IMG/VR virus record: IMGVR_UViG_3300005253_000218
Span: 1 to 47,420 of that record
From: a virus
DNA length: 47,420 nt
Strand: one strand, 5' to 3'
Part shown: one piece after another, positions 1 through 47,420 of the stretch
Position numbering within the stretch: position 1 is the first letter of the stretch
Layout: every line of letters starts with the position of its first letter
Notes under the pieces: generated by a model
Database searches by the model: none
Told to the model about the DNA's origin: nothing
What the model saw: only the letters and a program-made list of their open reading frames with translations
Program-made: the position numbers and the translations under genes

Positions 1-2
1 CT

Positions 3-125
3 GATAGTATTTTACAGTTAGATAATTATGATTATGTTAGCAACTACACTATGGACAATGTAACATATAAGTTGTATGTACATAATCAAAAATCTGGCTT
101 TATTGCATTGGTTCCTTTGAATTAG
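3..125 (+). CDS. C-terminal fragment of an unknown protein
   Basis: An open frame enters from the left edge and runs about 40 codons to a TAG stop at 123-125. The peptide ends in KSGFIALVPLN and has ordinary coding composition. The opposite-strand frame over the same DNA lacks a ribosome site. Only the tail is visible, so no family can be named. A fresh promoter follows about 100 bp downstream, so this gene probably closes the preceding operon. Confidence 0.5.
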   Translation, partial: DSILQLDNYDYVSNYTMDNVTYKLYVHNQKSGFIALVPLN

Positions 126-231
126 GATGTTTGGCACACAACTTGCAATGCAATAAGTAGAAGCTAAATTGAATATTTTATCCCCTGACAAAGTAACACA
201 CAAAAGAAAACTTCAGCAAAGCATTTAAACC

Positions 232-261
232 TTGACAAACTGAAGTATTATATTGTATATT
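232..261 (+). promoter_or_regulatory. Sigma-A-type promoter for the 293-944 genes
   Basis: TTGACA at 232-237, an 18-bp spacer and TATATT at 256-261 match the vegetative sigma consensus. The first start codon, with AAGGAGACATTCAAA before it, lies 30 bp downstream, giving a short leader for the three small genes that follow. Confidence 0.65.
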
Positions 262-292
262 ATATGTAATAACTAATAAGGAGACATTCAAA

Positions 293-490
293 ATGACTTA
301 CAAAATGAAAACTTTCGTTATTATGTACAAAGGAAAAGGGCAATATAATCTATATCTAAGATGTGAACGTGGAAAAGGTAACTCGCTCAGGAAGAACCAC
401 AATTATTATAAAACCTATCCTTCTGACTGGCAAGCAGAACTAGCAGCGAAGATACTCGCAGAGGATAGCAAATATACTATAGAATATTAG
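293..490 (+). CDS. Unknown 65-aa basic protein
   Basis: The ATG is preceded by AAGGAGACATTCAAA, the extended ribosome-site motif used by many genes here. The product is short, rich in Lys/Tyr/Asn, and shows no membrane segment or recognisable motif. It is the first of three small genes behind the promoter at 232-261 and is probably an early host-takeover type protein by position only. No homologue is recognised. Confidence 0.7.
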   Translation: MTYKMKTFVIMYKGKGQYNLYLRCERGKGNSLRKNHNYYKTYPSDWQAELAAKILAEDSKYTIEY

Positions 491-501
491 GAGATATTCA
501 A

Positions 502-729
502 ATGTTAAAGCAACCTAAAGTTTACGGAGTAGATTTCAGAAATGAGTCAGGTTTAATTTATTGTTACATTAACGGCATAAAACAAAGATGGGCTACTAGC
601 GAAAACTCTCCGACAGCGCATCTACCAGTAACCTATAAGATTGAAGATGGTAAACTTACTTTCGATTATTATGTTACTGATTATGACCGTTACGTGAAAG
701 ATGAAATCACAGTTGATATTATATGCTAG
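502..729 (+). CDS. Unknown 75-aa protein
   Basis: It starts after AGGAGATATTCAA, 11 bp downstream of the previous stop, and ends just before the next ribosome site. The C-terminal half is acidic and Tyr-rich (FDYYVTDYDRYVKDE). It looks like a small beta-rich cytoplasmic protein, with no signal or membrane segment. The function is not recognisable. It is co-transcribed with its neighbours by spacing. Confidence 0.7.
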   Translation: MLKQPKVYGVDFRNESGLIYCYINGIKQRWATSENSPTAHLPVTYKIEDGKLTFDYYVTDYDRYVKDEITVDIIC

Positions 730-743
730 AAGGAGACATTCAA

Positions 744-944
744 ATGATTAAGATGAGCAAGTTCAAAATAGATTATGCTGGGAATAATGTTTGGGCTAAC
801 AACAAACAGTTCATAGCTAAGGAGAGGACTCCAGTTCATTTTCAAAGAACGAGCATGATTCATTATCGTCAATTAGGCAATGTGCTAGTTCAGAAGACTT
901 CTCCTAGAACTGGCTACATTGTTAAACTAGCATTAAACAAATAA
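744..944 (+). CDS. Unknown 66-aa basic protein
   Basis: An ATG at 723 is open in frame, but the ribosome site AAGGAGACATTCAA lies inside that extension, so the start is placed at 744. The product is basic (MIKMSKFKIDYAGNNVW...), with no domain recognised. It is the last gene of the trio; 700 bp of non-coding structured DNA follows. Confidence 0.7.
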   Translation: MIKMSKFKIDYAGNNVWANNKQFIAKERTPVHFQRTSMIHYRQLGNVLVQKTSPRTGYIVKLALNK

Positions 945-1650
945 GAAGTTGCCCTTCGAGTCTTTGAAGATTAAGACGATAACATCTTATTTATCAATAA
1001 GGTGTTAGGCAATAGGCTAACATAGTTTCATTCGTGTTAGGTTGCTATCCACAAGCACCTGTGGATTATATGAAGGAGACATTCAAACATCAAATTATCA
1101 TAGGAGACTTATTTTGTAATCTAAAATTGTAGCACGTCATGAACGCTAAGTTACTAAGTTACTAGGATAACTCACCTAGTACAATGATATAATCCTTCGC
1201 GCTAGTTTAACATCATAGCGTATAAAGGAGCGAATAAGTTAAAAGGAAAATAGTTTGGCTAACTATTCAAAATAGCAGAATGTAGACAATTTCCTTTAGA
1301 CAAATAGATTATCATTGTTAAGAATATACTTCATGTCAAGTGTATACAGCGACAGACATGATGATAGCATCGACGTTAAAACATAGCAACTTAAAAAGAG
1401 ATAGCATAATAACTGCACTCTTGACCGTTCAAATTACATACGCGGTGCGATCTGCTGGTATTCTGCAGACGCCTTCCGCATAATTTGCAAGGGAAAATAG
1501 AACGCGACTAGGAACTAATACTCCTTTTTGGTTGACTATTATAAAGTTTAGGAGACTAGGACTGGTGTATTCAAACCAGAAGTTGACTAAAACAGACCTA
1601 GCTGCTCTGGTGTGAGATACACAAAAAACAATTTTAAGGAGACATTCAAA
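945..1650 (+). other. Long non-coding stretch dense in hairpins
   Basis: No convincing gene lies here. There are many inverted repeats: CATCTTATT/AATAAGGTG (983-1004), ATCCACA/TGTGGAT (1047-1066), AATAGTT/AACTATT (1249-1267), and a long hairpin at 1430-1487 with arms CAAATTA, GCGG and TCTGC pairing with GCAGA, CCGC and TAATTTG. An extended -10 (TGATATAAT, 1185-1193) could drive an RNA. A ribosome-site copy (AAGGAGACATTCAAA at about 1073) has no gene after it. It could be an ncRNA cluster, a long leader for the 1651 gene, or a replication/packaging site. Confidence 0.5.
1185..1193 (+). promoter_or_regulatory. Possible extended -10 promoter inside the non-coding region
   Basis: TGATATAAT is a full extended -10 match. 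No good -35 lies 16-18 bp upstream. A short hairpin (CGCTA/TAGCG) follows the expected start. It may transcribe the structured region and the gene at 1651. Confidence 0.35.
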
Positions 1651-2430
1651 ATGTCAGAAGTCCCAAAAGCAACGATTAACCCTGAAGTTACTAATACTCC
1701 ATCAGTCACTGAAGAAGTTATCATGACTGAATATGAACGTAGAATTATTGACAAGGTGTCAAGTGAAGTTTGGACACAAGACGAAGCGGATAAAGCTATT
1801 AAAGTGTTCTCTTCGATTGACAAAACCTTGAAGACTTATCGTAACACTGGAATGAAAGTTAGTCTAGGCATTGGTAATATTCTATCGAATAATAGCTACG
1901 TAAACCTGTTTGATAATGCTGAAGACTTAACTCAATCATGTTATGGGCTTACGATAGGGCTAGGCCCACTTGCCAATATTGATAATACAGGCAAGTGTAT
2001 ATTCAAAGGAGACAAGGATTTCGTCAACCTTGTATTATCAGGTTATCCTACGAATCGAGCAAAAGAACTGTTTTTGAAGAAAGATAAGCTACTCGCTGAA
2101 GATAAACATGGAAAATCTATTATATCTAGGTCTCCATTTGGAATTGAGATTAACGATAAAAGTCTAAAGAATGCTAGGAATTTAGGAGAGTTAAAGGCTA
2201 GTATTAAGAACATCCTTAACCCCAATAAGGGTAGCAATAATGGAAGTTTATCTTCACATAATCTCTGGACGTCTTGCCGTAGTATCAGCAAAAAACTAGC
2301 TGAACTTGTGGATAGGCAAAGTGAAATCAATCTGAATGATGATGAAAAGAATATAGAAATCGCTGAATTTCTAGTAGAAATGAAAGAAGCAATTCCACAG
2401 TTACAACAACTGCTAGCCGATAAAAAGTAA
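1651..2430 (+). CDS. Unknown 259-aa protein
   Basis: The start at 1651 follows AAGGAGACATTCAAA directly; an earlier in-frame ATG at 1612 has no ribosome site. The protein is soluble and mixed-charge. It has a Thr/Glu-rich N-terminus, a Gly-rich middle near residue 105 (YGLTIGLGPLANI) and a Leu/Glu-rich helical C-terminus that could form a coiled coil. No known motif is seen. It is one of the larger early products and has a long structured leader, so it may be regulated post-transcriptionally. Confidence 0.75.
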   Translation: MSEVPKATINPEVTNTPSVTEEVIMTEYERRIIDKVSSEVWTQDEADKAIKVFSSIDKTLKTYRNTGMKVSLGIGNILSNNSYVNLFDNAEDLTQSCYGLTIGLGPLANIDNTGKCIFKGDKDFVNLVLSGYPTNRAKELFLKKDKLLAEDKHGKSIISRSPFGIEINDKSLKNARNLGELKASIKNILNPNKGSNNGSLSSHNLWTSCRSISKKLAELVDRQSEINLNDDEKNIEIAEFLVEMKEAIPQLQQLLADKK

Positions 2431-2512
2431 TATGTGCTAGTTAATAACAATGTAGCATAAGACTAGCAAACTAGCATAAGCTTATGCTACATTTATTAAG
2501 GAGACAATTCAA

Positions 2513-2944
2513 ATGCTAGGGAAAAGAATGCTTACACCTCGACAGATTAAGTTAGAAAATCGTAGGCTCCGTTGTGATAATTGTCAATCAATCTGCAAGG
2601 TTTATGATGATGAAGAAGAATATGGTAATGGTAAACTTGTACGATTGAAATGTCCAAGTTGTAGTTGGATAAGTGAAGGGAAAGTATTTATCAAAGAGTT
2701 CAATCGCCTATTGCAAAATAGGCAAAGAGTTGGTAGAATACCTGAGTACTTAGCAGAAGAAAAAAAGATTAAGCGTGAGCAAGATTTAAAGGATTATTAT
2801 CCATTATTAGCACTTAATCCAATGAAACCTAATTCATCTAATCCTAAGACTATAAAGGAGACCAGACGTGCTAGGCGTAAGCTCCTGAAGAAGAAAGGTC
2901 TGGTTCACGCAACAGGAAAAGTTGAAGTTATAAAATATTATTGA
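2513..2944 (+). CDS. Small zinc-ribbon protein
   Basis: A CxxC pair at about residues 21-24 (CDNC) and a second pair about 23 residues later (CPSC) form a likely treble-clef or zinc-ribbon fold. A basic C-terminal tail (RRARRKLLKKK) would suit nucleic-acid binding. The ATG follows AAGGAGACAATTCAA. A factor-independent terminator sits immediately downstream, so this gene ends its transcription unit. The nucleic-acid role is inferred. Confidence 0.75.
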   Translation: MLGKRMLTPRQIKLENRRLRCDNCQSICKVYDDEEEYGNGKLVRLKCPSCSWISEGKVFIKEFNRLLQNRQRVGRIPEYLAEEKKIKREQDLKDYYPLLALNPMKPNSSNPKTIKETRRARRKLLKKKGLVHATGKVEVIKYY

Positions 2945-2949
2945 ATACT

Positions 2950-2986
2950 AAGCATATGAGATTTAATTATCTTGTGTGCTTTTTTT
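2950..2986 (+). terminator. Rho-independent terminator
   Basis: A 13-bp stem (AAGCATATGAGAT pairing, with G-U wobbles, to ATCTTGTGTGCTT) is followed by a run of seven or more T. It lies just after the stop at 2944. Confidence 0.8.
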
Positions 2987-3067
2987 AATGCCTATTACCA
3001 TAAGCATAAGAATATTTTATCTAAATTGATTTATCCATAAATTTTGCTTATAAGATGAACACAAATG

Positions 3068-3121
3068 TGTAACACCATGTGACACTGTGTAAATATCTGC
3101 ACACTGTAACACTATGTTACA
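3068..3121. promoter_or_regulatory. Paired operator-like palindromes
   Basis: Two 17-bp dyads share the form TGTnACA-CYA-TGTnACA: 3068-3084 (TGTAACACCATGTGACA) and 3105-3121 (TGTAACACTATGTTACA, a perfect palindrome apart from its centre). Their centres are 37 bp apart, about 3.5 helical turns. They lie about 40 bp upstream of a strong promoter, suggesting a dimeric regulator site. The regulator is unknown. Confidence 0.55.
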
Positions 3122-3161
3122 CTATCCTTGAAAGTCAATGATAATATATATCCTTGCGTTA

Positions 3162-3189
3162 TTGACATTAAAATAATATCTGGTATAAT
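3162..3189 (+). promoter_or_regulatory. Strong sigma-A promoter
   Basis: TTGACA (3162-3167), a 16-bp spacer and an extended -10 TGGTATAAT (TATAAT at 3184-3189). It probably transcribes the small membrane protein at 3241 and the genes after it. The dyads at 3068-3121 are positioned to control it. Confidence 0.75.
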
Positions 3190-3240
3190 AAGTGTAGCTA
3201 AATTGTGGATAACTTGTGGATAAGTATAAGGAGATTTAAA

Positions 3241-3369
3241 ATGTTAGATAAAATAGTTAAAAAGTTAATGAACATTAAGAGTGAAGATATATTTGCGATA
3301 ACGGTTGGTCTAATTATATTAAGTGGTATGATTTACTCTATATCACTAAGTATTCGCATGTTTTTGTAG
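3241..3369 (+). CDS. 42-aa single-pass membrane protein
   Basis: A short ORF after AAGGAGATTTAAA, the first gene behind the strong promoter at 3162-3189. A basic N-terminal helix (about residues 1-16) is followed by one hydrophobic span (about residues 18-39, IFAITVGLIILSGMIYSISL). The size and layout fit a small phage inner-membrane effector, for example a host-interaction, holin-like or exclusion peptide, but nothing identifies the role. The operators upstream make it a candidate lysogeny or early-regulated gene. Confidence 0.65.
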   Translation: MLDKIVKKLMNIKSEDIFAITVGLIILSGMIYSISLSIRMFL

Positions 3370-3522
3370 CATGTTATACATCAATGGATAATTGTATCCC
3401 TTGAATAAGTATGCAGATTTTACGCACTAGATTAATCCGTAGGTCAATAATCTAGTCATGATATTTCAGTTTCAACAATATTATGGCTAGATTATGCGCT
3501 TAAAATAAAGGAGATATTATTA
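3370..3522. other. Short non-coding spacer with an inverted repeat
   Basis: ACTAGATTA and TAATCTAGT form a 9-bp perfect stem around 3427-3457. No T-run follows, so it is not a standard terminator; it may be an RNA processing site or protein site. Confidence 0.35.
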
Positions 3523-3711
3523 ATGAATCATTTAACAAATGCACCTAAGAATCATGACTTATACCATCCTTGCTCATGTGCAGGATGTATAATACAGAAA
3601 AGTATATTTCTTCTATGCAAGGGTAAGCCCCAACCCTCCCAAAGTTTAACAGTTGAAGAACTGGAATCAATGGGAGCTGTTGGCATTTATCGCGCGGATA
3701 AGGAGACATAA
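3523..3711 (+). CDS. 62-aa Cys-rich protein
   Basis: The start follows AAAGGAGATATTATTA. A compact CSCAGC cluster at residues 18-23, with His nearby, suggests a metal site. A helical segment containing VEELESMG follows. The next gene starts 2 bp after the stop, so the two are translationally linked. No family is recognised. Confidence 0.6.
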   Translation: MNHLTNAPKNHDLYHPCSCAGCIIQKSIFLLCKGKPQPSQSLTVEELESMGAVGIYRADKET

Positions 3712-3713
3712 AA

Positions 3714-4088
3714 ATGAAGATACAAAAAGGTATCACTGCGACACCAGTGATTAATTTCCCGGAACCCAAGATAACAATGGCTTTCACTTGTTGTTGTATA
3801 TGTGGCGAGAAAACAGGTGAACCCCAAGGTCCCTTTGCTTATAATCTAGCGAGCAAAGAACATTCAAAGTTCACAAGTGCTCATCCAGAATGTATCACGA
3901 AGCACAGGGATGGACCTTTTGAATACTTTGTCTCATTCACCAAAAATATCAAGAATTCTAGAATAGGAAAAGCAGGATTATCAGCGAATCCACATATATT
4001 AGAATTTGTGGATATAAATACTCATGAATGTTTTGCCACATCTCTATGGGTAAAGGAGACATTCAATGATAATGAAAGATGGTTGTAA
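3714..4088 (+). CDS. 124-aa zinc-binding protein
   Basis: It follows AAGGAGACATAAAA. Cysteines at CCCICG (about residues 26-31) together with a later HPEC motif form a likely CxxC...HxxC metal site. The rest is unremarkable and soluble. The 3' end overlaps the next gene, whose ribosome site lies inside this coding region. Function unknown. Confidence 0.65.
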   Translation: MKIQKGITATPVINFPEPKITMAFTCCCICGEKTGEPQGPFAYNLASKEHSKFTSAHPECITKHRDGPFEYFVSFTKNIKNSRIGKAGLSANPHILEFVDINTHECFATSLWVKETFNDNERWL

Positions 4089-4305
4089 AGTAAGTTTCAA
4101 ATCAAGTGAACCAGAACCAACAGATGAAGATTGCATATCATATTTCGCTAAATTAGAGAAGGGAAAATTAAACAATTTAACTTTGATGTATAAGGTCCAC
4201 AGAAAGAAAGGAGAGAGTATCTTGGAAGCATTCTACAATGTACAGAATACTTACTTAGAAATATTACTGAAATCGGTAGATGATTTCCATTCATTTGAAA
4301 AATGA
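4066..4305 (+). CDS. Unknown 79-aa helical protein
   Basis: It starts inside the tail of the preceding gene, after AAAGGAGACATTCA. A second ATG two codons later is the alternative start. The C-terminal half is predicted to be helical (LEAFYNVQNTYLEILLKSVDDF). No motif is recognised. Its stop overlaps the next start codon. Confidence 0.6.
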   Translation: MIMKDGCKVSFKSSEPEPTDEDCISYFAKLEKGKLNNLTLMYKVHRKKGESILEAFYNVQNTYLEILLKSVDDFHSFEK

Positions 4306-4487
4306 TAAAGCGAATAAACAAAGCTCCAAAAAGCTGTCATTACGTAAGAATGATAACATCAGGTTCTGATATAAAGTCAAGTTACCGTTTACTGTATAAT
4401 CAGTGTTCTTCACGTTCAAAATTAGTAATTGCCAGAAAGTTAAAGAACACTAATTATGATTTGTATCTATCTATATGCAAAAACTAG
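4302..4487 (+). CDS. Unknown 61-aa basic protein
   Basis: The ATGA overlap with the upstream stop implies translational coupling; there is no strong ribosome site of its own. The product is Lys/Arg/Ser-rich and highly basic (about +10), which would suit nucleic-acid binding. It could also be a poorly conserved filler ORF, so confidence is moderate. Confidence 0.45.
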   Translation: MIKRINKAPKSCHYVRMITSGSDIKSSYRLLYNQCSSRSKLVIARKLKNTNYDLYLSICKN

Positions 4488-4509
4488 CAATAAAAAAAAA
4501 GGGAGATTG

Positions 4510-5220
4510 ATGTCAATGTTAGAAAATAGGTTCACACGAGATTTCATTGGAGTAATAATGTTATGGTTGGTCTTATTGTTGCTATTACGTTTAGTCCCCT
4601 TATTACGCAAACCTCCACCTGGCGAATTTGACGTAGAAGCCTTCTTAAATCTATCACATAATCCTCATCCAAACTCTACCGTACCTCATATAGAATCATC
4701 TACTAGTGGAGAAACTATTATCATCAGTAAGTTCGATAAAATGATAAAAGAACATTCTACAGCGAATGGTTTTGATTGGTTATTGATAAGCGCTCAAATA
4801 TCTATTGAGAGTGCATTTCTCCCTGAAGCTGTGTCACCTCGTGGTGCTGTAGGTTTAATGCAGATAATGCCAAGTACCGCTAGTTGGCTAGGAACTAATC
4901 CTTCGCTCCTTATCGATCCTGAAATTAACATTAAGTTAGGTTGTTATTATAATTTCAAGATATACGCTGAAATTGCTAGCGACAAAGCTCTGGCCTTGAC
5001 AAGTATAACAGAGCGAGAGAAGTTATCACTTATGTTAGCCAGTTATAATTCTGGTCCTTACAGAGTAAGAAAGTTAAGGAATAAATATAAGACATGGAAC
5101 CAAATAGAGCCTCATTTACCAACAGAGACAAGAACTTACGTCATAAACGTGACGAATAGATATTCTGAATACCGTCGTGCCCAACTAGTCCAAAGTGGTA
5201 AAGATCTAAATATATTATAA
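4510..5220 (+). CDS. Membrane-anchored lytic transglycosylase (SLT domain)
   Basis: Cleaves the MurNAc-GlcNAc bond of peptidoglycan. A single N-terminal membrane span (about residues 12-32, Leu-rich) is followed by a Pro-rich linker and a goose-type/SLT lysozyme fold. The catalytic Glu is E100 in the ISIESAF motif, followed by GAVGLMQIMP (112-121) and, near residue 175, the ASYNSGP motif. All three SLT signatures are intact. The start follows GGGAGATTG; ATG 4516 is an alternative. The N-in membrane anchor is unusual for a virion-tail enzyme and suggests a free lysis- or wall-remodelling protein facing outward. The surrounding genes are unrelated small ORFs. Confidence 0.9.
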   Translation: MSMLENRFTRDFIGVIMLWLVLLLLLRLVPLLRKPPPGEFDVEAFLNLSHNPHPNSTVPHIESSTSGETIIISKFDKMIKEHSTANGFDWLLISAQISIESAFLPEAVSPRGAVGLMQIMPSTASWLGTNPSLLIDPEINIKLGCYYNFKIYAEIASDKALALTSITEREKLSLMLASYNSGPYRVRKLRNKYKTWNQIEPHLPTETRTYVINVTNRYSEYRRAQLVQSGKDLNIL

Positions 5221-5238
5221 TAATAAAGGAGACAGATA

Positions 5239-5673
5239 ATGAGATGTCAGAAAATCAACACGAAGTTTGAGGCTGCTGGTAGAGTTAAGGTAGCAGTCAC
5301 TCTAATGTCAATGTGGAGCGCTCCTGGCTATGTCCCATCAAGTGGAGTACAAATAGCCTTTATCGTAAGAGCATCTGCTGGTGAACACGAGGATACGATA
5401 GAGAGCATCGCTAGAAAATCAGGCAAGAGGATTAAAGAGGATGATTTATTGGATATAACGAAAGAACGATCCCATAGTGGCGTATGCACCTATGAGTATA
5501 CAAGGGGAACGATAGAAATTCCTGCAAATCATGTTGTGGTAGAAGTTGGTAGTACCGATATTTGTACTAATAATAGCATACAGTCATGGGTAAATATACT
5601 AGATAAGGAATCTCTGAACAAGTATTATTTGGAACTGTCCGACTATTATGCTACATTAGCTACAGAAGAATAA
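5239..5673 (+). CDS. Unknown 144-aa protein
   Basis: It starts after AAAGGAGACAGATA, 18 bp past the transglycosylase stop. The soluble mixed alpha/beta product has a beta-rich N-terminal half (VKVAVTLMSMW, VQIAFIVRASAG) and an acidic C-terminus ending TLATEE. Three Cys residues are scattered and do not form pairs. No family is recognised. Confidence 0.7.
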   Translation: MRCQKINTKFEAAGRVKVAVTLMSMWSAPGYVPSSGVQIAFIVRASAGEHEDTIESIARKSGKRIKEDDLLDITKERSHSGVCTYEYTRGTIEIPANHVVVEVGSTDICTNNSIQSWVNILDKESLNKYYLELSDYYATLATEE

Positions 5674-5776
5674 GCATCAAGATTATTTAGTGCTAAGAAA
5701 AAAAAGCAACGCTACTTACAAGCAAATCACTAGGCATAATCATTATTAACTATCAATCCTATAAGGAGACAGTCAA

Positions 5777-6028
5777 ATGGCAACTGGTTCACACAAGAAC
5801 TGTGCATGTTTCAGGTGTGAAACTGAAGACGCTTGCTACATGAGAGATTGGGAGAATTGCAAGCCCTGTGGTTACACAACAGGTTATATGGGCAATATTC
5901 GTAAACCTTATGGTTCAGACCATTACCGCAAGGTAAAAGATATAATACGAGATTCCGAATGTTTCACGATGAAGCAACTATGGGTTTTCAATCGTCGTGA
6001 GCTAAAAAAAAGATACATCATTTCATAA
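5777..6028 (+). CDS. 83-aa Cys-rich zinc protein
   Basis: Seven Cys lie in the first 31 residues (CACFRC, CYM, CKPC), enough for one or two structural zinc sites. A basic C-terminus follows. The start follows AAGGAGACAGTCAA. This is the small knuckle-type architecture common in this window. Nucleic-acid or protein binding is plausible but not shown. Confidence 0.65.
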   Translation: MATGSHKNCACFRCETEDACYMRDWENCKPCGYTTGYMGNIRKPYGSDHYRKVKDIIRDSECFTMKQLWVFNRRELKKRYIIS

Positions 6029-6084
6029 ATTATGATAATAATTTTGCTAGTTAATATTATTAAACAATTAAGGAGACAGATAAA

Positions 6085-7125
6085 ATGTCAGTTAAATTAG
6101 GGTTCAATCATTATACTTCAAAAGTAGCCATAAGCTCAATAACTGTTGAAGATTTAGATGTAGTAGAGCATGAAGTAACAGTGCTAGAAGAGTTTGTATC
6201 ATTTAAGTCCAAACAGTTAGAAGACCATGCATCAATGCTAGATTCAGTCAAAGCTAGCATAGCTCAAATGGAAGCAGAAGAGCACGCGAAAATTATCGCT
6301 GAAGAGCGTTTACATTTAGAGAATGCTCAATTGTTAGAAGATCGTGCTACTCATTTGAGCAATGAAGCTATATCGCTAGATGCTGAAGTGGCTGATGTTG
6401 AAAAGGAGTTATCAAGTGCGGTGGAAGTTCAATTAGAAATAAAGTTAGATTTAGATATAGCTTTTGCAGATTGGTATAAACATAGCGAAGAGTACTTTCA
6501 TTCTCAAACAGTTTATACTCAAGCAAGTATTCTCCAATCAAATTTACCTGAAATAACACAAAAGCAAGAATCTAGCATAATCTTGGCAAAAGAACTAGCA
6601 TTAGATGAAAGCGCTAGAGTTCTGCTAGATATTATCCAGGAAAGTTCTAGTGCTAGTTCGGACTGCATTAATAATTGGTATGATGAACTAGAAGTACTTA
6701 AAGAGAAAGCACTTTCTTATGGTCTGTATAGCTCTAACAATCCAGGAGAAATTATAAAGCGCTTAAATTCAGTTGAAGAAGCGCTATGGAAATTAGAACA
6801 GAATAGTGTTAAAGGAGAAATAGAAGCGCTAGTAATCATGATGGAATCTAAAACCAAAGTTGATAAAGATACAATAAGGGATTTTAGAGAAGAGATAAAG
6901 TCATTGCAAGATGATGCGAAGGAATACAATGTTTACACAGAGTTATTGTATGCCTGGCAAGTGCTAGATTCCATCAAGCCTGTTGAAATGCAAGAAGCAG
7001 AGAACCAAAGGCATGCTAGAATGCTAGCGAATAAGCAAGAAGCGCTAGTTAGGGAAGAAGAGCATAAAGCTCATTCAGTTATGTCTCATGCTTTTAATGA
7101 AGCGAGAGACCAATCAGAAGGATGA
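6085..7125 (+). CDS. 346-aa coiled-coil protein
   Basis: It starts after AAGGAGACAGATAAA. Almost the whole length is Glu/Ala/Leu/Lys helix with heptad-like spacing (for example residues 30-150 and 215-290), with no membrane span or catalytic motif. Long coiled coils in phage early regions are usually scaffolds or host-machinery binders; no specific family is seen. The gene is strikingly rich in CTAG: 16 copies counted in 1,041 bp, against about 3 expected at this base composition. A tiny membrane ORF overlaps its stop codon. Confidence 0.75.
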   Translation: MSVKLGFNHYTSKVAISSITVEDLDVVEHEVTVLEEFVSFKSKQLEDHASMLDSVKASIAQMEAEEHAKIIAEERLHLENAQLLEDRATHLSNEAISLDAEVADVEKELSSAVEVQLEIKLDLDIAFADWYKHSEEYFHSQTVYTQASILQSNLPEITQKQESSIILAKELALDESARVLLDIIQESSSASSDCINNWYDELEVLKEKALSYGLYSSNNPGEIIKRLNSVEEALWKLEQNSVKGEIEALVIMMESKTKVDKDTIRDFREEIKSLQDDAKEYNVYTELLYAWQVLDSIKPVEMQEAENQRHARMLANKQEALVREEEHKAHSVMSHAFNEARDQSEG

Positions 7126-7217
7126 AGAGAATAGTTCTCCAGACTAGTCTAATAAATCATGCGGGATTTATGCTAGTTGGACTAGGCATAGGTTGGATAC
7201 TTCATCAATTCATGTAG
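7122..7217 (+). CDS. 31-aa hydrophobic microprotein
   Basis: The ATG overlaps the upstream TGA (ATGA), which suggests coupled translation. The product is one hydrophobic helix (GFMLVGLGIGWILHQF). Its own ribosome site is weak (AGAAGG directly before the ATG). It could be a real small membrane peptide or chance. Confidence 0.35.
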   Translation: MKRIVLQTSLINHAGFMLVGLGIGWILHQFM

Positions 7218-7310
7218 ATAGGAAAGCTAGACTTGTCTCTGTATGTTGGAAATGAGATAATCTAATTATGGAACTCAAAGGAAAGAAGAAGGAAGGAGCA
7301 TTGAAGCTAG

Positions 7311-7601
7311 ATGCTAGAAGATTGGATTAAGATAGGAAAACGAAGACGTAAATTGATAGATAAGCTAATTGCTCTAGATTCTCGCAGGAGTTTAGAGCAA
7401 TTATCGAAATGGACTGTTAGTAATTTAGAGAGAGAATTATTTCTCTTCGAGCATTGTCCCAACTATATCCCCACAATTTACATTCAAGATAACAATAAGT
7501 ATCTTTCCGTTAAGAATGATGAAAGAATAACTAGATTGATAAATCATGCGAAAGCAAATAATATTTGGGATGAATGTCCCAAGAAAGGAAAATGGGTATA
7601 A
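7311..7601 (+). CDS. Unknown 96-aa basic helical protein
   Basis: The nearest ribosome site (AAGGAGC) is about 11-13 bp upstream. The N-terminus is strongly basic (KRRRKLIDKL) and predicted helical, followed by SLEQLSKW and a Tyr-rich segment. No domain is recognised. It overlaps the next start by one base. Confidence 0.6.
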   Translation: MLEDWIKIGKRRRKLIDKLIALDSRRSLEQLSKWTVSNLERELFLFEHCPNYIPTIYIQDNNKYLSVKNDERITRLINHAKANNIWDECPKKGKWV

Positions 7602-7798
7602 TGAATACACCCGCTAGGGGCGAAGCAGCAGTTCCGAATAAGTATTATGAACATAAGATTCATGTATCTCATTTATATAACATTTATGAATCAACTAAAG
7701 ACTTATATAAATGTATGATTATCGTAGAGAAGTCTGAAGATAAAGCTAGCTTAAAAGCAATGATTCAACGAAAGGAAAATCATGAAACTAGCATTTGA
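7601..7798 (+). CDS. Unknown 65-aa protein
   Basis: The start at 7601 uses the TAATG junction with the upstream stop; upstream in-frame ATGs at 7574 and 7592 are alternatives closer to an AAAGGA site. The product is helical and charged (ESTKDLYKCMIIVEKSEDKASLKAMI). No family is seen. The end overlaps the next gene by 17 bp. Confidence 0.5.
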   Translation: MNTPARGEAAVPNKYYEHKIHVSHLYNIYESTKDLYKCMIIVEKSEDKASLKAMIQRKENHETSI

Positions 7799-8030
7799 AT
7801 TAAGAACAGAGTTGTTAGCAATTAGAGATGGTGCTGCTAATAGTTTATCGAATAAAGAGATTGTTGTAGCACTAGATCAACTGTTATACCAGATTGACAT
7901 GGACGAAATGAATGATTTAGAGAATTTCCTTATAGAGCAAGAATTTAATGCTACATTTGGAAATGGCAATAATCCATATCAGGAAATAGCCTTTCAGGAG
8001 GTTCCATTTTATGAGTTATCAAGTGAATAA
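7782..8030 (+). CDS. Unknown 82-aa acidic protein
   Basis: It follows GAAAGGAAAATC. The product is acidic and helical in its first 55 residues (IDMDEMNDLENFLIEQEF). Its 3' end contains the AGGAGG ribosome site of the next small gene. No motif is recognised. Confidence 0.6.
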   Translation: MKLAFELRTELLAIRDGAANSLSNKEIVVALDQLLYQIDMDEMNDLENFLIEQEFNATFGNGNNPYQEIAFQEVPFYELSSE

Positions 8031-8172
8031 CCTAAAAGTAAGATTAAATATTTCAACAAATAAGTGGATAGTTATCACTCTTGACGGAAGAATACTAGAA
8101 GAATTCAGGTTCGAACCAGCAGATGCTATAAGGATGCTATATTATTCGCTCAAGATACCCATGACTTCTTGA
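8011..8172 (+). CDS. Unknown 53-aa protein with strong ribosome site
   Basis: A short ORF that overlaps the previous gene by 20 bp and is preceded by a near-perfect CAGGAGG. The pattern IVITLDGRILEEFRFEPADAIRMLYYSLK resembles a small beta-hairpin plus helix, consistent with a real folded protein. Function unknown. Confidence 0.6.
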   Translation: MSYQVNNLKVRLNISTNKWIVITLDGRILEEFRFEPADAIRMLYYSLKIPMTS

Positions 8173-8224
8173 CCAAGGTGGGCAAGCAACGAAAATATGG
8201 TTTCTACCAATAGGAGATATTCAA

Positions 8225-8470
8225 ATGATGGATAAATCTGTAGCACAAAAGATAGAAAGAATAAAGAATGGAATAGCAGATGATACTGATGTTATAAGAG
8301 ACTTGCTAGAACTAGCACTAACTTCATTACCATATTCATATCACGAGCATGATAACTCTTGGGCTTGGTGCTGGGAAGAACTAAGTAATGATGCACAAGA
8401 GTATGTACTAGAAGTACATTCCTTAATTAGCTTATATCTTAAATGGAAAAAGGAGACTAATAATGAATAA
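8225..8470 (+). CDS. Unknown 81-aa acidic helical protein
   Basis: It starts after AGGAGATATTCAA. It is Asp/Glu-rich with a Trp cluster (NSWAWCWEEL, about residues 45-54) and a final amphipathic helix. No family is recognised. It overlaps the next gene by 8 bp, and that gene's AAGGAGAC site is inside this one. Confidence 0.65.
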   Translation: MMDKSVAQKIERIKNGIADDTDVIRDLLELALTSLPYSYHEHDNSWAWCWEELSNDAQEYVLEVHSLISLYLKWKKETNNE

Positions 8471-8702
8471 ACCATTTGGACGAATCGAAAACTTGGGAAA
8501 ATTTAGCCAAGTGCAGATATTTACTAATCCTGTTGACACAGTGACCATCATGGCATATACACTCGATGAGAGCGACAGGAACTATATGAAAAGCGAAGGT
8601 GGAATTGCCTTATCACCAGAAGCAACACTATTAGTGCTTAATATGCTTAAGGAATGGGAACAATATGCTATTGAGCATAAGATATTGGAGAAGGAGATAT
8701 AA
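8463..8702 (+). CDS. Unknown 79-aa protein
   Basis: It starts after AAAGGAGACTAATA, inside the end of its neighbour. The N-terminal half is beta-like (QVQIFTNPVDTVTIMAYTL) and the C-terminal helix is LLVLNMLKEWEQYAIEH. It is soluble. No motif is seen. The next gene begins 2 bp after the stop behind GAAGGAGATATAATT. Confidence 0.65.
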   Translation: MNKPFGRIENLGKFSQVQIFTNPVDTVTIMAYTLDESDRNYMKSEGGIALSPEATLLVLNMLKEWEQYAIEHKILEKEI

Positions 8703-8704
8703 TT

Positions 8705-9067
8705 ATGGATGAAAGAATTGTATGCTACATTGATGAAATAGAAACAGAAGTAGATGAGATAAGTGGTAATGCTCAAAATATAGAGATTATTACGGAAGAT
8801 GGTCGTGAATATCGGTTATTTAAAAATCATGACGATGCGAAGACAGAAGTTAGGAATTATTGGAATGATACATCTGATAAAGAGTTGATTGCTATTATAG
8901 GGACCGAGAATATTGCAAAGATGTTAAGATGGGGTGAATCATTAGATGATTGGATTGAAGCACAAGACGTAGAAGCTCATTTAGCTTCTTATGATGGTGC
9001 AGAGCATGAATTCGAGAGTGAGCATGATGAATTATGTTATTATACGCTAGCATATCGAATTGAATAA
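8705..9067 (+). CDS. 120-aa very acidic protein
   Basis: About 30% of residues are Asp or Glu, spread evenly (DEIETEVDEI; ESEHDELC). Phage proteins with such charge are often DNA mimics or anti-restriction/anti-host factors, but composition alone cannot show this. A Trp-rich middle (LRWGESLDDWIEAQDVEAHL) is helical. The ribosome site is AAGGAGATATAATT. No named family. Confidence 0.65.
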   Translation: MDERIVCYIDEIETEVDEISGNAQNIEIITEDGREYRLFKNHDDAKTEVRNYWNDTSDKELIAIIGTENIAKMLRWGESLDDWIEAQDVEAHLASYDGAEHEFESEHDELCYYTLAYRIE

Positions 9068-9151
9068 AGAGACATTCAAAGATGGATGGATAATTCCTTT
9101 ATTCTCGCAATGAATGGAGTTATCCTAATTATTATAAAGGAGATATTCAAA

Positions 9152-9520
9152 ATGTTATTAGAAGTAATCACAGAATTATCTGGTAATACAGCACCTTATT
9201 TGTTTAATGTCACTCATTTAAGTTCCTATCCAATGAACTTGAAGAGTACACTAGTGCTAGAAGGAAATTGGAAATTCGTCGCAGGTGACTTTGATAAATT
9301 CATGAACGATGAAGCCATATCCATAAGCAACAACAATAATCTCATCATAAATAACAAGCGTTTCTTTAGCTCAAATGTAGCAGAATGTAAATATTGTGGA
9401 ACAGTAATTGAAGATAATAATAGCTTATGCTATAATTGTAGGGAGAATAATGATCGGATGTATATGCTAGTTCGTGAAGGGCTAGCATATTACAAGTATG
9501 ATAAAGGAGATATGGTATGA
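9152..9520 (+). CDS. 122-aa protein with C-terminal zinc ribbon
   Basis: The start at 9152 follows AAAGGAGATATTCAAA; an upstream ATG at 9086 lacks a site. CKYC and CYNC (about residues 80-97) form a short zinc ribbon. The final 50 bp (9459-9510), encoding MLVREGLAYYKYDKGD, recur almost exactly at 10332-10383 ahead of another gene, so this end was copied in a local duplication. Function unknown. Confidence 0.7.
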   Translation: MLLEVITELSGNTAPYLFNVTHLSSYPMNLKSTLVLEGNWKFVAGDFDKFMNDEAISISNNNNLIINNKRFFSSNVAECKYCGTVIEDNNSLCYNCRENNDRMYMLVREGLAYYKYDKGDMV

Positions 9521-9753
9521 ATAAAACAAAGATTGAGCAGTTAATAGAATTAGGTAAAGGTGCTGGCTTTTATGTTGCTAGTTATTCTCCTGGTGATGGA
9601 GTGACTAGATACAGGTTCTTTGATGATGAAGAACCTTGTGATTATTTTGAAGGTTATGGATGTTGCACAATCCTAGGCTTTAGAGAAGCATTAGCATATG
9701 CTCAGGGTTGTCATGATGGTTACTTTAGTAGAGATTGCTCAAAAAGCGATTGA
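9517..9753 (+). CDS. Unknown 78-aa protein
   Basis: It overlaps the previous gene by 4 bp (ATGA) with AAAGGAGATATGGT upstream. It is Gly/Tyr/Cys-rich (FEGYGCCTILGF; AYAQGCHDGYF) and resembles a small alpha/beta domain. No family is recognised. Confidence 0.65.
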   Translation: MNKTKIEQLIELGKGAGFYVASYSPGDGVTRYRFFDDEEPCDYFEGYGCCTILGFREALAYAQGCHDGYFSRDCSKSD

Positions 9754-9852
9754 CGAAGTATGTGAGTAGTCTACAGTGCCTTATAAGGAACATTGATGAT
9801 TATAATTAATTTATATATAGAGAATATGTTGAACAAAAGAAGGAGACCTATC

Positions 9853-10320
9853 ATGACAGGATATAAAGTATTAGTAAAAGGAGAGAGCAGATTCACTAGT
9901 AGAAGAAAAATAGGTAAATTGTATTCTGCGATAGTTACTATAGAAGGTCAAGTAGAGTATAAATTAGGTAAACGAGTTTATCCTAAAGAGAATTGCGGAC
10001 CTCTCTGCGTGTTTCCTCATATTGAAACAGCACAGCAATTCATAAAAGCCTGGACAGAAAGTCATGAAGAATATACAATATTTCTTTGTGACTATGATCC
10101 TGATACGATAAACATTTCCGTGTGGACAAGTACAAGGGATGAATTTATTCCTACTATGCAAGGAACGATTTTAGCTAAAAGCATCAAAATAGAAAGAGCA
10201 CTGGAAAACTATTCAAGGCGATTGTATTGTAGAAATAAAGGTGAAATTTTTAGAATATGTTCTATACGAAAAGGAAACAAGCTTAATAGGAAAAGAGTAG
10301 TAGAAATAGTATTAGTTTAA
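9853..10320 (+). CDS. Duplicated phage protein family, copy 1 (155 aa)
   Basis: The start follows GAAGGAGACCTATC. Residues 1-118 align closely with the next gene: GYKVLVKGESRF, SRRKIGKLYSA, VEYKLGKRVYP, CGPLCVF, then a conserved NISVWT and GTILAKSIKI. The copy has an extra basic C-terminal tail of about 35 residues. A more distant relative lies at 12267-12659. The fold looks compact and beta-rich. The role is unknown, and recent local duplication is clear. Confidence 0.7.
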   Translation: MTGYKVLVKGESRFTSRRKIGKLYSAIVTIEGQVEYKLGKRVYPKENCGPLCVFPHIETAQQFIKAWTESHEEYTIFLCDYDPDTINISVWTSTRDEFIPTMQGTILAKSIKIERALENYSRRLYCRNKGEIFRICSIRKGNKLNRKRVVEIVLV

Positions 10321-10331
10321 TAAACAAGGGG

Positions 10332-10383
10332 TGTATATGCTAGTTCGTGAAGGACTAGCATATTACAAGTATGATAAAGGAGA
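10332..10383 (+). repeat. Duplicated leader, copy of 9459-9510
   Basis: This stretch repeats the 3' end of the gene at 9152-9520 with one or two changes (ATGCTAGTTCGTGAAGG... through GATAAAGGAGA). Here it is no longer coding and instead supplies the ribosome site for the gene at 10389. Confidence 0.8.
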
Positions 10384-10388
10384 CTTGA

Positions 10389-10754
10389 ATGCAAGGATAT
10401 AAAGTGGTAGTAAAAGGCGAGAGCAGATTTGCCAGTAGAAGAAAGATTGGCAAATTATACTCTGCTGTGACAAGTGGCGAGGGTCAAGTTGAGTACAAAG
10501 TTGGCGAACAAGTTCATCCGCAAAAAGGTTGTGGTCCTTTATGCGTATTTAGTAGCATTGAAGCAGCACAGCAATACATAGGTAACTCGATACTAAGTGA
10601 TATACGTAATCGTCATTGCTCTACAATATATCTTTGTGATTATGTTCCGGATGAACTAAATATTTCAGTGTGGACAGTGACAAGAAGTGGGCTAATTCCT
10701 GACATTACTGGAACTATTTTAGCTAAAAGTGTAAGGATAATAAAGGAGATATAG
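10389..10754 (+). CDS. Duplicated phage protein family, copy 2 (121 aa)
   Basis: A paralogue of the gene immediately upstream, sharing GYKVVVKGESRF, SRRKIGKLYSA, CGPLCVF, AAQQ and GTILAKS in the same order, without the extra tail. The start follows AAAGGAGACTTGA derived from the duplicated leader at 10332-10383. Two paralogues back to back plus a distant third suggest selection for variants, but no function is recognised. Confidence 0.7.
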   Translation: MQGYKVVVKGESRFASRRKIGKLYSAVTSGEGQVEYKVGEQVHPQKGCGPLCVFSSIEAAQQYIGNSILSDIRNRHCSTIYLCDYVPDELNISVWTVTRSGLIPDITGTILAKSVRIIKEI

Positions 10755-10755
10755 C

Positions 10756-11241
10756 ATGAATTTCGAAAACTTGGCTGGCAGATCTGACTGTGATGTGTTT
10801 ATGAGGACTGAGTTAAAGGAATCTGGAATAACAATTATAGAAGAGGTTATCATCAAGAACTCTGAGGTTCCATATTCGCTTGTCGGAGCTCTTGGTGGAG
10901 ATGGTTCTTACGCAAAAGACCAGATACAATTGAAGAATTTCAAGTTAAACACTGTTGACTCACTGAAGAAATATTACTTCTCCTTCATATTCACGCGCTG
11001 TTGGTATTACTGGAGTGTAAGTGGATATGTACCACTTGAAGTAGCAAGTAAGTTATATAACGATTCTATTGGCAGTAAATATGTAAGAGTAGCTGGACAT
11101 TGTGGATGTCCTAGACCAGAAGAATGGGTCTTGCCATATAAAATATGTGGTAAACGTGTTATAGATTCATATCACATAGATACTCAGTCTGGTTTAAACC
11201 TGTTTGCATGTGAGATTAAACGAATGCTAGATAAAGGATGA
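10756..11241 (+). CDS. Unknown 161-aa protein
   Basis: It starts after AAAGGAGATATAGC, 1 bp past the preceding stop. The central aromatic block (TRCWYYWSVSGYVPLEVASKLY) and CGCPRPEEWVL are followed by YHIDTQSGLNLFACEIKRML, giving the look of a conserved folded domain. It may bind a small molecule or metal via CGC and HID, which is a guess. The family is not identified. Confidence 0.65.
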   Translation: MNFENLAGRSDCDVFMRTELKESGITIIEEVIIKNSEVPYSLVGALGGDGSYAKDQIQLKNFKLNTVDSLKKYYFSFIFTRCWYYWSVSGYVPLEVASKLYNDSIGSKYVRVAGHCGCPRPEEWVLPYKICGKRVIDSYHIDTQSGLNLFACEIKRMLDKG

Positions 11242-11259
11242 TAAAAGGAGATTAAAATT

Positions 11260-11511
11260 ATGATTTCTGAGTACACCAAAGAAGATATAGACCAATATGT
11301 TTCTAACCACATCCCACCAGGTGATTTCCTACGCGCTGTATTGGAGAATAACCTAATGGAAGCGATGGGACGGGCTGACAAGAATAACCAAACAGCTATA
11401 TTCGACATCTGCACATATATCTACAATCACGTTCCTTTTGATTGCCATGGGAGCAAAGAAAAAGTAGAAGCGTGGTTAGCTGATAAAATAAAATCAGGAG
11501 ATTACATATAA
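11260..11511 (+). CDS. Unknown 83-aa helical protein
   Basis: It follows AAAAGGAGATTAAAATT. It is mostly helical with charged surfaces (KEDIDQYVSNH; RAVLENNLMEAMGRAD), and ends in KIKSGDYI. The stop overlaps the next ATG by one base. No motif is recognised. Confidence 0.65.
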   Translation: MISEYTKEDIDQYVSNHIPPGDFLRAVLENNLMEAMGRADKNNQTAIFDICTYIYNHVPFDCHGSKEKVEAWLADKIKSGDYI

Positions 11512-11744
11512 TGAAGAGAATTGAGATTTATGGCAAGGATAGTGATTGGTGGAAACCATTACAGCAATGCTATAAGATAATGAATGATGGTGAAACTGCT
11601 GAATTAAGATTTGGTAATCAGAGAACTAGTCTAACAATTTGGCGCAGCATCAATCCAATTAGTGGTATATGTAAACCTCAAAGATATATTTGGATTAGTG
11701 ACGAAAATCCAAGAGATTCTGGTTTCAAGGAGACAAATAATTGA
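11511..11744 (+). CDS. Unknown 77-aa protein
   Basis: It starts at the TAATG junction behind CAGGAGATTACAT. Beta-type sequence (ETAELRFGNQRTSLTIWRS) suggests a small barrel or hairpin domain. No family is seen. It overlaps the next gene, which starts at TTG. Confidence 0.6.
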   Translation: MKRIEIYGKDSDWWKPLQQCYKIMNDGETAELRFGNQRTSLTIWRSINPISGICKPQRYIWISDENPRDSGFKETNN

Positions 11745-11935
11745 AATGTAATAAGTGTTACTCGCGAGTACTAGAAATGAGACTGATATACAAAGAAAAA
11801 CAGATTTTCTTATTAGAAAAGGGAGTAGCTACTCTTAAGCAGAAAGAGAAGTCAAGAGTAACATCACATATAGTATGCGTACGTTGTGAAAACATAATGC
11901 GCGTACCTGAATATTTGCAACAAATAGGAGATTAA
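11741..11935 (+). CDS. 64-aa zinc ribbon, TTG start
   Basis: The TTG start at 11741 follows AAGGAGACAAATAA; no ATG is available near the site. Two Cys pairs (CNKC near residue 3, CVRC near residue 47) flank a Lys-rich helix, the classic small zinc-ribbon layout. The stop is 2 bp before the next ATG. Confidence 0.65.
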   Translation: MKCNKCYSRVLEMRLIYKEKQIFLLEKGVATLKQKEKSRVTSHIVCVRCENIMRVPEYLQQIGD

Positions 11936-11937
11936 TT

Positions 11938-12285
11938 ATGTCAAGATTGTACAGAATGACGATAGCAGTTTGCATAACTGATGAGGCAAGACAAGATAAC
12001 ATAATTGACGCAATTTGTGATGAATGGGGCATTGATTATTCTTATTATGATGAAGAGACAATGCGGTTCTTAGCGATTAAGGAAGGACATCTCAGTAGTG
12101 AATCAGAACCAGAATTTGTTGATAGAATATCACAAGCAATTTGGAAAGCAAATGGAAGTTATTGTAAAATTGATGTATGTGTTACTTGTCTAGATGATTT
12201 ACCATATGAAGAACATAGCAGAAATATTGATGATTATAATCAATTTATATCTAAGAAGGAGACCAAATGTATTATTACAAAATAG
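11938..12285 (+). CDS. Unknown 115-aa acidic protein
   Basis: It starts after AATAGGAGATTAATT. The N-terminus reads as a beta-alpha unit (RMTIAVCITDEARQDNIIDAICDEWGI) and the C-terminal part has VCVTCLDDLPYEEH. It is soluble, with no motif recognised. The end overlaps the next gene by 19 bp. Confidence 0.65.
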   Translation: MSRLYRMTIAVCITDEARQDNIIDAICDEWGIDYSYYDEETMRFLAIKEGHLSSESEPEFVDRISQAIWKANGSYCKIDVCVTCLDDLPYEEHSRNIDDYNQFISKKETKCIITK

Positions 12286-12659
12286 TGCGCGAAGTAGATG
12301 GAAAGAGATATTCTCTTAGCAAAAAGCTAGATAATTTGGAGATAGAGTACAAATTGGGAAGATACAACTTCCCAAATCTATTATCATCTAGGATATTTGT
12401 ATATGCTAGTTGTCAAGATGCAATGACTAATTTAGAAGCAATAAGCAGCTTACCCTGGAGTTGTTATGAGAGTTATGAGCTATGGAGAATAAAAGCAATT
12501 GACCCTAGGAGAATGATTTATTATTGTGTATCAATGGATGTAGAAGACATCAGAACATATTGGATTAAATGGAGATTTTTGCGAAGCGCTTATAAGCATA
12601 TATTTGGAAATAGATATACAGGATGTAAAGCTATTAAACTAGTGGAAAGGGTGTTATAA
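12267..12659 (+). CDS. Distant third member of the 9853/10389 protein family
   Basis: The order of blocks resembles the duplicated pair upstream: YKIVREVDGKRYSLSKK, then IEYKLGRYNFP, SSRIFVYASCQDAMTNLEAI, WRIKAID and a basic tail. Similarity is weak and by eye only. The start follows AAGGAGACCAA inside the preceding gene. If the relation holds, this family has three members within 3 kb. Confidence 0.55.
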   Translation: MYYYKIVREVDGKRYSLSKKLDNLEIEYKLGRYNFPNLLSSRIFVYASCQDAMTNLEAISSLPWSCYESYELWRIKAIDPRRMIYYCVSMDVEDIRTYWIKWRFLRSAYKHIFGNRYTGCKAIKLVERVL

Positions 12660-12808
12660 TGAGTATGAAATTCAACGACGTTGCCAGAAGAATAGAATTA
12701 TTCATAGAAGATTTGCAATCCAATGATGATGATATAATTTATGCTAAAGAGGTGTGGGAGAAAAGTAGATCATTATCTCAACGCGTTAAACTATATAGCA
12801 TCAGCTAA
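12659..12808 (+). CDS. Unknown 49-aa charged helical protein
   Basis: A short ORF whose ATG overlaps the preceding TAA (TAATG), with GGAAAGGGTGTTATA upstream. The product is amphipathic helix (FNDVARRIELFIEDLQSNDDD). Coupled translation and good coding character support it. Function unknown. Confidence 0.5.
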   Translation: MSMKFNDVARRIELFIEDLQSNDDDIIYAKEVWEKSRSLSQRVKLYSIS

Positions 12809-12844
12809 GAATGAATTGAGATTAGCTAATAGGAGATATGAAAA

Positions 12845-13093
12845 ATGTTAAGTCAAAATAAGAAGATAGAAGTACAGCAACAATTAGAGAAATTTAGAAA
12901 TGATATTTATATAAGCTGGTTACAATCACTTGATCAAGCTGACAACTCTGGTTCTATTAGTGATGACATGAAGCAAGAAGGCAACTGGTTACTAGCTAAA
13001 GCTATAGTTGATTCTTTCTGTCGAACTAGACCATATTCACCGTTAAGTGCTAGTACTAAAAAAGAGTTTGATAATTTGTATCATTTTATTTAA
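12845..13093 (+). CDS. Unknown 82-aa helical protein
   Basis: It starts after AATAGGAGATATGAAAA. The N-terminal 50 residues form an amphipathic helix pair (KIEVQQQLEKFRNDIYISWLQSL). The remainder is Ser-rich and ends FDNLYHFI. No family is recognised. Confidence 0.65.
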   Translation: MLSQNKKIEVQQQLEKFRNDIYISWLQSLDQADNSGSISDDMKQEGNWLLAKAIVDSFCRTRPYSPLSASTKKEFDNLYHFI

Positions 13094-13112
13094 ATGAAAG
13101 GAGATTAAAGGA

Positions 13113-13445
13113 ATGGATAATCTGTACGATTACGACTTGGACACAAGCGCTGAAACATTCGAAGATTTACCAGAGATGGTTCAAGAAGATTTGACTGCAT
13201 GGTTTAATGTGAGAAAATTAGACAATGAAGATGATAAAATACGTCTTTTAGATTTATACCAATCAGGAAGATTTGAAGCATGGGATTGCCCTGAATGCCC
13301 CAATGAAAGAGTTTACAAAGGAAATCCTGATTCATACAATCATTTTCAAGGAGTGCTTAATCAAGATTTCTCATTCTTTGGCAATAGTGACAAATATACT
13401 GAAGAATATCTTGAACAAATGTGTGATTCTTGCAGGATGCAATAA
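13113..13445 (+). CDS. 110-aa acidic protein with zinc motif
   Basis: It starts after AAAGGAGATTAAAGGA. The strongly acidic N-terminus (DNLYDYDLDTSAETFEDLPEM) resembles a small helical domain. CPEC (near residue 53) and CDSC (near residue 105) could jointly bind zinc. No named family; it may be a charge-mimic or adaptor protein. Confidence 0.65.
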   Translation: MDNLYDYDLDTSAETFEDLPEMVQEDLTAWFNVRKLDNEDDKIRLLDLYQSGRFEAWDCPECPNERVYKGNPDSYNHFQGVLNQDFSFFGNSDKYTEEYLEQMCDSCRMQ

Positions 13446-13475
13446 ATAATAAGAACTCGCAAGGAGCAAATCAAA

Positions 13476-13700
13476 ATGAAATTATGGAAGATAGAAAAGT
13501 GTGAGCAACATGAACGAAGCTGCGTATGTTGTGAAGGTGAAGGATTACATGTTTATCATACAGAACATCAGGTATTATCATTAGATGAACGCCTAGGGAT
13601 TAGCATTACGGAAGATTTAGCATCGCTAAAATCAGGAGATAATATTCTATTACGCATTACTCTCTTAGATGATGATGTAAAGATAGAAGAAGGGACGTAA
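13476..13700 (+). CDS. 74-aa Cys-rich protein
   Basis: It starts after CAAGGAGCAAATCAAA. The N-terminal cluster C...CVCCEGEG with nearby His (residues 9-28) suggests a metal site. The rest is acidic and Leu-rich, with beta character (NILLRITLLDDDVKIEE). No family is recognised. Confidence 0.6.
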   Translation: MKLWKIEKCEQHERSCVCCEGEGLHVYHTEHQVLSLDERLGISITEDLASLKSGDNILLRITLLDDDVKIEEGT

Positions 13701-13704
13701 TATT

Positions 13705-14184
13705 ATGAACAAAACACTAACCAAACATGTTGCGGGCATTCTCGATATTTCAGAAGATGATGCTATGCAATGGATAGACGATGATAAAGTAATACGAAAA
13801 TGGATTGCATCAGAAAGTAGTACTATTGATAGAAGCAACATTAAAACTAGCGCTATTGTTGATGATAAGCCTATTGATGTTGAGATGAGTAAACAATCTA
13901 GCATAAGTGATAGTGGTGACAAACGTAGCACATTCTTGATAGATGGAAAGTCTGTAAGGCTAGAGACAGTTTTCAGCCTGTGGTTTGATGCTACAGGTTG
14001 TTTGACCAAGAAAGAAACTATTCAGAAGTTTATAGATGGGAAAACCAAGGCTAGAAAAGGTTTACAGGGTTATCTAAAATCAGCTAGCATTGAAGATTTG
14101 GATACCTTTGTTTTATTATTTAATTTGTTACTATCAGAGAAAAAGCTAACAATAAATAATGCCACTAAGGAGATTAAAAACTAA
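13705..14184 (+). CDS. Unknown 159-aa protein
   Basis: The weak upstream site is GAAGGGACGTAATATT. It has a helical N-terminus (AGILDISEDDAMQWIDDDKVIRKW), a Ser/Asp-rich linker (about residues 50-75), then a helical C-terminal domain with KARKGLQGYLK. The layout suggests two small domains joined by a linker, as in adaptor or DNA-binding proteins. It is not recognised. Confidence 0.65.
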   Translation: MNKTLTKHVAGILDISEDDAMQWIDDDKVIRKWIASESSTIDRSNIKTSAIVDDKPIDVEMSKQSSISDSGDKRSTFLIDGKSVRLETVFSLWFDATGCLTKKETIQKFIDGKTKARKGLQGYLKSASIEDLDTFVLLFNLLLSEKKLTINNATKEIKN

Positions 14185-14390
14185 TGACTTGGTTAGAAAG
14201 AAAGGGACCCTTTGTCTCATATACTGAAGAAGCATGCCCTAAATGTAATGGTAATTTGATAACTTTTGAGATACCGGTGTCCAACATAATAATCACAGAA
14301 ACATTTTGTGAAGGTGCAAACTGTGATTATAAAATAACAAATTCTGTCGATGTGATAGGAGACAATCCAAATGAAATGTCCAAAGTGTAA
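14184..14390 (+). CDS. 68-aa zinc-ribbon protein
   Basis: It overlaps the previous stop by one base, behind AAGGAGATTAAAAAC. CPKC (near residue 18) and a later C...NC pair form a ribbon. Its 3' end holds the ribosome site (TAGGAGACAATCCAA) of the next zinc protein, giving a tandem of two small ribbons. Confidence 0.65.
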   Translation: MTWLERKGPFVSYTEEACPKCNGNLITFEIPVSNIIITETFCEGANCDYKITNSVDVIGDNPNEMSKV

Positions 14391-14601
14391 AACAAAAGGT
14401 AAACTCTATGTCATAGACGAAGAGATAAGCGAAGGTCAGACACATATAAGAGATGACGATGTTATTGATTATACAACATATGTATCAACAAAATGCTCAG
14501 GTATCCGTGCCTCTTGGATAAGGTGTTACGCATGCCGTGAAGAATGGTATTTTGAAAGAGATGTGAATAACAAACTATCAATTGTGGGACTAAGGCTGTA
14601 A
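14371..14601 (+). CDS. 76-aa zinc-ribbon protein
   Basis: It starts after TAGGAGACAATCCAA within its neighbour. CPKC at residues 3-6 and CYAC near residue 52, with a further Cys between them, form a zinc ribbon; EEWYF follows. Such proteins often bind nucleic acid or RNA polymerase, but no family assignment is possible. Confidence 0.65.
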   Translation: MKCPKCKTKGKLYVIDEEISEGQTHIRDDDVIDYTTYVSTKCSGIRASWIRCYACREEWYFERDVNNKLSIVGLRL

Positions 14602-14620
14602 AGCAATAAGGAGAATGCCA

Positions 14621-15478
14621 ATGAAAGTATACACCAATTCAGCATTGAAGACTTATCGATTATGCCCACGTAAGTATTATTATGCTTACGAGTGTCGGAT
14701 TGAAATGATAGACCCATCAAGTAGGATAGCTATGGATAAAGGTACTGAAATTCATAGAGCTATTCAGGGAAAGTTGGCAGGTCTAACCATTGAAGAATTA
14801 GATATTGATCTGGTGACTTATCCAGAAATACTTGTGTTGTTTCAATATTATGAAACAGATGGAATTGATTTAATTGAAGGTGAAAAACAGCTTCATATGG
14901 TGATTCCAAACCAAAATGTAATATTAGCAGGTAAACTAGATGGTATTGTCAAAACTAGCAATGATGAAATCAATCTGCTAGAAATAAAAACTAGCAGGTT
15001 TAAGTTGACCGAAGATGAAGATGTGCTAGCTAAATGGGATATAGATAGGCAGCTAGGGATGTATTCATTGCTAGCACGCTCTAATGGTATTGAACATACT
15101 GGTATTATTGTAGATTATCTGCGAACACCTTCACTAAAGTGCAAGAAAGATGAATCTGATGAAGATTTCTTACAGAGAATTAACGAAAATGTAGCGGAGA
15201 ATTTAGATACTTATTATGGAAAGATAAGTATACAAAGGACTGTTGAGCAAGATGAAGAATGTTTAGAAGAGACATTACAAGAAATAAGGATGATTAAATC
15301 TTGTATGTCACATGGTATATGGACTAGGACTGGAGAAGCTTGTAACGAGTACCACAAGTTATGTCCGTTTACGAGCTTGTGTCGAAGTGAAACTGATGTG
15401 TCTCAGTACACCAAAAGAGAGCATCAACATCCGGAATTAGATGCTAGTTTATTTCCTGAGATTGCACCTATATTTTAA
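14621..15478 (+). CDS. Cas4/RecB-like PD-(D/E)XK nuclease with Fe-S cysteines
   Basis: A probable 5'-3' ssDNA exonuclease for recombination. Motifs in order: the lone Cys C15 in YRLCPRKYYY; GTEIHRAI with H45; GKLDGI (near residue 104) supplying the Asp; LLEIKTSR (near 120) supplying Glu and Lys; and three C-terminal cysteines (C241, C248, C254; CPFTSLC). One early plus three late cysteines is the Cas4/AddB 4Fe-4S pattern. The length, 285 aa, fits stand-alone phage Cas4-like enzymes. AAGGAGAATGCCA favours ATG 14621 over 14615. It sits with Sak4, RadC and UvrD-type genes, a recombination module. No cas1/cas2 or CRISPR array is present. Confidence 0.8.
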   Translation: MKVYTNSALKTYRLCPRKYYYAYECRIEMIDPSSRIAMDKGTEIHRAIQGKLAGLTIEELDIDLVTYPEILVLFQYYETDGIDLIEGEKQLHMVIPNQNVILAGKLDGIVKTSNDEINLLEIKTSRFKLTEDEDVLAKWDIDRQLGMYSLLARSNGIEHTGIIVDYLRTPSLKCKKDESDEDFLQRINENVAENLDTYYGKISIQRTVEQDEECLEETLQEIRMIKSCMSHGIWTRTGEACNEYHKLCPFTSLCRSETDVSQYTKREHQHPELDASLFPEIAPIF

Positions 15479-15490
15479 GGAGAACTCAAA

Positions 15491-15790
15491 ATGACAAAGA
15501 AGCAAGCAGATAAGTATATCGCGAAAATGGATGTATATTATAACAAAGAGAGAGCATTAAGCATGATACCAAGCATACAAGCACAGCTTTATGTAATGTG
15601 TGGTATGGAAGGATTAGGAATTGGTGGAGCGACACAACCAACAGGATTCTATATTCAGACAGGCACTATCAAATTGCCTTACAACCAGAAAGATATTAGA
15701 TTTATCGCAAGGGTTCTATCTAAATTGATTAAGATAGCTGGGTTAAAAGAACCATTAAAGTTTAATACCTTTGATTATATAGGAGTATAA
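15491..15790 (+). CDS. Unknown 99-aa basic protein
   Basis: It starts after TAAGGAGAACTCAAA, 12 bp downstream of the nuclease. A helix-rich basic N-terminus and a Gly-rich loop (EGLGIGGATQPTGFY, about residues 41-55) suggest nucleotide or DNA contact, but it is not a P-loop. Its location between the nuclease and the recombinase ATPase suggests a recombination accessory. Function unknown. Confidence 0.6.
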   Translation: MTKKQADKYIAKMDVYYNKERALSMIPSIQAQLYVMCGMEGLGIGGATQPTGFYIQTGTIKLPYNQKDIRFIARVLSKLIKIAGLKEPLKFNTFDYIGV

Positions 15791-15793
15791 ATC

Positions 15794-15994
15794 ATGTTAA
15801 ACCTAAGTAGTAAAATCTTGAGTTTACTGATGCATGAACATAGAGAGATTAAGAAATATTCAAGTGATGAAAAACCATGTGATGAAGAGTGGTCCAACCA
15901 CATGGTCAGACGCGATGCTTATATTGAAGTGCTAAGTTTAGTGGACCAGTTTCTAGACCAAATCGAATGGAAATATATAGGAGAATGCACATGA
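15794..15994 (+). CDS. Unknown 66-aa helical protein
   Basis: Starts 3 bp after the preceding stop; the ribosome site is TATAGGAGTATAAATC. The product is alpha-helical and slightly acidic with no motif. It overlaps the next gene by 4 bp. Confidence 0.6.
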   Translation: MLNLSSKILSLLMHEHREIKKYSSDEKPCDEEWSNHMVRRDAYIEVLSLVDQFLDQIEWKYIGECT

Positions 15995-16212
15995 AATTGA
16001 AATGCCCAAATGGATGCGAAGGAGACATATTAAGAAGAGAGCATTTCCATCTGTCAAAATTCTTCTTGATGCCAAAAATGAGCACCAATGATGGCGTCTA
16101 TCTTGACAAAATGGATAAGATTTCCGAAGACGAAGGTGCGAAAGCAAAGTTCTTCTGTAGAAAATGCTTAAGTGAAATCAGTTTATCAGATGAAATAAAA
16201 GTACTATCATAA
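15991..16212 (+). CDS. 73-aa zinc-finger protein
   Basis: The start at 15991 follows ATAGGAGAATGCAC; the upstream ATG 15967 contains that site and is rejected. CPNGC (residues 5-9) and CRKC (near residue 55) form a split zinc site around a helical, basic middle. It lies directly before the Sak4-like gene. Role unknown. Confidence 0.65.
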   Translation: MKLKCPNGCEGDILRREHFHLSKFFLMPKMSTNDGVYLDKMDKISEDEGAKAKFFCRKCLSEISLSDEIKVLS

Positions 16213-16233
16213 CAAAAAAAAGGAGAAGTATAA

Positions 16234-17022
16234 ATGGCGCAACAAAGTAGACAAGTAACAAAACCCAAGAAGTCAGTAGAGATTAAAGAGATTAGTTTGC
16301 CTATGGAGCCAACTGTTGATTTCAGTTCGGACCAACCAGAGATTATTATAATAGCGGGTTCCCCAAAAGTTGGGAAGACTTTTCTATCAGCAAGTTTCCC
16401 AAAAGTATTGATAGCAGATATGGAAGGTGGTTCCAGATTCTTAGAATACCATCCCAATAAAGCCAATATTTATGTACTACAATTGAGTGACCTTGCCGAG
16501 GTTCGAGGGCTAATAGTACAATTAGCCAAAGAGAAAGATAACCTTCCTTATGATACTATTGTAGTAGATTCACTTACTACTCTAGAACAATGGATTGAAG
16601 AAGAGGTTTCGAAAGATTTGAACTGTGAATTTGGTACAGCAGGTTATGGTGCTGATTATGGCAGCGCTAGAACCAAAATGATGAGAATGATTAATGGTTT
16701 CAAGAAAGTTAATAAGAGAATCATTCTTATAGCTCATACTAACATTTCTGCTGAACCAGGTACAGAGATAAAGACTTTGTCTCTAACTGGTAAAGTGAAG
16801 AATCTTGTGACAGCAGCAGCAGACGCAGTTGGTTTTATGGGATGGAAGAATGAAGAAAGAATAATATCTTTTGCTAGCACTCAAAAAGACGAAAGTGGTA
16901 GCAGGTATCCTCAACTAATTGGCAAGGACATTCCTGCTACTTATCAGGCATTCGCAGAAACAATCGGTGAGATTGAACCCGTGATTTCTGAAAAATTAGA
17001 AGGAGAAGATGATAATGAATAA
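16234..17022 (+). CDS. Sak4-like RecA-fold ATPase (phage recombinase)
   Basis: Likely an ATP-dependent ssDNA-binding or annealing protein for phage recombination. Walker A GSPKVGKT is at residues 42-49 and Walker B TIVVD at 108-112, with a sensor-like IILIAHTN near residue 165. The 262-aa length, the short N-terminal tail, and the KVKNLVTAAADAVGF segment fit the AAA_24/Sak4 group rather than full RecA. The ribosome site is AAAAGGAGAAGTATAA. Its neighbours (nuclease, DUF932, RadC, helicase) support a recombination role. A different RecA-type phage ATPase is the main alternative. Confidence 0.8.
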   Translation: MAQQSRQVTKPKKSVEIKEISLPMEPTVDFSSDQPEIIIIAGSPKVGKTFLSASFPKVLIADMEGGSRFLEYHPNKANIYVLQLSDLAEVRGLIVQLAKEKDNLPYDTIVVDSLTTLEQWIEEEVSKDLNCEFGTAGYGADYGSARTKMMRMINGFKKVNKRIILIAHTNISAEPGTEIKTLSLTGKVKNLVTAAADAVGFMGWKNEERIISFASTQKDESGSRYPQLIGKDIPATYQAFAETIGEIEPVISEKLEGEDDNE

Positions 17023-17251
17023 ACGTTTGGCATGGGAAGATGTAGAAGATGGATATCCAAAGTTTGAGAAAGGCAAGAAACATCATCGTTTACATTGGCA
17101 GAAATGCTTATTTCTAGCTAGTGATAATCAAGACGAAGCATATGCAAAGGTTGAAAAATATGTGTCAATAGAATTACCAAGCATAAAATCAATTCCTGGT
17201 TATATACCAATCGAGAAGGAGACAATTAATGACGTTGAAGAAAGCAGTTAA
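17015..17251 (+). CDS. Unknown 78-aa protein
   Basis: The start at 17015 is at the normal distance from AAGGAG; ATG 17009 is too close. The product has a basic N-terminal half (KFEKGKKHHRLHWQKC) and acidic ends. It overlaps both neighbours, so it is translationally embedded between Sak4 and DUF932. It may be an accessory recombination factor by context only. Confidence 0.6.
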   Translation: MNKRLAWEDVEDGYPKFEKGKKHHRLHWQKCLFLASDNQDEAYAKVEKYVSIELPSIKSIPGYIPIEKETINDVEESS

Positions 17252-18005
17252 AGAACCATTGCGACTTAGAAATAATGATTTATCTGAACAATATTATGGT
17301 ATCTACATGGAAGATTATGAAATTCATGATGAGCCCCTTACGATAGTCTCTAACGATTATGAGATAGTACAACATGAAGAAATAATAGACTCACTAGATT
17401 TAATGATTAAAAAGATTGACGCTGTGTTAGAACGCGATATAATTACCACTAATGATGGTGCTAGAATGTTTGCAAAATATAACTTGCCAAACGTTATAGA
17501 ACCAGTAAAACATAATGATGAAGTGAATATGGGAATTTTGGTTACTAATTCCTATGATAAGTCAAGGTCGATTCAGATTAGAATTTATGGAATACGAATA
17601 AACTGTATTAATGTACTAAATACTAATTCTCATTTGTCGATGATGAAAACTCGCCATTTTAAATCTTCATTAGACAAGTTCTTTGAGATAAGTGTTCCAA
17701 CATTTCTTAGTAAAAGCAATATGGAATTTATGTCGAATGTCCGATTGTGGCGAACATATGCAAATGTTCATTCTTTTGTGGACACAGAAACAAAGATAGA
17801 AATGTTAGGACAAATCAAAGAGTTGCTTCCAAAGAAAGACTTTGTGCCGATTGAAGCACAACTATCATCAGAGAGAAATCTATGGAATATATACAATATT
17901 CTAACGACAATGATGACTCATGAATGGGAGATTGAGAAACAGTTAAGGTTCGCAAACCCAATGAATGATATAATGAATGCGACTCTTGACGCTGTAGCAG
18001 AATAA
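17229..18005 (+). CDS. DUF932-family protein (258 aa)
   Basis: The family is widespread in phages and plasmids next to recombination genes; its biochemical role is not established. Diagnostic pattern here: SNDYEIVQHEEIIDSL near residue 41, a GARMFAKYNLP segment near 77, then MGILVTNSYDKSRSIQIRIYG and a RINCINVL block near 120-130. The length is slightly short of the usual 280-350. The ribosome site GAAGGAGACAATTA is inside the preceding gene. It sits between the Sak4-like ATPase and a RadC protein. Confidence 0.7.
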   Translation: MTLKKAVKEPLRLRNNDLSEQYYGIYMEDYEIHDEPLTIVSNDYEIVQHEEIIDSLDLMIKKIDAVLERDIITTNDGARMFAKYNLPNVIEPVKHNDEVNMGILVTNSYDKSRSIQIRIYGIRINCINVLNTNSHLSMMKTRHFKSSLDKFFEISVPTFLSKSNMEFMSNVRLWRTYANVHSFVDTETKIEMLGQIKELLPKKDFVPIEAQLSSERNLWNIYNILTTMMTHEWEIEKQLRFANPMNDIMNATLDAVAE

Positions 18006-18110
18006 ATTCATTGCCTATTGTCGATGAGGTTGAATTGTTAGAGTTGATTAAGGTGGTATTCATTAAATCAACATTGCAATTCAATCTCGTTGATATCAGG
18101 AGGTGTAATT

Positions 18111-18356
18111 ATGTATTTCAGCCCAAGTTGTGAATGTGGAACCAAACTAGAAGTGATTGAAAAAGTAGTTATTACAAATTGCTATGCGGTCAATTCAAAT
18201 GGTAATCTCAAAAAGAAAGCTAATGAATACAGAATCATACAGGAACGTAAATTGAAATGCCCTAATTGCTGGAAAACATATCCGTTGTTAGTGACGACTC
18301 CCCCTGATGAATCAGGGGGCTTCTCAGGGAACGCATACGGCAACCCGTTACGTTAG
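18111..18356 (+). CDS. Zinc-ribbon protein whose C-terminus runs into an inserted element
   Basis: The start at 18111 has an excellent TCAGGAGGTGTAATT. CECG (residues 7-10) and CPNC (near 53) make a zinc ribbon that ends naturally near KTYPLLV. The last 20 or so residues (PPDESGGFSGNAYGN...) are encoded by the GC-rich hairpin of the omega-RNA-like element on the opposite strand. The original C-terminus was therefore probably replaced when the element inserted. Confidence 0.65.
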   Translation: MYFSPSCECGTKLEVIEKVVITNCYAVNSNGNLKKKANEYRIIQERKLKCPNCWKTYPLLVTTPPDESGGFSGNAYGNPLR

Positions 18357-18387
18357 CCCCTGAAGGCTCCGTCCGAGCCCTAAGTTT
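18291..18387 (-). ncRNA. Orphan TnpB-type omega (guide) RNA, copy 1
   Basis: On the minus strand a promoter is followed by GGCTC-GGACG-GAGCC, then TTCAGGG, a structured middle, CCCTGAGAAG (pairing with TTCAGGG), a terminal hairpin and GTCAC. The 28376-28553 RNA has the same order, with the first stem changed to GGCGG/CCGCC, a compensatory difference. This matches the right-end RNAs of IS605 TnpB elements. The guide position (18290 downward) reads antisense into the adjacent zinc-protein gene. Confidence 0.6.
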
Positions 18388-18393
18388 GATAAA

Positions 18394-18422
18394 ATTATAT
18401 CACAAAACACGGGGAAAGTCAA
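18394..18422 (-). promoter_or_regulatory. Promoter of the minus-strand omega-RNA
   Basis: On the minus strand: TTGACT (18422-18417), exactly 17 bp, then TATAAT (18399-18394) inside the extended -10 TGATATAAT. Transcription would begin near 18387, right before the first RNA stem. Confidence 0.75.
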
Positions 18423-18521
18423 GAACAAAAAGGAGTTGTGTCAATTCCCCACCCGCTTAAAAGACGGGTGTCCCCTTGACACAAATACTATGGATAAAAA
18501 TATGAGACCAAGGAGACCATA

Positions 18522-19214
18522 ATGAATCAACATCAGTTCAAGAAATGGCAAATCAAAGAAGGATTAACTCTTTACAATACTAGGACTCAGTTATTATCAA
18601 CTACAGATATTCTAGCACATATTATTAGGGACAGAGATCTAGCAGTCTTTATCCTTGATAGTATTGACTTTGACCAATTGAAGAATATCTCTATTCCGGA
18701 GATAACTAGCATATTAAACAGCAAGAAAAGCCACTACCTTATCGATGAAAAGATAAATTTAATAGCCGAACAAATTGTTTCAGCTATTGAATTAGGCAGA
18801 AAGGTGAACATGAAGACTAGCAATAAGGAAGTTGCACTAGACGACCCAAGAATTGCTGGGGAGTTTCTCCGAAATAAATTTGCAGATATATCAGGTTCTG
18901 AAGAACTAATAGGAGCGTTTTTAGATAGCTCATTGAAACTTATCAAATGGGAAATAGTATTTAGAGGCACCATTAGAGCCACAACTGTATCACCTAGAGA
19001 AATTTTGGTAAGAGCATTAAAATATAATGCGGAGTCTATCCTTGTGGCACATAATCATCCAGGAGGTGGAAGGGAACCGACAGGAGACGATAGAGGCGTG
19101 ACCAATATAATAAAGGAAGGATGTAGATATTTGGATATTAGATTTATTGACCATCTGATTATCACTAAAAATAGTTGTTATTCAATCAAGGAGGATCAAG
19201 AAATTGAAAATTAA
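18522..19214 (+). CDS. radC: RadC-family JAB/MPN protein
   Basis: Carries the JAB1/MPN metalloprotease-like motif HNHPGG near residue 176 followed by EPTGDD near 187, i.e. H-x-HPxG...PTxxD. A preceding block (GTIRATTVSPREILVRALKYNAESILVAHNH) is standard for the RadC C-terminal domain. The N-terminal 100 residues replace the usual HhH region and are not recognised. The cellular function of RadC is unsettled; phage copies lie among recombination or anti-restriction genes, as here. The start follows CCAAGGAGACCATA. The end overlaps the helicase gene. Confidence 0.85.
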   Translation: MNQHQFKKWQIKEGLTLYNTRTQLLSTTDILAHIIRDRDLAVFILDSIDFDQLKNISIPEITSILNSKKSHYLIDEKINLIAEQIVSAIELGRKVNMKTSNKEVALDDPRIAGEFLRNKFADISGSEELIGAFLDSSLKLIKWEIVFRGTIRATTVSPREILVRALKYNAESILVAHNHPGGGREPTGDDRGVTNIIKEGCRYLDIRFIDHLIITKNSCYSIKEDQEIEN

Positions 19215-21042
19215 GCCATCAGAAGAACAACTAAGGATATTGAAATCAAATAGCTCTAACATTCTAGTTAGAGCTAAACCTGGGAGCGGTAAGACTAGAG
19301 TAGCTTTAGCTTCCGCAATGATGAAGGCGAAGAAAAATGAGAGAAGTTTATTTATTGCTTTCTCAAAGAATGCAGTGGACGAGGTTAAAAAAAGGATTGA
19401 AGAGAACAAGAATGGGTATGGCAAGCTAATCCAACCACTTACATTTCACGGATTAAGTTTAAGAATCTATCAACGGTACGATGGAACCTTGAAGCTAAAC
19501 CTACAAGCAAGCAATAGAATTATCTGGGATTTGATTAAGAAATACGAGAAACAGAAGAATAGCACTTTATCTATATCATATAACTCAATTAAGCATGAAT
19601 TCTCGAACATGCCTTTCTTGAATCAAGATGAAAAAGAAAACAGTCTCTACTGGGAAATCTACCGAGACTATGTTAATAGGCAAAAAGAGCTTGGTATAAT
19701 AGATTATTCTAGTTTGCATCCACTCGCGTTAGGGATATTAGAAGATAATAACATTCTGGCAGAAGTCCAGGAGGGATTTGAGCGGATATACATTGATGAA
19801 GGTCATGACCTAAATAAGAAGAATATAAACTTGATAATCAAGTTATATAAAGAGAAGTTCTTTGGAGTAATTTCAGAAGAACAGAGCATCTATGGATTTA
19901 GACATGCTAAACCCGGTTATCTTTTACAATTTGCTAAGGAGATTAACGCTGAAATATTTGATCTGACCATTAATTTCAGGTCAGGGCAAAAGATAGTTAA
20001 TCTCTGTAATGACATAATACGAGTAGCAGAAAACTCTTGTGAGTATATCCCCATGAAATCGGGGATGAGCATTGATAATTCAGAAGTTGAAGTACTAGAA
20101 CCTTTTGAAAATTCTCAAAAGGAAGCTGAGGTAATTGCTTCGATGATTGAACAAGACACAGAAAAGTCTTTTGTGCTATATAGAAATCATTATTATTCAG
20201 CAGACTTGGAACGAGAACTAGCATATAAAGAAATTCCATTCTATGTTACAGGCGAGAAAGGTTTCTTCCAAGTAGATGAAGTAAGAGATCTAATAAGCTA
20301 TATTACTTCAGCATATAAACTAGCACAAAGTAATCATACTAGCGCTATGGAAGCGCTAGTTCCTGTTCTCAATAAACCTTTTAGGTGGTTTCCTAAAAAC
20401 ATGGAAGAACAATTGCTAGATTATTATGAGAAACAAGACAACTTGATACTAGCGCTTCAAGAATTCTATAAAGGCACTAGCAGAAATCAGACTGGTGCTA
20501 TCAATAGTGCTAGTAAAGAATTAGCTTCTCATTTAATAATACTTTCATCTTTCAGTTCTCCTGTGGATATGATAAAATATATCAGGGCGAATATGAAGTA
20601 TGATAAATACATTATCAAAACCAAGTTTAATCCTGATAGTGAAGATGATCAAGAACTTCTGTCTACTATTGATAAATTCCAAGAAATAATAGAAAGGTTT
20701 GATAGTACAGAAGAATTATTGAAGTGGTGTGAAAGAATTAAACCTGTCAAAGAGCCTGAGAATGCTAAGACTATTCTCATGACCAGTCATGCTAGCAAAG
20801 GGAAAGAGATTGAATATGTATATGTTATAGGAAGCAATATGTACCCGTATCAACCGAAGATGAAATATAAAACAAATCTTGATATGGAAGAAGATCGAAG
20901 ATTATTGTACGTAGCATGTTCTAGAGCTAAACGGAAAACAGTGGTTAGCGCTGTTAATAATCATTCCATATTTCTAAATGAAGGAGAGAATAATTATGAA
21001 CTTAAATCAAGCATCCAAAGTATTGAACAAAGTATTGAATAA
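19204..21042 (+). CDS. UvrD/PcrA-like superfamily 1A DNA helicase
   Basis: A 3'-5' DNA helicase for repair, recombination or replication restart. Q-motif EEQLRIL (7-13), Walker A AKPGSGKT (24-31), Walker B YIDEGHDL near 195-200 (DEGH instead of the usual DExQ), then a QSIYGFR motif III, NFRS motif IV, TSHASKGKEIEYV near 530 and LLYVACSRAKR near 567 (motif VI). At 612 aa it is a compact UvrD. It starts at TTG behind AAGGAGGATCAAGAAA, overlapping radC. Helicase and RadC appear translationally coupled. Confidence 0.9.
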   Translation: MKIKPSEEQLRILKSNSSNILVRAKPGSGKTRVALASAMMKAKKNERSLFIAFSKNAVDEVKKRIEENKNGYGKLIQPLTFHGLSLRIYQRYDGTLKLNLQASNRIIWDLIKKYEKQKNSTLSISYNSIKHEFSNMPFLNQDEKENSLYWEIYRDYVNRQKELGIIDYSSLHPLALGILEDNNILAEVQEGFERIYIDEGHDLNKKNINLIIKLYKEKFFGVISEEQSIYGFRHAKPGYLLQFAKEINAEIFDLTINFRSGQKIVNLCNDIIRVAENSCEYIPMKSGMSIDNSEVEVLEPFENSQKEAEVIASMIEQDTEKSFVLYRNHYYSADLERELAYKEIPFYVTGEKGFFQVDEVRDLISYITSAYKLAQSNHTSAMEALVPVLNKPFRWFPKNMEEQLLDYYEKQDNLILALQEFYKGTSRNQTGAINSASKELASHLIILSSFSSPVDMIKYIRANMKYDKYIIKTKFNPDSEDDQELLSTIDKFQEIIERFDSTEELLKWCERIKPVKEPENAKTILMTSHASKGKEIEYVYVIGSNMYPYQPKMKYKTNLDMEEDRRLLYVACSRAKRKTVVSAVNNHSIFLNEGENNYELKSSIQSIEQSIE

Positions 21043-21424
21043 GCATGTGGTACTTTGTCCCTGCCACGATGATAATTGCGGTGATTGCAAAGAAATGGCG
21101 GAAGCTAGGCTAGTTATTGATAATATGCTAAATAGCATTAATAATTCAAGGGAGCAAGATGGCAACGAAATGAATTTATGTAAAGCATTCCAAGTTCTAA
21201 ATAATAATATACCAGCTTGCCCCACCACCATTGAGTGCGATAGATGCGTGGAAATTAATCAAGCGCGAGAAGTAATAAATGATATGCTAGTTAGCATGAG
21301 GAACATGATGAAGCATGTTGCACCAAGAGACCTTGAGATGGAATCTTGTAGGGAAATAAGTCTAGGGCTGAAAGAGAGAGTGTATAATACAATAGGAGAA
21401 TATGATAATGAATCCAATGATTAA
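20996..21424 (+). CDS. 142-aa protein with two repeated zinc modules
   Basis: The start at 20996 follows GAAGGAGAGAATAATT. Two halves repeat each other: CPCHDDNCGDCKEM-AEARLVIDNML and CPTTIECDRCVEI-NQAREVINDML, each a CxC/CxxC knuckle followed by a helix. Internal duplication is clear. The 5' end overlaps the helicase C-terminus in another frame. Role unknown; nucleic-acid binding is plausible. Confidence 0.7.
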   Translation: MNLNQASKVLNKVLNKHVVLCPCHDDNCGDCKEMAEARLVIDNMLNSINNSREQDGNEMNLCKAFQVLNNNIPACPTTIECDRCVEINQAREVINDMLVSMRNMMKHVAPRDLEMESCREISLGLKERVYNTIGEYDNESND

Positions 21425-21632
21425 AGAAAGAATAGAAACTCATAACAAGCATCTGATACAGGCTATGGATGAGATGAATAAAGCGTTTACTTATTATAAG
21501 CAGACCAAGAAATTTGATTTTAGCCATTTAATTGGTTTGGCTAGACTATTGACAGAAAACGTAATAATCTTAGATGAATACCAGAGATTAGAATATAGTT
21601 GTATAGAAAGGGATGAGGCAAATGAATCCTGA
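21408..21632 (+). CDS. Unknown 74-aa helical protein
   Basis: ATG 21408 lies about 10 bp after TAGGAG; ATG 21402 is the close alternative. The product is alpha-helical (HNKHLIQAMDEMNKAFTYYKQTKKF) and mildly acidic. It overlaps both neighbours. No family is seen. Confidence 0.6.
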   Translation: MNPMIKERIETHNKHLIQAMDEMNKAFTYYKQTKKFDFSHLIGLARLLTENVIILDEYQRLEYSCIERDEANES

Positions 21633-22176
21633 AATAATAATAGTTGAATTTAGTAAAGATGGTAAACCCTTCACTGTAGTTACTAAAAGTGAACATGGTG
21701 CTGGTTATGACATTTATGATTTTGAATGGAGTAAACAAAGTAATTGTTTATTATATCATCAAAGTGGTGGGGGTTCATGGCCTTATGGAATCACGGCAAA
21801 GGAATATTGGGTGAAAGCAGAAGCTCTGCCATCATTGGTGATAAATAAAATAAGAGCAAAACAAAGAGTTGACTTTGACCCAACAGATTTATTCAACGAT
21901 AATTGGGGAGTAAGCGCTCAATGGTGTAGCATATGTGAAGACTTTGCGCCAACAGAAGAAGTGTGTAAGCACTTATGGTGGGATGGAGAAGTAGGGCTAT
22001 GGCTAGAAATAAGAGCTTGTTGTAAGCAATTCGAAGATGAATATATCAGCATCTTTGGGCTCTATGATTTCGATGAAGAAAAAAGGATATTTTATCGCAC
22101 AAAAGATGAAGATGAAGTAGCTCTATATAAATGTCCTTATTGTGGGAAAATGCCAACGATAACAGAGGAGCCATAA
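21622..22176 (+). CDS. 184-aa protein with WCxIC...CxHLWWD zinc motif
   Basis: The start at 21622 follows AAGGGATGAGGCAA. The beta-rich N-terminal domain (FTVVTKSEHGAGYDIYDFEW) precedes QWCSICEDF...VCKHLWWDGEVG near residues 100-125, and the C-terminus has CPYCGKMP. The WCxIC-CxHLWWD motif recurs in the gene at 29087-29518 with the same upstream domain order, so the two are paralogues. It may bind metal and a nucleic acid or protein partner; the family is unknown. Confidence 0.7.
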   Translation: MNPEIIIVEFSKDGKPFTVVTKSEHGAGYDIYDFEWSKQSNCLLYHQSGGGSWPYGITAKEYWVKAEALPSLVINKIRAKQRVDFDPTDLFNDNWGVSAQWCSICEDFAPTEEVCKHLWWDGEVGLWLEIRACCKQFEDEYISIFGLYDFDEEKRIFYRTKDEDEVALYKCPYCGKMPTITEEP

Positions 22177-22769
22177 TGAGCCAACTTATCAAGGAGCTTA
22201 TACACCTTGCCAAACAGTCTATGAACTTAACTGAAGCAATAGAGAAGTTAAAAGAAATGGATCTAGCAGAAACATATGATTTACATTGGCTGCAACGTCA
22301 TGATGGACAGGGCTATGATCCAAAAGATGATGAATTTAATTATTGCTACAAGTGTGCAAAGAAAATCTATGATTTCTTGATAGGTGTAGGAGAAAAACCT
22401 GTAGCACGGTATTTAGATATACCTGATTGGACAGGGTGTACAGAAAAGAACACAGAAATAAAAACAGATTGGGGGAACTGGGGATATGATAGTGTCCAAT
22501 TCTGTCATCTCTGTAGTTGTATTCTTGATGTTCCATTAACTGATGCTGAAGAGGAAATAAGACACTTTGAATCCACAGAATCCATCAAGAATCCAGAAGA
22601 ATATAGAAGGCTATTCCTTAATATGCTAGAAACAATTGTATACGTTGAGGAAGGAAACTTCCCAAATGAATTTCACACAGATGATGAAATTAAAGAAGCA
22701 AAAGAGTTATACAATAGGGCGATGGATTTATTACCTAAGTTAAAAGGAACTAATCTTGCTAGTTCTTAA
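22176..22769 (+). CDS. Unknown 197-aa protein with Cys pairs
   Basis: It starts at 22176, on the last base of the upstream stop, behind ACAGAGGAGCCATA. CYKC near residue 50 and CHLC near residue 110 may co-ordinate zinc across the fold. The helical acidic C-terminus ends KLKGTNLASS. It was probably made together with the preceding zinc protein. Family not recognised. Confidence 0.65.
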   Translation: MSQLIKELIHLAKQSMNLTEAIEKLKEMDLAETYDLHWLQRHDGQGYDPKDDEFNYCYKCAKKIYDFLIGVGEKPVARYLDIPDWTGCTEKNTEIKTDWGNWGYDSVQFCHLCSCILDVPLTDAEEEIRHFESTESIKNPEEYRRLFLNMLETIVYVEEGNFPNEFHTDDEIKEAKELYNRAMDLLPKLKGTNLASS

Positions 22770-22786
22770 GGTGGCGGAGATAAATA

Positions 22787-23110
22787 ATGATAGTGAAAAC
22801 AAGTAACATTAGCTACAAGGGGGCAAATGCTTTAGATATTACCGTCAAAAGTGGTGATAAAACATTTGCCCCTACTTGGGATATGGTTTATTATTTAAAA
22901 GAAGGAAGATTGAGTTGGGAGCAATACGAAGAAATGTATCAATACAGAATGCGAGATAGTTATAAGAATAACAGAGAGAGATGGGAAGAGATACTAGCTA
23001 TGGATGAAGTAGTGCTAGTATGTTATTGCAAGGACGACAAGAATTGTCATCGTGGATTATTAAAAGAATATCTTATTAAATGTGGCGCAGAAGATGGAGG
23101 TGAAATGTAA
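22787..23110 (+). CDS. DUF488-like protein (107 aa)
   Basis: The C-terminal block VVLVCYCKDDKNCHRGLLKEYLIKCGA matches the conserved LxCxC...CHR.LL signature of DUF488-type proteins found in many phages and bacteria; their enzymatic role is not established. The N-terminal YKGANALDITVKSG and a central aromatic segment (YEEMYQYRMRDSY) fit the small phage version. The ribosome site is GGTGGCGGAGATAAATA. Confidence 0.65.
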   Translation: MIVKTSNISYKGANALDITVKSGDKTFAPTWDMVYYLKEGRLSWEQYEEMYQYRMRDSYKNNRERWEEILAMDEVVLVCYCKDDKNCHRGLLKEYLIKCGAEDGGEM

Positions 23111-23392
23111 ATGTTTTGGACTCTAAAAAATAATGACAAGAAATGGCTAGAAGAAGAAAACTTAAGAGTTCATAGTGGATATGATACAATTAAAGAAGCA
23201 GAAAAAGAAATGAGACAAATATGGGATGAATGCAATCCATACATAAGCAAATTTATGGTTATCGTATCAAAAGAAGGTGTAACACAAGATATACCAGAAG
23301 GAAAGTATTGGTATGAACAAAGGCACTGTATCTTGGTTAATGATCCAGATATAGAAATGGAGACTACAATGAATCATTATGAAGGCTTATGA
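23111..23392 (+). CDS. Unknown 93-aa protein
   Basis: It starts immediately after the preceding stop (TAA ATG) with GGAGGTGAAATGTAA upstream. It is acidic with a helical middle (IKEAEKEMRQIWDEC). No motif is recognised. A long inverted repeat follows. Confidence 0.6.
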   Translation: MFWTLKNNDKKWLEEENLRVHSGYDTIKEAEKEMRQIWDECNPYISKFMVIVSKEGVTQDIPEGKYWYEQRHCILVNDPDIEMETTMNHYEGL

Positions 23393-23410
23393 TAATTTAA
23401 AGGCGCCTAT

Positions 23411-23487
23411 CATCAACGTAAAGGCGGTTGAAATAGTAATTCAATACACCTCCTAAAAATATCATTTCAATAGCCTTCACGTTGATG
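23411..23487 (+). other. Long imperfect RNA hairpin between genes
   Basis: CATCAACGT-AAGGC-TTGAAAT on the left pairs with ATTTCAA-GCCTT-ACGTTGATG on the right (more than 20 bp with small bulges), loop about 26 nt containing CACCTCCT, an anti-ribosome-site sequence. There is no T-run, so it is a processing or translational-control structure rather than a terminator. Confidence 0.6.
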
Positions 23488-23519
23488 CAATACTTATTAG
23501 AACAGGAGAAGGTGAGCCA

Positions 23520-23732
23520 ATGATGAGCAATTTACTTAAACTGACTTGTGACACTTGCAATGAAACAGTTATTCCAGTAGAAGGTATAACATCTATATTA
23601 AGTCGAGGTTACTTGTGGCATACTAAATGCTGTGATTTTGATTTTGAAGATGGCAAACCAATAGTAGCATTTCTATCTAAAGGTAAATTGATACCCAACA
23701 CTATTTTGCATCAAGAGACAAATAATGAATAA
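23520..23732 (+). CDS. 70-aa zinc-binding protein
   Basis: It starts behind CAGGAGAAGGTGAGCCA. CDTC (near residue 10) and HTKCC (near 34-38) form a LIM/treble-clef-like site, the pattern of proteins with a CxxC...HxxC core. The hairpin at 23411-23487 lies just upstream and may control translation. Role unknown. Confidence 0.65.
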   Translation: MMSNLLKLTCDTCNETVIPVEGITSILSRGYLWHTKCCDFDFEDGKPIVAFLSKGKLIPNTILHQETNNE

Positions 23733-23745
23733 GGAAGTGATATAA

Positions 23746-24072
23746 TTGGATAGAAAACAGACCAAGAAACTATGTCCAGTATGTCTTCATTATGGAAGAT
23801 TCCCCAAAAATCTATGCCATTATTGTGGTATCGATGAAGGAATAATGCATATCAAACTGAGTGAACCAATAGAATTAAAGTGTGGAGGCAAGGAGCGCAT
23901 GTTTCCAATAGATACATTTAAAATATCAAGGATGGGAGTGTTTGGAAAAATACACACTATTTGTATTGAGTGCAAAAAACAAGGTGAGCATTGTCATAAG
24001 ATACTATGTTATAATATATTGATTCACAATAACAAGGAAAAGATTTTGAAGCACACAACTTTTTCTAATTAA
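23746..24072 (+). CDS. 108-aa double zinc-ribbon protein, TTG start
   Basis: The TTG start at 23746 follows AAGGAAGTGATATAA. CPVC and CHYC (residues 10-28) and a later CIEC...HC (near residues 85-97) give two metal sites. Lys/His-rich tail. No family is recognised. Confidence 0.6.
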   Translation: MDRKQTKKLCPVCLHYGRFPKNLCHYCGIDEGIMHIKLSEPIELKCGGKERMFPIDTFKISRMGVFGKIHTICIECKKQGEHCHKILCYNILIHNNKEKILKHTTFSN

Positions 24073-24138
24073 ACTAGCAGGAACAATTATTGTTATGATA
24101 ATTTATGTCCTTATCACAAAATAAAAAGGAGAATCTAA

Positions 24139-24324
24139 ATGGTAGAGGTAACTAAAGATCCAGAGATATACTCGATGTTGATAAAGGGTTTTGTAAGGCA
24201 ACTACGACAAGCAGAGTACCTTGTAGAAACACTCGCTATCTGTGGTATTATAAGCGACTATGTTGAAAAATGGGCATTGGCAATGAAACTAAAATCAGAG
24301 ATGGGCTTGACAGAGACAAAGTGA
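24139..24324 (+). CDS. Unknown 61-aa helical protein
   Basis: It starts behind AAAAAGGAGAATCTAA. Entirely alpha-helical by composition (YSMLIKGFVRQLRQAEYLVETLAICGIISDYV), soluble. No motif. A separate promoter for the next gene begins about 20 bp after its stop. Confidence 0.6.
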   Translation: MVEVTKDPEIYSMLIKGFVRQLRQAEYLVETLAICGIISDYVEKWALAMKLKSEMGLTETK

Positions 24325-24342
24325 ATTTAGTGAAAATAATGC

Positions 24343-24371
24343 TTGACATATTAACATATATATGTTATCAT
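24343..24371 (+). promoter_or_regulatory. Promoter with overlapping 16-bp operator palindrome
   Basis: TTGACA (24343-24348), 17 bp, TATCAT (24366-24371). The spacer contains the perfect palindrome TAACATATATATGTTA (24352-24367). The predicted start of transcription falls at or next to the ATG of the RHH gene, so the message would be leaderless and self-repressed. Confidence 0.65.
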
Positions 24372-24377
24372 TTAAGT

Positions 24378-24602
24378 ATGAAAACGAAAGGAATAAAACG
24401 AACATATTATATAACAGAAGAATTAGAAGATGGTATTAGAACATTAGCTTATCTGCGAAAGACAACACTTAGTGATGTTGTACGTGAGGCATTAAGATGG
24501 TTTCTTAAAGCACAAGAAGAAGAATTATCAGAAATGTCAGAAGTAAAGTTATTGAGGCGCGATGGTACACATCTTTTAGTAGGAGGTATAGAGAATGAGT
24601 AA
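24378..24602 (+). CDS. Ribbon-helix-helix DNA-binding protein (74 aa)
   Basis: A MetJ/Arc-type repressor by pattern: a basic N-terminal strand (KGIKRTYYITEE), then LEDGIRTLAYLRKTTLSDVVREALRWFLK, the typical RHH helix pair. It binds DNA as a dimer. The start is placed at 24378 because a promoter lies right upstream and no ribosome site precedes it. The longer in-frame reading from 24270 crosses that promoter. The palindrome between -35 and -10 is the likely autoregulatory operator. It could control neighbouring genes too. Confidence 0.75.
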   Translation: MKTKGIKRTYYITEELEDGIRTLAYLRKTTLSDVVREALRWFLKAQEEELSEMSEVKLLRRDGTHLLVGGIENE

Positions 24603-24882
24603 TGTAAAATGTTTAATAGAAGGTAGACAAACAAGAATGGGTGCATTAACCCAAGTCAAAGATAATCCTAACATAACGATAGATATAGTATCAGAATCCA
24701 AAACAGGTAATCATTGGACTGAACTTGTTTCGGGCAAAGATGGTACTCAATTTGAAGTTATAGATATAAGTAATTCAGGAAAACACAATTGTTTTATAGC
24801 TACATTAGATAATAAAGAAATCGACAACCATCACAGGGTATTCTCACAAAATATCCCATGTGAAATTTGTCAGGTGAATTGA
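24595..24882 (+). CDS. Unknown 95-aa protein
   Basis: It starts behind TAGGAGGTATAGAGA and overlaps the RHH gene by 8 bp, so it belongs to the same transcription unit. It is beta-rich (ITIDIVSESKTGNHW) with CEIC at the C-terminus. Being co-expressed with an RHH repressor raises the possibility of a toxin-antitoxin-like pair, but there is no toxin family match. Confidence 0.6.
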   Translation: MSNVKCLIEGRQTRMGALTQVKDNPNITIDIVSESKTGNHWTELVSGKDGTQFEVIDISNSGKHNCFIATLDNKEIDNHHRVFSQNIPCEICQVN

Positions 24883-24900
24883 TGAGAAAGGAATGAGAGA

Positions 24901-25320
24901 ATGTTCAAGAAACCAAATGTAGCCCCAACGCTCCAAGCATTTGATAATGGACTCATGGTAGCAGGTGATAATGGATTCATGGTAGGTCCAATAGAATATG
25001 AGACACAAGTTGTAAATGAGTTTACACACAATAACAGAAAATGTGTTGTAGTCAGAATCCAACTACCTGGCGTGTCAACATACCATAATGGATATGTTGA
25101 ATGCAATGAAGATTTTTATGGTGATATAATTGGAGGTGAGGAAATAACCTACCAAGGTCCAATTGATGATGATGGTAATTGTTATATTGGATTTGATACC
25201 TGTCACTACTATAATCTAACACGTCCAGAAACACAAACTGCTGGATATGTGAAATCAAGATGTCAAGAAATAGCATATCAGCTAGGGAAGTTGTTACAGA
25301 ATAATCAAAATAATGATTGA
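24901..25320 (+). CDS. Unknown 139-aa protein
   Basis: It starts behind GAAAGGAATGAGAGA. Internal near-repeat FDNGLMVAGDNGFMVG near residues 14-29, then beta-rich sequence and a Gln/Asn-rich tail (LLQNNQNND). Several Cys residues are present but no pair motif. Function not recognised. It precedes the replication module. Confidence 0.6.
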   Translation: MFKKPNVAPTLQAFDNGLMVAGDNGFMVGPIEYETQVVNEFTHNNRKCVVVRIQLPGVSTYHNGYVECNEDFYGDIIGGEEITYQGPIDDDGNCYIGFDTCHYYNLTRPETQTAGYVKSRCQEIAYQLGKLLQNNQNND

Positions 25321-25404
25321 CAATTAGAACATTATATTGATAGAACAGAAATATGAGAATGTGATAGAACAAAAGAGCATAGCACAAGGATTGAAAGGGT
25401 TGAG

Positions 25405-26490
25405 ATGATTAAGGAAACTAAAGTGTCAAGATTGCTTCTGAACGAACCACCTTTAATTGTACTGCCACAATTAGCAATAAAGATAGGGCTAAACGAAGCA
25501 ATTGCTCTACAACAGGTACACTACTGGATAAAAGGATATGAGATAGCGAAATCTGAAAGGCACTATCAAAGGGGTAGGTATTGGGTCTTCAACTCATATA
25601 ATCAGTGGAAAACTGACAATTTTCCATTTTGGTCCGAAGCGACAATTAGGAGGACATTTAGTGAACTTGAGAAAAAGAAACTGATTTTAACTGGAACCTT
25701 CAGCAAAGATAATCGAGATAAAACAAAGTGGTATACTATTGATTATGACGAAGTATTGATATTGGAACAAAAACGTGTTAAGCAAAACCCGCAAACTCAA
25801 TCACAATCAAGTGACAGTCCATCTGCTCAAATTGAGCAGTCCATCTGCTCAGATTGCACAGACCATCTGTCCAAATTGAGCAGTCCCAATAATGCAATGG
25901 AACATCATGCAACCCCAGACGTAGCCAATGCTTCAAGAGATGGCGCAAATATTGCGTCTTCAGAGACTACTTCAGAGACTACTTCAGAGATAAAATCATT
26001 AGTTCCTGTTTCTTCTAAAGTTAATTCACTAGATACACTAGATAGAGAATCTAAAAAAAATGATAATGATAATATTGAAGAAGAGATTTTTGGAAGTGAC
26101 TTCAAAACAATTAATAACCCAGGTTCTCAACAAGATGCTGATAGTGAACCAGTAAAAGATAAAGAACAAACCCCGCCAAAAGAGATTGGAAATGAATATT
26201 TTCTCTCCATAGAAGAATGCTTGAGCAAAAAAACAGATATTCATGTTCCGCTCGCCTACAAGAATTTTGCCATTGTTAAGAAAATGTTTGAAGGTGGTGT
26301 GCCACTTGAGTTAGTTGTGAAAACAATTATTGAAGTTATGAGTAGAGCCAAAGGGAACAAGATAGTGTCTTTCAAATATTTTGAGGATGCAATATGGGAG
26401 AATTTTAATCGCAAGAAATCAAACAAAAACACAAGTCAAATGACCGACCATATGTTAGAACAAAGAAAACTAGCGAGAGGAGCAAAATGA
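25405..26490 (+). CDS. DnaD-like replication initiator / replisome organiser
   Basis: The N-terminal winged-helix half (residues 1-115) has the phage replisome-organiser signature: NEPPLIVLPQLAIKIGLNEAIALQQVHYWI, then RYWVFNSYNQWKTDNFPFWSEATIRRTFSELEKKKLI. The middle (about 130-250) is a Ser/Thr/Gln-rich low-complexity linker. The C-terminal DnaD-like helical region (about 270-350, VVKTIIEVMSRAKGNKIVSFKYF) would bind the helicase. It is thought to load DnaB at the origin, and dnaB follows with a 4-bp overlap. Three 22-bp iterons lie in the linker coding region. Start behind GAAAGGGTTGAG. Confidence 0.85.
   Translation: MIKETKVSRLLLNEPPLIVLPQLAIKIGLNEAIALQQVHYWIKGYEIAKSERHYQRGRYWVFNSYNQWKTDNFPFWSEATIRRTFSELEKKKLILTGTFSKDNRDKTKWYTIDYDEVLILEQKRVKQNPQTQSQSSDSPSAQIEQSICSDCTDHLSKLSSPNNAMEHHATPDVANASRDGANIASSETTSETTSEIKSLVPVSSKVNSLDTLDRESKKNDNDNIEEEIFGSDFKTINNPGSQQDADSEPVKDKEQTPPKEIGNEYFLSIEECLSKKTDIHVPLAYKNFAIVKKMFEGGVPLELVVKTIIEVMSRAKGNKIVSFKYFEDAIWENFNRKKSNKNTSQMTDHMLEQRKLARGAK
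25817..25882. repeat. Three 22-bp iterons inside the initiator gene: probable replication origin
   Basis: Units at 25817-25838, 25839-25860 and 25861-25882. Unit 1 contains the perfect dyad TGCTCAAATTGAGCA; units 2 and 3 match it at most positions (all share CCATCTG). Since 22 is not a multiple of 3, the protein is not repeated, so the conservation is at DNA level. A-rich, easily melted DNA follows near 26040-26085. This is the lambda-O-like arrangement. Confidence 0.75.
25958..25993 (+). repeat. Three in-frame 12-bp repeats (SETT)
   Basis: CTTCAGAGACTA repeats twice and a third copy is slightly changed. It encodes ETTSETTSE in the initiator linker, probably by slippage. Confidence 0.7.
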
Positions 26491-27785
26491 TGGCTGATTT
26501 TCACTACAATCAAAGAGCAGAAATGACTGTTATAGGTTCTATGTTAGAGGATAATAAAGTAATCCCATTGTGTATAGAAAAGCTAACCTCACAAAGTTTC
26601 TTCTTCAATCCTCACCAAATAGTTTTTGATGCCTGCACAAAACTAAACCACGAAAATAAACCTATAGATCCAGTGACCCTTTCAAGTACCTTAGAAGAAG
26701 GGGAATTAAACAGAATAGGTGGAATAGATTATCTATTTGATCTTCAAGGTAGAATTCCAACAACAGCTAATATAGAACATTATATTGATTTAGTCTTAGA
26801 TTCACATATCAGAAGACAACTAGATATTGGTGCTAAACAAATAATCCAATTAACCCAAGAAGGATTAAGTATAGACGAAACATTGATAAATTCTCAAGAA
26901 CTCATCTTAACTATTGGTTCTGATGTCATGGCGAATGAACAATTGTCAATATCAGATCAAGTAAATAATGCTTATGAGCACTTGTTAAAAATAGAAAAGG
27001 GAGAATATGTTGAAATCTCAACTGGTTACGACAAGCTAGATTTACTATCAGATGGATTTCATAGACAGGAATTTGCCATAGTTGCTGGATTAAGTAGCGT
27101 TGGTAAATCAGCTTTTATGCATAACATTATATATGATATTGCAATCAATAATAATTGTCCCGTGGTGTTATTCTGCTACGAAAGCAATCATGTACAAGTC
27201 ATAAAAAGGATGGTATCAGCACAATCTGGAGTCGATATTCAAGCAAATACTAAGATGGCTGTATCTGAAGACGTAATGAACATATTGGCAAAGATAAAGC
27301 ATTCTAATTTAATTATCGAAGATGTATGCCCAAGAAGCGTTGAATATGCTGTGGCTCATTGTAGAAGGCTCAAATTAGAATACCCTGATTTGACATTGGC
27401 GGTGTTTGACCATATCCATTTAATGACAGCGGATGTAGGTGGATATAGTAATTATGAACGTGAAGTGAGCAAGATTTCAGCGACACTAAAAGACCTAGCC
27501 AAATCACTCAATATTGCAGTGGTAGGTATATGTCAAATGTCGCGTGCTTCGATCCGAAGGGCAGATACTAGACCAATGCTGGATGACCTTAGAGCATCTG
27601 GATCTTTAGAACAAGACTCAGATTTGGTGATGTTTATATACAGAGAAGATTATTATGATTCATTCACAATTTCCCCAGTTTCAGCAACAGAACTTATAGT
27701 AAGAAAGAATCGCAATGGCCCTATAGGAACGATTAACTTTGAATACAATAGAGCGCTATCACTATTCACGGAGACAAACATATGA
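26487..27785 (+). CDS. dnaB: DnaB-type replicative helicase
   Basis: The hexameric 5'-3' fork helicase. The N-terminal DnaB domain (residues about 5-105: AEMTVIGSMLEDN, DPVTLSSTLEE, GGIDYLFDL) is followed by the RecA-like domain with Walker A GLSSVGKS near 200-207, Walker B LAVFDHIH near 302-309, and RPMLDDLRASGSLEQDSDLV near 365-385. The 432-aa length is normal. The start follows GAGAGGAGCAAA and overlaps the initiator gene. Together they form the phage replication core; no primase, polymerase or ligase is seen in this window. Confidence 0.95.
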   Translation: MMADFHYNQRAEMTVIGSMLEDNKVIPLCIEKLTSQSFFFNPHQIVFDACTKLNHENKPIDPVTLSSTLEEGELNRIGGIDYLFDLQGRIPTTANIEHYIDLVLDSHIRRQLDIGAKQIIQLTQEGLSIDETLINSQELILTIGSDVMANEQLSISDQVNNAYEHLLKIEKGEYVEISTGYDKLDLLSDGFHRQEFAIVAGLSSVGKSAFMHNIIYDIAINNNCPVVLFCYESNHVQVIKRMVSAQSGVDIQANTKMAVSEDVMNILAKIKHSNLIIEDVCPRSVEYAVAHCRRLKLEYPDLTLAVFDHIHLMTADVGGYSNYEREVSKISATLKDLAKSLNIAVVGICQMSRASIRRADTRPMLDDLRASGSLEQDSDLVMFIYREDYYDSFTISPVSATELIVRKNRNGPIGTINFEYNRALSLFTETNI

Positions 27786-28153
27786 AAAGGTTACCATTCT
27801 CACTAATCGAAATCTGCCAATCATTAACCAATGAAGGTGAATGGCAAACAGCAAAACTTCAACTAGCAGGTAATAGATTTGCCAGATTATTCATTGCTAA
27901 TACAGGCAATGCTTATAGCATGGCTATCAGAGTTTATGACAAGAATGACAAAGTAATAGAAAATCCTATACTAACATTAGATGTTCTCAGAGAAAAGTTA
28001 GATGGAGAACGAATAGAGAGTCTAGATAAAGACACACTATATATAGTTAAGAGGCACAATCGAGATTGTTTAGCTTATGAAGAAAAAGCCAAGCTTGATG
28101 ATATGATTTATGATATAATTGATAACACACAAAAACAAAAGGGAGAATTATGA
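27782..28153 (+). CDS. Unknown 123-aa protein next to dnaB
   Basis: It overlaps the dnaB stop by 4 bp (ATGA) with a weak GGAGACAAACAT site. Mixed alpha/beta, ending in a charged helix (KLDDMIYDIIDNTQKQKGEL). The blocks ARLFIANTGNAYSMAIRVYDKND suggest a small beta domain. Context suggests a replication accessory. No family is recognised. Confidence 0.6.
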   Translation: MKRLPFSLIEICQSLTNEGEWQTAKLQLAGNRFARLFIANTGNAYSMAIRVYDKNDKVIENPILTLDVLREKLDGERIESLDKDTLYIVKRHNRDCLAYEEKAKLDDMIYDIIDNTQKQKGEL

Positions 28154-28341
28154 ACATATGGGTAGTAGAAACATTTGAGAAAGAAGAGTGGATGCCAGCG
28201 CTTCAAGATTGGAATGGATTGTCGGGAACTTGGCGAACAAGAAAGTACGCAGAAGACGCTATGAAAGAGATGAAATCATGTCAGCCAATAAAGTATTACG
28301 ATATCAAGTATCGAGTTGCAGAATATATTAGAAAAGATTGA
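28150..28341 (+). CDS. Unknown 63-aa protein
   Basis: It overlaps its neighbour by 4 bp behind AAAGGGAGAATT. A Trp-rich N-terminus (NIWVVETFEKEEWMPALQDW) is followed by a basic helix (TRKYAEDAMKEMK). Its stop lies within TTGAC, the left boundary of the second omega-RNA element. Function unknown. Confidence 0.6.
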   Translation: MNIWVVETFEKEEWMPALQDWNGLSGTWRTRKYAEDAMKEMKSCQPIKYYDIKYRVAEYIRKD

Positions 28342-28360
28342 CGAAGTAGCGTAAAATTTG

Positions 28361-28369
28361 TGATATAAT
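28361..28369 (+). promoter_or_regulatory. Extended -10 promoter of the second omega-RNA
   Basis: TGATATAAT, the same extended -10 as in the copy at 18394-18399. TTGACG lies 20 bp upstream, longer than ideal, so the TGn extension probably carries recognition. Confidence 0.6.
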
Positions 28370-28375
28370 TTATAG

Positions 28376-28553
28376 GTACCGCGCCTAAAAACCTCGCCTT
28401 TCAAGACGGGGATGTGAGGCGTTTGCCACCAAAGCCCACCAGCTTGTGGCAAACACAAACTAATAGGGCGGGGGCACCGCCTTCAGGGATAGGGTAGCAC
28501 TAGCGCCCTAAGTGAACTGAGAAGCCCCTTGATAAATCAAGGAGAGCTGTCAC
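28376..28553 (+). ncRNA. Orphan TnpB-type omega (guide) RNA, copy 2
   Basis: 5' hairpins CGCCT/AGGCG enclosing CCTCG/CGGGG, then TTTGCCAC/GTGGCAAA. The core is GGCGG-GGGCA-CCGCC, TTCAGGG, a structured loop, CTGAGAAGCCCC, a terminal hairpin and GTCAC. The core order equals the copy at 18291-18387, with compensatory stem changes. The sequence from 28554 would be the guide. It does not code for protein and no TnpB or IscB gene is near. Confidence 0.6.
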
Positions 28554-28584
28554 CTAAACCATCATTGAATAAGGAGAACAAAGA

Positions 28585-28962
28585 ATGAATGTATACAAAT
28601 GCATAGCCGAAGATTGTTACCAGGAAAAATACAATAGTTTCTCAGAAGATTGTTTTGAACTAGTAATAGCAGAAACAAGAGGAAAAGCGAAATCATTAGC
28701 TCACTCTTATTTAAAAAAGATGGGTGGTTTAGCATATTATGGAGAATTTACTGACTGGAGAGTTATGCTAGAAGCTAAGAATATCAATTATAAAGAAGAA
28801 GGAATACCTGAAAATGATTCTCCTATTTGGTGGATTGGACTAAATCTAAGAGAAATAATGCAAATGTTTATTGAAGATACATTATATGATGCTGAAACAT
28901 CTTTGAAATATCTAGATGAACATTTGGAAATTCTCAATCAATTAGAAATGATCACCGGATAA
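28585..28962 (+). CDS. Unknown 125-aa protein
   Basis: It starts behind ATAAGGAGAACAAAGA, immediately after the omega-RNA guide position, so its leader lies in the predicted guide region. The N-terminal block NVYKCIAEDCYQEKYN and FELVIAETRGKAKSLAHSYLKKMG resembles a small alpha/beta domain. The C-terminus is acidic helix. No family is recognised. Confidence 0.65.
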   Translation: MNVYKCIAEDCYQEKYNSFSEDCFELVIAETRGKAKSLAHSYLKKMGGLAYYGEFTDWRVMLEAKNINYKEEGIPENDSPIWWIGLNLREIMQMFIEDTLYDAETSLKYLDEHLEILNQLEMITG

Positions 28963-29010
28963 GCATCAAGGTAATCAATTTGATGCCTAATAACTCAGTG
29001 GTGTGATTTC

Positions 29011-29045
29011 ATGGCCATCTGATACTATTATAGTCAGGTGGTCAT
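29011..29045 (+). other. Leader hairpin, copy 1
   Basis: ATGGCCATCTGA pairs (with G-U) to TCAGGTGGTCAT around TACTATTATAG. A near-identical hairpin with matching flanks is at 29555-29590; a smaller GCATCAA/TTGATGC hairpin precedes it (28963-28986). It sits in the leader of the gene at 29087. Confidence 0.65.
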
Positions 29046-29086
29046 ATAAATTCAATGGAATTGACATATGGAAGGAGATGAACTTA

Positions 29087-29518
29087 ATGAGTTATTATAA
29101 TGAGCTTGAAATAGTTGCAATAGAATTAGATAATTCAGGGCAGAATCCTAGAGTGGTATATACCCATAAGGAAGGCAGATATACTGAGTGGGAATTCGAG
29201 TATAGTAAGAAACATGATTGGTATTATTATTATTGCATAGGTGACCATCCTATTTGTTACTATATTCATAAAGAGCCTATACTGTTTGATAGCACGAAAT
29301 ATTGGGTAAGTAACAAATTAGACATTCCAGTCATCGAAAAAGGGGATTGTGAAAAGATAGAAATATTATCATTTAGCATTGATAAACTTTTCCCCAAAAA
29401 AGCAGAAATAGATTCACCACCCGATTGGTGCAAGATCTGCAAGGACTGGTTTCCTTGGGACAATTATTGCGAGCATCTATGGTGGGATGACAATGAAGGT
29501 TGTGCAATTCAATTGTAA
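29087..29518 (+). CDS. 143-aa paralogue of the WCxIC...CxHLWWD zinc protein
   Basis: The start at 29087 follows GGAAGGAGATGAACTTA; the longer frame from 29003 crosses the leader hairpin and is rejected. The layout mirrors 21622-22176: a beta-rich N-terminus (RYTEWEFEYSKK, YWVSNK), then DWCKICKDWFPWDNYCEHLWWDDNEG near the end. It lacks the last zinc pair of the longer relative. Function unknown. Confidence 0.7.
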   Translation: MSYYNELEIVAIELDNSGQNPRVVYTHKEGRYTEWEFEYSKKHDWYYYYCIGDHPICYYIHKEPILFDSTKYWVSNKLDIPVIEKGDCEKIEILSFSIDKLFPKKAEIDSPPDWCKICKDWFPWDNYCEHLWWDDNEGCAIQL

Positions 29519-29554
29519 CGAATAGGTGCCTAATAGCTTCGTGGCTTGAAATCT

Positions 29555-29590
29555 ATGACCATCTGATACATATTATAGTCAGATGGTCAT
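29555..29590 (+). other. Leader hairpin, copy 2
   Basis: A perfect 12-bp stem, ATGACCATCTGA with TCAGATGGTCAT, loop TACATATTATAG. Flanks also match copy 1 (GCCTAATA... before, AAATxCAATG after). It lies 28 bp upstream of the gene at 29618. Confidence 0.7.
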
Positions 29591-29617
29591 GAAATCCAAT
29601 GTGGAGGGCAATAGCTA

Positions 29618-30091
29618 ATGAAATGTGTTTTATGCAAGGAAATATCTGACAGATTAAATGAATTAGAAGAATTACATGGAGAAGAATTCTGCACACAATT
29701 TAAAAAGACATTGTCGCATCCCTGTGAACCTGAGAACACAAATACTATGGAAGAATTATTAGATTACAAAAGAGCTTACTTTGAGGCAGGTTGGCTTGAT
29801 GCTATAGAAGAAATGCAGAAACTATCAGCACGTTTCAAGATAACAGAACAAACATTAAATACGCTAGAATCAGAAGATGTGTTCCTAGGCTTACGCTACT
29901 TCACATCAGAGATGCAGAATAATAATATTTTGCAACAATTACAAAGTCTTCTAAATAAAGAAGTTTTAGGTGAAGCAAACTTCATAGATATGCTTAAAAA
30001 AACAATAGGCGATAAACACACAGCTATGTTTAAAAAAATCATATTGAAGCATTCGCAAATCTTGAAGGAAACTATAGATGCCACTCAATAA
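29618..30091 (+). CDS. Unknown 157-aa helical protein
   Basis: It starts behind GTGGAGGGCAATAGCTA. CVLC at residues 3-6 and HPC near residue 35 may bind metal; the rest is alpha-helical (NNILQQLQSLLNKEV; TAMFKKIILKHSQILKE). Its 3' end overlaps the radical-SAM-type gene by 14 bp. No family is recognised. Confidence 0.65.
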   Translation: MKCVLCKEISDRLNELEELHGEEFCTQFKKTLSHPCEPENTNTMEELLDYKRAYFEAGWLDAIEEMQKLSARFKITEQTLNTLESEDVFLGLRYFTSEMQNNNILQQLQSLLNKEVLGEANFIDMLKKTIGDKHTAMFKKIILKHSQILKETIDATQ

Positions 30092-30788
30092 ACAGAAACC
30101 AGAAAGCGATATGTATAATTGGATTAGCCATAGTTTCACGCCAATTCGTGGACGATGTCCATACAAATGCAAATATTGCTACGCTAAACACTTCACTCAA
30201 AAAGCATTACATCTTGACCAGAAAGACCTTAAATTAGATTTATACAAAGATAGTACTCCAGATAAAAGAAATGTCATATTTGTATGTAGCACTATTGATA
30301 TGTTTCATCCTGACGTGCCAATTGAATGGATAGAAGAAGTGCTGAGACATTGTAATGAATTCCCTGATAATAAATATTTGTTGCAGACAAAAAGTCCACA
30401 TAGATATTGGCATTTCACACATCTTTTCACTAAACACTATGCTTTATGCACTACAATTGAAACTAATAGAGATACTTCTAGTATATCACTTGCACCACCT
30501 ACATGCAGGAGAGTAGTACAGATGGCGGTGCTTTCTAATAAAGGTTACAATGTTTCAATTACTATTGAGCCAATCATCCAATTTGACTTAGAGATTATGG
30601 TTGAATGGATGAAAGAAATTAAACCATTATGGATTAACATTGGCGCTGATTCTAAAGGTCATAATCTAGATGAACCATCATGGGATAAAGTGGAAGCGCT
30701 TATCTCAGAATTAAAGAAGTTTACTAGAGTTGTAATCAAGAATAATTTAGGGAGATTGAGGAAGTCAATCACCCCCACTGAATCATAG
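30078..30788 (+). CDS. Radical-SAM-type protein (DUF5131/phage Gp37-like)
   Basis: Carries CPYKCKYCYA with C27, C31 and C34, the CxxxCxxC cluster that binds 4Fe-4S in radical SAM enzymes. Later VIFVCSTIDMFHPDVP, HCNEFPDNKYLLQTKSPHRY and TTIETNRDT match the phage DUF5131 group, whose substrate is unknown. Length 236 aa fits. The ribosome site AAGGAAACTATAG lies in the preceding gene. The last codons (SITPTES) run into the terminal hairpin of the structured element at 30773, so the natural stop was probably changed by insertion. Confidence 0.75.
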   Translation: MPLNKQKPESDMYNWISHSFTPIRGRCPYKCKYCYAKHFTQKALHLDQKDLKLDLYKDSTPDKRNVIFVCSTIDMFHPDVPIEWIEEVLRHCNEFPDNKYLLQTKSPHRYWHFTHLFTKHYALCTTIETNRDTSSISLAPPTCRRVVQMAVLSNKGYNVSITIEPIIQFDLEIMVEWMKEIKPLWINIGADSKGHNLDEPSWDKVEALISELKKFTRVVIKNNLGRLRKSITPTES

Positions 30789-31173
30789 ATTCAGAAGGGG
30801 CTTGTTGAAATAATACGCTCTACTAAACAAGCCCGGTTGACCAGTCTTAGTCCTTGAGCTGATGGCAAGGCATTGATGGGTCTACGTTAGATGCAAATAT
30901 ATAGGTACTATCGGGTGCTTCACCAGCCTGGTACTCTACGGTATATGGTTAAAAGAACTTCTGGGGTATGGGACAGTGCTGTATACACAAAACTGCATCA
31001 TAACATTGACGAGGTGATACCGTTCGGGTTTGCCAGCCTAAGAACGTGTACCCGGGAAACCGGTGAACGGCCCAGGGGAGCCAGCCTAACGGCAAATTCC
31101 CCTACCATTCTATAATAGGAGGACGGCATTCCTCCCCTCCTGATTGTTCCAATCAGAAGGGGTATCCTGCCGT
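30773..31173 (+). ncRNA. Large structured RNA element A (about 400 nt)
   Basis: GC-rich, no credible ORF. It opens with hairpin CCCC..CTGAATC-ATA-GATTCAG..GGGG, then CTTGTT/AACAAG and the motif GGTTGACCAG. The middle has a CCGG-GAAA-CCGG tetraloop hairpin and a domain closed by TTTGCC/GGCAAA. It ends ACGGCA-[CCCCTCCTGATTG-TTC-CAATCAGAAGGGG]-TGCCGT. Element B (42968-43315, minus) repeats the order with the end stem GTCGCA/TGCGAC, a compensatory change. The terminal hairpins resemble IS200/IS605 ends. Alternatives: intron, HEARO-like RNA or a large phage RNA class. Confidence 0.65.
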
Positions 31174-31176
31174 AAA

Positions 31177-31422
31177 ATGATGAATCTTTTAACTCAAAAA
31201 GAACGTGTACAAAAATGGCATACAGAACTTGATAATGAGATATTGCGTTTAATGAGTAATAATCCCACAATTTGCCATGCACATAGTGCTAGCATTATGG
31301 AAGGCGAGATTGATGAAGTCCTTTTTTTAAAACGTGCAGTGGTTTTATTGGCTAAAGATAATGAGATTAAAACAAAACACTTTATGGAAGTGCTTCGCAA
31401 AAAGGAGTTAGAATTAATATGA
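31177..31422 (+). CDS. Unknown 81-aa helical protein directly after RNA element A
   Basis: The start is ATG 31177 or 31180, 3-6 bp after the element ends, so its only ribosome-like sequence (AAGGGG) lies in the element's terminal hairpin. The product is alpha-helical and charged (TELDNEILRLMSNN; LKRAVVLLAKDNEIKTKHFMEVL). If element A were removed, GAGGAAGTCAA upstream would fall at ribosome-site distance, suggesting the gene predates the insertion. Confidence 0.6.
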   Translation: MMNLLTQKERVQKWHTELDNEILRLMSNNPTICHAHSASIMEGEIDEVLFLKRAVVLLAKDNEIKTKHFMEVLRKKELELI

Positions 31423-31637
31423 AATGCAAGCAATGTGTAGCAAATAAGAAAGCGCTTAGTGTGATTAAACAGAAGTGTGAGGATTTAACTCAACAAGTGC
31501 TTGATGAGACTAGAGACCCATTAGATAGAGCTAAGTCAGCAACGCAATCTGTTCTGTATGTTGAATGGCTTGCTAGTAATATTGAGGTTACAAGAGATTA
31601 TGATTATGAGAAAAGTACGTCAAGTGTCAAGTGTTAA
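31419..31637 (+). CDS. Unknown 72-aa protein
   Basis: It overlaps its neighbour by 4 bp behind AAAAGGAGTTAGAATTAAT. CKQC at residues 3-6 and helical character (KKALSVIKQKCEDLTQQVLDETRD) suggest a small coiled coil with a metal knuckle. Function unknown. Confidence 0.6.
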   Translation: MKCKQCVANKKALSVIKQKCEDLTQQVLDETRDPLDRAKSATQSVLYVEWLASNIEVTRDYDYEKSTSSVKC

Positions 31638-31715
31638 ATGAAGTTTGGTGAGATAAAAAAAAGAGAAGTAAAGAGAATAACGACTGATGCTGAATTTCAT
31701 GATGGTTATAAATAG
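31638..31715 (+). CDS. Possible 25-aa microprotein
   Basis: The ATG follows the previous stop directly and the frame runs 25 codons (MKFGEIKKREVKRITTDAEF...). Coupled translation is possible, but there is no own ribosome site. Confidence 0.25.
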   Translation: MKFGEIKKREVKRITTDAEFHDGYK

Positions 31716-31730
31716 GCAAGGAGAAATTAA

Positions 31731-31967
31731 ATGAATCCAAAAGATTGGAAGGTTAAAGAATTTCAGACTTACTTTGGTACCCAAGATAAATTCAGGGATA
31801 ATTTAATCACACTAGCTACTGGTAAATATTCCATAGATATAATTAAATTTGATGAATGGTTGAAGGAAGAACACGGATATAATGAAACTGTGGATGGTTC
31901 TATGGAAGATTTTATAAAAGTCTCCTTTGGACAAGAAGCAGTGGAATTTATTGTTTCCTTGCTTTAA
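31731..31967 (+). CDS. Unknown 78-aa acidic protein
   Basis: It starts behind GCAAGGAGAAATTAA. Short helices and Asp/Glu-rich segments (FDEWLKEEHGYNETVDGSMEDFIKVSF). No motif is recognised. Confidence 0.6.
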   Translation: MNPKDWKVKEFQTYFGTQDKFRDNLITLATGKYSIDIIKFDEWLKEEHGYNETVDGSMEDFIKVSFGQEAVEFIVSLL

Positions 31968-31977
31968 AAAGGAGAAA

Positions 31978-32223
31978 ATGTATCTCATGGAAAGATTGTT
32001 TAATAATGATTATAGTTTAACAGAAGTTGGCAAATGGTTAGATATAGGTTTCAGCAAATATTTGGAAAAGATATTCACTGAATATTCTGAATATTCAATA
32101 AGAGAACTATCTCATTTGCTAACTCTAGCAGTACAACTAATAGAATGCGAGTTTATTCTGCGCGATAGAGATAGAGAATGTGAACTTATTTCACACAGGG
32201 GAGATAAAGAAAATGTTAGTTGA
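31978..32223 (+). CDS. Unknown 81-aa helical protein
   Basis: The start is set at ATG 31978 after AAAAAGGAGAAA (short spacing); ATG 31987 is the alternative. The product is helical and acidic (LEKIFTEYSEYSIRELSHLLTLAVQLIECEF). It ends in the next gene's ribosome site region. No family. Confidence 0.55.
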   Translation: MYLMERLFNNDYSLTEVGKWLDIGFSKYLEKIFTEYSEYSIRELSHLLTLAVQLIECEFILRDRDRECELISHRGDKENVS

Positions 32224-32416
32224 TAAAAATGGAAAGTCCATAGATTTAAGAAATGTGGGAATTCGAGATAAGAAACACTTATGTAGATATTTGAGAAACA
32301 ATGCCAATTTTTTCGAGCAGGATGATGATGAAAAGTTTCAAAGAAGGTTACATGCTATGAATTTAACTTTGCAGGCGTATGAAAAAAGGGCTGAAGGAGA
32401 CAAACTATGTGGTTAG
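32213..32416 (+). CDS. Unknown 67-aa basic protein
   Basis: The start at 32213 follows AGGGGAGATAAAGAAA; ATG 32180 lies before the site and is rejected. Basic N-terminal half (VDKNGKSIDLRNVGIRDKKHLCRYLRNN), helical C-terminal half. No motif. Confidence 0.55.
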   Translation: MLVDKNGKSIDLRNVGIRDKKHLCRYLRNNANFFEQDDDEKFQRRLHAMNLTLQAYEKRAEGDKLCG

Positions 32417-32697
32417 CTGGCACTCAAAAACCATTCACACAGGAACAAATTGATTCAATTGATAAGAATAAGTTTTGTAGATATGAGGCATTCAGAAGAA
32501 CAGGTGTCGCAAATATGTTTGACATCAAGACAGTGCAAGCATTTACACTTCTACCAAATGTTGACATCCATCTTATCATTTGTCATTATGATGAATTATC
32601 CAAGTTATACCATGATGAAGAGTTTATCAATCATTATAAAGAATGTTTCGATGATAAGACATCAAGGATACAAGATATTTTTTTGGAAAGTATATAG
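32407..32697 (+). CDS. Unknown 96-aa protein
   Basis: It starts behind GAAGGAGACAAACT, overlapping its neighbour. Good coding character. A longer frame in another phase (32450-32722) is a shadow. It contains VANMFDIKTVQAFTLLPNVDIHLIICHYDELSKLY. No family is recognised. Confidence 0.6.
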   Translation: MWLAGTQKPFTQEQIDSIDKNKFCRYEAFRRTGVANMFDIKTVQAFTLLPNVDIHLIICHYDELSKLYHDEEFINHYKECFDDKTSRIQDIFLESI

Positions 32698-32755
32698 TCA
32701 AAGCAAGTTGAATATATATTAATAAACAACATATACCTCATGCTAGTGGAGCGTA

Positions 32756-32971
32756 ATGATGATGATACCACCTCAAGAGATAAACAGATTGGAATATTTA
32801 GCAAATATGTTTAATATGTATGATTATCCGGAAGTAGCACATGTAGTAACTATTATCAAGCAGGGTTTAGATGCTAGCCTTCTTGATTATGATATTAAAC
32901 AATCAATCATAGCGACTAAGAACATAGCATCCAAGAAGGATATTCCAACAATAGAAATTTGCGATACCTGA
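32756..32971 (+). CDS. Unknown 71-aa helical protein
   Basis: It starts in a run of three ATG behind AGTGGAGCGTA. Helical (EINRLEYLANMFNMYDYPEVAHVVTIIKQGL), ending in IEICDT. No motif. It is followed by a perfect ACTAGCAA/TTGCTAGT hairpin near 32981-32998. Confidence 0.55.
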   Translation: MMMIPPQEINRLEYLANMFNMYDYPEVAHVVTIIKQGLDASLLDYDIKQSIIATKNIASKKDIPTIEICDT

Positions 32972-33012
32972 GATGAATAAACTAGCAAGTTTGCTAGTGA
33001 AGGAGCTTATCA

Positions 33013-33180
33013 ATGAAACCAATGAAGATGTGGGCTTGGTGGGATAATGAACGCGAGAAATTCGCACACATTTATGATAGCCAAAAGAAAGTAGAGATGT
33101 GTTTTCCATATGGGAGCCAACACGAAATAAAGAAAGGTAAGGGAAAACTAGTAGAAGTGATAGTGGTAGCAGCAAAATAG
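33013..33180 (+). CDS. 55-aa basic Trp-rich protein
   Basis: A short ORF behind GAAGGAGCTTATCA. Four Met/Trp-rich N-terminal residues (MKMWAWWDNEREKF) then a basic beta-like end (GKGKLVEVIVVAAK). Good ribosome site and coding pattern. Function unknown. Confidence 0.6.
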   Translation: MKPMKMWAWWDNEREKFAHIYDSQKKVEMCFPYGSQHEIKKGKGKLVEVIVVAAK

Positions 33181-33199
33181 ATTCGTAGTATACCATTAC

Positions 33200-33239
33200 T
33201 TGACCTTGGTAGATTGAAATACTAATTTATCAAGGTCAA
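33200..33239 (+). other. Intergenic hairpin with 12-bp stem
   Basis: TTGACCTTGGTA pairs to TATCAAGGTCAA (one G-U) around a 16-nt loop. It has no T-run. It sits in the leader of the 33267 gene, like the leader hairpins at 29011 and 29555. Confidence 0.55.
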
Positions 33240-33266
33240 CCAAACGATTAGTTAAGGAGATTTAAT

Positions 33267-33491
33267 ATGAAATTGAATCGGGAGATAAAAAAGATGAATG
33301 GAAGCAATGCTTTCGAAAATGATGATGATTTTTATGTAGAATACGATGATGAATATGAATGGCACGGAGTGTTTGGCAATCAAACTGGTTTCTGCTACTT
33401 TGCATCCTATGATTTTGACAGAGCAGAAATTGAGTGCAGGGATCTAATTAGAATGAAAGAATCAGCAGTCAGAAGAAGAAAAGTAAAATAA
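33267..33491 (+). CDS. Unknown 74-aa protein
   Basis: It starts behind TAAGGAGATTTAAT. Acidic aromatic middle (DDDFYVEYDDEYEWHGVF) between basic ends (RRRKVK). It may be a small OB-like or adaptor fold, but no family is recognised. It directly precedes the first Mom-like gene. Confidence 0.6.
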   Translation: MKLNREIKKMNGSNAFENDDDFYVEYDDEYEWHGVFGNQTGFCYFASYDFDRAEIECRDLIRMKESAVRRRKVK

Positions 33492-33517
33492 TACTTAATT
33501 GGTGAAAGAGAGAAATA

Positions 33518-34183
33518 ATGATGATGATTTTTAAGAAACCTGACATATTGTCTACAATAGATGATAAGTTCTTTGATATCGCGAAAGTCATATCAATAAC
33601 TTATCAAGACACCAAACCTTGGATATTAGACAAACACTACGCTAACAGAATGCCTAATGTGAAATACAGTTTTGGACTTTTGTTCAAATCACAAATAATA
33701 GGTATCTGCACATTTGGTATTCCAGGTTCTCCGTTTTTATGCAAAGGTATCTGTGGTATTGAATATAAAGATAATGTGTTGGAATTAAACCGACTTGTGA
33801 TCAACGATGGTGTTCCCCGTAACTCGGCAAGTTTTCTTGTGGCAAACAGTATCAAGCAACTTCCACCTAAAAGTATACTTGTATCTTACGCTGACACCAA
33901 AATGGGTCATATTGGATATGTTTACCAAGCAACCAATTGGATATACACTGGTTGCACTAAAGAAAGAACTGATATATATGCTGGCGATGGTAAGCATTCG
34001 AGGCATCACCTTGGTGATAAATCAAACAGGCAACAGCGAAGTGCTAAACATAGGTATGTTTATTTTCATAAATGCCCTAAAGAGATTAAGAATAACTTGC
34101 GTTATCCTGTTTTATCATATCCGAAAGGTGAAACACGTAGATATAAAACTCCAAAAATAGCAACCCAACAAATGTTGTTTTAG
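33518..34183 (+). CDS. Mom-like DNA adenine-modification protein, copy 1
   Basis: Resembles the Mu Mom family, a GNAT-type fold that adds a carbamoylmethyl group to adenine and so protects phage DNA from restriction enzymes. Seen here: WILDKHYANRMP near residue 35, a GFxxxG-like ICTFGIPGSP, VLELNRLVINDGVPRNSASFLVANSI near 87-112, and VSYADTKMGHIGYVYQATNWIYTG near 122-145, with ADxxxGHxGxxYQAxNW as the diagnostic core. Length 221 aa is normal. The weak site is GTGAAAGAGAGAAATA. A second relative lies at 35457. Activity and target are inferred. Confidence 0.75.
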   Translation: MMMIFKKPDILSTIDDKFFDIAKVISITYQDTKPWILDKHYANRMPNVKYSFGLLFKSQIIGICTFGIPGSPFLCKGICGIEYKDNVLELNRLVINDGVPRNSASFLVANSIKQLPPKSILVSYADTKMGHIGYVYQATNWIYTGCTKERTDIYAGDGKHSRHHLGDKSNRQQRSAKHRYVYFHKCPKEIKNNLRYPVLSYPKGETRRYKTPKIATQQMLF

Positions 34184-34411
34184 TGTTTAATCATTAGAGC
34201 AAAAATAATACTTGACAATTGATTGTTTTATGTGTTATAATATAAATATACATTTTCAAATCATTTAGGTCTCCTTTCATTTTGACCGATAATATCTCCT
34301 ATGGATTAGCTATCCTTTAGGTCTCTGAATAAGACGGGTTCAAGATTTTCCTACCAAAGTCTTCTTTGCCGCCTATCTTATTCAGAACCAGGAGAGAAAA
34401 GGCAAAGAGGC
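34184..34411 (+). promoter_or_regulatory. Promoter and structured 5' leader of the 34412 gene
   Basis: TTGACA (34212-34217), 18 bp, TATAAT (34236-34241) with TG extension. The roughly 165-nt leader contains two anti-ribosome-site blocks (GTCTCCTTTC near 34268, TATCTCCTAT near 34290) and a stem CTGAATAAGA/TCTTATTCAG that precedes the CCAGGAGAG ribosome site. The CTCCT blocks could mask the site, so translation may be switchable. Confidence 0.55.
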
Positions 34412-35323
34412 ATGAACAAACCAAACAAAAATAATTCAATACATGAACAATCGATACCAGATACGTGTGTCTTGGTCACAGACTATCCTGCAATATCCGA
34501 GCAAGCACTTCTAAATAAGCATGCCAGATATTATGATGTGTGGCTCATTCTAAGAGAAACATATAAGCATCAAGGCAACTGTAGTAAGGCTCAAGCGGCT
34601 AGCTTAATTGCTTCTCAATTTAACATCAGAAAATGGTCTGCTTATAGGATAATTCGTGAAGGCGATGGAATATTCTGGAATCTTAATCCTAAAAATGGAG
34701 AAGTTAAATCACACATCTGGATTGTGAGCATTGAGAAAGTCTGCCGTAGATACAATATTGATAAGTGCAGACAGAGTGTTGTTATTGATTTGCGCGGAAG
34801 AGAAAGCGTTCAAGAACGTAGAGCGGGTATCTATGAAGCGGCTATTGTTAAACAACCTACAAGTAAAGCAATCCCAGTATCCAGAGACAACATAACAAAA
34901 AGAACTGGCGTTTCAAGGTCAACTCAACTGAATTATGAAAAGAAATGGAAAGCAGAAAAGCAATATAATTATATGGTTTGCTGTGAGCTTGATGGTCTGA
35001 CAGAAGAACAACAATATTCTCGTATATTAGATTTTACAGATAACATACATGGAGAATATCAAGTCAGAGAAATTCATGGTAGGAAGTTACTGATCAAACA
35101 AATTCCGAACATGTATATAGACCCTATGTTTGAATGGGGCGAAAAATCTGCATTAAACAGACTGAACAAAACTCTTCGAAATCCTAACGACAAGATAGCG
35201 ATAGGGAAATCGCAAGAAAGGGTTCATCCTTATGTAGATAGCACATACCAAACAATCTTTAAGAATCTAAATCTATGGTCGGGGAAAGTAACCTTGAATT
35301 ACAAGATAAATCATTTTTCATAA
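34412..35323 (+). CDS. 303-aa HTH-type DNA-binding protein between two Mom-like genes
   Basis: Residues about 38-100 (YYDVWLILRETYKHQGNCSKAQAASLIASQFN then AYRIIREGDGIFWNL) form a probable winged-helix/HTH domain, repeated in the small protein at 37138. A second HTH-like block (SRDNITKRTGVSRSTQLNYEKKW) is near 155-180. It is basic overall. It could be a regulator of modification or a replication protein; no named family. It has its own promoter and leader. Confidence 0.6.
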   Translation: MNKPNKNNSIHEQSIPDTCVLVTDYPAISEQALLNKHARYYDVWLILRETYKHQGNCSKAQAASLIASQFNIRKWSAYRIIREGDGIFWNLNPKNGEVKSHIWIVSIEKVCRRYNIDKCRQSVVIDLRGRESVQERRAGIYEAAIVKQPTSKAIPVSRDNITKRTGVSRSTQLNYEKKWKAEKQYNYMVCCELDGLTEEQQYSRILDFTDNIHGEYQVREIHGRKLLIKQIPNMYIDPMFEWGEKSALNRLNKTLRNPNDKIAIGKSQERVHPYVDSTYQTIFKNLNLWSGKVTLNYKINHFS

Positions 35324-35372
35324 AACAAAAAAATGTCTTATCTCATATCCATCATAGGATAGGATACAGGTA

Positions 35373-35444
35373 ATGGAAGCAAAAGGTTGGAATAGTCTTA
35401 GTATTGTAATAGTATTATTAGTTATCGTCATCTTTGTTTATTAG
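35373..35444 (+). CDS. Possible 23-aa membrane peptide
   Basis: ATG behind ATACAGGTA, then MEAKGWNSLSIVIVLLVIVIFVY, a single hydrophobic helix. It may be a real microprotein, but the ribosome site is modest. Confidence 0.4.
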   Translation: MEAKGWNSLSIVIVLLVIVIFVY

Positions 35445-35456
35445 GGAGAAGTTGTA

Positions 35457-36230
35457 ATGCTAGATAGAATAGATTATATTAGTAAGAATGAAGCTATTTC
35501 GTTGGTTCAAAAATATCATTATTCTAAAGTTATGCCAAGAATTACTAAGTATTGCATTGGTGGATTCAAGAATAATGAATTAGTTGCGATATGCACTTTA
35601 GGTTATGGAGTTCGTCCATTACATACAATTAGGAAATGTTTTCCTGATTTAACATCAAAAGATTATTTAGAGATTGGTAAACTATGTGTGACTGACGCTA
35701 TGCCTAAAAATACTGAAAGTTATTTCATTGCTAGAATAGTTAAGCTAATAAAACAGACTTTACCTGAAATCAAACTATTATATTCTTGGTCAGATGGTAT
35801 AATTGGTAAGCCTGGATATGTTTATCAAGCTAGTAATTTCTATTACGGTGGATTCATTTGGACTGAAATGTATATAGATAGCAAAGGCAATAGAGTGCAT
35901 CCGCGTACTCTTCAAGGTATCTCTGATGGTGAGAAATCTAATGGCAACAAATTCAAATCTCGCAGTTATGAAGTTACAACTCAAATGGGTTACACCAAAT
36001 ATTTTGGATTGCAATTTCGTTATCTATATCCATTATGCCATAAACAAGAATGGAGAAAGTTACAAGAAACATCACCATTTGAATGGAATAGAAATAGTTA
36101 TCCTAAAGATAAAGATTGTTTGTGGAAGAAACAAGTAGCCAAAGGAGAGCATGAATCTTGTGGATTGCCTCCATTCAAACATACCAATTATGTTAAGGAT
36201 ACAAACAAACAATTACAGTTGTTCAATTGA
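35457..36230 (+). CDS. Mom-like DNA modification protein, copy 2
   Basis: A paralogue of the 33518 gene in layout: YHYSKVMPRITKYCIGGF at the start, LVAICTLGYGVRP, LEIGKLCVTDAMPKNTESYFIARIVKLI near 72-100, and LYSWSDGIIGKPGYVYQASNFYYGG near 107-131. GKPGYVYQASN stands in for the GHxGYVYQATNW of copy 1. It has a C-terminal extension of about 100 residues with Cys/His (LYPLCHKQEW; GEHESCGLPP). The ribosome site is TTAGGGAGAAGTTGTA. Divergence from copy 1 suggests a different target or partner. Confidence 0.7.
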   Translation: MLDRIDYISKNEAISLVQKYHYSKVMPRITKYCIGGFKNNELVAICTLGYGVRPLHTIRKCFPDLTSKDYLEIGKLCVTDAMPKNTESYFIARIVKLIKQTLPEIKLLYSWSDGIIGKPGYVYQASNFYYGGFIWTEMYIDSKGNRVHPRTLQGISDGEKSNGNKFKSRSYEVTTQMGYTKYFGLQFRYLYPLCHKQEWRKLQETSPFEWNRNSYPKDKDCLWKKQVAKGEHESCGLPPFKHTNYVKDTNKQLQLFN

Positions 36231-36244
36231 AAAAGGAGATACAA

Positions 36245-37138
36245 TTGATTCTTCAAGACTTGAAATCAAAGAATCTTATTCATCCACCTAAGTTCTTAGT
36301 TGGTAATACTCAATACTTAACTAGAATGGGAAGTGAAGCTTATGGTGTAAGCATTGATAATTCAGATATAGATATGTATGGGTTTACTATTCCACCTAAA
36401 GAACTAGTATTCCCACATTTAGATGGAGAAATTCTAGGATTTGGTAAACATAAGAAAAGGTTTGACCAATTTCAAGCCCATCATATTGAATTCAAAGAAA
36501 AACAATATGATTTTTCTATCTATTCCATTATTAAATACTTCCAACTCTGTATGGAGAATAATCCTAATATGATTGATAGTTTATTCACACCATTTAATTG
36601 TGTAACATATATTACTAGCATTGGACAGATAGTGAGAGAAGACAGGAAACTCTTTCTGCATAAAGGTTGCTGGGCGAAGTTCAAAGGTTATTCATATTCA
36701 GAATTACATAAAATGCGGAGCAAGACGAGAGAAAGTTCAACAAGAAAAGAATCAATTGCTAAGTATGGTTACGACCTCAAGGGTGCTTATAACATAGTCA
36801 GATTGCTATCAGAAGTTGAAATGATTTTAGAAGAAGGAGATTTGGATTTACAAAGAAACAGAGAACAATTAAAGTCAATTCGGAGAGGTGAATGGACAGA
36901 AAAAGATGTAGTTGATTATTTCAGCAGAAAAGAAATTGAATTAGAAACTCTATATCAGAATTCTAGTCTACCATATTCACCTGATGAGCATGCTATTAAA
37001 CAATTGTTATTGAATTGCCTAGAACAGCATTATGGTAGCATTGACATGATAGTTGTAGCTGATAAATATGAATCTGCCATTAAGGAAATAGGGGAAATTT
37101 GTAGCAAGGTTACAAAAAAAGGAGTGAGAACATCATAA
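36245..37138 (+). CDS. Pol-beta-superfamily nucleotidyltransferase
   Basis: Starts at TTG 36245 behind AAAAAGGAGATACAA; the longer TTG frame from 36227 would contain the ribosome site. GSEAYG (29-34) and NSDIDMYG (39-46) give the Gly-Ser helix turn and the DxD metal ligands of the fold, most like the COG3541/RlaP-type proteins seen in large phages. Helical C-terminal domain to residue 297. It may transfer a nucleotide to RNA, protein or another substrate; unknown here. Its place between Mom-like and HTH genes hints at the modification island. Confidence 0.7.
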   Translation: MILQDLKSKNLIHPPKFLVGNTQYLTRMGSEAYGVSIDNSDIDMYGFTIPPKELVFPHLDGEILGFGKHKKRFDQFQAHHIEFKEKQYDFSIYSIIKYFQLCMENNPNMIDSLFTPFNCVTYITSIGQIVREDRKLFLHKGCWAKFKGYSYSELHKMRSKTRESSTRKESIAKYGYDLKGAYNIVRLLSEVEMILEEGDLDLQRNREQLKSIRRGEWTEKDVVDYFSRKEIELETLYQNSSLPYSPDEHAIKQLLLNCLEQHYGSIDMIVVADKYESAIKEIGEICSKVTKKGVRTS

Positions 37139-37383
37139 TGATGCGTTATCAAACAGTAAATGATTCTGTACTAGAAAATGCGTGGTTAATACTCAGGGAA
37201 TGTAACGGAGAGAGCTGTTCAAGAGATGAATCTGTTGCGTCCTTAGTAGAACATATGGTAATAGATAAACGATTTGCTCATGACATTATTCATAAAGGAC
37301 GATATGGTTTTTGGCACATAGCATTAAATGAAAATAACGATGAGAGAATCTATATTCATAGTAAAGGGTTGCATATATACTAG
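37138..37383 (+). CDS. 81-aa HTH protein, short paralogue of the 34412 N-terminus
   Basis: Block pattern equals residues about 40-100 of the 34412 product: AWLILRECNGESCSRDESVASLVEHM, then FAHDIIHKGRYGFWHIAL. It is a stand-alone version of the same small DNA-binding domain. It overlaps the nucleotidyltransferase stop by one base behind AAGGAGTGAGAACATCATA. Each copy of the domain lies near a Mom-like gene. Confidence 0.6.
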   Translation: MMRYQTVNDSVLENAWLILRECNGESCSRDESVASLVEHMVIDKRFAHDIIHKGRYGFWHIALNENNDERIYIHSKGLHIY

Positions 37384-37397
37384 GAGAAACCTAGCCG

Positions 37398-37667
37398 ATG
37401 AATAAATGGTATGGATTAACAGCAGATGGTAGCACAATTCCATTAGAGAAAGAATGTGAATGTATTATCCATGATGAACCACACTGGATACACATGGATA
37501 GATTGAAGCACGAACTAAATAAAAAATATTATGATAAACCAACAACTCTAAATCTTAAAGCATTGGCAATTTTAGAAGCATCAAGATTAAAAGAAAAGGA
37601 ATATCATTTTAAGAGACTAAATATAATTGAAATTGAGGAGCATCCATTAAATGAGCAGAGATTATGA
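37398..37667 (+). CDS. Unknown 89-aa protein
   Basis: It starts behind TAGGAGAAACCTAGCCG. Contains CECIIHDEPHWIHMDRLKHEL near residues 18-40, possibly a metal-binding His/Cys set. Helical, basic C-terminus. No family is recognised. Confidence 0.55.
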   Translation: MNKWYGLTADGSTIPLEKECECIIHDEPHWIHMDRLKHELNKKYYDKPTTLNLKALAILEASRLKEKEYHFKRLNIIEIEEHPLNEQRL

Positions 37668-38268
37668 GAAACATTACAGAGAATTATCAGATAAATTGAA
37701 TAGAGACAGAGAAAAGGATATGCAAGCATTATCGAAATGGTATCTAAGCACTAAGTCATTAGACTTAACATCTGAAGAACATTTAGAATTAATGGAACTA
37801 TTAGGATTTGAAAGACGAGAATCATCTAATGAATTCAATTTAGAAGAAGCAGATTATGCAAGCGAGGTAAGCATAAGGTTCAATAGTTGGTTTAAGAAAA
37901 GGTGGGAATTCTTGAATGAATATTACAAAGTTATGCAATCAGCAGCGAACAGTTTCAACGATGCAGTATCAATGCTGAATGATATTGAATGGAATTCCGA
38001 GTTTAAGGTTAAAACAGAATCGACGATATATATAAATTGTGCATATATATTGTATAAACACTTGGACATAATATTGGAACAAGGTGATAATTATAGCCCA
38101 TCTAAAACAGCTATTGTATTGACAGAAGAACAGTTCAAGGATTGGTCTAAGGCTATCTGTATAGGTTTTGGCAGAATAACTATTGAAGTGAAAGGTAATA
38201 CAGTCTATCTCGTTTGCGATAATGGCGAACGTCACACCATCGGGTATAAAAAGATATGCAAACTATAA
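37651..38268 (+). CDS. Unknown 205-aa helical protein
   Basis: It starts behind TTGAGGAGCATCCATTAA, overlapping its neighbour by 17 bp. Acidic alpha-helical N-terminal half (SEEHLELMELLGFERRE) and a beta-like end (RITIEVKGNTVYLVCDNGERHTIGYKK). No motif. Confidence 0.6.
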   Translation: MSRDYEKHYRELSDKLNRDREKDMQALSKWYLSTKSLDLTSEEHLELMELLGFERRESSNEFNLEEADYASEVSIRFNSWFKKRWEFLNEYYKVMQSAANSFNDAVSMLNDIEWNSEFKVKTESTIYINCAYILYKHLDIILEQGDNYSPSKTAIVLTEEQFKDWSKAICIGFGRITIEVKGNTVYLVCDNGERHTIGYKKICKL

Positions 38269-38471
38269 TAACTAACACTCAGATAAGTAAAGAATTTGAT
38301 GCTCATATCTATAATGGCTATAATCAATATAGCCATAAATTCTTACACTATGCTCAAGCAATGTTTATTCTAGCTCAAAAGACAGAGCATATGCTAGATG
38401 AGTTTGATGTGAAAGATTGGCAATTTGAAATTAAACATTTACAGGATTATTTGGAGGTACATAATGGGTAA
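38256..38471 (+). CDS. Unknown 71-aa helical protein
   Basis: It overlaps the preceding gene by 13 bp with a weak ribosome site (AAAAAGAT). Helical (YSHKFLHYAQAMFILAQKTEHML). Its end supplies GGAGGT for the next gene. Confidence 0.5.
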   Translation: MQTIITNTQISKEFDAHIYNGYNQYSHKFLHYAQAMFILAQKTEHMLDEFDVKDWQFEIKHLQDYLEVHNG

Positions 38472-38676
38472 AGTAATTATAGATAATCGTATAGAAGATT
38501 TCCCTGATGTTGATGCTCTACATTTAGTTAGCAAAGTAATGGAGAAAGGGAGAATTTCTAATAATGGTAAACAATATTGTCTAGGTACCGTATATGATTA
38601 TCAAGGAAAACGTATCGTTATTCATGCTTTACTAAACAAACAATCGGATAGATTTGTATTAATAGGAGGAGAATAA
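38464..38676 (+). CDS. Unknown 70-aa protein
   Basis: The start at 38464 follows GGAGGTACATA; an upstream frame from 38425 contains that site and is rejected. Beta-rich (GKVIIDNRIEDFP; QGKRIVIHALLNKQSDRFVLIGGE). It resembles a small barrel. Function unknown. Confidence 0.6.
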   Translation: MGKVIIDNRIEDFPDVDALHLVSKVMEKGRISNNGKQYCLGTVYDYQGKRIVIHALLNKQSDRFVLIGGE

Positions 38677-38682
38677 TTAAGC

Positions 38683-38973
38683 ATGATGCGAGCTACGAGT
38701 CGCCTAGATAAGTTATGGAAAAGATACGAAACTCAGGTTTACGAATATTGCAAAAACCAATTTGATGAATATATAAAGCCTTACTGTATTAAACATGATT
38801 TAGAATTTACTACTGGCAATGGTACATGGTGGTTGGGTAAAGAGAAAGGCAATGAACTCAGGGAAGGAATCCCTGAAAGGTTACTACTGTATAATATATT
38901 AACTGAACCTATTCCTGGAATGCTTAGTAATGATGTGGGTTCATTAATGCCTGATTACAGAAGGAGCGATTAA
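38683..38973 (+). CDS. Unknown 96-aa basic protein
   Basis: Behind AGGAGGAGAATAATTAAGC. Basic aromatic N-terminus (TSRLDKLWKRYETQVYEYCKNQF) and LEFTTGNGTWWLGKEKG. It precedes the DNA methyltransferase. No family is recognised. Confidence 0.6.
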   Translation: MMRATSRLDKLWKRYETQVYEYCKNQFDEYIKPYCIKHDLEFTTGNGTWWLGKEKGNELREGIPERLLLYNILTEPIPGMLSNDVGSLMPDYRRSD

Positions 38974-38977
38974 TTGA

Positions 38978-39844
38978 TTGGTCAAATTGACCCGAATGAT
39001 GATGAAACATAAAATAATAATTGGTGATGCTAGAAATATGAATGAAGTGCTAGGTGAATCAGTACATCTAGCACTTACTAGCCCACCATATTATAGCATC
39101 AAAGACTATGGTGAAAGCAATCAGATAGGATATGGAAGCTATTATCTGCATTATTTAAAGGATTTAGATATGGTATGGGCAGAATGCCTTCGTGTGCTTC
39201 ATAAGGGCTGTCGGTTATGTATCAATGTAGGAGATCAATATCTAAGCGCTAAAGAGTATGGTAGATATAGAGTGCTTCCTATACATGCTGAGATTATAAG
39301 GTCTTGCGAACAAATTGGATTTGACTATATGGGCTCTATCATTTGGCAGAAAGTAAGCACTACTAATCCATCTGGTGGTGCTAGTATTATGGGCTCCCAC
39401 CCTTATCCAAGAAATGGGATTGTTAAATATGACTATGAATATATAATGCTATTTAAAAAGTTAGGGGATTCACCTAAAGTTAGTGAGCATATCAAAGAAC
39501 AATCTAGCATGACTAAAGATGAATGGAATGAATACTTCAGTGGACATTGGAAAATAGCAGGTGTTAAACAAGACGTTCATCCTGCTATGTTCCCACTAGA
39601 AATTCCAGTTAGACTAATCAAAATGTTCAGTTTTGTAGAAGAAGTTGTGCTAGATCCATTCTTAGGTTCTGGCACTACAATGAGCGCAGCTAAAATGCTA
39701 GAAAGAAATTCAATTGGTTATGAGATAAATGAACAGTTTCTTCCAGTGATTAAAAATAAGGTAGGGTTTAATCAATATGATTTATTTGAAGAGCATAAAT
39801 TTGAAATAATAACGCAAAAGGAGAAGAATAATAATGTCAAATAA
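38978..39844 (+). CDS. Beta-class DNA methyltransferase (TSPPY)
   Basis: Motif IV TSPPYY (34-39) comes first and motif I DPFLGSGTT (226-234) late, the beta-class order. TSPPY is most common in N4-cytosine enzymes; DPPY would suggest N6-adenine, so m4C is favoured but not proven. Length 288 aa, with an HYPPR-like binding region not identified. It starts at TTG 38978, 11 bp after AAGGAG; ATG 38996 is an alternative. No restriction enzyme is adjacent, so it is probably a solitary anti-restriction methylase. CTAG is enriched in this DNA and is a testable target. Confidence 0.85.
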   Translation: MVKLTRMMMKHKIIIGDARNMNEVLGESVHLALTSPPYYSIKDYGESNQIGYGSYYLHYLKDLDMVWAECLRVLHKGCRLCINVGDQYLSAKEYGRYRVLPIHAEIIRSCEQIGFDYMGSIIWQKVSTTNPSGGASIMGSHPYPRNGIVKYDYEYIMLFKKLGDSPKVSEHIKEQSSMTKDEWNEYFSGHWKIAGVKQDVHPAMFPLEIPVRLIKMFSFVEEVVLDPFLGSGTTMSAAKMLERNSIGYEINEQFLPVIKNKVGFNQYDLFEEHKFEIITQKEKNNNVK

Positions 39845-40121
39845 ACCCAAAGCACAGTTACTAGAAGCAGATAGACAGATAAGAGCATTATCACCTAATA
39901 AAGGGATGACTAATGGCACAAAACCTCAAATAAGAATAACACTAATAAGAGGGTTTGAGTTGTTTAATACTAGATCATATCACAATTATGAAACATGGTC
40001 AGATGGATATAAGGCCGAAGCATTCGATGGCGTTGGTAATGTAATAGCACAAGTGTCTGCAGAAGACCTGGATGATGTCTTGGTAAAATTAGAAATAAAA
40101 ATGAAGGAGAATGAAGAATGA
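39834..40121 (+). CDS. Unknown 95-aa protein
   Basis: It starts behind AAAAGGAGAAGAATAATA, overlapping the methyltransferase by 11 bp. Mixed charge: IRITLIRGFELFNTRSYHNYETW then an acidic end (EDLDDVLVKLEIKMKENEE). It may be co-translated with the methylase. No family. Confidence 0.55.
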   Translation: MSNKPKAQLLEADRQIRALSPNKGMTNGTKPQIRITLIRGFELFNTRSYHNYETWSDGYKAEAFDGVGNVIAQVSAEDLDDVLVKLEIKMKENEE

Positions 40122-40330
40122 AAGCTACTGATTACAGAGAATTAGTCAATAAGGAGTTACCACACCTGAATATATTTAGAATGAGCCCACGTATTGCTAC
40201 ACCAGAATTGTTGAAGATGGTAGCGGTACAATTGTTTTTGCAGAGGAGCAACAATGAAATCTTGATCGATGCAACAAGAGAGAATTTGTTAGCATTAGAA
40301 TTACCCGAAGCAACACATAATTTTGAATAG
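40118..40330 (+). CDS. Unknown 70-aa protein
   Basis: Overlaps its neighbour by 4 bp (ATGA), behind GAAGGAGAATGAAGA. Helical with a Leu-rich middle (PELLKMVAVQLFLQRSNNEI). It is the last plus-strand gene; a convergent hairpin follows. Confidence 0.55.
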   Translation: MKATDYRELVNKELPHLNIFRMSPRIATPELLKMVAVQLFLQRSNNEILIDATRENLLALELPEATHNFE

Positions 40331-40338
40331 TTAACGCA

Positions 40339-40394
40339 ATATTAGACTAGGAAAATATCTTGCGTCCCAATTTTAAATTTCCCTAGTCTAATAT
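40339..40394. terminator. Hairpin between convergent gene blocks
   Basis: ATATTAGACTAGG with CCTAGTCTAATAT (13 bp) plus a bulged AAAT/ATTT. No long T-run. It sits between the last plus gene and the end of the minus operon, so it may serve both strands. Confidence 0.55.
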
Positions 40395-40401
40395 AACATA
40401 T

Positions 40402-41259
40402 TTATTTGTTATCCCATCCCAAAATTCCAGATTGTTCTTCAAGATTCTCATCCAACCATTTAACTTCCATAGGTTCTATTCCTTCCATTAACCTTGCCTT
40501 AACTTCTGGAATATCGCCATCCCATTTTTGTTTGAAGTACATTCTTGATTCTAACATCCTTTGAGAAGGTTTTAGTGCTTCTACGTTAGTCTCGAATGTT
40601 CTAGCCCATAAATGAAATAATCTTGGGTGATTTAATGTAATTGACCTTACACCTTGATTATGTAGCTGAACAGAAAAACTAACTTCTTCAAAAAAAGACT
40701 TGTAATTTTCATCAAAACCATCAGTCATCTCATAAGTATCTCTCGACATCATGAATGAACATCCAGGAGCATAAAATGAAAGCATAGGTTTATCAGGTAT
40801 AATAATCGCATCCATTATTTTTGCTGAATTCTTATGTCGAAAAGGTGCTGCTTTACCATTTAATATTCCTTCAATATCATCTTCAATTATTCTATTGAAA
40901 TCCCATCCAACAATACCAATAATAGGATTATGTTCTATCATATAAATCCCAGAAGTAAGCCAATTATCAACTATCATTATATCATCATTTAGCAAGCAGA
41001 TATAGTCCGGATTTCCATACATACATATATCATTCCATGAAGCAGATATGCCTTTATTCTCAGCATGAAAAATAACAGGAACACCAAAATGTCGTGCTAT
41101 CCAGTTCATTTGGTCACTATCTGGAGAACCATCGTCAACTAATAATAATTCTATTTTATATCCAACGGGTATATCATGAACCTTCTTAAGGGAAGTAAGC
41201 AGATGATTTATTCTATAAGCACCATTGAAGGTTGGAATTCCAATAAGTATTATTTTCAT
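40402..41259 (-). CDS. Family-2-like glycosyltransferase (GT-A)
   Basis: Transfers sugar from a nucleotide donor, donor and acceptor unknown. DDGS (42-45) and NDD (91-93) are the GT-A nucleotide/metal motifs; GCSFMMSRDTYEMTDGFDENYKSFFEEVSFSVQL near 170-205 is the acceptor-side ED region. 285 aa, cytoplasmic. It overlaps the next glycosyltransferase by 4 bp, so the two were probably co-made. It is the last gene of the minus operon. Confidence 0.85.
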   Translation of the reverse strand: MKIILIGIPTFNGAYRINHLLTSLKKVHDIPVGYKIELLLVDDGSPDSDQMNWIARHFGVPVIFHAENKGISASWNDICMYGNPDYICLLNDDIMIVDNWLTSGIYMIEHNPIIGIVGWDFNRIIEDDIEGILNGKAAPFRHKNSAKIMDAIIIPDKPMLSFYAPGCSFMMSRDTYEMTDGFDENYKSFFEEVSFSVQLHNQGVRSITLNHPRLFHLWARTFETNVEALKPSQRMLESRMYFKQKWDGDIPEVKARLMEGIEPMEVKWLDENLEEQSGILGWDNK

Positions 41260-41993
41260 AGACCAAAATGTCTCCTAATTAGTTTAAACTCCATTGCTTC
41301 AGGTTTCATATTCCATTTCTCTTCAAAATAAGACATCTCGCGGGCTAACATTTGCTCTCGAGTTACCTTGATCACCTTACCTAAAGTTGAATTTTCGATA
41401 TGAAATACTTTGGGATAATTTACTCTTAAACTAATTTTACATAACTTGTCAGCTATCATACAACAGAAATCAGCATCTCCTAGGCTCATTCTGTAGTTCT
41501 CATCAAATCCACCAACTTGATTATAATCAATCTTCGAAAAACAATAACAGTATCCAGCTAATTGCGTAGCAGGAGTTTTGACTACAGGGGTTTTGGGGCA
41601 AAAACTCAATTTGTCTTCATCTAAAGACATGAAATAATCAAAATTCACATGAGTTGATTCATACCCTATAACTCCATATCTTTCATTCATATCCTCCATT
41701 AGTATATTTCGGAAACATTTAGGAACAGCGACATCACTATCAATCAAACATATCAGATCATTTTTAGCATTGCTAGCAATAACATTCCATCCATAAACTA
41801 ATCCTCTATTTTCTTCATTTCTTATAAAAACAGCATCATATTTTTCAGCTGCTTCTTTAAGATAATCATCATCATCTGACCCATCATCATAAACAATAAT
41901 TTCATCTTCATTTGATTTAGAATGCTGAAGTGAAAATAAACATCTGTCCAAAAAATCAGAACCATTGTAGCAAGCAACCCCAAATGTAATCAT
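41256..41993 (-). CDS. Glycosyltransferase family 2 protein
   Basis: GT-A fold: DDGS (36-39) after VYDDGSDDDD, DSD (85-87) in CLIDSDVAV, and GGFDENYRMSLGDADFCCMI near 160-180 for the catalytic ED segment. 245 aa, no membrane span. Overlaps both neighbours by 4 bp. Together with the 40402 and 45386 genes it suggests building or decorating a glycan. Confidence 0.85.
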   Translation of the reverse strand: MITFGVACYNGSDFLDRCLFSLQHSKSNEDEIIVYDDGSDDDDYLKEAAEKYDAVFIRNEENRGLVYGWNVIASNAKNDLICLIDSDVAVPKCFRNILMEDMNERYGVIGYESTHVNFDYFMSLDEDKLSFCPKTPVVKTPATQLAGYCYCFSKIDYNQVGGFDENYRMSLGDADFCCMIADKLCKISLRVNYPKVFHIENSTLGKVIKVTREQMLAREMSYFEEKWNMKPEAMEFKLIRRHFGL

Positions 41994-42784
41994 AAAATAT
42001 ATCCTATTTGTTTACACATATGATGACAAACATATCTATAGGTATCAATTTCTTTCCCGCGCCAATTATCCATAAAAGCAAGAGATTTCATTTGACCTTT
42101 ATTGGATTGGTGTAACATGTATTTAAACAGTTCTATCTGTTCTGTACTGGCTTCTGGATATAAAATAGTTAATACTTCTTGGGCATTAGAATTAAATTCT
42201 TCACTTCTAAAATGATGTTTATTAGATTGAATAAAAAAATCATTTATCTGTACCCAATATTTACACCAATGATGAAACATTCCAGAATACGTTGCTTTCT
42301 CATCATCACATAACTTTTCCAGTGAAGATGGAAGCTGGTAATGGCTATCTTGAGGAAATACACAATATAATTCATCTAGAGAAGGTGGAAATAACTCATC
42401 ACCATATTTATGAATTCCTGTGATTCCCATTCTACCATATAATAGATATAGCTCTACTAATCTTTTCGGATGATGCGACAGAAAAACGCATCTATTAGGA
42501 ATATCTAATGCTTCAATAACTGGCCAGAATAGAGATAAATAATAAGAAGTATTACAATAAAAACCATTGCCTTCTATATAGGGAGAAATTATCGTAGAGA
42601 ATTCATCGATTATATTTTGGATTTGCAAATCGATGTCATTCACAAATAATCCTTGAATCCAATTAAAATAGACAGAAGATAAATCAATCTCTTCATCATA
42701 ACGAGCATTTAATCCAATTGTTTCTAGAGCAAGGGATAAATGAGTGAGTCTTCCCGCACTGAGGGAATAAATTAAAGTCTTCAT
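41990..42784 (-). CDS. Unknown 264-aa protein of the glycosyltransferase operon
   Basis: It is coupled to the glycosyltransferase downstream by a 4-bp overlap, and an ORF with a phage RNA element in it lies just upstream. The N-terminal SLSAGRLTHLSLALETIGL and the middle IPNRCVFLSHHPKRLVELYLLYGRMG are faintly like sulfotransferase regions, but the family's P-loop-like motif is not convincing. A remote sulfotransferase or glycosyltransferase are both possible. Unassigned. Confidence 0.6.
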   Translation of the reverse strand: MKTLIYSLSAGRLTHLSLALETIGLNARYDEEIDLSSVYFNWIQGLFVNDIDLQIQNIIDEFSTIISPYIEGNGFYCNTSYYLSLFWPVIEALDIPNRCVFLSHHPKRLVELYLLYGRMGITGIHKYGDELFPPSLDELYCVFPQDSHYQLPSSLEKLCDDEKATYSGMFHHWCKYWVQINDFFIQSNKHHFRSEEFNSNAQEVLTILYPEASTEQIELFKYMLHQSNKGQMKSLAFMDNWRGKEIDTYRYVCHHMCKQIGYIL

Positions 42785-42795
42785 TATATATAAGG

Positions 42796-43360
42796 CTAAC
42801 TAATCAATTGGTTCCTAAGTTCTAATAGCTCTAGTTCTAATGATGAAACACGCGCTATTAATGCTTCATTAGAACTAGATGTGCTAGAACTAGCATAACT
42901 ATCCATCAATGTTTCTAGCGTATCTGTTTGAGAATGCTGATTTGTGCTACACAACTCTTTAACTCCCGTCGCAGAAGTCCCCTTCTGATTGTTTCAATCA
43001 GGAGGGGATGAATGCGACAAGAACACGTATACGTCTTTTATGACCTCTTACGTGCAAAGAGTAAGTTCCTCCTCGCCCTTGTTATCTCGTGTTGTCATGT
43101 TTAGCACACTATTCCTACCCCACAGAATGGTTTAGCACTAAACCACAGAGCTCCCGACTGGAAGAACATCTGGAGGTGTGGTGCAACGAGTAACTTCTCC
43201 TCTACGATGTTACGATAAAGGGAGCTGGTCAACCTGGGACTTGCCTTATCCATTTCAGACAAGCCCCTTCTGATTTGTATGGCTCTTTAGAGTCATTGAA
43301 AATCAGGAGGGGTTGTTGACATCTATTATATATATCTTCATCTACCGTTATCCTTTTCAT
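42796..43360 (-). pseudogene. Small gene split by RNA element B
   Basis: On the minus strand ATG 43360 follows TAAGGAGAAAAG and overlaps the upstream stop; it reads MKRITVDEDIYNRC, then meets the element. After the element (42968) a frame from 42963 to TAG 42796-42798 reads VKELCSTNQHSQTDTLE... and ends ARVSSLELELLELRNQLIS, a plausible coiled-coil tail. Joining the parts yields about 70 aa. If the RNA splices, the gene is intact; otherwise it is broken. Exact junctions are unknown. Confidence 0.6.
42968..43315 (-). ncRNA. Large structured RNA element B (about 350 nt), inside a gene
   Basis: Homologue of element A on the minus strand. It has CCCCTCCTGATTT...AAATCAGAAGGGG at the 5' end, CTTGTC/GGCAAG, CCCAGGTTGACCAG, a long-range AGCTCCC/GGGAGCT pair, TTCTGTGGGGTAGG, ATAACAAGGGCGAGG, and the 3' hairpin closed by GTCGCA/TGCGAC. 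A uses ACGGCA/TGCCGT there, so the stem, not the sequence, is conserved. TTGAC (plus strand 43316-43320) flanks it. It has no ORF of note. Confidence 0.65.
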
Positions 43361-43665
43361 CTTTTCTCCTTAATTTCTTTAACTGCTAATGCTATATTAT
43401 CTTCATCAGTTAATTCCAAAAGATGTTCACCTAATTTCTTTGCAACATCTTCTGTTAACATGATTTGGTCAGCATAATTCTTGCCTGTTTTCAAGATAGC
43501 CCAACAATGTCTAAGTTTTTCTCTCAATGTTGGTCGATGATTTTCAGTACCACAATGATAAATGCAGAAATTGATCCAACTAGTATAATGTGGAGTCATA
43601 TCAAATAATTCCAAGTCTCTTTCAACATGAATAGCTTCTGCACTACAATCACATTTAAAGTACAT
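43357..43665 (-). CDS. Unknown 102-aa protein
   Basis: The start at 43665 follows GGAGGTTAT; the earlier ATG 43683 contains that site. CDCS near residue 6 and HCG near residue 40 could bind metal; helical C-terminus (DNIALAVKEIKEKR). Its stop overlaps the split gene's start. Function unknown. Confidence 0.55.
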   Translation of the reverse strand: MYFKCDCSAEAIHVERDLELFDMTPHYTSWINFCIYHCGTENHRPTLREKLRHCWAILKTGKNYADQIMLTEDVAKKLGEHLLELTDEDNIALAVKEIKEKR

Positions 43666-43912
43666 ATAACCTCCATAACACAAATCCTATTGCATTAGCT
43701 AGCCAATCACCCATAGGCTTATATGAATCATCGCTAGCATGGTTCCAGATAGTCTTTAGTATACATAATAGTAGCACTATGATGATGCTGATGGCTGAAT
43801 GGGTAAATTTACTTAACCATAACAGAGCGGTAAATGCTCCAAGTATATGTAATAATTTGTCGTAATTAGCACTTAGTTTATCATGGATACTTGATAATAG
43901 TTCTTGTTTCAT
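43655..43912 (-). CDS. Small membrane protein, VanZ/DUF2279-like
   Basis: YDKLLHILGAFTALLWL, then a hydrophobic span (ISIIIVLLLCILKTIW), a polar turn with DD, and GDWLANAIGFVLWRLY: the DKxxH...K..D...D..AN..G pattern of small DUF2279/VanZ-like membrane proteins in phages. Two or three spans in 85 aa. Overlaps both neighbours. The role (envelope interaction?) is unproven; a holin is a less likely alternative. Confidence 0.55.
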   Translation of the reverse strand: MKQELLSSIHDKLSANYDKLLHILGAFTALLWLSKFTHSAISIIIVLLLCILKTIWNHASDDSYKPMGDWLANAIGFVLWRLYVL

Positions 43913-44487
43913 AGTTTAACACCAATATCAAATCCTCTAGGCGTATGTAAACGAATAACTGAAATATCACTTCTCTGACTAATCTCCCCCACTGCTTGCT
44001 TCGCACCTGACGCATGAAGCGTATCATGGAAGATAATTAATCCACCCACGCTAAGATAAGGAAAAAACAGATTAAACTCTCCCATAACTTGTTCATAGGT
44101 ATGTTCAGAATCTAAAAATATGAAGTCAATGTTTTCTCCAGACAAACCGTCAACGAAAATCGCACCAGCTTTAAGAGAATCAGCTAAATGGAATTTATAT
44201 TTCCCTTCAAAATCTTGGAAATCTTGTTTCAGAAAACTTTCTGCAATATCAAATGTATGCAGAAAACCTACCCCATTATCAACAATTCCTTTCAGTATAT
44301 AAGCAGCAGAATAAAAAGCACCAGTACCACATTCAACTAGACAAAGTGGCTTAGTAGCTTTCACTAAGCTATATAATAGTTCGCCTATGTCTACCTCAAG
44401 TCCCATCGCTGGTGCGATGCCCCATAAACCTTCTCTATGTTTGTCTTGTTGTTCATCAAACCAAGTTATTTTATCGTTGATCAGCAT
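43909..44487 (-). CDS. Class I SAM-dependent methyltransferase (Methyltransf_24-like)
   Basis: LVECGTG (50-56) is motif I of the Rossmann SAM fold; FIFLDSEHTYEQVMGEFNLFFPYLSVGGLIIFHDT near residues 124-158 is the matching motif IV/V region of the Methyltransf_24/CmcI-like group. 192 aa. It may methylate a sugar or small molecule. Overlaps the membrane protein gene by 4 bp. Confidence 0.8.
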   Translation of the reverse strand: MLINDKITWFDEQQDKHREGLWGIAPAMGLEVDIGELLYSLVKATKPLCLVECGTGAFYSAAYILKGIVDNGVGFLHTFDIAESFLKQDFQDFEGKYKFHLADSLKAGAIFVDGLSGENIDFIFLDSEHTYEQVMGEFNLFFPYLSVGGLIIFHDTLHASGAKQAVGEISQRSDISVIRLHTPRGFDIGVKL

Positions 44488-44496
44488 TGAGTTGCC

Positions 44497-45378
44497 TCAT
44501 TTCTTTGTTCGTGGTTTTCCCCACAGTTTGAAATTTGCTGAAAGTCCAAGGTCCACTTCAGATATTATCCTAATGTCATAAATCTCGCCAGTAAAGCTGT
44601 TGTCAATCATGTGTAGTAAGAGTTCTTTTTGTATTTTAAACTTATCATCTAATACAGTTATAGATGGCATTTGAGTCTCTCTTTTAGACGAACCAACAAC
44701 CATAATGCCATCTAAGTTGATAGCCAATCCCCTCGTGTAACCATTTAATTTGGGGGAGCTAATAATTAGTTTACCTTGATTATCATATTTTGATACACTA
44801 AGGTTATAGGAATCGCATACAAAAATCTCATTTTTGTGATTAACGCAAACATTATGTGGTTTATCTAAATTGCGAACAATAATGCCCTTGTTCATTGAGC
44901 ATATCATACCTGGTTCAGCATAAACATTATTATGGTAAGTGAAGTAAATATCATCATCTGTCTCGTATAGTGAATTGATGTGGTTAATATCTATTCCAAT
45001 ACCACTAAATCCATTATATAGAAAGATTGGTTTGTCATTATCCAAATATCTCACAACATTATCATCTGTGCTGCAGTATGCGAGACCATGGCTAATATAA
45101 TCTATTTGATGAATAGCAGCACCAATATTTATTGCCACAGGATTAACATTTACAAAATCGGCTGAGGAAAGTATGCTTCTACAGGTAGCGCAATAGATTA
45201 AACCATTATGAATAGTAATTCCTTTGATTCCATAGAACAGTTCGGCTTCTTCTTCCGGTATAGGCACATTATGCTTTGTGCATATTAATGAATCAACAAT
45301 AGTGTTAGAATCAAGATCTATTTTAAATAATCCATTATGGTTTTTGCTTCTGAGAATACTAATAACTACTTGCATCAT
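44497..45378 (-). CDS. Beta-propeller-like protein (293 aa)
   Basis: The start at 45378 follows AGAGGCGTT; the earlier frame to 45405 runs into the upstream gene. Repeating blade-like segments: GITIHNGLIYCATC, HGLAYCSTDDNVVRYLDND, KPHNVCVNHKNEIFVCDSYN and RGLAINLDGIMVVGSS, each about 45 residues, as in NHL/DUF4915-type propellers. It may bind a glycan or organise enzymes in this operon; function unknown. Confidence 0.65.
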   Translation of the reverse strand: MMQVVISILRSKNHNGLFKIDLDSNTIVDSLICTKHNVPIPEEEAELFYGIKGITIHNGLIYCATCRSILSSADFVNVNPVAINIGAAIHQIDYISHGLAYCSTDDNVVRYLDNDKPIFLYNGFSGIGIDINHINSLYETDDDIYFTYHNNVYAEPGMICSMNKGIIVRNLDKPHNVCVNHKNEIFVCDSYNLSVSKYDNQGKLIISSPKLNGYTRGLAINLDGIMVVGSSKRETQMPSITVLDDKFKIQKELLLHMIDNSFTGEIYDIRIISEVDLGLSANFKLWGKPRTKK

Positions 45379-45385
45379 AACGCCT

Positions 45386-46030
45386 CTAATTAAAGAGAAT
45401 AACACAGGAGTCTAACGCATGAATAAACGTAGTATTACTATGTTTCAAAATATTTAAAGTAACAACATCCATGTTAGCAGGATGTGGTTGGTCGGTACAC
45501 CATCCTACAAATGTCTCGCGGTGGACTAACCAAGGGCGTAACCATATATTATCATCAGTCTGATTAGAATATTCCCCTTCTATATTCTTAGCAAATTGTT
45601 CCATTTGCTTTTCTTGATGAGGAGAAATGGGCTCCTTAATATATGTAAAACTGCCATTCCAGAAATCAAATAACACTTTATCATTAGTAAAAATATGTGG
45701 TGCAATTATGGTATTTTTACTGGAATGCTTCATCATATGAGTAAGCCAATTCTCTAAAACTATCATACCGCTATCAGGAAGAAAACACACATATTCAGCA
45801 TCACTCATTTCATGTCCATAATTCCAAACTTTGTAACGATTATCATCAAGTTTTGTGACATGAAATTCAAGCTTGCTGTTTGATAAGAAACCAATTACAT
45901 CTTTGGTTGGGTTGTTCACCAACAAATTAAGATCATAGTCACAATTGGTATGTTTAAGAACTGAATCCAATGTGGTTAAGTCCAAACCTATACTAGCATC
46001 TACAGCTATTATAATTTCTACATTATCCAT
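45386..46030 (-). CDS. GT-A-like glycosyltransferase (214 aa)
   Basis: VEIIIAVDASIGLDLTTLDSVLKHTNCDYDLNLLVNN is the first GT-A strand-helix set; VCFLPDSGMIVLENWLTHMM near residues 80-100 replaces the usual DxD by PDS. The donor-binding motif is therefore degenerate, so it may be inactive or use a different metal site. It ends close to the propeller gene. Function is inferred. Confidence 0.65.
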   Translation of the reverse strand: MDNVEIIIAVDASIGLDLTTLDSVLKHTNCDYDLNLLVNNPTKDVIGFLSNSKLEFHVTKLDDNRYKVWNYGHEMSDAEYVCFLPDSGMIVLENWLTHMMKHSSKNTIIAPHIFTNDKVLFDFWNGSFTYIKEPISPHQEKQMEQFAKNIEGEYSNQTDDNIWLRPWLVHRETFVGWCTDQPHPANMDVVTLNILKHSNTTFIHALDSCVILFN

Positions 46031-46042
46031 TTTTCTTTCCCT

Positions 46043-46702
46043 TTATGTTTTTTTAAGATAGCCTCTTGGGTGTTGTGTTGAAACCCATCTGTCATAAAAA
46101 TAATCAATTTCAAAGTCGTCATGTAACATCAAATATATCTTAATAGCTCCCCAAGGACCACCTTCACTCCAATCTCTTACATCACCAGAAGTATCCTGAA
46201 CTATCATATAAGAATCTGGAGTTACTATTTGTCCATACATCTCCATTTCCTTTAGCACATAATCTTTAGTATGCTCACTATCTAGCATTACTAAAACTAC
46301 ATCTTCGGGAGTAATGTGGTTCTTAACTTCGTCAAATACATCAATACTTTTTCCTTTAATGAATATCGTACCTTCTGGTAGAGCATTCTGTGAATCATTA
46401 ATATCAATCGTGATAATTTTTATATTATCGATACGACCTTTGGCTTTCATTAGTGTAGCCATATCATCAAGAAATAGTACAGTCCCCCCATTCAATGTTC
46501 CTGTTTCAACAATAACAGTTGGTGCCACATTCCACATGATTTCTTGATAATACATCAAATCAATGGGCCATTGCATTGGCATATCACCCATCCATCTATT
46601 GCCAGTTGGTTGATATTTATGACAGAAAGCGGAGTTTAATTGTTGTATAATATCGAGTTCGTCTTTAGGTATTGGTGTGGATGAAATTCTTTCTATGTTC
46701 AT
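46043..46702 (-). CDS. CmcI-family (cephalosporin hydroxylase-like) protein
   Basis: ETGTLNGGT (66-74), VVLVMLDSEHTKDYVLKEMEMYGQIVTPDSYMIVQDT near 132-167, and DWSEGGPWGAIKIYL near 175-190 match the CmcI/rhamnosyl O-methyltransferase group, a SAM-type Rossmann fold with bound metal. Phage members occur among sugar-modifying genes. It overlaps the next gene upstream by 4 bp. Substrate unknown; it is probably a methyltransferase and not a true hydroxylase. Confidence 0.8.
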   Translation of the reverse strand: MNIERISSTPIPKDELDIIQQLNSAFCHKYQPTGNRWMGDMPMQWPIDLMYYQEIMWNVAPTVIVETGTLNGGTVLFLDDMATLMKAKGRIDNIKIITIDINDSQNALPEGTIFIKGKSIDVFDEVKNHITPEDVVLVMLDSEHTKDYVLKEMEMYGQIVTPDSYMIVQDTSGDVRDWSEGGPWGAIKIYLMLHDDFEIDYFYDRWVSTQHPRGYLKKT

Positions 46703-47420
46703 AATTTAATTAACAATCTCCATTCTTGTTGGTTCCCATTCATTATTGGATGAAATCCATGAGTTATTAACACTTGCTTCCAATACTCTGGTTTGTTATA
46801 GCCTTTATTCATATTCTCCTTGTAATGATAAGGCGTTGTACCTTGACAATCATCGAAGAATGTTTCTAATATTAATAGCCCATTATCACTAAGCATCTTA
46901 TAAAACCTGCTTAATAGTTCTTCAGGATTGCTGGAGTGCTCTAGTACTTGAATACATACGATAATATCATACTTCGTGAAAGATAACTGAGTAGCAGGTA
47001 CAGTGTGACCAAATTGATTAGCAAAACTAGCACGAACTTTCATCTCATTACTTAATGCTTTAACTATTCTTAAATGTGGTGAATCTACATCAGCAAAAGT
47101 AACATTATATCCAAAATGAGCAAACGTAAATCCGAAATTTCCTATCCCTGAACCAAAATCTAGCACATTCTTGTGAGTATACCTAAATAAACTAGCAATA
47201 TCATAAATGTAACTATACCTATTATGAGCAGCAATGTTTATTAAACTAGCAGGTAAATCTAGCGGTAATTGATGTAATAAGTGTGCTGAATACAGATAGT
47301 TATCTTTATAAAATTCATCGCCAACCTTGCCACTATTCCATATTTCAGACAGATTTTGGTTCATCAATTTATTATCTCGACAGATTTCAAGCGATGACTC
47401 TAGAACACCTTCTGGATAAA
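46699..47420 (-). CDS. Class I SAM methyltransferase, 5' end beyond the window
   Basis: VLDFGSGIGNFGFTF is motif I, FADVD motif II, YDIIVCIQVLEHSSNPEELL motif IV/V and LLILETFFDD the strand after it: a Methyltransf_23-type enzyme. The frame stays open to the right edge (reading YPEGVLESSLEICRDNKLMNQ before the first usable TTG/ATG near 47367), so the gene most likely starts outside. It is the most upstream gene visible in the minus operon. Confidence 0.75.
   Translation of the reverse strand, partial: YPEGVLESSLEICRDNKLMNQNLSEIWNSGKVGDEFYKDNYLYSAHLLHQLPLDLPASLINIAAHNRYSYIYDIASLFRYTHKNVLDFGSGIGNFGFTFAHFGYNVTFADVDSPHLRIVKALSNEMKVRASFANQFGHTVPATQLSFTKYDIIVCIQVLEHSSNPEELLSRFYKMLSDNGLLILETFFDDCQGTTPYHYKENMNKGYNKPEYWKQVLITHGFHPIMNGNQQEWRLLIKL

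Follow-up and report, generated by a model that had tools for sequence, protein, structure and literature searches.

HEARO/IscB elements are relatives of the ancestors of Cas9. HEARO reportedly adjoins ATGA or GTGA, and standalone omegaRNAs have reportedly been described (Weinberg 2009; Altae-Tran 2021). Later work established that the HEARO RNA acts as guide (omega) RNA for IscB nucleases (PMC9755519). Two TAMs have been measured in this family, namely NTGA for DtIsrB (PMC9581776) and NTAAA for OrufIscB (PMC13180657). IS608 serves as the structural reference for the IS200/IS605 group. In its crystal structure, target base T-4 pairs with A+17 of the end and T-3 with A+16, and A+42 and T+43, which follow the hairpin, form base triplets with those pairs (PMC5934647). 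A guide RNA equal to the flank lets the related nuclease TnpB remove insert-free copies and thereby drive the insert, as shown in plasmids (PMC11870625).

The window analysed here is the whole of IMG/VR virus record IMGVR_UViG_3300005253_000218 (positions 1 to 47,420; 47,420 nt). It very probably carries two IS200/IS605-like elements of the IscB/HEARO type, both non-autonomous and without an ORF. They are hereinafter designated A and B and lie in opposite orientation on the record. They represent a known kind of element, present twice in one phage at two classes of landing site; their anatomy is unusually complete, but they do not constitute a new RNA class.

Two HEARO elements in one viral record

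Both loci were scanned with all Rfam families, and HEARO (RF02033) alone reaches threshold. Locus A matches at 30764-31020 on the plus strand (101.8 bits, E 6e-20 over the whole window) and locus B at 43320-43061 on the minus strand (112.6 bits, E 1.5e-22 over the whole window). Both scores exceed the curated gathering score of 83 bits, and both matches are full-length, covering model positions 1-211 of 211. Sub-threshold matches to Clostridiales-3 and mir-135 at the loci are attributed to chance. The first-pass annotation had described two homologous structured RNAs with a series of shared features, consistent with the match of both loci to one covariance model far above chance. It had been unable to assign a known RNA class; the Rfam scan including HEARO, the check that it had asked for, provides that class. 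The extents that it gave, 30773-31173 and 42968-43315, fall on the real loci, but the true limits are slightly wider (30764-31176 and 43320-42963).

Each locus is a complete small element without an ORF, consisting of a left end, the omegaRNA and a right-end double hairpin. The first hairpin of the omegaRNA forms one transposon end, and the double hairpin the other. The guides were placed on the basis of the IscB/omegaRNA layout (PMC9640706).

Element A
30764..31176 (+): element A, whole, 413 bp, from the GTCAA start to the base before target ATGA (comparison with HEARO elements elsewhere, joint test)
30748..30763 (+): left flank TAGGGAGATTGAGGAA, predicted to be a 16-nt guide that is read into the omegaRNA 5' end (inferred from IscB/omegaRNA layout)
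30764..31020 (+): omegaRNA, HEARO RF02033, 101.8 bits (Rfam)
30772..30800 (+): left-end hairpin, identical with the first hairpin of the omegaRNA (DNA fold, z -4.3)
31021..31122 (+): linker, where autonomous elements have the IscB gene (sequence)
31123..31173 (+): right-end double hairpin, C-type, GCATTCCT...TCCTGC (comparison, DNA fold)
31177..31180 (+): target/TAM ATGA, right flank; an 81-aa ORF (31177-31422) starts with its ATG

Element B
42963..43320 (-): whole of element B, 358 bp (limits set against other HEARO elements, joint test)
43321..43336 (-): predicted 16-nt guide, left flank (inferred from IscB/omegaRNA layout)
43061..43320 (-): omegaRNA, HEARO RF02033, 112.6 bits; the first hairpin is the left end (Rfam, DNA fold)
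42968..43018 (-): right-end double hairpin, A-type, GCATTCAT...TTCTGC (comparison, DNA fold)
42958..42962 (-): target/TAM TTAAA, right flank (joint test; NTAAA is a measured IscB TAM, PMC13180657)
43321..43360 (-): first 40 nt of the interrupted ORF (the joint with 42962-42796 leaves a 68-aa frame open)
42796..42962 (-): remainder of the same interrupted ORF (joint test)

A and B resemble RF02033 HEARO elements in the full-length match, the GTCAA start and the place of the RNA at one transposon end. In contrast to HEARO elements with an ORF, neither has an IscB gene next to the RNA, and the right end follows directly after a short linker. The linker of A (31021..31122) contains a GAAA-loop stem (31052-31063) and AGGAGG (31117-31122), and no IscB coding remnant is found there or in B. 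The omegaRNA family, both ends, the target class and the frame-restoring joints are all read from the DNA sequence itself.

RNA fold and transposon ends

On the RF02033 consensus, 57 of 67 model pairs are formed in A and 56 of 67 in B; these counts were taken from printed model alignments, which are fitted to the structure and therefore lean towards the model. Fifty of the 67 pairs are formed in both elements: the bases are the same in 26 of them, while one side has changed in 8 and both have changed in 16. The sequences of A and B have diverged to the point that BLASTN aligns short pieces only, yet the fold is retained.

The tail past the Rfam match, described previously as a 3' double hairpin, lies outside the omegaRNA model and is the right end of the element. 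Folded as single-stranded DNA, it beats shuffled sequences by a wide margin in both A (z -4.3) and B (z -6.1), and the compensatory change proposed for its outer stem is confirmed (ACGGCA/TGCCGT in A versus GTCGCA/TGCGAC in B). Subterminal imperfect hairpins are present at both ends of both elements. The likeness to IS200/IS605 ends seen on first reading is borne out.

Two other parts of the first-pass annotation did not stand. TTGAC had been proposed as a border motif at both ends; the left GTCAA pairs with internal TTGACCAG in the first stem of the Rfam model, and TTGAC was rejected as a shared end motif, being the partner of GTCAA within the RNA. The GAAA stem had been read as a sign of a ribozyme-like core, but this CCGG-GAAA-CCGG stem (31052-31063) is part of a linker, absent from B, that lies beyond the omegaRNA. 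Rfam gives no group I or group II intron or ribozyme match at either locus at E up to 1. Of the earlier interpretation, homology of the RNAs and IS200/IS605-like ends are thus retained, while the absence of a class and the ribozyme-like core are not.

A and B share with IS200/IS605 elements, as represented by IS608, the subterminal imperfect hairpins, the target motif at one end and, at positions that would correspond to the base triplet, covariation of end and target (see below). They differ in having neither TnpA nor TnpB, and in carrying an omegaRNA at the end away from the target motif, on the strand opposite to that of a TnpB gene.

Insertion sites

Element A sits between genes, exactly 5' of a start codon. 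Its removal joins the end of a DUF5131 gene (...LGRLRK-stop) to the ATGATG of the next gene, with overlapping stop and start. Removal of B joins codons 1-13 of a 68-aa ORF with the remainder (MKRITVDEDIYNR-FKELCSTNQ...), and among 17 joints tried around the predicted one, the long frame is kept by the predicted joint and one other only. The 68-aa ORF has a weak ParG/ribbon-helix-helix likeness, below the curated cut-off. The predicted empty joints (slash) are ...TTGAGGAA/ATGATG... for A and ...AATAGAT/TTAAAG... for B. A fixed target motif lies at the right end, ATGA in A and TTAAA in B; the left flanks are unrelated, and there is no target duplication.

In the viral contigs searched, sequence patterns of the empty A site are absent, and those of the empty B site have two matches, both unrelated. 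Relatives of the flanking genes were found in a single near-identical phage contig among the viral contigs, L003 (IMGVR_UViG_3300005663_000205), which matches window 28321-37895 with 99.7% identity and has A in the same place. The match to L003 also brought out a direct repeat of about 75 bp (28984-29057 and 29527-29601, 82% identical) around the ends of ORF 29003-29518.

HEARO elements elsewhere

A search with a pattern of the HEARO 5' part returned 7 viral stretches and at least 119 genome stretches, and an IscB profile built from 26 ORFs was run on the sequence downstream of the matches. Among the matches listed, IscB is present downstream of 45 and missing from 53 despite at least 700 nt available, although some of the latter may not be HEARO; for another 30 of the matches listed the sequence ended too soon to judge. 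Of 19 loci examined with cmscan, 16 reach the gathering score for HEARO, and 14 of these 16 have no IscB.

HEARO elements elsewhere, with or without IscB, have the same GTCAA left border, and their left flanks vary freely up to GTCAA. The right end of one large group reads GCATTCNT-CCCC-hairpin-GGGG-NNTYCTGC, with NTGA a few bases on. This right-end type is common to both kinds, lying about 1.5 kb downstream in elements with IscB and 300-450 nt downstream in those without. A and B have the same layout. At the nucleotide level, BLASTN of A and B against 50,697 phage records gave no match, and the exact right-end hairpin pattern was not found in the genomes searched.

Among the IscB-encoding elements found, the one closest to A lies on viral contig L146 (IMGVR_UViG_3300014613_002062). 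It is 76% identical to A in the left end, 74% in the omegaRNA core and 80% in the right end; unlike A, which has no gene, it contains a 429-aa IscB gene between the omegaRNA and the right end and is about 1.6 kb long. The ORF matches solved IscB structures, and relatives are encoded by eight further viral contigs. In the simplest history, A would be an internally deleted derivative of an L146-like IscB-encoding element.

ORF-less HEARO loci in Methanosarcina, Desulfamplus and Ectothiorhodospira have the left border, right-end type and 300-450 nt spacing observed here. Their NTGA target is of the same class as that of A, whereas the NTAA target of B is not represented among them; moreover, these loci are cellular, while A and B are on a viral record. 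Another viral contig (L007:262-5378) contains three HEARO elements in tandem, and every one of them has an IscB ORF.

End type covaries with target class

A right-end pattern scan of viral contigs yielded 44 stretches, and a non-redundant set was used for covariation. Most of the 44 matches are without HEARO, and many of these are accompanied by an ORF on the other strand that is TnpB-like by eye. From this, what is the right end in HEARO elements appears, read on the other strand, to be the left end in TnpB-like elements of the IS200/IS605 group.

Two end positions covary with the flank, namely the one that follows GCATTC and Y in TYCTGC. C-type ends have a TGA flank in 30 cases, TAA alone in 0, both in 3 and neither in 1, while A-type ends have TAA in 12 cases and TGA in 1 (Fisher p 8e-10 on the non-redundant set, not corrected for kinship). 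Element A has a C-type end with ATGA, and element B an A-type end with TTAAA. Seen from the transposase strand, the two target classes are TCAN and TTAN. Matched by position, the covarying bases would correspond to IS608 -3, +16 and +43, with an A:T pair and T in A-type ends and a G:C pair and G in C-type ends.

The targets of A and B equal the measured family TAMs NTGA and NTAAA. Through the covariation of end and target, one readable rule would cover both targeting by the transposase and the TAM of the nuclease (NTGA or NTAAA), and the end sequence could predict the TAM of uncharacterised elements.

Helper proteins and alternative explanations

The 47-kb record, a viral contig that may be incomplete, contains no match to the IscB profile (the 45 positive loci serving as control), no HNH match and no match to the Y1 transposase family PF01797, for which control genomes gave matches. 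A and B could therefore act only with proteins from elsewhere. Specifically, a Y1 transposase from another element would move them as single-stranded DNA and would recognise NTGA (A) or NTAAA (B) sites through pairing with the end. The omegaRNA would carry the left flank as guide, so that the guide would equal the insertion site. If the host or another phage provided IscB in trans, the nuclease would then cleave insert-free copies that have the guide match and the TAM, and such cleavage would favour retention or spread of the element. By analogy with TnpB, A and B may exert an IscB-guided drive.

The strongest competing explanation is that A and B are dead relics, that is, elements of the same kind that have decayed by internal deletion and are neither transcribed nor mobile. 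They have no ORF, helper genes are missing from the record, promoter-like sites are not above chance at either locus, and the occurrence of A at the same site in the near-identical contig is compatible with immobility. Against decay, A and B retain 50 of the 67 model pairs in common, 16 of them via two-sided changes; the fold has outlasted the divergence of A from B, and both ends are intact and match their own target class. We regard the relic explanation as quite possible, though somewhat doubtful.

Alternatively, A and B might be phage-adapted guide RNAs, with omegaRNAs being kept since IscB of the host or a co-infecting phage, once loaded with them, would destroy competing insert-free phage genomes. 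The guides would indeed equal phage sequence, IscB is present on viral contigs, RNA-guided drive by TnpB has its precedent in plasmids (PMC11870625), and A is at the same site in a second contig over a stretch of 99.7% identity. Because that contig is nearly the same phage, however, conservation of the site says little, and both A and B are in ordinary element contexts at usual targets. We consider such adaptation quite unlikely. The open frame across the B joint could also be explained by a self-splicing, IStron- or intron-like RNA that leaves the mRNA. This is extremely improbable: the loci have no group I/II intron or ribozyme match, A lies between genes, and IS200/IS605-type insertion without target duplication explains the same joints.

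A and B provide two complete, closely delimited gene-less elements of the IscB type in one record, one per target class. Together with the IscB-encoding relative on another viral contig, they make persistence in phages by guide RNA alone testable.

Shine-Dalgarno-like motifs at C-type ends

In element A, AGGAGG (31117-31122) abuts the stem ACGGCA/TGCCGT, and ATGATG begins 3 nt past the stem (31117-31180 in all). The RNA centroid fold of A leaves AGGAGG unpaired. A hairpin-bridged Shine-Dalgarno for the ORF downstream of A is plausible.

In other elements, too, such a motif is enriched in front of C-type ends. Of 32 C-type ends, 23 have a Shine-Dalgarno-like motif within the 14 nt that precede the outer stem, versus 13% of upstream control windows (binomial p 3e-14, post hoc on the same data and not corrected for kinship). 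With the stretch after the stem included, the motif is found in 26 of 32 C-type versus 3 of 12 A-type ends (p 0.0009, likewise post hoc and not corrected for kinship). Next to 27 of the 32 C-type ends, NTGA has A as its first base. In 16 of 28 cases, an ORF of 40 codons or more begins at the flanking ATG, versus 32% when every ATGA of the same contigs is counted (p 0.005, again post hoc on the same data with kinship not corrected). Alternatively, C-type ends contain CCTCC, to which GGAGG can pair, and this pairing would account for the difference between the classes without translation.

A scheme that combines the two aspects would be RNA-only homing, in which omegaRNAs, loaded on IscB from the host or another element, direct cutting of the empty sites of rival phages in co-infection, so that a gene-less 0.4-kb element spreads itself, while the hairpin-bridged Shine-Dalgarno of the NTGA-class end restores translation of the target gene. 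We consider this combined scheme unlikely.

Other genes of the phage

All matches to the phage DnaB are below 60% identity. Between A and B, the phage encodes two paralogues of the Mom family (DNA modification; 33518-34183 and 35457-36230), followed by an RlaP-like nucleotidyltransferase (36227-37138), with a DNA methyltransferase nearby (38978-39844).
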